IMG/VR virus record: IMGVR_UViG_3300001847_000680
Location: 1 to 28,601 of that record
DNA length: 28,601 bases
Strand: one strand, 5' to 3'
DNA from: a virus
Below, piece after piece: positions 1 through 28,601 of this stretch (position 1 is its first letter; the number at the start of each line of letters is the position of its first letter). Both the position numbers and the translations under genes were made by a program. Under the pieces are notes generated by a model. It was given only the letters and a program-made list of their open reading frames with translations, had not been told where the DNA came from and made no database searches.

Positions 1-302
1 GTGGCGGCGCGCGTGGCGGCAGCCTCCGACGGATTATTGCGCGTACGAGAATACCAGATCGCGGCGGCGGCCCCGTAGGCGTACGCCATGACCAGCGGCG
101 ACGGCACGATGACGACGCGAGGCTTTTTCAGTTTTGCGGCGGCGTAAAGCCCTTCGATTGCGGGGACGATCTTTTCGCGTTCGATGGGCGTCGTGCGCAG
201 GGCGCGTCCGATCCACAATTGAGCAATCTCGTCCATCTGGCGCTTTTCGTCTGGCGTGATGCCGCCGGTTGCCTTCGTGGCGGTGCGTACGATTTTCGGC
301 AT
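1..302 (-). CDS. Hypothetical protein, DUF6745-like N-terminus (partial, cut by left edge)
   Basis: The reading frame opens at an ATG complementary to 300-302 and stays open to the window edge, so only about the first 100 residues are visible. A strong Shine-Dalgarno (GGAGGAA) sits seven bases upstream and overlaps the end of the preceding gene, which indicates translational coupling. The visible part has a helical basic N-terminus (TPDEKRQMDEIAQLWI), then an 'IEGLYAAAKLKKPRVVIVPSP' type stretch followed by an Ala-rich segment. The order 'ALY..A.L..P.VV.VPSP' resembles the N-terminus of DUF6745 proteins, whose role is unknown. It is the last visible gene of the leftward operon. The family call is from memory of the pattern and is tentative. 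Confidence 0.6.
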   Translation of the reverse strand, partial: MPKIVRTATKATGGITPDEKRQMDEIAQLWIGRALRTTPIEREKIVPAIEGLYAAAKLKKPRVVIVPSPLVMAYAYGAAAAIWYSRTRNNPSEAAATRAA

Positions 303-304
303 TT

Positions 305-541
305 CTATTCCTCCATCAAATAAGTATCGATCTCTTTGCGACGGCGCATCAGCGCCACCTTCAGCGGCTCCCAGACGTAGCCGGGCACCGGCGTGATTCC
401 GCTACGCCAACGGTAGACCGTCTTGCGGTCGACATCGAGCAGATTCGCAACGTGCTCGATGTGCTGCGGCCCGTACAACAGGTACGCGACGCGCGCAAAC
501 CGGCGAGGGACGCCTGCCCTCGGAACGCTACTTTTTGGCAT
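305..541 (-). CDS. Small helix-turn-helix DNA-binding protein
   Basis: A 78-residue protein. The start at 541 (MPKSSV) is preferred over longer in-frame starts because a GGAGG motif lies just upstream. Residues about 25-55 form a helix-turn-helix of the Cro/repressor kind, with a recognition helix carrying DVDRKTVYRW followed by RSGITPVPG. It probably binds DNA and regulates phage genes, but no operator can be assigned to it. It overlaps the upstream gene by 14 bases and its end contains the ribosome-binding site of the next gene, so it belongs to the tightly coupled leftward operon. A related sequence (TVYRW, then G-x-TP-x-P) occurs in the rightward gene at 5625-5816, suggesting paralogues. 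Confidence 0.75.
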   Translation of the reverse strand: MPKSSVPRAGVPRRFARVAYLLYGPQHIEHVANLLDVDRKTVYRWRSGITPVPGYVWEPLKVALMRRRKEIDTYLMEE

Positions 542-797
542 CGACGACCTCCAGAGAAATTTCAGCGGCGGCCGGCATGGCATCGCCGCGCGCCGTGAGT
601 AACTGGCGCATGGCCAACCGCGCGCCATTCGACACGGTCGTCTGCGCGCGCTTCGACGAGGCGAGCTGATAAATCTGGGCCGGCGACATATTCAGCAGGC
701 GCAAGTAGGTGGCGCCCGCCACGCGTTCGGCCAGCGGCGTGTACTTGCCCCACTTGTTCCAGCGCATCTCAAACGTGCGATCGTGAACGGTGAGCAT
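528..797 (-). CDS. Hypothetical protein (89 aa)
   Basis: An 89-residue protein of unknown function, starting MLTVHDRTFEMRW. Its ATG overlaps the stop of the preceding gene region (TGACATG arrangement), with a GGATGGA Shine-Dalgarno-like stretch upstream, and it overlaps the downstream HTH gene by 14 bases, both signs of a real operon member. The protein looks soluble and helical, with a central 'ERVAGATYLRLLNMSPAQIYQLA' type segment and a serine/arginine-rich middle. I see no catalytic motif, signal peptide or membrane segment and do not recognise a family. Confidence 0.6.
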   Translation of the reverse strand: MLTVHDRTFEMRWNKWGKYTPLAERVAGATYLRLLNMSPAQIYQLASSKRAQTTVSNGARLAMRQLLTARGDAMPAAAEISLEVVDAKK

Positions 798-798
798 G

Positions 799-1167
799 TC
801 AGTCCATCCTGTCGTACGAGTACGCGTCGAGGCCCGCGTCGCGCAGAACCTTGGCCATCGCCTGCGCGGCCGCGGCCTTGCGTTCGTGGCTTTGGTTGAA
901 AGCGTGAATGCTGACGTCCCATCCGCCGTTGTAGGCCTTGTAGCCGATGTTCTTCGACTTCAGCCAACGCGCGAACGAGCTGTTGGCCGGGCGGATTTTC
1001 ACCCACGCAAATCCGCAGGCGCCGTCGAGCACCGGCTCGTAGGTCTTCAGGACTTGCCCGGTGAACGGGTTGACCTGCTGCACCAGCATCGCCGTCGGCT
1101 TGCACTCGGTGCCTGCCTTGGTGGCCGCGGCCTGTGCCGCGGCCCAGAGTTCGTCGTAGTTCTTCAT
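799..1167 (-). CDS. Hypothetical protein (122 aa), phage-type
   Basis: A 122-residue protein. I chose the start at 1167 (MKNYDEL) rather than the ATG four codons earlier because GGAG lies six bases upstream of 1167 and the earlier ATG is itself part of that site. The N-terminus is an amphipathic, alanine-rich helix. The middle has 'GFAWVKIRPANSSFARWLK' and 'YNGGWDVSIH', and the C-terminus is 'RKAAAAQAMAKVLRDAG'. Similar proteins with W-V-x-I-x-P-x-x-S-x-F-A-x-W-L occur as uncharacterised accessory proteins in several tailed phages, as I recall. Function unknown. It lies between two coupled genes in the leftward operon. Confidence 0.65.
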   Translation of the reverse strand: MKNYDELWAAAQAAATKAGTECKPTAMLVQQVNPFTGQVLKTYEPVLDGACGFAWVKIRPANSSFARWLKSKNIGYKAYNGGWDVSIHAFNQSHERKAAAAQAMAKVLRDAGLDAYSYDRMD

Positions 1168-1168
1168 G

Positions 1169-1507
1169 CTATTCTCCATCGATTGTCTTGAGACCGCCGT
1201 GCTTGGCGATCACTGCTTCGATCACGTTCGCCGGCACGTAGCCATACACCGTATCGGTCGGCCGGTCAGGGTCTTCGGCGTATTCCATGAGCAGCGGCTC
1301 TGCCTCGCTCGGGAAGCCTACCTCGAAGGCGGTGTAGGGCCATGCCGCTGCTTCACGCGGCGACGAATAAAGATATTCCCCGGCCTGAACGCTCATCCGA
1401 AAACCGTCTTTGCATTGCACGGGTTTGACAGGTGCGTAGAACAACTTACGGCCCAGAACACTGGGCGCGCCCGTGTTGAGTTTGTGATAGGTGTTGATCA
1501 GGTTCAT
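1169..1507 (-). CDS. Hypothetical protein (112 aa)
   Basis: A 112-residue protein starting MNLINTYHKLNTG at 1507. The frame is open further upstream to 1972, but that extension is an antisense/shadow reading of the two neighbouring genes. The ATG at 1507 overlaps the stop of the preceding gene (ATGA) and has a GGAGA ribosome-binding site, which fixes the start. The sequence is acidic towards the C-terminus, with 'MEYAEDPDRPTDTVYGYVPANVIEAVIAKHGG'-like content split over residues 75-110. No motif is recognised. It is the third gene of the seven-gene operon driven from the promoter at 1984-2012. Confidence 0.65.
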   Translation of the reverse strand: MNLINTYHKLNTGAPSVLGRKLFYAPVKPVQCKDGFRMSVQAGEYLYSSPREAAAWPYTAFEVGFPSEAEPLLMEYAEDPDRPTDTVYGYVPANVIEAVIAKHGGLKTIDGE

Positions 1508-1686
1508 GACTTGGTCTCCGGCAATTCGCCATGCTTGCGCTTGACCTCGAGGTTCAGCGCGTAGTGGTCGGCGAGCAGGTTGAGCAGCGCTTCCCGGTCG
1601 ACGCGCACGGTCGTGCTGTTCTCGCGTGCGTTCTGTGCCACAGCATCGAGATCGTAGAGCTGGGCGTCGGTGGTCTTGAGGATCAC
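1504..1686 (-). CDS. Hypothetical small protein (60 aa)
   Basis: A 60-residue acidic/basic mixed protein (MILKTTDAQLYDLDAV...). Its start and stop overlap both neighbours by four bases (ATGA junctions at 1683-1686 and 1504-1507), a typical coupled phage operon arrangement that supports it as a real gene. The middle (STTVRVDREALLNLLADHY) reads like a beta strand followed by a helix. No known family, no membrane segment and no cysteine pair can be seen. Confidence 0.6.
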   Translation of the reverse strand: MILKTTDAQLYDLDAVAQNARENSTTVRVDREALLNLLADHYALNLEVKRKHGELPETKS

Positions 1687-1955
1687 AGGACGTCTCCCCG
1701 ATTGTAGTAGCGCGCGAAGTCGTTGATTGCCGCGCGGTTAACGTACTGGCCGTCCCGGTTCGGCATCGGCGCGCGGCTGTTGCCGGCGCAGGCGGCGGCG
1801 TACAGGCGGCCGCGTTCGTAGTGCCACGCGTACTTGGTGCGCTCGTACGCGGCGTCGAACGCCGCGCCGTTCTGGAAGTCCTCGACGCCCTTACGGAACG
1901 CGACGGCGCCGACGATGGAGCTGAAGGTGACCTTGCGAGTGTCTGACTGAGCCAT
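1683..1955 (-). CDS. Hypothetical protein (90 aa), first gene of the leftward operon
   Basis: A 90-residue protein directly downstream of a clear sigma70-type promoter and the shared AGGAGATCGAT leader. Residues 12-35 (IVGAVAFRKGVEDFQNG) and 'YERTKYAWHYERGRLYAAAC' look helical. The pattern 'F..G..D...G..FD......YAW.YERGR.YA' resembles small phage proteins of unknown role. Being first after the promoter, it is probably the most abundantly made of this operon. No enzymatic motif is visible. Confidence 0.7.
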   Translation of the reverse strand: MAQSDTRKVTFSSIVGAVAFRKGVEDFQNGAAFDAAYERTKYAWHYERGRLYAAACAGNSRAPMPNRDGQYVNRAAINDFARYYNRGDVL

Positions 1956-1983
1956 ATCGATCTCCTATTCAATTGACGCCCTA

Positions 1984-2012
1984 AGTATAGGGCAGTCGGG
2001 GGCGCGGGTCAA
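1984..2012 (-). promoter_or_regulatory. Leftward promoter A with palindromic operator-like site
   Basis: On the minus strand the -35 TTGACC (2012-2007) and -10 TATACT (1989-1984) are separated by exactly 17 bases. The -10 lies inside a perfect palindrome, GCCCTA-N4-TAGGGC (1978-1993). The leader GAATAGGAGATCGAT then provides the ribosome-binding site for the gene at 1683-1955. The layout recurs at three further sites (B, C, D). It is very likely a real promoter; the operator role is inferred. Confidence 0.8.
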
Positions 2013-2020
2013 GCGCCCCC
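1998..2020 (-). terminator. GC-rich hairpin after the 2032-2922 gene, enclosing the -35 of promoter A
   Basis: A perfect 8-bp stem (GGGGGCGC with GCGCCCCC) has the -35 hexamer TTGACCC in its loop. It lies just after the stop codon of the leftward gene 2032-2922, so it could terminate or pause that transcript. It lacks a following T tract, so intrinsic termination is uncertain. Confidence 0.4.
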
Positions 2021-2031
2021 GGTGGATTATT

Positions 2032-2922
2032 TCAGAACCCCCACTTGCCAGCGCAGATCGGGCCGATGCCGCGGCGGATGCTTTCCGGGTTGGTCAGCAT
2101 GATGCCGCAGCAGCCGCAGGGAATGCTGAGCGTCGGGTCGTCGAGCAGCATCTTGGCACGGCGTTCGGCGTCGGCACGCACGGCCTCGCCCGGGTTCGCC
2201 ATGACCTCCTGCAGCGCCGGCAGGCGGCTCTGATCGAAGTCGCGGGCAGGCCGGAAGCTCGAGGCGTCGCGGGCGATCTTGCCGACATACTGGCCGCGGT
2301 CCTTGACGTAGATCGCGCCGGGGTTGTTGCCGTGGTCGGGCGCCAGCGAGAAGGTAAACTCGGCGATCATGACCTTCTTGCGGACCTGCAGGGCGGTGCG
2401 GATGGCGGTGACGTCCATGGCAGTGTCCTGCGACGCCTGCTTCTGTTCGCGCTCCGCAGCCCACTGGGCGCTGCGCGCCATGCCCTTCTGGACGACGGCC
2501 ATCTGGCCGTCGGTCAGCTCGCGGCCGTTCAGCAGGCGGGTCTCGAAGTCCTGCAGCATCGTGGCATAGCTGGCGGGCAGGCGGTCGCGGCGCGCCAGCG
2601 TGTCGCTGAGCCACTTCAGCTCGGCCTGATGGTCGGCGACGACCTCGGCCTTGGCGATAGCCGTGCGCTGGCGGGCGGCGGCGCGCGTCTCGGGCGCCGT
2701 CTTGAAAGTCTTCGAGCCCTTGCCCTTGCAAGCAAAGCAATCGCCAAGCACGCGACCGCTATAGCTCATGAACTTGCCGGTGCCGCGGCACTTCGGGCAG
2801 CTCTCGACGTGCCCCATCTCGCGGACGCGGGTCAGGCCGGCGTCGGTCGGCAGGGCCTTCGGCTGGTCGGTGACGTGGCCGTCGAGCAGGTCGTCTAGGC
2901 TGTCATTCAGGTCGGCGTTCAT
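2032..2922 (-). CDS. Two-zinc-finger protein with DnaJ-like CxxCxGxG repeats and DUF6011-like C-terminus
   Basis: A 296-residue protein. Residues 42-50 (CPKCRGTGK) and 62-69 (CFACKGKG) form a CxxCxGxG pair like half of the DnaJ zinc-binding domain. The last 28 residues contain C269-G-C-C272 and 'NPESIRRGIGPIC', ending at C290, the signature of DUF6011, a small zinc-binding module common in phage proteins. Between them are charged helices with a basic, Gln-rich segment. Function is unknown; a nucleic-acid or protein binding role is likely from the zinc modules. It has its own promoter (B) and the shared leader, and is followed by the hairpin at 1998-2020. Confidence 0.75.
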   Translation of the reverse strand: MNADLNDSLDDLLDGHVTDQPKALPTDAGLTRVREMGHVESCPKCRGTGKFMSYSGRVLGDCFACKGKGSKTFKTAPETRAAARQRTAIAKAEVVADHQAELKWLSDTLARRDRLPASYATMLQDFETRLLNGRELTDGQMAVVQKGMARSAQWAAEREQKQASQDTAMDVTAIRTALQVRKKVMIAEFTFSLAPDHGNNPGAIYVKDRGQYVGKIARDASSFRPARDFDQSRLPALQEVMANPGEAVRADAERRAKMLLDDPTLSIPCGCCGIMLTNPESIRRGIGPICAGKWGF

Positions 2923-2946
2923 GTCGATCTCCTATTCAATGTCCCG

Positions 2947-2976
2947 AATATGGGGCACTGAAGGGCTGGTCGTCAA
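2947..2976 (-). promoter_or_regulatory. Leftward promoter B with operator-like site
   Basis: On the minus strand, TTGACG (2976-2971) is followed after 18 bases by CATATT (2952-2947). An imperfect palindrome spans 2941-2958 (GTGCCC...CGGGAC). The leader ATTGAATAGGAGATCGAC to the ATG at 2922 is almost identical to that of promoters A, C and D. The upstream extended -35 context GCGCTTGAC is shared as well. Confidence 0.7.
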
Positions 2977-3440
2977 GCGCTTTTTTCCACCACGTTGCTC
3001 GATTTCCGATGTCGAGCACCGTGGGCAATCGCGGCGCGCATCTGGGCGCGCCAGTGCTGCTTCACGGCCCGTTCCATCTTCGGGCGGCGGATGTAGCGCG
3101 CGGTGTCGTCGGCGTCATGCATCAGGTCGAGCACTTCGCCCGGCGCCGGCTCCAGCCACGTATGGCCCGAGAAGCCGCCGTCATCGTCGACGGTCTGGTC
3201 GGCAAGGTACAGGCGCCCGGCGCGCTCGTCGTAGCCGTCGCAGCCCCACCCGCCGCGCATCGACAGGTACGGGTCGTCGGTAAAACCTGCCGGCCAGAAT
3301 AATGCCCCGACGCGGATATGGCGCAGGGTCAGGCCGCGCAGGCCCGCCACGGCCGACGCGACGATGATGCAGGTGCGATCCGGGTTGCAGCCCGGGATGA
3401 CGCGGCGGGCGATGTCGTGGGCCCGTTCGAGGTCGGTCAT
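2973..3440 (-). CDS. Hypothetical protein with a possible Cys-His-Asp (papain/transglutaminase-like) triad
   Basis: A 155-residue protein starting MTDLERAHDIARR at 3440, chosen over an open upstream extension because GGGAG precedes it and the extension is a low-complexity Arg/Pro shadow of the neighbouring gene. C24 lies at the start of a hydrophobic helix (CIIVASAVAGL), then come 'GHTWLEPAPGEVLDL' with H93 and D105. The order Cys at a helix N-terminus, His before a Trp strand and Asp in the next strand is that of transglutaminase-like and papain-like thiol enzymes. This is my inference from motif order only. The gene is translationally coupled to the 71-aa gene upstream, with their ends a few bases apart. 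The end of the gene overlaps the promoter B region. Confidence 0.65.
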   Translation of the reverse strand: MTDLERAHDIARRVIPGCNPDRTCIIVASAVAGLRGLTLRHIRVGALFWPAGFTDDPYLSMRGGWGCDGYDERAGRLYLADQTVDDDGGFSGHTWLEPAPGEVLDLMHDADDTARYIRRPKMERAVKQHWRAQMRAAIAHGARHRKSSNVVEKSA

Positions 3441-3445
3441 CCGGG

Positions 3446-3661
3446 CTACTCCCGGCTGCCGGTGACCAGCTCGCGGCCGGCGTTGATCATGGCGTCGCCC
3501 CGGGCGACGCCGCCGCGGCCCCAGCCGCCGATCAGGGCCGGGCCTTCGCCGACGACGTGGTTCAGGTAGTAGGCCTTCAGGCACGCCTCGAGGCCATGCT
3601 TGGCGACGGCGGCGCGCGAGGCGCGGGTCAGTTGCTGGGTCGGGGTCTTCTGAATGAACAT
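3446..3661 (-). CDS. Hypothetical protein (71 aa)
   Basis: A 71-residue protein (MFIQKTPTQQLTRASRAAVAK) driven by promoter C with the shared AGGAGATCGAC leader. It has an amphipathic helical N-terminal half and a glycine-rich C-terminus (GGWGRGGVARG). It is followed closely by the 155-aa gene, whose Shine-Dalgarno lies inside its last codons. I do not recognise a family and see no membrane segment. Confidence 0.65.
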   Translation of the reverse strand: MFIQKTPTQQLTRASRAAVAKHGLEACLKAYYLNHVVGEGPALIGGWGRGGVARGDAMINAGRELVTGSRE

Positions 3662-3685
3662 GTCGATCTCCTATTCGATGTCCCT

Positions 3686-3714
3686 ACTATGAGACAGTGA
3701 GGGGGCGCCGTCAA
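3686..3714 (-). promoter_or_regulatory. Leftward promoter C with operator-like site
   Basis: On the minus strand TTGACG (3714-3709) and CATAGT (3691-3686) are spaced by 17 bases. An imperfect palindrome GTCTC...GGGAC covers 3680-3695 over the -10. The -35 is the loop of a perfect 7-bp GGGGCGC/GCGCCCC hairpin at 3702-3721. The leader ATCGAATAGGAGATCGAC matches the other three leftward promoters. Confidence 0.75.
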
Positions 3715-3721
3715 GCGCCCC
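3702..3721 (-). terminator. GC-rich hairpin after the 3729-4451 gene, enclosing the -35 of promoter C
   Basis: A 7-bp perfect stem with loop TTGACG begins a few bases after the stop codon of the leftward gene 3729-4451. It could attenuate or terminate transcription from promoter D. No T tract follows, so the terminator call is weak. Confidence 0.35.
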
Positions 3722-3728
3722 TTATGAA

Positions 3729-4451
3729 TTATTTCGCCTTCGGGAGCGGGCGGGGCGCCCACGCGGCGAGGCGGGCGGTCGCGTCCTTGATGATGCGGCC
3801 CATGCTCGACACCGTACCGAGATGATGCGCGCGGGCCTTGCGGTCGAGGCAGTCATACTCGAGGGCAATCCGGCTGCGCGACAGGGCGCGCTCGGCGGCT
3901 TCGATGGTGGCCACGATGCCTTCAGGCGAGACCTCGATGGGCAGGTAGCCGACGCCGAAGCAGGAGCCGCTCTGGTAGCCCCAGCGGATGGTGAAGCCGT
4001 GCTTCACGATCCGGCCGCCGCTCAGCTTGACGTTCATGCCGCAGCACGAGCAGGTGCCGGTGTTGTCGAGCGTGCGCTCCGGGGTCTTGCGGCCGCCGAC
4101 GGCCGGCTTGCGGGCCTTGACCACACGGCCCTTGGCGGCGGCGAGCAAGTCGGCGGCCGGCGTAAAGGTCGTCACGATGGCACGGTAGGCCTCAAGGGCC
4201 AGCCGAAACTCGCCCTCGACGGGCGCCGGCAGCTTCTTGGCGAACGCCTTCAACGTGTGCGCCATGGGGAAGCCGTAATAGGCATCAGTCAGGAAGGCGC
4301 CGCCATCGCGGCCGCCGGTGGCGAGGAACGTCGTGTTCGCGGCGCTGTGCGCCTTCTCGATCAGCCGGTTGAGACGGCTCTTTAGTTCGACGTAGTCGAC
4401 GTTGTAGATGACTTCGGCTTTGAGGGCGGTTTCGATCTGTTGCAAATCCAT
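3729..4451 (-). CDS. Hypothetical zinc-ribbon-like phage protein (240 aa)
   Basis: A 240-residue protein. The N-terminal half is helical (LKSRLNRLIEKAHSA). At residues 134-137 there is CSCC, followed by 'VKLSGGRIVKHGF' with H151 and 'GSCFG' with C164, a plausible zinc site. The sequence 'LSGGRIVKHGF....G....GSCFG..Y.P.E.S' is typical of a family of uncharacterised phage proteins as I recall. The C-terminal part is again helical and basic. It is the leftward gene nearest the divergent control region and is served by promoter D, so it is probably expressed early. Exact function unknown. Confidence 0.75.
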   Translation of the reverse strand: MDLQQIETALKAEVIYNVDYVELKSRLNRLIEKAHSAANTTFLATGGRDGGAFLTDAYYGFPMAHTLKAFAKKLPAPVEGEFRLALEAYRAIVTTFTPAADLLAAAKGRVVKARKPAVGGRKTPERTLDNTGTCSCCGMNVKLSGGRIVKHGFTIRWGYQSGSCFGVGYLPIEVSPEGIVATIEAAERALSRSRIALEYDCLDRKARAHHLGTVSSMGRIIKDATARLAAWAPRPLPKAK

Positions 4452-4475
4452 GCCGATCTCCTATTCGATGCCCCG

Positions 4476-4504
4476 GAGATAGGGCAGTAAGAACAGGGTG
4501 TCAA
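4476..4504 (-). promoter_or_regulatory. Leftward promoter D with operator-like site
   Basis: On the minus strand TTGACA (4504-4499) matches the -35 consensus, followed after 17 bases by TATCTC (4481-4476). A partial palindrome GCCC...GGGGC spans 4470-4485 over the -10. The leader CATCGAATAGGAGATCGGC precedes the ATG at 4451. It is the first of the four leftward promoters and has the best -35. Confidence 0.75.
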
Positions 4505-4626
4505 GCGCTCCCGCGGATCATTTTCGCCCGGGCTCGATGCCGCGGCGGTGAATAGCTCGGCAAGGGGAGGAAGGCGCCTTCGCATGCCTAGGGCCCGTCC
4601 CTGTTTTAGGGTTACGTAATTACGAA

Positions 4627-4858
4627 CTGGTACCCTATTGTAAAAATGCAGCGGAGCAATGAAAAAGACTGTTTACAGTGTATGAGGGTAGTATAATACC
4701 TATATAATATATAATAAAATAATATACTATAGGAATAGGATAGCGGACGCCCGTAGCCGCCGGTGGAAATATCGTAGACTTTTCACGCGGACTCGGGACC
4801 TGAATGCCTGCAAACAGTTTTATTTGCGGCGTTGCTATCTTCTGCGATAGGGTACCAG
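4627..4858. repeat. Perfect 12-bp inverted repeat bracketing the AT-rich island
   Basis: CTGGTACCCTAT at 4627-4638 is the exact reverse complement of ATAGGGTACCAG at 4847-4858. A second pair, ACTGTTT (4669-4675) and AAACAGT (4812-4818), lies nested with nearly the same centre, and partial similarity extends between them (GCAAT/AAA tracts), so the two arms look like a diverged inverted duplication of about 55 bases around the AT-rich core. Confidence 0.7.
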
Positions 4859-4877
4859 CCAAGACTGAGGTGACCCT

Positions 4878-5192
4878 GTGAGAAAACGGCTTCCCCCCGG
4901 CGTCGTCCGGGCCATTCGATTGGCGCCCTGCGGCGATACTGTAGCGGCTCGCGAATTCGATGTCGCGCTATCGACAGTAGCGAATATCCGCGCCCGGCGC
5001 GTGCATTTCGACGTGCCGGACGAATGGCCAGCGCCAGAGATTGGCGGCGCCCGCCGGCTCACGGACGAGCAGGTACGGGCGATCCGGGCCAGCGCCGCGA
5101 CGCTACAGGCCGACGCGGCCCGTTACGGGGTATCGATCACGACGATCCGACTTATCCGCAAGCGGCAGCAAATTTATCTGGACGTCGCTTGA
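4878..5192 (+). CDS. Tandem helix-turn-helix DNA-binding protein
   Basis: A 104-residue basic protein with a GTG start at 4878, preceded by a TGAGGTGA Shine-Dalgarno. It contains two similar helix-turn-helix units: residues about 8-41 (VVRAIRLAPCGDTVAAREF then LSTVANIRARR) and about 61-97 (LTDEQVRAIRASAATLQAD then ARYGVSITTIRLIRKR). The 'LTDEQVRAIR..A...YGVS..TI..IR' form is common in DNA-binding domains attached to phage HNH enzymes and regulators. There is no nuclease domain here, so it may be a repressor or activator. It is the first rightward gene beside the divergent region, a usual place for a switch regulator. Its stop codon lies inside the TGACA-N3-TGTCA palindrome of the next promoter, making autoregulation or local control plausible. 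Confidence 0.75.
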   Translation: MRKRLPPGVVRAIRLAPCGDTVAAREFDVALSTVANIRARRVHFDVPDEWPAPEIGGARRLTDEQVRAIRASAATLQADAARYGVSITTIRLIRKRQQIYLDVA

Positions 5193-5217
5193 CAATATGT
5201 CAGTGATCGAGTAGAAC
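5189..5217 (+). promoter_or_regulatory. Rightward promoter with TGACA-N3-TGTCA palindrome
   Basis: TTGACA (5189-5194) with upstream CGC, and a TAGAAC -10-like hexamer 17 bases downstream (5212-5217). The -35 overlaps a perfect palindrome TGACA-ATA-TGTCA (5190-5202). The same palindrome form recurs at 8832-8844 and 19738-19750. The -10 is weak, so an activator may be required. Downstream are a 5' untranslated stretch and the gene at 5262. Confidence 0.6.
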
Positions 5218-5261
5218 ATGCTTACCCCAGAGGACGGGGCCAACTGAAAAGGATCGAATAC

Positions 5262-5546
5262 ATGACTACTTCCAAGTTCGTTGACGAGTACGCGGTGGTG
5301 AAGGCTCAGATCGAGGCGCTCACCAAGCAGGCCGACCTGCTCAAGACCAAGCTGCTGGCGCTCGGCGTCGCCGAGGTCGAGGGCAAGACTTTCAAGATCA
5401 AGATCAACACGTTCGAGCAGACCCGCCTCGAGATGCCGGTCGTGCGCTCGTACCTGACCGAGGAGCAGCTCCTCGCGGCCAGCAAGACCATCACGGTCAC
5501 CAAGCTCACGGTCAGCGCACGCGCTGGCAAGGTGCTCGCGGCGTAG
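5262..5546 (+). CDS. Small coiled-coil phage protein (94 aa)
   Basis: A 94-residue protein starting MTTSKFVDEYAVV with an AAGGA ribosome-binding site. Residues about 10-35 form a predicted coiled coil (VVKAQIEALTKQADLLKTKLLALG), followed by a beta-like part (EGKTFKIKINTFEQTRL) and a conserved-looking 'VRSYLTEEQLLAASKTITVTKLTV' region. It resembles small phage proteins of unknown function that carry a coiled coil and a KTI-type C-terminus. It is a monocistronic unit between the promoter at 5189 and the strong terminator at 5569, so it may be highly expressed. Confidence 0.7.
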   Translation: MTTSKFVDEYAVVKAQIEALTKQADLLKTKLLALGVAEVEGKTFKIKINTFEQTRLEMPVVRSYLTEEQLLAASKTITVTKLTVSARAGKVLAA

Positions 5547-5568
5547 TCGCGGCCGCCGCGGCTACCGG

Positions 5569-5600
5569 AAAGGGCCAGCCCGCAAGGGCTGGCCTTTTTT
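5569..5600 (+). terminator. Rho-independent terminator
   Basis: A perfect 9-bp stem GGCCAGCCC (5573-5581) and GGGCTGGCC (5586-5594), loop GCAA, followed by six T residues (5595-5600) and preceded by AAA. This is a classic intrinsic terminator closing the unit of the 94-aa gene and separating it from the packaging genes. Confidence 0.93.
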
Positions 5601-5624
5601 GTCATTTTGGCGTACGGTCGCCGG

Positions 5625-5816
5625 ATGACCGAACTTGCCGCTGACCTGACGCCCCCGCGGCTCGAAAAGTTGCTGGTGGCGCTCGACATCCCGAACAACG
5701 ATCTGGCCGTCATGGCCGGCGTGTCCGTGCGCACGGTGTACCGGTGGCTTGCCGGCTCGACGCCGATCCCGCGGTCGGTCGTGGCAATGCTCGAGCTGCT
5801 GCAGGAACGCGCCTGA
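5625..5816 (+). CDS. Small helix-turn-helix protein next to terminase
   Basis: A 63-residue protein starting at the ATG at 5625 (MTELAADLTPP). An upstream in-frame TTG at 5607 is possible but lies at the terminator. Residues about 22-50 contain 'NDLAVMAGVSVRTVYRWLAGSTPIP', a helix-turn-helix followed by the TP-x-P turn. The same 'TVYRW..G.TP.P' block occurs in the leftward gene 305-541. Its stop codon overlaps the start of a 35-aa membrane peptide (TGATG). Such HTH proteins often sit beside terminase genes; a role in late gene regulation or DNA recognition is inferred. The ribosome-binding site is weak. Confidence 0.7.
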   Translation: MTELAADLTPPRLEKLLVALDIPNNDLAVMAGVSVRTVYRWLAGSTPIPRSVVAMLELLQERA

Positions 5817-5923
5817 TGGCCGAGGCCACGTTTTTGGTCGCCTGTTTGCTGGTCGCGCTGAAGCCGCGCTACGCGTGTTTATGGCTGCTGACGTGGGTCA
5901 CGATAGCTGTGGTGACCGCATGA
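5816..5923 (+). CDS. 35-aa membrane peptide
   Basis: A 35-residue open frame too short for ordinary gene finding. It starts at an ATG that overlaps the stop of the HTH gene (TGATG), and its stop overlaps the start of the small terminase (ATGA). This double coupling argues for a real gene. It has two hydrophobic segments (TFLVACLLVAL and CLWLLTWVTIAVVTA) separated by KPRY, fitting a tiny hairpin-like inner-membrane peptide. It could be a holin-like or antiholin-like peptide, but that is only a size and topology argument. Confidence 0.55.
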   Translation: MAEATFLVACLLVALKPRYACLWLLTWVTIAVVTA

Positions 5924-6450
5924 AGCCGGTGCGGCTCCGGGCACGCGGGCGCCCGCCGACGGCCTACTCGCGCGAACGCGCCGAACACATCTGCCACGAG
6001 CTGGCCGAAGGAAAGTCTCTGCGGTTGGTGTGTAAGGAGTTGGGGATCGCGCCGCAGACGGTGTATGGATGGGTGATCGACAACCATGAAGGTTTCGGTG
6101 ATCAGTACGCGCGTGCGAGGCATCTCATGGCCCTCAAGTGGGCCGACGAACTGGATGAGATCGCCGGCCACAAGAGCAACGACTACTACGTTGACGACGA
6201 AGGCAAGCTGAAGCCCGATCTTGAGCACATCGCGCGTTCGCGCTTGCGCATCGACACGCGCAAGTGGATGCTTTCGAAGATGCTGCCGAAGGTTTACGGC
6301 GACAAGATCATCACCGAAGTCACCGGCAAGGACGGCGGCCCGGTCGAGATGCAGGCGACGAAGATCGATGTACTCGCGCTCGATCCCGATCAGCGCGACC
6401 AGTTGAAACAGATTTTGCTGGCGGCGACGAAGCAGAAGGATGAAGCGTGA
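5920..6450 (+). CDS. terS: Terminase small subunit
   Basis: A 176-residue protein that recognises phage DNA and stimulates the large terminase. The start at 5920 is chosen from the ATGA overlap. Residues 8-20 are basic (RARGRPPTAYSRE), and residues about 20-55 form a helix-turn-helix (LAEGKSLRLVCKELGIAPQTVYGWV). A helical oligomerisation-like region follows (YARARHLMALKWADELDEIAGH), and then 'HIARSRLRIDTRKWMLSKMLPKVYGDK', which is characteristic of Sf6 gp1-like/terminase_5-type small subunits. The C-terminal tail is acidic/Lys-rich, often the contact to the large subunit. The gene lies four short genes upstream of the large subunit, as expected. High confidence. Confidence 0.93.
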   Translation: MKPVRLRARGRPPTAYSRERAEHICHELAEGKSLRLVCKELGIAPQTVYGWVIDNHEGFGDQYARARHLMALKWADELDEIAGHKSNDYYVDDEGKLKPDLEHIARSRLRIDTRKWMLSKMLPKVYGDKIITEVTGKDGGPVEMQATKIDVLALDPDQRDQLKQILLAATKQKDEA

Positions 6451-6650
6451 TGCGCGCGGTCAACGATCTCAACTTCCACATCGGCAAGAAGGTTTACCGC
6501 TTCATGCCGAAGGCCGTGACGCCGGCAGACTTTGGATATTTGCTGCAGCTTCTCATCGTGCTTGTCGCGCAGCCGCGCATCGGCGAGTTCGACACCGAAA
6601 GCTACATTAGCGAACACAATCTCTGGCACTGCTTCGAGGCGAAGGAATGA
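6450..6650 (+). CDS. Hypothetical protein (66 aa)
   Basis: A 66-residue protein starting MRAVNDLNFHIGKK. The ATG at 6450 overlaps the terminase small subunit stop (TGATG). It has an N-terminal beta-like stretch (HIGKKVYRFMP) and a hydrophobic helix (FGYLLQLLIVLVAQP) that is short for a membrane span. It resembles small phage proteins between terminase subunits with unknown role. Its stop overlaps the next ATG. Confidence 0.6.
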   Translation: MRAVNDLNFHIGKKVYRFMPKAVTPADFGYLLQLLIVLVAQPRIGEFDTESYISEHNLWHCFEAKE

Positions 6651-6844
6651 GCTATCACGATGGACATGCGCGTCGCGAATTGGCGCGGCGTCTGTTTGAG
6701 AGCCTACATCCGCGCCGCGACTGGTTTGGCGCGTCTGAGGCCACGAAACAGGAGTTCGAACGTCATGTCGCTTATGTCGTTGCCGACCGACAAGCCATCT
6801 GTGTCGTTGCTGGATTTGACGCCAGACCCGCCCCCGGCGCCTGA
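6647..6844 (+). CDS. Hypothetical protein (65 aa)
   Basis: A 65-residue protein (MSYHDGHARRELARRLFESLHP) with a GGCGAAGGA ribosome-binding site and an ATGA start overlap with the preceding gene. It is rich in Arg and Ala and helical in its first half. Its last 80 bases overlap the next gene in another frame, which is unusually long, so either the next start is later or this C-terminus is not conserved. No family recognised. Confidence 0.5.
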   Translation: MSYHDGHARRELARRLFESLHPRRDWFGASEATKQEFERHVAYVVADRQAICVVAGFDARPAPGA

Positions 6845-7031
6845 CATCGTCCGCTACGCCATCGAGAATGGCGTGCGGTTCCTTGTCGCCGACTGGCGCG
6901 CGCACGCCGAACAGACGCAGCTCACCGACGCAAGTGACGTTGCGATGGGCCTGATCTTCATCAATCAGGTGAACGTATTGCGGGTGATCACCGGCGACTA
7001 CTACGCCGGCAATTTCAACAGCAAGCAATGA
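6765..7031 (+). CDS. Hypothetical protein (88 aa)
   Basis: An 88-residue protein. The ATG at 6765 has CAGGAG about ten bases upstream; an ATG at 6774 is an alternative. The protein contains 'PDIVRYAIENGVRFLVADWRAHA', 'ASDVAMGLIFINQVNVLRVI' and a C-terminal 'GDYYAGNFNSKQ'. It looks soluble and mixed alpha/beta. Its stop overlaps the ATG of the large terminase (ATGA), so it is in the packaging operon. Function unknown. Confidence 0.6.
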   Translation: MSLMSLPTDKPSVSLLDLTPDPPPAPDIVRYAIENGVRFLVADWRAHAEQTQLTDASDVAMGLIFINQVNVLRVITGDYYAGNFNSKQ

Positions 7032-8653
7032 AGCTCCTCAACGTCGACGGCAAACACATCGATCCGTTCGAGCATCTGCTCGAGATCGAACGCGTCGAGT
7101 GCGAATCGTCGCTCTACACGTTCGTGCAGAAGGCGTGGCGCTATGTCGACCCGTCGCCGTTCGTGCACGGCTGGCCGCTCGAGGCGATGTGCGAGCATCT
7201 CGAGGCGGTCGTCGACGGCGACATCCGCAAACTGCTGATCAACATTCCGCCTCGTTGCGGCAAGAGTTCAATCGTCAGCGTCTGCTTCCCGGCGTGGGTA
7301 TGGACGCAACGAGAGAACACGGCGACGTCGGGGCCGCAGGTTCCGCTGCTGCACGCGTCGTACGCGATGTCGCTCGCGATGCGCGACAGCGTCAAGACGC
7401 GACGCCTGATCGAGAGCCCGTGGTACCAGCGACTATGGGGCGAGCGCTTCCATCTGGTCGGCGACCAGAATACGAAAGGCCGCTTCCAGAACGACAAGCG
7501 CGGCGAGCGGCTGATCACTGCCGTCGACGCGCGCGTCACCGGTGAAGGCGGCAACATCATCGTCGTCGACGATCCGAACGCCGCGAACGAGGCGCTGTCC
7601 GAAGCGCTAATCGAGACGACGAACGAGTGGTGGGACGGCACGATGAGCACCCGCCTCAACGATGCGCGCACCGGCGCCTACATCGTGATCCAGCAGCGGC
7701 TGGGCGAGGAAGACCTGACCGGCCACATCCTCGACACCGACGAAGGCTGGACGCATCTCATGCTGCCGATGGAGTTCGAGCCCGAACGCTCATTCGTGAC
7801 GAGCATCGGCTGGGAAGACCCGCGCAGCGAGGCAGGCGAGCTGCTGTGGCCTGATCGCTTTGCCGAAGAGCAGGTCGAGGTGCTGAAGAAGCGACTGGGC
7901 CCGTGGAAAGCCGCCGGCCAGTTGCAGCAGCGCCCGGAGCCGAAGGGCGGAGGCATCATCAAGCGCGACTGGTGGCAGCTCTACGACGCAGCCGCGTTCC
8001 CGCCGTTCGACTACATCGTCGCCAGCCTCGACACGGCCTACACGACAAAGCAGGAGAACGACTTCAGCGCGCTAACCGTGTGGGGCATCTTCTCGTCGGA
8101 CACTGTCGCGGTGCCGTCGAAGCAGGTCGTGCGCGGCGAGCGTCTGACGAACATCGATCCGCGCGACTATGCGCAGCAGGCGCCGAAGGTCATGCTCATG
8201 AACGCGTGGCAAGATCGCCTCGAGCTGCACGATCTCGTGCAGCGCGTCGCCAAGAGCTGCAAGGACATGAAGGTCGACCGGCTGCTGATCGAAGACAAAG
8301 CGGCTGGCCATAGCGTGGCGCAAGAACTGCGCCGCCTGTTCGGCTACGAGGACTTCGCCGTGCAGCTTGTGAACCCGGGCATGCTCGACAAGGTCGCGCG
8401 CGTCTACGCGATCCAGCATCTGTTTGCCGAAGGGCTGGTGCATGCACCTGATCGACAGTGGGCCGAGATGGTAATTGGCCAGTGCTCGACGTTCCCCCGC
8501 GGCAAGCACGACGACATCGTCGACACCGTGAGCCAAGCGCTCGCGCATCTGCGCCAGTTGCGCATGCTGTCGCGCAGCAGCGAACACATCGCCGAAGTGG
8601 GCGAGAGCCTGCGCCATCGCGGCGCGCCGCCGGCGCCGCTCTATGGGATTTGA
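7028..8653 (+). CDS. terL: Terminase large subunit (ATPase and nuclease)
   Basis: A 541-residue DNA-packaging motor. The N-terminal ATPase has Walker A PPRCGKS at residues 74-80, Walker B IIVVDDP at 177-183, and a coupling-like IVIQQRLGEEDLTGHIL near 219-235. The C-terminal RNase H-like nuclease has acidic residues at D335 (SLDTA), E422/D423 (LLIEDKAAG) and HDDIVD at 494-499. Length and motif order are those of headful-type large terminases. All catalytic residues look intact. It cuts concatemeric DNA and drives it through the portal. It starts by a four-base overlap with the preceding gene and is followed by a 243-base regulatory gap. Confidence 0.97.
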   Translation: MKLLNVDGKHIDPFEHLLEIERVECESSLYTFVQKAWRYVDPSPFVHGWPLEAMCEHLEAVVDGDIRKLLINIPPRCGKSSIVSVCFPAWVWTQRENTATSGPQVPLLHASYAMSLAMRDSVKTRRLIESPWYQRLWGERFHLVGDQNTKGRFQNDKRGERLITAVDARVTGEGGNIIVVDDPNAANEALSEALIETTNEWWDGTMSTRLNDARTGAYIVIQQRLGEEDLTGHILDTDEGWTHLMLPMEFEPERSFVTSIGWEDPRSEAGELLWPDRFAEEQVEVLKKRLGPWKAAGQLQQRPEPKGGGIIKRDWWQLYDAAAFPPFDYIVASLDTAYTTKQENDFSALTVWGIFSSDTVAVPSKQVVRGERLTNIDPRDYAQQAPKVMLMNAWQDRLELHDLVQRVAKSCKDMKVDRLLIEDKAAGHSVAQELRRLFGYEDFAVQLVNPGMLDKVARVYAIQHLFAEGLVHAPDRQWAEMVIGQCSTFPRGKHDDIVDTVSQALAHLRQLRMLSRSSEHIAEVGESLRHRGAPPAPLYGI

Positions 8654-8784
8654 ATGTTGCGGGCCGGGCTCGATACCGGCTGCGTGGCTCTACCGTGACT
8701 AGTATTGGCGAGGTCTACCACGTACCTCCTCGTGGCTGCGTGTCCTTCCACGCCGCCGCAACGCGCGCATCATGCTTGATCGAC

Positions 8785-8804
8785 TTCGGTTAGCGCAAAC
8801 CGAA
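8785..8804. promoter_or_regulatory. Hairpin in the terL-portal gap
   Basis: TTCGGTT (8785-8791) and AACCGAA (8798-8804) form a perfect 7-bp stem with a 6-base loop. No T tract follows, so it is not a typical terminator. It is one of three palindromic elements in the 8654-8896 gap, which otherwise holds no recognisable gene or tRNA. Confidence 0.4.
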
Positions 8805-8810
8805 ATCACA

Positions 8811-8827
8811 GTCGAACTAAGTTCGAC
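8811..8827. promoter_or_regulatory. Palindromic operator-like site upstream of the portal promoter
   Basis: GTCGAAC-TAA-GTTCGAC is a perfect 7-bp inverted repeat with a 3-base spacer, immediately upstream of TTGACA at 8831. The size and symmetry fit a dimeric regulator binding site just upstream of a -35 element. Confidence 0.45.
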
Positions 8828-8830
8828 CGC

Positions 8831-8844
8831 TTGACAATCTGTCA
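8831..8844 (+). promoter_or_regulatory. TTGACA-N3-TGTCA element upstream of the portal gene
   Basis: CGC-TTGACA (8831-8836) overlaps the perfect palindrome TGACA-ATC-TGTCA (8832-8844), followed by another TGACA half site (8851-8855). The -10 at 17-base spacing is poor, so the promoter may need an activator, or TATTCT near 8871 may be used. The downstream gene is the portal, so this is likely a late promoter. Confidence 0.5.
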
Positions 8845-8896
8845 CTATTCTGACAGCCGCCGCGTGTGGTATTCTGGCCGTCTGCGAGGTCTTTGA

Positions 8897-11251
8897 ATGG
8901 CTTTAGTGCCGGGGTTGAGCCCCAACATCCGATTGGTCGAGCCGGAACCCGACGCGCTGCCGCCGGGTGAGGATGTTGTCGTCGAGAGCGCCCCGGAGAA
9001 CGCGGACATCGAGCACGTCGATGACAAGGGCAACGTCATCAAGATCGACCATCCCGACGGCTCGATCACGATCAGCCTCGACGGCAAGCCAGTCGAAGAA
9101 GCCGAAGACGCGTACGACGAAGGCTGGTTCGCCAACCTCGCCGACAAGATCGACGGCCTCGAGCTGAGCCGCGTCGCCGACGACTTGATGCGCGCCATCG
9201 GCGACGACATCGACAGCCGCAAGGACTGGATCGAGGATCGAGCGCAGGGCATCAAGCTGCTGGGTCTCAAGATCGAAGTGCCGGGCATCGGCGGCGCCGC
9301 CGAAGGCGCGCCCGTCGAAGGCATGAACCGCGTTCGCCATCCGCTGCTGCTCGAAGCCGTGCTGCGCTTTCAGGCGAACGCGCGCGCCGAACTGTTGCCG
9401 ACCGACGGCCCGGTCAAGATCAGGGTTGACGACAACAACGCGACGTTCCAAACCGACCGCATGGCCGATGCGCTCGAGCGCGATCTCAATCACTACCTGA
9501 CGGCTATCGCCACCGAGTACTATCCCGACACCGACCGCATGCTGCTGATGCTTGGCTTCGGCGGCCTTGCGTTCAAGAAGGTCTACTTCTGCCCGCTGCG
9601 CAATCGCCCGGTGAGCGAGACCGTTGACGCCGAAGACCTGATCGTCAACGCAGCGGCGACCGACATCCGCAGCGCCAAGCGCGTCACGCATCGCGTGATG
9701 ATGCGGCCCAGCACCGTGAAGCGTCTGCAAATCCTCGGCACGTATCGCGACATCTCGCTGTCGACGCCGTCGCCGCAGCAGCTCGACAGTGCTCAGCGCG
9801 AGAAGAAGGCGCAGCAGGGCGTCGAACCCGAAGCGTTGAACCCGGAGGATCGCGACCGGGAAATCTACGAGTGCTACTGCGAGCTGAACATCAAGGGCTA
9901 CGAGCACAAGTGGAAGGGCAAGGAGAGCGGGCTCGAGGTGCCGTGGCGCGTCACCATCGACGTCACCAGCAAGCAAATCCTGAGCATCGTCCGCAACTAC
10001 GACCCTGACACCGCAGAGCTGCCGGAGGCGCGCGCCGTCTTCGTGCCGTACACGTTCGTGCCGGGCTTCGGGTTCTATCCCATCGGCCTGCTCCACATCC
10101 TTGGCAACACGACGAACGCCGTGACCGCGGCGTGGCGCGAGCTGCTCGACGCGGGCATGTACGCGAACTTCCCCGGCTTCCTGTTCAGCGACGTCGGCGG
10201 CCGCCAGAACAGCAACATCTTCCGCGTGCCTCCGGGCGGCGGCGCGCTGGTCAAGACGGGCGGCATGCCGATCAATCAGGCGGTCTCGCCGCTGCCGTAC
10301 AAGGAACCGTCGCAGGCGCTGATGGCGCTGGTCGACAACATCGCGCAGACCGGGCAGCGGCTGGGCGGCACCAGCGAGCAGGCAACCGGCGAGGGCCGCG
10401 CCGACGCGCCCGTCGGCACGACGCTGGCGCTGATCGAGCAGGCGCAAAAGATTTTGAACAGCGTGCACAAGCGCATGCACGCAGCGCAAGCCGAAGAATT
10501 CCAGCTCCTCGTCAAGTGCTTCAAGGAACACCCGGAGAGTTTCTGGCAGCGCAATCGCCGCCCGGCATTCCAGTGGGACGAGAAGACGTTCCGCGATGCG
10601 CTCGACATGTACGCGCAGGCGCTGGTGCCACAGGCCGATCCGAACACGGCGAGCCACACGCAGCGCATCGTCAAGGTAATGGCGCTGAAGCAGCTTCAGG
10701 ACCTGAGCCCGACGCTCTACGATCCCATCGCCGTCGACACCGCGGCGCTGCAGGCACTGGGCTGGAATAACCCGGAGCAGTTCTTCGTGCCGCCGAGTGC
10801 GATGAACAAGCCGCCGCTCGAAGTGCAGAAGGGCATGGAAGAGCTGAAGCTCAAGCAGGGCGACCAGCAGATCAAGCGCGAGGCGCTGCAGCAGAAGGCG
10901 CAGGCCGACGCCGGCAAGCTGCAGATCGAAGCGCAGCGTCTGCAGGTCGAGGCGCAGAAACCGACCGGTCTCGCGCCGCCGGAGGACAAGTCGCAGGAAC
11001 TGGCGCTCAAGGCGGCCGACATCGCGGCCAAGGCCAAGGACGTGCAGTTCAAGCAGGAACGCGCGATCAAGGAAGACGAGAACCGCGATCTCGAGCGGCA
11101 GGCCAGCCTGCAGGAAGCCAACCTGAAACTTGTCGGCGACATCCTGAAGATCAAGCACGACCACGCGCACGACACGCACACGCAGGCGCGCGAACACGCG
11201 CATCAGCTCGAGCTGGCGCGCCTGAAGCCGAAGACGCCGAAGAATGACTAG
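8897..11251 (+). CDS. Portal protein (P22-like size)
   Basis: A 784-residue protein directly after the large terminase, with a GAGG ribosome-binding site seven bases before the ATG. It forms the dodecameric ring through which DNA enters and leaves the head. The N-terminal acidic arm (residues 1-75) is followed by the conserved helical/wing region (for example 'DIDSRKDWIEDRAQGIKLLG', 'GMNRVRHPLLLEAVLRFQANARAE'), a central 'FVPYTFVPGFGFYPIGLLHILG' and 'GGTSEQATGEGRADAPVGTTLALIEQ', typical of podovirus portals. The last 130 residues are a long Gln/Lys/Ala-rich coiled coil ending in His-rich helices (KIKHDHAHDTHTQAREHAHQ), reminiscent of the barrel helix of the P22 portal. The last bases overlap the next gene. 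Confidence 0.92.
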   Translation: MALVPGLSPNIRLVEPEPDALPPGEDVVVESAPENADIEHVDDKGNVIKIDHPDGSITISLDGKPVEEAEDAYDEGWFANLADKIDGLELSRVADDLMRAIGDDIDSRKDWIEDRAQGIKLLGLKIEVPGIGGAAEGAPVEGMNRVRHPLLLEAVLRFQANARAELLPTDGPVKIRVDDNNATFQTDRMADALERDLNHYLTAIATEYYPDTDRMLLMLGFGGLAFKKVYFCPLRNRPVSETVDAEDLIVNAAATDIRSAKRVTHRVMMRPSTVKRLQILGTYRDISLSTPSPQQLDSAQREKKAQQGVEPEALNPEDRDREIYECYCELNIKGYEHKWKGKESGLEVPWRVTIDVTSKQILSIVRNYDPDTAELPEARAVFVPYTFVPGFGFYPIGLLHILGNTTNAVTAAWRELLDAGMYANFPGFLFSDVGGRQNSNIFRVPPGGGALVKTGGMPINQAVSPLPYKEPSQALMALVDNIAQTGQRLGGTSEQATGEGRADAPVGTTLALIEQAQKILNSVHKRMHAAQAEEFQLLVKCFKEHPESFWQRNRRPAFQWDEKTFRDALDMYAQALVPQADPNTASHTQRIVKVMALKQLQDLSPTLYDPIAVDTAALQALGWNNPEQFFVPPSAMNKPPLEVQKGMEELKLKQGDQQIKREALQQKAQADAGKLQIEAQRLQVEAQKPTGLAPPEDKSQELALKAADIAAKAKDVQFKQERAIKEDENRDLERQASLQEANLKLVGDILKIKHDHAHDTHTQAREHAHQLELARLKPKTPKND

Positions 11252-14200
11252 GGAAGTTAACCGCGCGCTGATGATTGCCCGCGCCACCGGCGGCCGCGCG
11301 CAGGAAATCACGTCGGCCGACACGTCGATCAAGCAGGTGCCGGCGCTGTTCAAGAGCCCGGTCTTTGAGAAGCGCCCCGGGCAGCGCAACCTCGACATCG
11401 GCGGTGGCAAGTACGACCTTGGCACCGAGCATCTCGCGAACGAACACGGCGTCGAAAGCCACGTCTATGATCCGTTCAACCGGCCGCCCGAGCACAACGA
11501 TGCGGTGCTGAAGAAGTTCGCCCGCAAGAAGGCCGACAGCGTCACGGCGGCGAACGTGCTGAACGTCATCCAGCACCCGCATCACCGGAAGGCCGTGATC
11601 AAGCAGGCGCACGATCACCTGCACGACAACGGCGCGGCGTACTTCGGCATCTACGAGGGCAATGGCACGGGCGCTGGCGGTATCACCTCGAAGGGCTGGC
11701 AGAACAACCGCAAGGCCGCCGGCTACATGGACGAGGTGCGGTCTGTGTTCCCGCATGTCGAGCGCAAGGGCAACATCATCGTCGCGCGCAAGCGCGCCTA
11801 CGGCGGCCGCGCTGATGAGAAAAACGATTTGTGGTGGCATGGCTCAGGCAGCGGCGATCTGCGCGGCGGCGAGAGCGGGCTGCATTTGGGCACGCAGGCG
11901 GCCGCAGAAGACGCGCTGAACGCGCGCATCGGCTTCCCTGCCGAAGGCGCGTGGGATGGCTCCCGCGAATATGGCAAGACCAAACTCGCCGGAAAAAATA
12001 CTATCCTGAAGCGCAATCCATACGGCCTCTCAGGGCACAATATTGATGCGCCAGATGAAGACTACTTTCCGCATGAGCATCCGCGGGGACTTCCGATGGT
12101 ATCACGCGGTTTCGTGATGAAGCCCGAATGGAGGCCTAGCATCAGGCCCTACAAACTCACAGGGCCGATGACGAACACGCCTCAACAGCCGCACGACGAT
12201 TGGAAAGCCAATGGCTACATGCGGCGCGCGTTGAACAAAGGTAATGCCAAGCGGGGCTACTTCTATCGCAATGAAGGAGAAGATAGCGGTTCGATCTCTG
12301 CGGTGGTTCCATCAGGCGCGCACGTTGAACCAGTCGAACGCGCCAACGGCGGCAAGATACCGCCCTTCAAGCTCCACAGCGGCGCGGCTGACCTGATCGA
12401 GAAAAAGGGCCAGCCCAAGGCGACGCCGCAGCAGTACGCGGCGATGCCGGGCATCAAGCCAGACGAGATCAAGCACTCGGGCTTCGCCGCGCTGGGCACG
12501 AAGGCGATCCCGCGCGAACAAGCCGCGCAGCATCTGCGCGAGCACATGGTTCCGGTGCAGGAAACGGTGCTGGGCGAACGCGACAAGGACGACTACATCG
12601 CCAAGAACCGGGACTGGCTTGAGGACAGCTTTCGCTCGCTGCACGGTCGGTTGCCGCGTTCATACGACGAGCTGGCGTATGAGGTCGATGCTGGCACTGA
12701 CGCAGAACATAGCGAACAGCAGCTCCCCGGCGGCAAGAACTACCGCGAAGTGCTGTTGCATCTTCCCGATCCGCACGCCGCTGCGATCAAGCAACACGAA
12801 GAAAAATATCGCGCGCTTTCTCGCCGCGCTGCAGATGCAATGGAAAATTGGAAACGCATAAGCGAGGAACGCGGGCCGGGCCATCCTGATATCCTCGAAG
12901 CGTACAAACATGTAGATGCAACTAGAAAAGAGCGCACTACGATTGCAGATAAGCTGGCGGAACTTCGCAAACAGCAGAAAGACACGCTGTATCGGCACCC
13001 ACACTGGGACGTGCCCAACGTCCTCGCGCACATCCGCATGTCCGACCGCAAGGGGCCGAACGGCGAGAAGGTGCTGCATGTCGAGGAGCTGCAGAGCGAC
13101 TGGGGGCAAGAAGGGCGCCAGCAAGGCTTCAAAAATCCCCTTACACCTGCCGAACGCGACGAATTAAAACGCTTCACTGACCCGCCTGATGAAGACACGG
13201 CGCGGCGCAATTTTGAGCCGGCCAATCAAGCGCGCTGGGAAGAGCTGGAGAGGCGCGCAAACAGCAGCGATCATGGGCTTCCGTCCGGGCCCTACGTCGA
13301 TAACACCCAGAAGTGGACCGACCTTGCGCTGAAGCGCGTGCTGCACGAGGCCGCGCACGGTGGCTACGACAAGGTCGTCTTCACGCCGGGCGCCGAACAG
13401 AACAAGCGCTACAAGCTGTCCAACCAAGTGCGGTCGCTGCACTACTATCCGTTCGACGACGGCACGGGGAACCTGCAATTCATCGATCACCGCGGCACTC
13501 GGCACTCGCAGAACGACATCAAGACTGAAGAGCTGCCGAAGTACGTAGGCAAGGAAGTCGCTGAAAAATTGCTGGCGACGAAACGTACTCGACGGGATCG
13601 CGCGCCTTCGAATGAAATGCTTGGGCATCATCTTGAAAATCTGAAAGACGTCGAAGTCGGCGGCGAAGGCATGCGCGGCTACTACGACAACATCATGCCC
13701 AAGCGGCTGCAGGCGCTCGCGCAGCAGCACGACCCGCAGGCGAAGGTACGTCTCAAAGGAGAGCGCATTAAAACGCATGGCGAATGGCCCTTCCCTATAG
13801 AGGTGAGTAGCGACGGCACCAACTACTGGCTGTCCGGGCGCTCGCCGCATAATGAAGAACCGAAGGGAAGACTTAGCGAGAATTTTCCGTCTTACATTGC
13901 GGCGGATGATGCTCGCGAAAAGATGTACTCCGGCTATAACCAGCCGGTTCACGCGCTCGACGTCACGTCGCAGATGCGCGACAGCATCAAGGCCAACGGC
14001 TTCAACCAGTTCAAAGCGGGCGGATATGTTCGAGGAACTCAGGACATGAATGTAATTGACCACGCTTTGCGCATCTGCCGCGCTGCTGGCGGCGGGGCAG
14101 GCCTTCAAAACCTACGGCAAACCGACACCGGCGGTACGTCGGTTAACGAGTTGGCAAACGCTTTTCAAAAAGCCATTGATTACCATACGTCGCTTCCGCC

Positions 14201-15263
14201 CGATCAGCGCATTGCCAACAGCAAGGCGGCGATGGCAAAGATCGGGCAGCACACTGGCTTTTATAAAGGCACCAATAAACCGTTCTCCCTGCTAGGCAAA
14301 AATCAGAAATTGGAAAAAACCGAAATCGGCTACGAAGGAAGCAAGCCGGTAACACTGCCCGATGGACGCCCCATTGCGGCGGCTGGCGTGTCGCTGTCTC
14401 CTGCGGTGCAGTTCGGCAAATTTAACACCTGCCCGAACCATGCGAGCTGCAAGGAAAGCTGTCTCGGCAAAACTTCAGGCGGTAATTTTTTATACGGCGG
14501 CGGCCACGATCTTGAAGCTTACAAAGGCCCGCGGCTTGTTGGTCTGAACAAAACCAAAGCGTTGGTTAACGAGCCTGAAGCATTTGCCACTCGACTTTAC
14601 GATGAGATCGACGCGCGTAAAAGACTTGCTGCCAAGGAGGGCAAACACCTTGGCGTGCGCCTCAACGTGATCTCCGACCTGCATCCGCGCATCACGCAGT
14701 CGCTGATCAAGGCACATCCCGACGTCACGTTCTATGATTATACCAAGCTCAACGCAAACCCAGTGGCGCCGAACCATCACCTGACCTATTCGTCAACCGG
14801 CGTCAGCCAATACGCCGGCCAGAATGGCCTCGATCACGACGTTCCCAACCCGCACAGCAACTGGCGCACCGTGCGCTCGCGGCTTGATACGGGCTCGAAC
14901 GTCGCGATGGCGTTTACCCACGGCAAACATTTGCCCGAAACGGTCCATGACAGCGAAAGCGGCAAGACCTACAAGGTCGTCGACGGCGATACACACGACT
15001 TCCGGCCGCTCGACGCGCAGCCAAAGGGTGAGGACGGCGTTATCATCGGCCTTCGCAACAAGAACATGACGACTAAGTCCGAAGCGGCCTACAAGAGCGC
15101 TGCCAAAAACAGCAAAGGCTTCATGGTTCACTACGATCCGCAACTTCGCACACTGGAGAAGGGACAAAAGCCTGTCCCGACTAACAAGTCCGTTGTGATC
15201 GCCCCTCAGCCCCGGCGCGCTGCCGGATTGGTGGGGCATAACGGCGGGCCGCCTTTGGAGTAG
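11244..15263 (+). CDS. Giant multidomain polyvalent virion protein: methyltransferase, ART-like, LPD-type and GP88-like modules
   Basis: A 1339-residue protein. Residues 5-18 carry the recurring VNRALMIAR-GG motif. Residues about 45-183 are a class I SAM methyltransferase-like domain (LDIGGGKYDLGT at 50-61, VYDPFN at 74-79, NVLNVI at 104-109). Residues about 195-365 begin WWHGSGSGDLRGG and GLHLGT, like ADP-ribosyltransferase-type polyvalent modules. Residues about 372-845 match a widespread phage polyvalent-associated domain (PNVLAHIR, VLHVEELQSDWGQEGR, LALKRVL, GGEGMRGYYD). After a second motif copy (938-946), residues about 960-1300 resemble the GP88/DUF7227 cysteine domain (C1063, C1069, C1073; RLNVISDL; FYDYTK). 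The tail is GHNGGPPLE. Such proteins are thought to be packaged and injected to act on the host. ATG overlaps the portal stop. Individual enzyme activities are unproven. Confidence 0.85.
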   Translation: MTREVNRALMIARATGGRAQEITSADTSIKQVPALFKSPVFEKRPGQRNLDIGGGKYDLGTEHLANEHGVESHVYDPFNRPPEHNDAVLKKFARKKADSVTAANVLNVIQHPHHRKAVIKQAHDHLHDNGAAYFGIYEGNGTGAGGITSKGWQNNRKAAGYMDEVRSVFPHVERKGNIIVARKRAYGGRADEKNDLWWHGSGSGDLRGGESGLHLGTQAAAEDALNARIGFPAEGAWDGSREYGKTKLAGKNTILKRNPYGLSGHNIDAPDEDYFPHEHPRGLPMVSRGFVMKPEWRPSIRPYKLTGPMTNTPQQPHDDWKANGYMRRALNKGNAKRGYFYRNEGEDSGSISAVVPSGAHVEPVERANGGKIPPFKLHSGAADLIEKKGQPKATPQQYAAMPGIKPDEIKHSGFAALGTKAIPREQAAQHLREHMVPVQETVLGERDKDDYIAKNRDWLEDSFRSLHGRLPRSYDELAYEVDAGTDAEHSEQQLPGGKNYREVLLHLPDPHAAAIKQHEEKYRALSRRAADAMENWKRISEERGPGHPDILEAYKHVDATRKERTTIADKLAELRKQQKDTLYRHPHWDVPNVLAHIRMSDRKGPNGEKVLHVEELQSDWGQEGRQQGFKNPLTPAERDELKRFTDPPDEDTARRNFEPANQARWEELERRANSSDHGLPSGPYVDNTQKWTDLALKRVLHEAAHGGYDKVVFTPGAEQNKRYKLSNQVRSLHYYPFDDGTGNLQFIDHRGTRHSQNDIKTEELPKYVGKEVAEKLLATKRTRRDRAPSNEMLGHHLENLKDVEVGGEGMRGYYDNIMPKRLQALAQQHDPQAKVRLKGERIKTHGEWPFPIEVSSDGTNYWLSGRSPHNEEPKGRLSENFPSYIAADDAREKMYSGYNQPVHALDVTSQMRDSIKANGFNQFKAGGYVRGTQDMNVIDHALRICRAAGGGAGLQNLRQTDTGGTSVNELANAFQKAIDYHTSLPPDQRIANSKAAMAKIGQHTGFYKGTNKPFSLLGKNQKLEKTEIGYEGSKPVTLPDGRPIAAAGVSLSPAVQFGKFNTCPNHASCKESCLGKTSGGNFLYGGGHDLEAYKGPRLVGLNKTKALVNEPEAFATRLYDEIDARKRLAAKEGKHLGVRLNVISDLHPRITQSLIKAHPDVTFYDYTKLNANPVAPNHHLTYSSTGVSQYAGQNGLDHDVPNPHSNWRTVRSRLDTGSNVAMAFTHGKHLPETVHDSESGKTYKVVDGDTHDFRPLDAQPKGEDGVIIGLRNKNMTTKSEAAYKSAAKNSKGFMVHYDPQLRTLEKGQKPVPTNKSVVIAPQPRRAAGLVGHNGGPPLE

Positions 15264-15266
15264 AAC

Positions 15267-15461
15267 ATGGCTCGACCCAAACTTGATCGCGCCTTCTTTG
15301 AGGCGCAGTTTCACAATCATCACCACTACGAGGAGCTGCCGCGCCCCGACCCGGAATGGTGGGAGGTCGAGCATAAAGCGCGCGGCGGCGAAGTCGGTTC
15401 TATAGACGCCACCGTCGAGAAGGCGTTGGCCATCGCCAAGAAGGTGACTCGTGACCGCTGA
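15267..15461 (+). CDS. Small virion-type protein with the AL-x-IAK motif (64 aa)
   Basis: A 64-residue protein between the giant polyvalent protein and the pyrophosphatase-like protein. It has GGAG before the ATG, in the last codons of the preceding gene. It contains a His/acidic N-terminal half with HNHHHYEE, an EWWEVEHKARGGEV segment, and ends with 'VEKALAIAKKVTRDR', the third copy of a motif also found twice in the upstream protein and once in the downstream one. It overlaps the next gene by 11 bases. Similar tiny proteins sit near portals in some alphaproteobacterial phages; function unknown, perhaps a docking peptide. Confidence 0.7.
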   Translation: MARPKLDRAFFEAQFHNHHHYEELPRPDPEWWEVEHKARGGEVGSIDATVEKALAIAKKVTRDR

Positions 15462-16284
15462 CTTCAGTCGCTACATGCAAAACCTGCGTGGCGCGTTCAG
15501 CCAGCTCAACCAGAGCGCCGCCGCGCCCGCGGCCGCGCCGGCATCGTCAATGTCTTACGAACAGATGCTGGCGCAAGCACTACCGCCGGGCGGGTGGCAG
15601 GCCCTCTTTCCGACGACGAAGGCGGCGCCCGCGGTAGCGCCACCGCCGCCACCTCCGCCCCCGCCGCCCGCGGCACAGCCTGAACGGCCGGCATATAATC
15701 CCTCGCAAGAGCAGCAGTTCTGGCAATACGCTGGCTTGGCTACCGGCGGCGCCGCGCGTCTTGAGCGTGCGCATGGCGGCCTTGTATCGCCCACGGAAGC
15801 ACAGAAGCACGCCGGCAACTACAAGAAGCATCACATCAGTTTCCACGGGCTGCCGATCTCTATCGAGACGCCGAAGGGGGCGACGCGCGAAGGCAAAAAC
15901 CCGTCGGGCAAGACGTGGCGTTGCACGATGCCGGCCGACTACGGCTACATCAAACGCACCGAAGGTGCTGACGGCGATCATGTCGACGTCTTCGTCGGCC
16001 CCGACAAGGACAGCCGTATGGTGTTCATAATCAACCAGAATGACCATCGGACTGGACAGTTCGACGAGCACAAGGCAATGCTTGCATACTCTTCGGAGCG
16101 CGCGGCCGTGGCTGACTACGTGAAGGCGTTCAGCGATGGCAAGGGCGCCGACCGAATTCGGTCGGTCGAACCCATGTCGTTGGACGCGTTCAGGCACTGG
16201 TTGAAGCGGGGCAAGACGAAGACCCCCGCCAAGTCGAAGTCAATCGTCGAGCACGCACTCGCGGTCACAAGGAGCAAGACATGA
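15451..16284 (+). CDS. Inorganic-pyrophosphatase-like polyvalent-module protein
   Basis: A 277-residue protein with a GTG start at 15451. Residues 1-110 are low complexity, Ala/Pro-rich, with a ten-residue proline run (64-73) and Gly-Gly sites. Residues about 114-252 match the InPase domain known from phage polyvalent proteins: 'CTMPADYGYI' (158-167), 'GADGDHVDVFVGP' (172-184) with D174, D176 and D179 in the D-x-D-x-x-D signature of soluble inorganic pyrophosphatases, then 'FDEHKAML' and 'MSLDAFRHWL'. The metal-binding residues look intact, so activity is possible. The C-terminus is 'SIVEHALAVTR', the shared motif. It may be a virion-internal enzyme; in vivo role inferred. Confidence 0.82.
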   Translation: MTADFSRYMQNLRGAFSQLNQSAAAPAAAPASSMSYEQMLAQALPPGGWQALFPTTKAAPAVAPPPPPPPPPPAAQPERPAYNPSQEQQFWQYAGLATGGAARLERAHGGLVSPTEAQKHAGNYKKHHISFHGLPISIETPKGATREGKNPSGKTWRCTMPADYGYIKRTEGADGDHVDVFVGPDKDSRMVFIINQNDHRTGQFDEHKAMLAYSSERAAVADYVKAFSDGKGADRIRSVEPMSLDAFRHWLKRGKTKTPAKSKSIVEHALAVTRSKT

Positions 16285-17567
16285 GTGAGATGGCGAAGGC
16301 CGCCCGCGCGGCCATGAAGAGCAAAATCCGCCGGCTAACGTCGGGCGAGCCCAAGGCCAAGGTCGACGCGTCGACGTGGTCGCCGCCGGAGATGATGAAC
16401 ACCGGTGCCAAGGTCGGCATGCGCCCGATCTCGCGTCGCGCCTTCCGCAAGGGCGGCAAGGTCATCGAGAAGTGCGAGGGCGGCCCCGCGAAAATGCGCG
16501 CCGACCGCAAGCAGCGCAAGGCAGGCGGCCGTTCGCTCGTCACCGACCTGATCAATCGCAACGACAAGAAGGCCAACATGTACCGCGAGGGCGGCGACGC
16601 CCACGTCGGCGGCTACAAGCGCGGCGGTGACGTTGCGCAGGACAAGGCGATGATCAAGAAGGCGCTGCGCCAGCATGACGAACACATGCACGGCGGCAAG
16701 CACGAGGAGATCAAGCTCAAGAAGGGCGGCAGTGCGAACTGGATTGCCGGCGCGATCAAACATCCCGGCGCGTTGCGCAAGTCGCTGGGCGTCAAGCAGG
16801 GCGAGAAAATCCCCGCCAAGAAGCTGGCCAAGGCCACGCACAGCAGCAACCCGAAGCTCGCGAAGCGGGCGCGGCTGGCCGAGACGCTGAAGAAGCTGCA
16901 CAAGGCCGACGGCGGCTCGACCACGCAACCGCCGAAAGGCGAGGAGAGCGATTTCGACCGCAAGACGCGTGAGCTGATGCCGCCGCCGAAGCAGGGCGAG
17001 ATGCCGGCCGACGCCGACATGCGCAACCCGGTCACGGGCGCGCCGCGCACCGGCCGCAAGAAGGGCGGCGGCACCTACTTTGGCGGTACCCGCCCGACGG
17101 GCGGCCGCATGCCGCGCAAGTCTGGCGGTCGCGCCAAGGACAGAAAAACCAACATCGTCATCTCGATCAACGCGCAGCCGAAGGATCAGCAGCAGCCGAT
17201 GATGCCAAAGATGCCGACCCCGTCTCCGCTTCCGGTTCCGCCTGTTGCTCCGCCAGCAATGGGCGCGGGCGCGCCGCCGATGCCGATGCCCCCGATGCCC
17301 TCTCCCCCTCCGGGGCTCGCAGGCGGCGCGCCCGGCATGCCGCCGCTCCCGCGCAAGCGCGGCGGCCGTGCCTACCGGTCCTACAAGGACATGGATGCCG
17401 GTGCTTTGAGCGGCATGGGCCGCCTCGAGAAGACCGAGATCGAACACGGCAAGCGCGTCGGGCGCCTGTCGGGCGGCCGCGCCCGGTCCTACAAGGACAT
17501 GGACGCCGGCGCGCTGAGCGGCATGGGTCGCATCGAGAAGACCGCCATCCAGAAGCACAAGCGATAG
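16281..17567 (+). CDS. Basic Gly-Gly-rich structural protein with C-terminal tandem repeat
   Basis: A 428-residue, very basic protein with many KxGG/RxGG/RGG sites (RKGGKV, YKRGGDV, KKGGSA, RKSGGRA, RKRGGRA). Around residues 154-180 it has 'WIAGAIKHPGALRKSLG' followed by 'KQGEKIPAKKLAKATHS', a motif I recall from many phage structural proteins. A Pro/Met-rich low-complexity linker (about 305-355) precedes two near-identical 27-residue units ('YKDMDAGALSGMGRLEKTEI') at 366-392 and 402-428, with 36-residue period. It is likely a virion component, possibly DNA-associated or scaffold-like given its charge, but the role is unknown. It has a clean AAGGAG site and overlaps the pyrophosphatase-like gene by four bases. 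Confidence 0.75.
   Translation: MSEMAKAARAAMKSKIRRLTSGEPKAKVDASTWSPPEMMNTGAKVGMRPISRRAFRKGGKVIEKCEGGPAKMRADRKQRKAGGRSLVTDLINRNDKKANMYREGGDAHVGGYKRGGDVAQDKAMIKKALRQHDEHMHGGKHEEIKLKKGGSANWIAGAIKHPGALRKSLGVKQGEKIPAKKLAKATHSSNPKLAKRARLAETLKKLHKADGGSTTQPPKGEESDFDRKTRELMPPPKQGEMPADADMRNPVTGAPRTGRKKGGGTYFGGTRPTGGRMPRKSGGRAKDRKTNIVISINAQPKDQQQPMMPKMPTPSPLPVPPVAPPAMGAGAPPMPMPPMPSPPPGLAGGAPGMPPLPRKRGGRAYRSYKDMDAGALSGMGRLEKTEIEHGKRVGRLSGGRARSYKDMDAGALSGMGRIEKTAIQKHKR
17376..17564. repeat. Tandem direct repeat in the basic protein gene
   Basis: Two copies of about 81 bases (17376-17456 and 17484-17564), offset 108 bases, encode the duplicated 27-residue unit. The starts are identical (CGGTCCTACAAGGACATGGA) and the copies then differ mainly at synonymous sites until the last codons. 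Confidence 0.85.
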
Positions 17568-17575
17568 TCGTCGGC

Positions 17576-17591
17576 CGACGGCGGGCCGTCG
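17576..17591. terminator. Weak hairpin after the basic protein gene
   Basis: CGACGG (17576-17581) pairs with CCGTCG (17586-17591), loop CGGG, in the 74-base gap after the basic protein gene. No T tract follows, so a terminator role is doubtful. The rest of the gap carries only the GGGAGGAG ribosome-binding site of the next gene. Confidence 0.25.
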
Positions 17592-17641
17592 CGCTGTCTC
17601 CTCACGGCGCGGCGGCCTTTCTCTAACACTGGGAGGAGCCA

Positions 17642-17851
17642 GTGAGCACGCAGACCTACGACACCCGCCTCGGCAAGAAATTCGCCGAGTTGGTTGGCGA
17701 ACGCATGCAGACGATCACGCAAGCCGTGATGAACGGAACGATGGAAGAGAAGGACTACCGGAAAGAGGCCGGGCGCTTCAATGGCCTCCGCGAAGCGCTC
17801 GACATCTACGAAGAGGCGGAGGCTACCGTGAAAGGCGCAGAGAGGAGCTGA
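17642..17851 (+). CDS. Small helical protein (69 aa)
   Basis: A 69-residue protein with a GTG start and a strong GGGAGGAG ribosome-binding site. It is almost entirely helical (TRLGKKFAELVGERMQTI, DYRKEAGRFNGLREALDIYEEAE), resembling small phage structural proteins that sit between the scaffold and the connector. It is directly followed by the GroES-like gene, with no gap. No assigned function. Confidence 0.7.
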   Translation: MSTQTYDTRLGKKFAELVGERMQTITQAVMNGTMEEKDYRKEAGRFNGLREALDIYEEAEATVKGAERS

Positions 17852-17852
17852 G

Positions 17853-18245
17853 ATGCCGCAAATGGCCATGGCACACGAGGTCGACCCGAAAGAAGAGTTG
17901 CTCACCAAGGTGGGCGACATCAGCGGGATCGACGTCTTTAACAACGCAGTTCTGGTCGCGATCTATGTTCGTCCGACCAAGACAAAGTCCGGCCTCTACC
18001 TGACGGACAAGTACACCGACGAAGACCGCATTCAGGGCAAGGCAGGTCTCGTTATCAAGAAAGGCCCCCGCGCTTTCGTCGATGAAAGCGGGCAATGGTT
18101 TGCCGGGGCTACCATCGAAGAAAACGACTGGGTGATCTTCCGGCCGAGTGACGGCTGGCCGATCAATGTCAACGGCGTGTCTTGCCGCCTGATCGACGAT
18201 GTCGCGATCCGGGGCAAGGTCGATCAACCTGACCGGGTGTGGTGA
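17853..18245 (+). CDS. GroES-like (Cpn10) co-chaperonin
   Basis: A 130-residue protein with the Cpn10 layout: an N-terminal strand (NNAVLVAIYVRP, residues 30-41), a mobile-loop-like region 'TKTKSGLYLTDKYTDEDRIQGK' (42-63), then 'AGLVIKKGP', 'GATIEENDWVIFRPSDG' (85-101) and 'CRLIDDVAIRGKV' (111-122), corresponding to the GroES strands 'VGDIVIF.DGYGV' and 'ILAIVE'. Phage GroES homologues such as T4 gp31 help fold the major capsid protein with the host GroEL. The gene lies between the virion-protein block and the scaffold/capsid genes, which fits. It begins two bases after the previous stop. The fold assignment is by motif, not by search. Confidence 0.72.
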   Translation: MPQMAMAHEVDPKEELLTKVGDISGIDVFNNAVLVAIYVRPTKTKSGLYLTDKYTDEDRIQGKAGLVIKKGPRAFVDESGQWFAGATIEENDWVIFRPSDGWPINVNGVSCRLIDDVAIRGKVDQPDRVW

Positions 18246-18250
18246 ACGAA

Positions 18251-19096
18251 ATGGCTGATGAAGCAGAAGACAAGGTCGTCGTCGACGACGAACAGGCTCA
18301 CGTCGAAGAGCAGCCGAAGGAACTGACGCTCGAGGAAGGCGTCGACGACCTGAAGCAGCGGCTGGCCGCGGCGGAAGCTCGCGCCAAGGCGGCCGAAGAA
18401 GCCAAGCACAAGGCGGAGCTTGACGCTCACGCCGCGCGCGGCACCGTGCAGGAGACCAACCTGCAACTGGTGTCGAATGCCATCGACACGTTGCGCCAGA
18501 GCAACGAGATCGCCAAGGCCAACTACAAGGCGGCGATGTCGGCTGGCGACTACGACGCGGCCGCGACGTATCAGGAGGAAATGTCCGGGCATGCGGCCAA
18601 GCTGTTGCAGCTCGAGCAGGGCAAGCAGGTGCTGGAAAGCACGCCGCTTCCCGTTGCGCCCGTGCAGCGGCCGACCGATCCGGTCGAGGCGTTCGCGGCG
18701 CAGCTCTCCCCGCGTTCGGCCGAGTGGGTGCGCAGGCATCCGCAGTTCGTGACCGATCCGCGCCTCAATCAGAAGATGATCGCGGCGCACAACATGGTCA
18801 TGGCTGACGGCGGTGTCGCCGACAGCGACGACTACTTCGCCGACGTGGAGCGGTTGCTGGGGGTCGGCAAGGCGCCGGCCGCCACTGCTGAAGCAATGTC
18901 GGAAGCGGCGCAGCCGACGGCTCGCCGCGCGACCAGCACCCCGCCGCCCGCGGCGCCGGTGAGCCGCGACACCCGCGGCGGAAACATTGTCCGTCTCACG
19001 CCCGAAGAGCGCGAGATGGCCGAGATGATGAAGATGACCCCGGAGGAGTACGCGAAGAACAAGATCGCGCTCAAGAAGGAAGGAAGGCTGCACTAA
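18251..19096 (+). CDS. Scaffolding-like protein
   Basis: A 281-residue acidic/helical protein. Two starts are possible: GTG at 18239 or ATG at 18251 (MADEAEDK); I take the latter because the upstream one overlaps the preceding stop and lacks a better ribosome-binding site. Long alanine/glutamate-rich coiled coils run over about residues 10-130, followed by 'PVEAFAAQLSPRSAEWVRRHPQF' and, at the end, 'LTPEEREMAEMMKMTPEEYAKNKIALKKEG'. That C-terminus is typical of scaffold proteins of tailed phages. It is encoded upstream of the capsid gene. Its likely job is to guide head assembly and then leave or be cleaved. Confidence 0.72.
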   Translation: MADEAEDKVVVDDEQAHVEEQPKELTLEEGVDDLKQRLAAAEARAKAAEEAKHKAELDAHAARGTVQETNLQLVSNAIDTLRQSNEIAKANYKAAMSAGDYDAAATYQEEMSGHAAKLLQLEQGKQVLESTPLPVAPVQRPTDPVEAFAAQLSPRSAEWVRRHPQFVTDPRLNQKMIAAHNMVMADGGVADSDDYFADVERLLGVGKAPAATAEAMSEAAQPTARRATSTPPPAAPVSRDTRGGNIVRLTPEEREMAEMMKMTPEEYAKNKIALKKEGRLH

Positions 19097-19677
19097 TGGA
19101 TACGCTTCAACAGACTGCCGGCCGCCGCCGGCGCGCGCGTCGCCCCGATGCCGAAGAGCCGGTACTGGACACGCGCCCCGACATGCGCCCCGAACTGCGG
19201 GACGACGATCCACGTTCGGCCGCCAAACGGCGCGCGGCGGAAATTATTGGCCACCTTGGCGACATGGATGCTGGTACCGACGATTTCTATTTTCCGCCTG
19301 ATCAAATTCCCGACGGGTGGACTTACGAGTGGAAACGTAAGCTGGTCTACAATGCCGAAGACCCGGCGTATCAGGTGGCGTTGGCTCGCACCGGCTGGGA
19401 ACCGGTCCCCGCGCGACGCCACCCAGAAATGATGCCTGTCGCGTGGAAAGGTGAAACTATTGAGCGCAAGGGCATGGTTCTCATGCAGCGCCCGAAAGAA
19501 ATTACCGACCGCGTGATCGACATCGACAGGCAACGCGCGCGTAATCAGGTCCGGGCTAAGGAACAGCAACTTGCTGCAACGCCGCCGGGTTCGATGGAAA
19601 AAGAGTATTCCGACCCGCGCTCGCGGCCGTCGATCAAAAAATCCTACGAAGCGATGCCGGTCCCGAAGGACGAGTAG
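19096..19677 (+). CDS. Capsid-operon protein of unknown function (193 aa)
   Basis: A 193-residue protein starting right at the scaffold stop (TAATG). The sequence 'IPDGWTYEWKRKLVYN...YQVALARTGWEPVPARRHPEMMP' then 'GMVLMQRPKEITDR' and 'QVRAKEQQL...PPGSM' is a pattern I recall from proteins neighbouring capsid genes in many tailed phages. Arg-rich N-terminus (GRRRRARRP). No catalytic residues are visible. A structural or assembly role in the head is inferred from context. Confidence 0.72.
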   Translation: MDTLQQTAGRRRRARRPDAEEPVLDTRPDMRPELRDDDPRSAAKRRAAEIIGHLGDMDAGTDDFYFPPDQIPDGWTYEWKRKLVYNAEDPAYQVALARTGWEPVPARRHPEMMPVAWKGETIERKGMVLMQRPKEITDRVIDIDRQRARNQVRAKEQQLAATPPGSMEKEYSDPRSRPSIKKSYEAMPVPKDE

Positions 19678-19708
19678 GGCCGCAGGGACAGACCCGCCAC
19701 GGGCGGAG

Positions 19709-19730
19709 AAGGGGGCCGTATGGCCCCCTT
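19709..19730 (+). terminator. Strong hairpin, probable terminator after the 193-aa gene
   Basis: AAGGGGGCC (19709-19717) pairs perfectly with GGCCCCCTT (19722-19730), loop GTAT. The downstream sequence CCTATATTG has only a weak T tract, so termination efficiency is uncertain. It sits between the 193-aa gene and the next promoter. Confidence 0.6.
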
Positions 19731-19736
19731 CCTATA

Positions 19737-19759
19737 TTGACATAATGTCAAGTAGACAT
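19737..19759 (+). promoter_or_regulatory. TTGACA-N3-TGTCA promoter element before the capsid genes
   Basis: TTGACAT-A-ATGTCAA (19737-19751) is a perfect 7-bp palindrome whose left half is a consensus -35. A 5'-leader of about 130 bases leads to the decoration-like gene. A TAGACATG sequence follows, similar to TAGAACATG at the 5189 site. No convincing -10, so an activator may be needed. Between 19752 and 19878 I see no gene. Confidence 0.6.
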
Positions 19760-19878
19760 GTAGGAGGGGAATGCGCATCATAGGCCTTACGCGCCCCTCG
19801 GTGTGGGCGCATAGAACTGTTCCCTGCGACCCTAGCGCCCCGGCGCGCTGCTATGGCCGCTTCCTGTAAAAAGGAGGT

Positions 19879-20511
19879 ATGGCTGTGGCAAATACGAACA
19901 GCCCCTTCGGTTTTCTTCAGTATCAGGGCGGAGCCGGCGGCGCGCCGACTTTTGCTCAGACTGAACGCCGAATTGCGTCGACCAATACGACGCCGATCTA
20001 TTTCGGTGACCCGGTCATGCCGGTCATCGGCTCTGCCAACGGCTACATCACGCAGGCCGCCGCCGGCACGACCGTCATCGACGGTATCTTCGTTGGCTGC
20101 AAGTACCTGTCGGTCGCGCAGCAGAAGATGGTGTGGTCGCGCTATTGGCCCGGCAGCGACGCAAATGGTGACGTTTATGCTTACGTCATCGACGACCCGA
20201 ACGCGCGCTTCCTTGTGCAATCTTCGTGGGCGACGCCGCTGGCGACCAGTCTGACGACTTTTGGCACTACGCCGGTTGGGCAGTATTGCCAATTCAACAT
20301 TGGCACCGGCACCACCGCCAATGGCCAGTCAGGCGCCTACGTTTCGACGCTGGGCACCACCGTCACCTACCCGTTCATCGTGGTCGATCTGCAGACGTTC
20401 CCGCCCGGCTCGAACGGCACCGATCCTACCACGCGTTATTACAACGTGGTCGTTGGCTTCAACAACGAATGGCTCCGTACCAGCGGCGCCGGCCCCACGG
20501 GCATCAGCTAA
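19879..20511 (+). CDS. Capsid-associated (decoration-like) structural protein
   Basis: A 210-residue protein upstream of the major capsid gene. The sequence 'NTNSPFGFLQYQGGAGGAPTF', 'VGCKYLSVAQQKMVWSRYWPGSDA', 'DDPNARFLVQS' and 'YYNVVVGFNNEWLR' resembles a family of phage head structural proteins of unknown exact role. The start is uncertain: the AGGAGG Shine-Dalgarno lies immediately before the ATG at 19879, leaving almost no spacer, so translation may begin at the GTG at 19885 (MANTNSP). The product is likely on the capsid or its vertices. Confidence 0.75.
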   Translation: MAVANTNSPFGFLQYQGGAGGAPTFAQTERRIASTNTTPIYFGDPVMPVIGSANGYITQAAAGTTVIDGIFVGCKYLSVAQQKMVWSRYWPGSDANGDVYAYVIDDPNARFLVQSSWATPLATSLTTFGTTPVGQYCQFNIGTGTTANGQSGAYVSTLGTTVTYPFIVVDLQTFPPGSNGTDPTTRYYNVVVGFNNEWLRTSGAGPTGIS

Positions 20512-20524
20512 GGAGTAACGACCA

Positions 20525-21439
20525 ATGGCTGTTAATCTTTCAAACATCAAAGACCTGCTTCTGCCGGGTCTTCGCGGTGTCGAAGGTAAGTACGAGATGA
20601 TCCCGTCTCAGTACGACAAAATCTTCACCAAGCACGATTCGAAGATGGCTCTCGAGCGCACCGCCGAAATGCGGTACCTCGGCCTCGCCCAGCTCAAGAC
20701 CGAAGGCGGCCAGACCGCGTTCGACAACAGCGCCGGCGAACGCTTCGTCTACAATCAGGAACATACGGAAATCGCCCTTGGCTACGCGATTACTCGCAAG
20801 GCCATCGACGACAACCTGTATAAGACGCAGTTCCATCCGTCGAACCTCGGTCTGATCGAGAGCTTCCAGCAGACCAAGGAAATCTACGGCGCCAACATCC
20901 TGAACACGGCGACCACCTACAATGCCGCTATTGGCGGCGACGGTGTCGCTTTGTGCGCTTCCAACCACCCGATTGATGGTGGCACGGTTGCGAATATTCC
21001 GACGACCGCGGTCGACCTCAACGAAGCAACGCTTCTCAACGGCATGATCTCGGTTCGTACGAACTTCAAGGATCAGGCCGGCCTGAAGGTCTTCGCCCGT
21101 GCGCGCAAGCTCATCGTGGCGCCCCAGAACGAGCCAGTCGCAATTCGTCTGACCAAGACGGAACTGCGCCCCGGCACTGCAGATAACGACGTCAACGCGT
21201 TGCTCTCGACGGCCGGCGGTCTGCCCGAAGGATACATGGTCAACGACTTCTTGACGTCTCCGTATCCATGGTTCCTGCTTACGAATATCGACGGCCTCTC
21301 CTACATGGAGCGCGTCAAGTTCGAGACGGATATGCAGGTCGATTTTGTGACCGACAACCTGCTGGTGAAGGGCTACGAGCGGTATAGCTTCGGCTACTAC
21401 AACTGGCGCAGCATCTTCGGCAGTTTCCCGACCTCGTAA
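20525..21439 (+). CDS. Major capsid protein
   Basis: A 304-residue protein with a clean AAGGAG ribosome-binding site. The sequence has features of phage major head subunits of the Mu gpT-like, HK97-fold type: 'DKIFTKHDSKMALERTAEMRYLG' near the N-terminus, 'LGYAITRKAIDDNLY', 'ARKLIVAPQNEPVAIRL', and the C-terminal 'FVTDNLLVKGYERYSFGYYNWRSIFGS'. Length and context (scaffold-like gene upstream, small structural genes downstream) fit the major subunit that forms the icosahedral shell. No leader peptide for proteolysis is obvious. Confidence 0.88.
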   Translation: MAVNLSNIKDLLLPGLRGVEGKYEMIPSQYDKIFTKHDSKMALERTAEMRYLGLAQLKTEGGQTAFDNSAGERFVYNQEHTEIALGYAITRKAIDDNLYKTQFHPSNLGLIESFQQTKEIYGANILNTATTYNAAIGGDGVALCASNHPIDGGTVANIPTTAVDLNEATLLNGMISVRTNFKDQAGLKVFARARKLIVAPQNEPVAIRLTKTELRPGTADNDVNALLSTAGGLPEGYMVNDFLTSPYPWFLLTNIDGLSYMERVKFETDMQVDFVTDNLLVKGYERYSFGYYNWRSIFGSFPTS

Positions 21440-21460
21440 CAACAGGAAAGGAGCAGCCTA

Positions 21461-21997
21461 ATGGCTACGGTCATCAACGACATCCAGCCCGGGCAGTCAC
21501 CAAACCCAAACGGGAGCCCGGCGACCGCCGGGACCACCCTGACGGGTCCGGTCCTCGCCGGCACGGTGTTCAACAGCGACGGCACCGGCAACCTTGCCGG
21601 TGTTGGCAACCCGACGGGCACCCAGAACATCGGCTACGTACAGATGGCGCAGAGCGCCGTTGTCACGCAGGCGGCTGGCGGTTGCGCGATCACCATTCCG
21701 GCTCAGAGCCAGATCACCGACATCTATCTGATGGTGACGACGGCTTGGACCGGAGCGGCGAAGACCTGTGGCATTGGTTCGACGGCTTCGGCAACGGCAT
21801 TTACTGCCGCCGCCGCAGTTTCGGCCACGGCCCTTGGTCAGATCACGATTACGCCGGGCACTGGTGCCACGCAGATCGCAAACTGGGACAACGTCGGCAA
21901 CACCGACGTCCAGTTCTTTGTTACTTCCACCAACACTGGCTCTGGAGTGGGAACCCTCACGGTTTGCTACTTGCAGGGCATCAATCTGGCTTCGTAA
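21461..21997 (+). CDS. Small capsid/virion structural protein (178 aa)
   Basis: A 178-residue protein rich in Gly, Thr, Ala and Ser, with a beta-strand character (GGCAITIPAQSQITDIYLMVTTAW; ALGQITITPGTG; GVGTLTVCYLQG). It follows the major capsid gene with an AAAGGAG site. Such proteins are commonly capsid stabilising or decoration proteins, but no specific motif confirms it. The N-terminus repeats 'PNPNGSPATAGTTLTGPVLAG', low complexity. Confidence 0.7.
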   Translation: MATVINDIQPGQSPNPNGSPATAGTTLTGPVLAGTVFNSDGTGNLAGVGNPTGTQNIGYVQMAQSAVVTQAAGGCAITIPAQSQITDIYLMVTTAWTGAAKTCGIGSTASATAFTAAAAVSATALGQITITPGTGATQIANWDNVGNTDVQFFVTSTNTGSGVGTLTVCYLQGINLAS

Positions 21998-22009
21998 GGA
22001 GACCTTGAT

Positions 22010-22402
22010 ATGAAGGCTCATCACAAGAAGGCGCGCCACCACAAGGCGCACGGCGGCGCCGAAAGCGCCATGAAGGGTGTTCCCGAGTACGAGCAGGACC
22101 TGCGTATGAATCCGGGCCGTCGTAATGCGGACGCCGAAACCATCTACGACGAGGCCGAGGCGGGCACGGGCCGCAAGCGTGGTGGCCGCACCAAGCGCAA
22201 GCACGGTGGCCATGTCGCGGCGCACGAGATGCACCCGAAGCACCACAAAAAGCACGTCGAAATGCACGGCAAGCATGCCATGCACCACGCGGGCCGCAAG
22301 CCGCGCAAGAGCGGAGGCCGGGCAGGTTCCAATATGAACCCGCTGTCGTCGGCCCACGCGGGCACCCCGGCCAAGGGGCGCCACACCGTCGATATCGACT
22401 GA
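22010..22402 (+). CDS. His/Lys/Arg-rich basic protein (130 aa)
   Basis: A 130-residue, strongly basic protein with 18 histidines (for example AHHKKARHHKAHGG and EMHPKHHKKHVEMHGKHAMHH) and several RGGR/KHGG/KSGGR sites. The C-terminus 'NPLSSAHAGTPAKGRHTVDID' is a pattern I recall from similar small phage proteins. Likely a nucleic-acid-binding or metal-binding internal virion protein; this is inferred from composition. It ends just before a strong terminator. Confidence 0.7.
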   Translation: MKAHHKKARHHKAHGGAESAMKGVPEYEQDLRMNPGRRNADAETIYDEAEAGTGRKRGGRTKRKHGGHVAAHEMHPKHHKKHVEMHGKHAMHHAGRKPRKSGGRAGSNMNPLSSAHAGTPAKGRHTVDID

Positions 22403-22409
22403 TTGTCGA

Positions 22410-22446
22410 TGGCGGGGGCTTCAGCCCCCGCCACTCTTTTCTTTTC
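22410..22446 (+). terminator. Rho-independent terminator after the His-rich protein
   Basis: TGGCGGGGGC (22410-22419) pairs perfectly with GCCCCCGCCA (22424-22433), loop TTCA, followed by the T-rich CTCTTTTCTTTTC (22434-22446). This 10-bp GC stem with a T-rich tail is a strong intrinsic terminator ending the head operon. Confidence 0.88.
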
Positions 22447-22457
22447 AGGAGGCCCGG

Positions 22458-22727
22458 ATGTCGGGGGCATGGACGCGCAAGGAAGGTAAGAACCCTGAAG
22501 GCGGCCTAAACGCCCGCGGCCGCGCCTCGCTGAAGGCCGAAGGCCACAACATCAAGCCGCCCGTTTCGCGCGAGCAAGCGCAGAAGTCAGATGCCTCTGC
22601 TGCACGGCGCGACAACTTCCGGGCCAGAATGTGCGGCATGAAGAAACGGCTTACGTCTGCCAAGACTGCACATGACCCCAACAGCCGGATCAATCTGGCG
22701 CTGAAGAAATGGGATGTGAAGTGCTGA
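22458..22727 (+). CDS. DUF6321-like small phage protein
   Basis: An 89-residue basic protein starting MSGAWTRKEGKNPEGG with a CAGGAGG site. The pattern 'AWTRKEGKNPEGGLNARGR' followed by 'KPPVSREQAQKSDASAARRDNF..RM.GM' and the C-terminal 'NLALKKWDVKC' matches DUF6321, a family widespread in marine and freshwater phages with no known function. It sits after the terminator, first gene of the tail block. Confidence 0.82.
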   Translation: MSGAWTRKEGKNPEGGLNARGRASLKAEGHNIKPPVSREQAQKSDASAARRDNFRARMCGMKKRLTSAKTAHDPNSRINLALKKWDVKC

Positions 22728-22728
22728 C

Positions 22729-22908
22729 ATGACCGAACGCAAGAAATTCTGGGAGAAACTCCCGCCGTCCGACCACAAGGACAAGCACCTGAGCACGAAG
22801 GGCGTGAAGGTTGCGAAGGCCAAGGCGCGCATCTCCGGGCGCCCCTACCCGAACCTCATCGACAACGTGACCGCGGCACGGCTTGGCTATACGAAAGGTA
22901 CAAAGTAA
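22729..22908 (+). CDS. Small basic protein (59 aa)
   Basis: A 59-residue protein (MTERKKFWEKLPPSDHKDK), just below usual gene-length cutoffs. 'KHLSTKGVKVAKAKARISGRPYPNLIDNV' split over residues 20-50 and the ending 'AARLGY' match a widespread small phage protein type I recall, next to DUF6321 genes. It starts two bases after the previous stop and its stop is followed directly by the next ATG. Confidence 0.75.
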   Translation: MTERKKFWEKLPPSDHKDKHLSTKGVKVAKAKARISGRPYPNLIDNVTAARLGYTKGTK

Positions 22909-23562
22909 ATGAGGCCGATTACTGTCAGCGTCGGGCCGCTCGCGGCGGCGTCTGCGACCAACATCCGCACCGCATCGGCTATTGCTGGCGCAGGCGCCGT
23001 CACGCTGAACGGCTCGCTCGTCTCGAGCGGCGTCGCCACGCTCGACACGCAGCGTCGCGTGCTGTTCACCAGCGCGGGCAACGATAGCGGCATCACGTTC
23101 ACGATCAGCGGCACCAACAACAACAAAGACCTGATTAGCGAGACACTGACCGGCGGCAACGCCACCGGCGTCTACACGGTGCTCGATTACAAGACTGTCA
23201 CGTCGGTCACGGCGAGCGGCGCCTCGGCCGGCAACGTCTCGATTGGCACGAACGGCGTCGCCGGCTCGCCGTGGGTGATGCTCGATCCGTGGGCCTACGC
23301 CCCCGTCGCCGCGCAGCTCAACGTCAGCGGCACGGTGAACTACACGCTGCAGCAGACGCTCGACGACCCGAACGACCCGACGAACCCGGTCACGCCGGCG
23401 AACATGACGTGGATCAACTGCGCGGACACAACGGTGGTCGGCGTTACCGCGTCGGCGCAGACGAACTACGCCTTCGCGCCGCGCTACGTCCGCGTCCTGC
23501 TCAACAGCGGCACGGGTAGCGTCACGGGCACCTTCATCCAGCTCGGGGTGGTTTCGCGGTGA
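22909..23562 (+). CDS. Beta-rich structural protein (217 aa)
   Basis: A 217-residue protein rich in Val, Thr, Ser and Gly, with strong beta-strand character (MRPITVSVGPLAAAS, RRVLFTSAGNDSGITFTISGTN, SGTVNYTLQQTLDDPNDP, RYVRVLLNSGTGSVTGTFIQ). This layout resembles phage structural proteins in the adaptor/tail cluster that I recall from metagenomic podophages. No enzyme motif. It starts one base after the previous stop. Confidence 0.72.
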   Translation: MRPITVSVGPLAAASATNIRTASAIAGAGAVTLNGSLVSSGVATLDTQRRVLFTSAGNDSGITFTISGTNNNKDLISETLTGGNATGVYTVLDYKTVTSVTASGASAGNVSIGTNGVAGSPWVMLDPWAYAPVAAQLNVSGTVNYTLQQTLDDPNDPTNPVTPANMTWINCADTTVVGVTASAQTNYAFAPRYVRVLLNSGTGSVTGTFIQLGVVSR

Positions 23563-24239
23563 GTGGACTTTCTCTCTCGGGTACCGGCCTCACGATCACG
23601 GGCGGCAGCGGTGGCGGCGGCGGCGGCACGAGCGGCATGTTTGGGCCGGTGCTTACCAACGCAGCCGTCCCAACCTCGGCAAGCACCGGCCTGACGACGT
23701 GGCAGAACCAAGTGTCTTCGACGGTCGCCGATACTCCTGTCGGGATTGCGATGACGCTGGCACCCAGCGGCAGTCCGGGTTTTTCTTACAGGACCCGTCC
23801 AGCGCCCGCCACGCCGTACACCGCAACGGCGCTGATCTCGTGCATCGCCAATACCGACAACTACGTTTCGTCCGCGCTGATGTTTTCAGACGGCACGAAG
23901 AACACGCAGGTCTTCTGGAGCTATACAAACACCGCGAACTTGACGTACATCGTGCAGAACAACAACAGCCCGACTTCGTTTGCGGGCAACCTGTTCGTTG
24001 CGGCCTCAGCGCCTTATCCCAATCCGCTTTGGCTGCAAATTCAGGATGACGGCACCAACGTCTACTTCCGCGTCAGCGCGGACGGGTACAATTTCATCAC
24101 GCCATACTCGATGGCTAAAGCGGGCAGCTTTCTGGGTGCTTCGGGCTACACCAATATCGGCTGGGGCATCTCCTATCAGGCGGGTTATTCGGGCACGCCC
24201 AACATAATCGGCACCCTCATGTACTGGAACATATCGTAA
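23559..24239 (+). CDS. Jelly-roll-like structural protein (226 aa)
   Basis: A 226-residue protein with a GTG start overlapping the preceding stop (GTGA). The N-terminus is a Gly-rich linker (GGSGGGGGGTSG). The remainder is beta-rich with many aromatic residues (SALMFSDGTKNTQVFWSY; WLQIQDDGTNVYFRVSADGYNFITPYS; GWGISYQAGYSG), a pattern seen in concanavalin-like lectin folds. A surface or receptor-binding accessory protein of the virion is possible, but the assignment is by pattern only. Confidence 0.65.
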   Translation: MSGLSLSGTGLTITGGSGGGGGGTSGMFGPVLTNAAVPTSASTGLTTWQNQVSSTVADTPVGIAMTLAPSGSPGFSYRTRPAPATPYTATALISCIANTDNYVSSALMFSDGTKNTQVFWSYTNTANLTYIVQNNNSPTSFAGNLFVAASAPYPNPLWLQIQDDGTNVYFRVSADGYNFITPYSMAKAGSFLGASGYTNIGWGISYQAGYSGTPNIIGTLMYWNIS

Positions 24240-24571
24240 TGGCCGTCACTTACACCCTTACGCCCCTCAGCATGTCGGTTGCCCCTGCCCAGAGCGGCCA
24301 GCAGAACGTCGTAGTGAATGTGCTGTGGGAATACACGGCGACGGATGGCGTCTACGTTGCCAACAGCGGGCCGGGGAATACATCTTTCACCTATTCTTCG
24401 GGCGGTTCATTCACGCCCTACAATCAGCTTACCCAAACGCAAGTTGCCGGGTGGGTGACAAGTTCGTGGACGCCCCAACAGACGGCGCTTTACCAGAAGC
24501 AGCTTGCCGACAACATTGCGGCCCAGCAAGCCGCGCAGTACGCCACCCCTCCTTTGCCGTGGGCCACATGA
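24239..24571 (+). CDS. Small structural protein (110 aa)
   Basis: A 110-residue protein beginning right at the preceding stop (TAATG). 'VVVNVLWEYTATDG' and 'FTPYNQLTQTQVAGWVTSSW' followed by 'YQKQLADNIAAQQ' and terminal 'LPWAT' form a pattern I recall from phage proteins near adaptor and tail fibre genes (DUF7936-like, tentative). The last residues form a helix. Unknown function. The stop overlaps the next ATG (ATGA). Confidence 0.65.
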   Translation: MAVTYTLTPLSMSVAPAQSGQQNVVVNVLWEYTATDGVYVANSGPGNTSFTYSSGGSFTPYNQLTQTQVAGWVTSSWTPQQTALYQKQLADNIAAQQAAQYATPPLPWAT

Positions 24572-25260
24572 CCACGAGCGGCACCTACACCTTCGATCCG
24601 TCGCTTGGCGAGCTGACGCTTTACGCCTTCAACCTCTGCCAGCTCAGGAACACGTCGCTGACGCAGGAGCACCTGCAAAGCGCACGCATCGCGACGAACC
24701 TGATGCTGTCGACGTGGTCGAATCAAGGCGTCAACCTATGGGCTGTCGATCTCGTCACGACGCCGGTGACGCAGGGCGTCACGACGTATTCGGTCGACAG
24801 CAACACTGTCATGATCCTCGATGCGTACATGGTGACACCCCAGAGTGGCGGAAACATCGACCGCGTCATCCTGCCGGTCAGCCGCTCCGAATACGCGACG
24901 TATCCGAACAAGGAGCAGCAGGGCTTCCCGACGGTCTACTGGTTCGACCGCCTGATCAATCCGACGGTGACGCTGTGGCCGGTGCCGGACGGCAGCAGCA
25001 CGTCGGCGCTGAAGTACTATCGCGTTCGTCGGCTGCAGGACGCGAGCCTGACGAACGCGCAGACCGTCGACATTCCGTACCTCTGGCTCGAGGCGTTTGC
25101 CGACGGCCTCGCCTACCGGCTGGCGAAGGTGTGGAACCCGGAGATCGCCGTGGGGCTCAAGGCCGCGGCCGACGAGACTTACAAGATCGCGGCCGAACAG
25201 AACATCGAGCAGGCTTCTCAATTCATTAGCCCGCAGATTTTTGGCTACTATCGGCCGTGA
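24568..25260 (+). CDS. Head-tail adaptor (P22 gp4-like)
   Basis: A 230-residue protein starting MTTSGTYTFDPSLGELTLYAFNL. A longer open frame exists upstream, but the ATGA overlap with the previous gene fixes the start here. 'LTQEHLQSARIATNLMLSTWSNQGVNLWAVDL' and 'YSVDSNTVMILDAYM', together with the helical C-terminus 'YLWLEAFADGLAYRLAKVWNPE', match the family of podovirus packaged-DNA-stabilising adaptors related to P22 gp4. This protein binds below the portal and connects it to the tail. It is somewhat longer than P22 gp4 (166 aa). Confidence 0.78.
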   Translation: MTTSGTYTFDPSLGELTLYAFNLCQLRNTSLTQEHLQSARIATNLMLSTWSNQGVNLWAVDLVTTPVTQGVTTYSVDSNTVMILDAYMVTPQSGGNIDRVILPVSRSEYATYPNKEQQGFPTVYWFDRLINPTVTLWPVPDGSSTSALKYYRVRRLQDASLTNAQTVDIPYLWLEAFADGLAYRLAKVWNPEIAVGLKAAADETYKIAAEQNIEQASQFISPQIFGYYRP

Positions 25261-25268
25261 GGTGAGCC

Positions 25269-25772
25269 ATGGGCTATGCATCACGGTCAGGACGAGCAAG
25301 AACCAGCCCTTCAGGGCCGCAGGCGCATGCGATCTGCGACCGTTGTGGTTTCCGCTATAATCACGTCGACCTGCAATGGCAATTTGATTGGCGCGGCGCG
25401 ACGCTTCAAAACACACGCGTCCTCGTCTGCGACCGCTGCAACGACGACCAGCAACAACAGCTTCGCGCCATCGTGATCCCGGCCGATCCAGTGCCGATCA
25501 TGAACCCGCGCGTGCAGGACTTCGTTGCCGCTTCGACGACGCGACGCGCGACCAGCGGCCAGAACACTATTGACCCGACGACCGGCATTCCGATCCCCGG
25601 CGACGTCGTCCGCATCACGCAGGGCGATCAGACCCGCGTCACGCAGCAGACGGGCGAAGCGCCGGGCGGCCTTAATCAGCAGCCGGGCACCGACCCGAAT
25701 GCGCCGGGAGATGCCGACCCCGGACTGCCCTACGAGAATACCGACGTGCCGGAAACAGGACCGCTATCATGA
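25269..25772 (+). CDS. Zinc-ribbon structural protein (167 aa)
   Basis: A 167-residue protein with a GAGGTGA site. C23/C26 (ICDRCGF) and C54/C57 (VCDRCND) form a four-cysteine zinc ribbon flanking 'YNHVDLQWQFDWRGATLQNTRVL'. The C-terminal half is Pro/Gly/Thr-rich and low complexity. This form occurs between adaptor and tail fibre genes in many podophages, as I recall, and is probably a minor virion part. No enzyme motif. Its stop overlaps the tail fibre ATG (ATGA). Confidence 0.75.
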   Translation: MGYASRSGRARTSPSGPQAHAICDRCGFRYNHVDLQWQFDWRGATLQNTRVLVCDRCNDDQQQQLRAIVIPADPVPIMNPRVQDFVAASTTRRATSGQNTIDPTTGIPIPGDVVRITQGDQTRVTQQTGEAPGGLNQQPGTDPNAPGDADPGLPYENTDVPETGPLS

Positions 25773-28601
25773 GCGTCGTACAAATTCCGAACCTTGGAGC
25801 GGCCATCGCGCTCAACGGCACCGAACAGCTTGAAGGCGTGCAGGCGGGCACATCCGTTAGGCTGACTGTCGCTCAGATCGGCACGTACATAAACACGCAG
25901 TATCCGGCCCCCGGCATCTCAAGCATCGCGACCAGCACCCCTATCACGGGCGGCACGATTACGTCTTCCGGCACCATTGGGCTGGCGACGGCGGGCGTCA
26001 CCAACACCTATCTCGCCGCTATGGCCGCGCGGACGGTCAAGGCCAACATCACCGGCAGCACGGCGGCCCCGACTGACGCCACGGTTACGTCCGTCCTCGA
26101 CACGATTGGCAGCGCGACGGGCAGTCTGCTGTACCGTAATGCCACGGTCTGGACAACGCTTGCCATCGGCGGCAGCAACTACGTTCTTATGTCGAACGGC
26201 TCCGCGCCGTCTTGGGTTGACCCTGCTACGCTGGTCAGCCTGACCATTGGAACCACGCCGATTGCGGGCGGCACTAGCGGCTACATCCTCTACAACAACG
26301 GCAGCGTCCTCGGGAACAAGGCAACCACTGGCAGCGGTAACGTGGTCCTCGCAACCAGCCCGACATTGGTAACGCCGAACCTTGGTACTCCGTCCAGCGT
26401 TACGTTGACCAACGCTACCGGCCTCCCGCTGGGCAGCGGCGTCACCGGCACCCTGCCGATTGCTAACGGCGGCACGGGTCAGGTGACAGCAACGGCTGCA
26501 TTTAACGCGCTGTCGCCTATTACCTCAACCGGCGACCTGATCATTGGGAACGGGATCAGCAGCGCCACGCGCCTTGGCATTGGAACGGTCGGCTACGTTC
26601 TTACGTCCAACGGAACGACTGCCGTTTGGTCGCCTGCCAGCGCCGCCAGCAGCATCACGGTTGGCACGACCGCCATCAACAGCGGCACTTCTGGCCGCGT
26701 CCTGTACGACAACGTTGGCGTCATTGGTGAGTTGACGACGACCGGCAGCGGCAGCGCGGTGCTGGCGACTTCGCCTACGCTGGTGACGCCTAACCTCGGC
26801 ACGCCCTCTGCGGCTACGCTAACCAACGCCACCGGCCTGCCGCTCTCTACGGGCGTCACTGGCACGCTTGGCGCGACCAACGGCGGCACCGGCTTGTCGG
26901 CGTATACGGCTGGTGACACGCTGTACGCCAGCGCCACAAACACCCTGTCGCGCCTTGCCATCGGCACTACGGGTCAGGTGCTGACGGTTGTCGGCGGGTT
27001 CCCGGCGTGGGCCTCTATCTCGTCCAGCGCCGTTACTAGCTTCAGCGCCGGTACGACCGGCCTGACGCCCGCTAGCCCGACCACGGGCGCGGTCGTTTTG
27101 GCCGGTACGCTTGCCATCGCCAACGGCGGTACGGGACAGGCGACTGCGAGCGCCGCTTTCAACGCTCTGTCGCCCATCACCTCGACCGGCGACCTCATCA
27201 TCGGCAACGGCGTCAACAGCGCCACTCGTCTGGCCATCGGTGCCAATGCTTATGTCCTGACCAGCAACGGTACCACGGCAACGTGGGCGGCCATCCCGGG
27301 CGCGAGCCTGATGGTCGGCACGTCGTCCATTACGGGCGGCACGTCGGGATACGTTCTGTACAACAACGCTGGCGTACTAGGTAATCTCGCCAACACCGGC
27401 ACCGGCAACAACGTCCTCGCCACCAGCCCGACGCTTGTGACGCCGGTACTGGGTGTTGCGACCGCTACGTCGCTTGCTATCGGCGGCGCAACCATCGGCA
27501 CCAACGCGCTGGCGGTTACCGGCACTGCGCTGCTAAACAATGCGCTGACCTACGGCGGCGTAACGCTCTCCAACAGCGTCACCGGCACTGGCTCCATGGT
27601 GCTGTCGTCGTCTCCGACGCTGACATCGCCGTCTTTCAGCACCATCGTCAACATCGGCACGCTTACCCTGCCGATTTCGACCGACACGCTCGTCGGTCGC
27701 GCCACGACCGATACGCTGACAAACAAGACCATCAGCGGTGCCAGCAACACGCTGTCGAACATTGGCAACTCGTCGCTGACTAATTCCTCTATCACGGTCA
27801 ATGGCACCAGCATCTCGCTGGGTGGCAGCGGCACGATCACGGCTGCGGCATCGTCGGTAACGGTCGGCACGACGACTATCAGCGGCGGCACAACGACTCG
27901 CATTCTTTACGACAACGCAGGCGTGCTGGGCGAGTATTCGGCGGTGCCCATCGCCAACGGCGGTACGGGACAGACGACTGCGAGCGCCGCTTTCAACGCT
28001 CTGTCGCCCATCACCTCGACCGGCGACCTGATTATTGGCAATGGCGTCAATAGCGCCACTCGTCTTGCCATCGGTACCAACGCTTACGTTCTGACCAGCA
28101 ACGGCACCACGGCAACTTGGGCGGCTGTTCCGGGCGCAAGTTTGACGGTTGGCACCACGGCCATCTCTGGCGGTACGTCTGGCCGCGTGCTGTACGACAA
28201 CGCGGGTGTTGTCGGAGAACTTGCCAACACGGGCACGGGCAATAACGTCCTTGCCACCAGCCCGACGCTTGTGACGCCCGCGCTTGGCACCCCGACAAGC
28301 GGCACTCTGACAAATTGCACGGGCCTGCCCTACGGCGGATTGACCAATGTCACCGTAGTCCCGCAAGGTCGCTTGACGCTTGTTACCGGGACGCCGGTAA
28401 TGACCTCGGCTCAAACCGCCAAGACGACAATTTACTACACGCCCTATGTTGGCGCGCTCATTCCGATCTATAACGGAACGGCATGGACGCTTGCTCAGAT
28501 GAGCAGCGACCTCTCCAACATCACGACCAACAGCGCAACGGGCAACGCCGGTCCCGCCGCTGTGACTACCAACAGCAACTACGATCTGTTTGTCTGGAGC
28601 A
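25769..28601 (+). CDS. Tail fibre / tail spike protein, partial (right edge)
   Basis: The frame is open from 25769 to the window edge, giving at least 944 residues, so the gene is cut. The first 60 residues include 'SVVQIPNLGAAIALNGTEQLEGVQAGTSVRLTVAQIG', a typical N-terminal tail-fibre attachment pattern split here. The rest is a repetitive beta-rich region with recurring modules: 'GTSG.(V/I)LY(D/N)N.GV.G', 'NVLATSPTLVTP.LGTP', 'LTNATGLPL..GVTGTL..ANGGTG', 'STGDLIIGNG..SATRLAIG' and 'LTSNGTTA.W'. Such repeats occur in receptor-binding fibres. The final part turns to an aromatic, virion-C-terminal type segment ('TIYYTPYVGALIPIYNG'). The product should bind the host surface. Confidence 0.85.
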   Translation, partial: MSVVQIPNLGAAIALNGTEQLEGVQAGTSVRLTVAQIGTYINTQYPAPGISSIATSTPITGGTITSSGTIGLATAGVTNTYLAAMAARTVKANITGSTAAPTDATVTSVLDTIGSATGSLLYRNATVWTTLAIGGSNYVLMSNGSAPSWVDPATLVSLTIGTTPIAGGTSGYILYNNGSVLGNKATTGSGNVVLATSPTLVTPNLGTPSSVTLTNATGLPLGSGVTGTLPIANGGTGQVTATAAFNALSPITSTGDLIIGNGISSATRLGIGTVGYVLTSNGTTAVWSPASAASSITVGTTAINSGTSGRVLYDNVGVIGELTTTGSGSAVLATSPTLVTPNLGTPSAATLTNATGLPLSTGVTGTLGATNGGTGLSAYTAGDTLYASATNTLSRLAIGTTGQVLTVVGGFPAWASISSSAVTSFSAGTTGLTPASPTTGAVVLAGTLAIANGGTGQATASAAFNALSPITSTGDLIIGNGVNSATRLAIGANAYVLTSNGTTATWAAIPGASLMVGTSSITGGTSGYVLYNNAGVLGNLANTGTGNNVLATSPTLVTPVLGVATATSLAIGGATIGTNALAVTGTALLNNALTYGGVTLSNSVTGTGSMVLSSSPTLTSPSFSTIVNIGTLTLPISTDTLVGRATTDTLTNKTISGASNTLSNIGNSSLTNSSITVNGTSISLGGSGTITAAASSVTVGTTTISGGTTTRILYDNAGVLGEYSAVPIANGGTGQTTASAAFNALSPITSTGDLIIGNGVNSATRLAIGTNAYVLTSNGTTATWAAVPGASLTVGTTAISGGTSGRVLYDNAGVVGELANTGTGNNVLATSPTLVTPALGTPTSGTLTNCTGLPYGGLTNVTVVPQGRLTLVTGTPVMTSAQTAKTTIYYTPYVGALIPIYNGTAWTLAQMSSDLSNITTNSATGNAGPAAVTTNSNYDLFVWS
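27115..28154. repeat. Long direct repeat inside the tail fibre gene
   Basis: A segment of about 206 bases at 27115-27320 recurs with few changes at 27949-28154 (offset 834 bases, in frame, 278 codons). A third, more diverged copy starts near 26458. The units encode the 'ANGGTGQ.T...AFNALSPITSTGDLIIGNG' module. Such repeats can support recombination between modules. Confidence 0.8.

Follow-up and report, generated by a model that had tools for sequence, protein, structure and literature searches.

The window, i.e. the whole stretch of 28601 bases from IMG/VR virus record IMGVR_UViG_3300001847_000680, contains a series of packaging and head genes with a 1339-aa phage polyvalent protein adjoining the portal (Table 1). 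In this protein a methyltransferase fold, a GP88 domain and two further modules are combined in one chain, and it is encoded among packaging genes, from the portal to Cpn10 and then the major head protein. The end of the portal ORF and the start of the polyvalent ORF overlap by 8 bp, and nothing unusual was seen in the RNA structure at this overlap. The first-pass annotation had described a single ORF of this length beside a portal. This agrees with our result, as the frame is open throughout and the neighbour matches SU10_portal; the motifs it quoted (LDIGGGKYDLGT, VYDPFN, WWHGSGSGDLRGG, GLHLGT) are all present. Its division into four modules holds for the methyltransferase and GP88 and, without a Pfam name, for a large conserved domain, but not for an ADP-ribosyltransferase. 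It made no mention of the end-tag or of the RAxGG junction marks by which the modules are delimited. Searches of PDB sequences gave nothing useful and an NCBIfam search no match.

Table 1. Packaging, slot and head features of the window (residue numbers refer to the polyvalent protein).
Feature	Position	Strand	Evidence or remark
Terminase small subunit	upstream of ORF 11244-15263		PF20901
Terminase large subunit	upstream of ORF 11244-15263, as is the SU10-type portal
SU10-type portal protein, lineage marker	8897..11251	+	Pfam SU10_portal 7.5e-16; phrog_1216 1.8e-25
Polyvalent protein, 1339 aa	11244..15263	+	ORF open throughout
N-terminal tag, residues 4-17	11253..11294	+	EVNRALMIARATGG; leave-one-clade-out score 21.9
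Class I SAM-methyltransferase-fold module, residues 18-186	11295..11801	+	N-terminal signature ITSADTSIKQVPA
Junction mark RAYGG, residues 184-188	11793..11807	+
Orphan module, residues 189-365	11808..12338	+	ART-like per first-pass annotation
Junction mark RANGG, residues 366-370	12339..12353	+
Large conserved polyvalent module, residues 371-925	12354..14018	+	motifs HVEELQSDWGQ, GPYVDNTQKW, MRGYYDN
FKAGG, then internal tag copy, residues 923-950	14010..14093	+	VIDHALRICRAAGG
GP88 module, residues 951-1330 (about 950-1330)	14094..15233	+	PF17338 4.1e-17; phrog_1617 6e-31
Second slot ORF, polyvalent-type inorganic pyrophosphatase (InPase)	15451..16284	+	PF18823 2.9e-50
C-terminal tag of InPase ORF	16246..16281	+	IVEHALAVTRSKT; score 17.8
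Basic [KR]xGG-rich protein, conserved partner behind slot	16281..17567	+
GroES-like co-chaperonin, closes slot	17853..18245	+	Cpn10 7.1e-06
Putative scaffold	18239-19096
Major head protein	20525-21439		downstream of Cpn10/GroES-like gene

To place the window in its lineage a portal-based scan of IMG/VR was used, which yielded at least 599 relatives, and 80 loci were kept. The slot between the portal and Cpn10 is occupied by one to three ORFs in nearly every locus that reaches the GroES-like gene, and these ORFs vary widely in length and content between loci. ART-PolyVal is found in many of the relatives, GP88 in several and DUF7178 in L021; InPase is a separate ORF in the window and a fused part of the polyvalent chain in relative L003. 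As the slot is combinatorial across the lineage, the combination in the window is one draw from a set, and the earlier view of it as unusual is not supported as stated. A methyltransferase of the same family even shares one chain with ART-PolyVal in unrelated phages (L090, L100, L106).

The methyltransferase module reaches 26.6 bits with Methyltransf_23 (5.7e-06), just under the Pfam cut-off of 27, while the corresponding module of relative L090 lies over it with 29.2 bits. Its AlphaFold model has a pLDDT mostly above 90, the best structural matches of this model are SAM methyltransferases (Foldseek E 1.5e-04), and its comparison with Trm9 gave a VIA Z of 13.5 over 143 residues at 3.2 A. At the level of the predicted fold, a Rossmann-like class I SAM-methyltransferase is thereby confirmed in residues 18-186. 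The proposed methyltransferase-like domain is thus supported, with its real start near residue 18 and not near residue 40. On reading the module, no DNA methyltransferase motif of the DPPY type was seen. Relatives with the start ITSADTSxKQVPA occur as solo phage genes of ~170 aa or as pieces of other polyvalent chains. The solo relatives (L108, L111-L114, L116-L119, at ~6000-8700) adjoin a T4-type RNA ligase, an N6/N4 DNA methylase or a Mom protein, and these neighbours suggest a nucleic-acid role, possibly in RNA repair or nucleic-acid modification, although the loci look like closely related phages.

The following orphan module has relatives in L084 and L085 only (77%), and its model, obtained from a three-sequence input, appears unfolded with a pLDDT of about 25-35. 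Residues 190-370 had been claimed as an ADP-ribosyltransferase, which amounts to a resemblance of motifs, as every sequence-profile test was negative. No Pfam match was found for the module, hhalign against nine sibling ART-PolyVal modules gave a probability of 0.5%, the scores against ART-PolyVal HMMs (8 and 44 members) were below 0 while shuffled sequences reach 5 bits, and neither tblastn of phages nor a scan of genome contigs returned relatives. ART (ART-PolyVal, PF18760) was therefore rejected for residues 189-365. A highly divergent ADP-ribosyltransferase is possible though unproven, since three stretches (WWHGS, GLHLG, YRNEGEDSGSISAVVP) align by eye with LYHGT, GSHF and YKNEVEGGTSWIAFDP of ART-PolyVal, and true ART-PolyVal domains sit at the corresponding position of the chain in sibling slot proteins. 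Given the profile scores and the lack of relatives in the phages and genomes searched, we regard this as unlikely.

The large central module is homologous in 40 loci, approximately half of the loci compared, and its model has a pLDDT mostly above 80. It has a weak likeness to phrog_7348 (2e-08), and UniProt A0A6J5SA55, a protein named for GP88, is 39% identical to it over 616 columns. Neither a Pfam match nor an LPD match was obtained; the earlier reading as a large LPD holds as far as a conserved, lineage-wide module is concerned, but not for the Pfam LPD identity. Searches of PDB sequences gave nothing useful and an NCBIfam search no match.

The last module scores 63.2 bits against the curated cut-off of 24.4 for PF17338, which confirms GP88 in the suspected GP88/DUF7227-like cysteine domain. 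The PF17338 match extends near full length and the invariant residues are kept, whereas the copy in the window is embedded as the last module and the known form is a solo protein. In an alignment of 19 sequences (A4) a lysine, three cysteines, R-N..SD, FYDYTK and an asparagine are invariant, among others. The invariant cysteines at 1063, 1069 and 1073 are spaced Cx5Cx3C (Cx7Cx3C in solo forms), and the canonical radical-SAM motif CX3CX2C is absent. A hint towards an enzymatic aspect arises from the GP88 model, which is barrel-like with the cysteines following the first strand of the aligned region, and whose top VIA matches include viperin, TigE, QueE and SuiB, weakly (Z 3.9-4.4). As Foldseek gave nothing with E below 0.001 for this model and all VIA Z values stay below 5, a proven radical-SAM identity was rejected; with the non-canonical spacing the likeness is retained as a lead only. 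On the strength of the three invariant cysteines and the model, the GP88 family could possibly be an unrecognised metalloenzyme. Relatives of GP88 (window 14292-15062) also occur in many mycobacteriophages.

The borders between modules follow a recurrent pattern. The window protein contains four copies of RAxGG in all, every one of them at a module border. Counting the wider pattern [RKYHF]AxGG in 77 slot proteins gave 191 occurrences as compared to 17 in shuffles, and 51.5% of module edges have one within 35 residues, compared to 15.7% of random positions. The pattern may represent either a linker or a cleavage site, and both fit equally here.

A second pattern, of the form VRRALMIAR..GG and helix-like, is found at the N- and/or C-terminus of the slot ORFs, with copies between modules. 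N-terminal ends read VRRALMIAR, IRQAMMIAR, MNDAIRLAK or TKDILHLAR, often with GG within ~25 residues, and C-terminal ends read IVERALAVTRRK, AVEQALKLTSK or SIVDRALMLTSK. To quantify this end-tag a weight matrix was used with one clade left out, the windows being picked by a lenient pattern. The tag was detected in 36-41 of the 51 complete slot ORFs (70.6-80.4%, thresholds 9 to 7), compared to 2.1-4.0% of control proteins and 1.9-5.0% of shuffled ends at the same thresholds; as clades were assigned by hand and the training windows were lenient, these percentages are estimates. A first regular expression, chosen after viewing the data, gave 62 cases compared to 1.9 in shuffled proteins. By reading, every ORF in multi-ORF slots is tagged (the window, L011, L032, L035, L061, L068, L074, L081 and MW202675, the nearest annotated record), and the mid-slot ORF L061_6062 carries its own tag. 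By score the tag is weak in clades F, H, I and B1, where it was partly assigned by eye. Polyvalent proteins of other phages that share modules with the slot are mostly without it. In a DNA scan of IMG/VR, polyvalent slot ORFs with RALMIAR were confined to contigs that also have this portal or the basic protein; the remaining matches were mostly proteins with RALMIARTE, the helix motif of the MuF minor head proteins, together with some unrelated proteins. MuF-like proteins (L147-L222) often contain RALMIARTE, with seven residues common to the slot tag.

The basic protein behind the slot has homologues in the same place in most loci, with a conserved N-terminal end MSEMAKAARAAMK and C-terminal end YKDMDAGAxxGxGRLEKxEI, and gave no match in a Pfam search. 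It is possibly an internal DNA-binding or tag-receiving virion protein. A small basic ORF after the head gene (22010-22402) also carries K/R-x-GG strings. The long ORF 25769-28600, which runs off the window, is repetitive (repeats around PIANGGTGQ), had no match in a Pfam search and probably encodes a tail fibre or similar.

We consider it somewhat more probable than its negation that the ORF encodes a virion-loaded polyvalent protein of an SU10-type-portal phage lineage, made of interchangeable modules, whose end-tag docks it to a virion assembly partner, bringing it into the head for delivery with the DNA. RAxGG linkers would join the methyltransferase, orphan, large conserved domain and GP88 modules, and the docking tag would be short and helix-like. 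Each cargo polypeptide of the slot, here both the polyvalent protein and the separately encoded InPase, would bear its own tag, internal tags would be junctions left where tagged proteins fused, and the delivered enzymes may act on nucleic acid of the host or the phage, or on defence. We infer the succession from the tag over head targeting and cargo injection to enzyme action on nucleic acid or defence. As for a CTS, a short peptide is conserved on otherwise diverse cargos. The same tag peptide is encoded by different codons, with six DNA versions of IRQAMMIARR and many differing synonymous sites, which argues that selection acts on the protein. Tag similarity further follows the portal (partial r 0.59 compared to 0.16 for the first module), which may partly reflect linkage as the N-terminal tag adjoins the portal gene. 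The first 30 residues of P1 DarB are enough for loading into the capsid (PMC9024508), and in the T-even internal proteins, which otherwise differ widely, the CTS is the one conserved part (PMC3012670). Taken together, protein-level selection, the tracking of the portal and these parallels point to the tag as a head-loading signal, and a CTS-like function would be the best reading on present evidence. One must keep in mind that the slot tags occur at the N-terminal end, the C-terminal end and inside, while the DarB signal is N-terminal. That one portable tag, used by a whole phage lineage at either end of a protein or inside fusions, loads arbitrary effector modules into the head and makes the slot an open cargo bay seems to us an almost balanced question, leaning slightly to the negative. 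Alternatively, the tag could have a role in oligomerisation, ejection or contact with a membrane.

It is rather doubtful that the AxGG junctions are cleavage sites of a polyprotein from which a phage protease releases separate effectors as the head matures, with the tag as a propeptide. RAxGG marks four module borders and [RKYHF]AxGG is enriched at the module edges of relatives, GG dipeptide strings recur in the basic protein and in ORF 22010-22402, and processing is among the predictions of Iyer et al. for polyvalent proteins (PMC5512222). However, no ORF of the window was identified as a prohead protease, flexible linkers explain the junctions equally well, and as the same modules occur fused or as separate ORFs, cutting is not obviously needed. 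A little less probable still is an ordinary polyvalent protein whose end similarity stems from common descent of the outer ends of the slot, with no targeting role. N-terminal tags adjoin the portal and C-terminal tags the conserved basic protein, neighbours with which they could have been passed on, and the tag correlates with the portal; this reading does not fit the individual tagging of separate ORFs, including the one in mid-slot, the internal copies, and a peptide that is kept where codons differ. On the basis of codon diversity we also reject DNA-level recombination anchors for cassette exchange as the sole meaning of the tags. Modules are indeed swapped while the ends stay conserved, and copies of the tag stand between them, but identical or near-identical peptides are written in different codons, and we hold anchors without a protein function to be very improbable.

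To our knowledge, the selection of large polyvalent proteins for packaging has been worked out for few phages, P1 DarB being one. If the proposed head-loading by the tag is correct, a tag common to dozens of unrelated cargos represents a testable sequence rule, and tagged ends would let candidate injected effectors be recognised in metagenomes. The junction marks at module borders let uncharacterised modules be cut out for assay, and the methyltransferase and GP88 modules, which also occur as solo phage genes, are approachable.

Several known systems resemble the slot in part. With the polyvalent proteins (PMC5512222) it has in common disparate enzyme-like domains in one chain among head genes, and ART-PolyVal and InPase modules in corresponding slots; the lineage of the window differs by its lineage-wide end-tag and AxGG grammar. 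A word search of PMC5512222 returned no description of such a tag or junction grammar, and a limited literature search none of the tag, an absence that is no proof of its being undescribed. MuF minor head proteins with effector domains are similar in gene position behind the portal, and the helix string RALMIAR(TE) is common to MuF-like proteins and the tag, which is only a lead as the 7-mer was the search query; unlike them, the slot proteins scanned had no detectable MuF domain. P1 DarB is a very large, virion-loaded anti-restriction protein with a short N-terminal peptide (PMC9024508), tested experimentally in P1, whereas here C-terminal and internal copies exist, the cargos are unrelated and the evidence comes from genes only. 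The T4 internal proteins are far smaller and of single function, and are likened by description and not by sequence, but they too are diverse defence-related cargos united by a short peptide, their CTS (PMC3012670).
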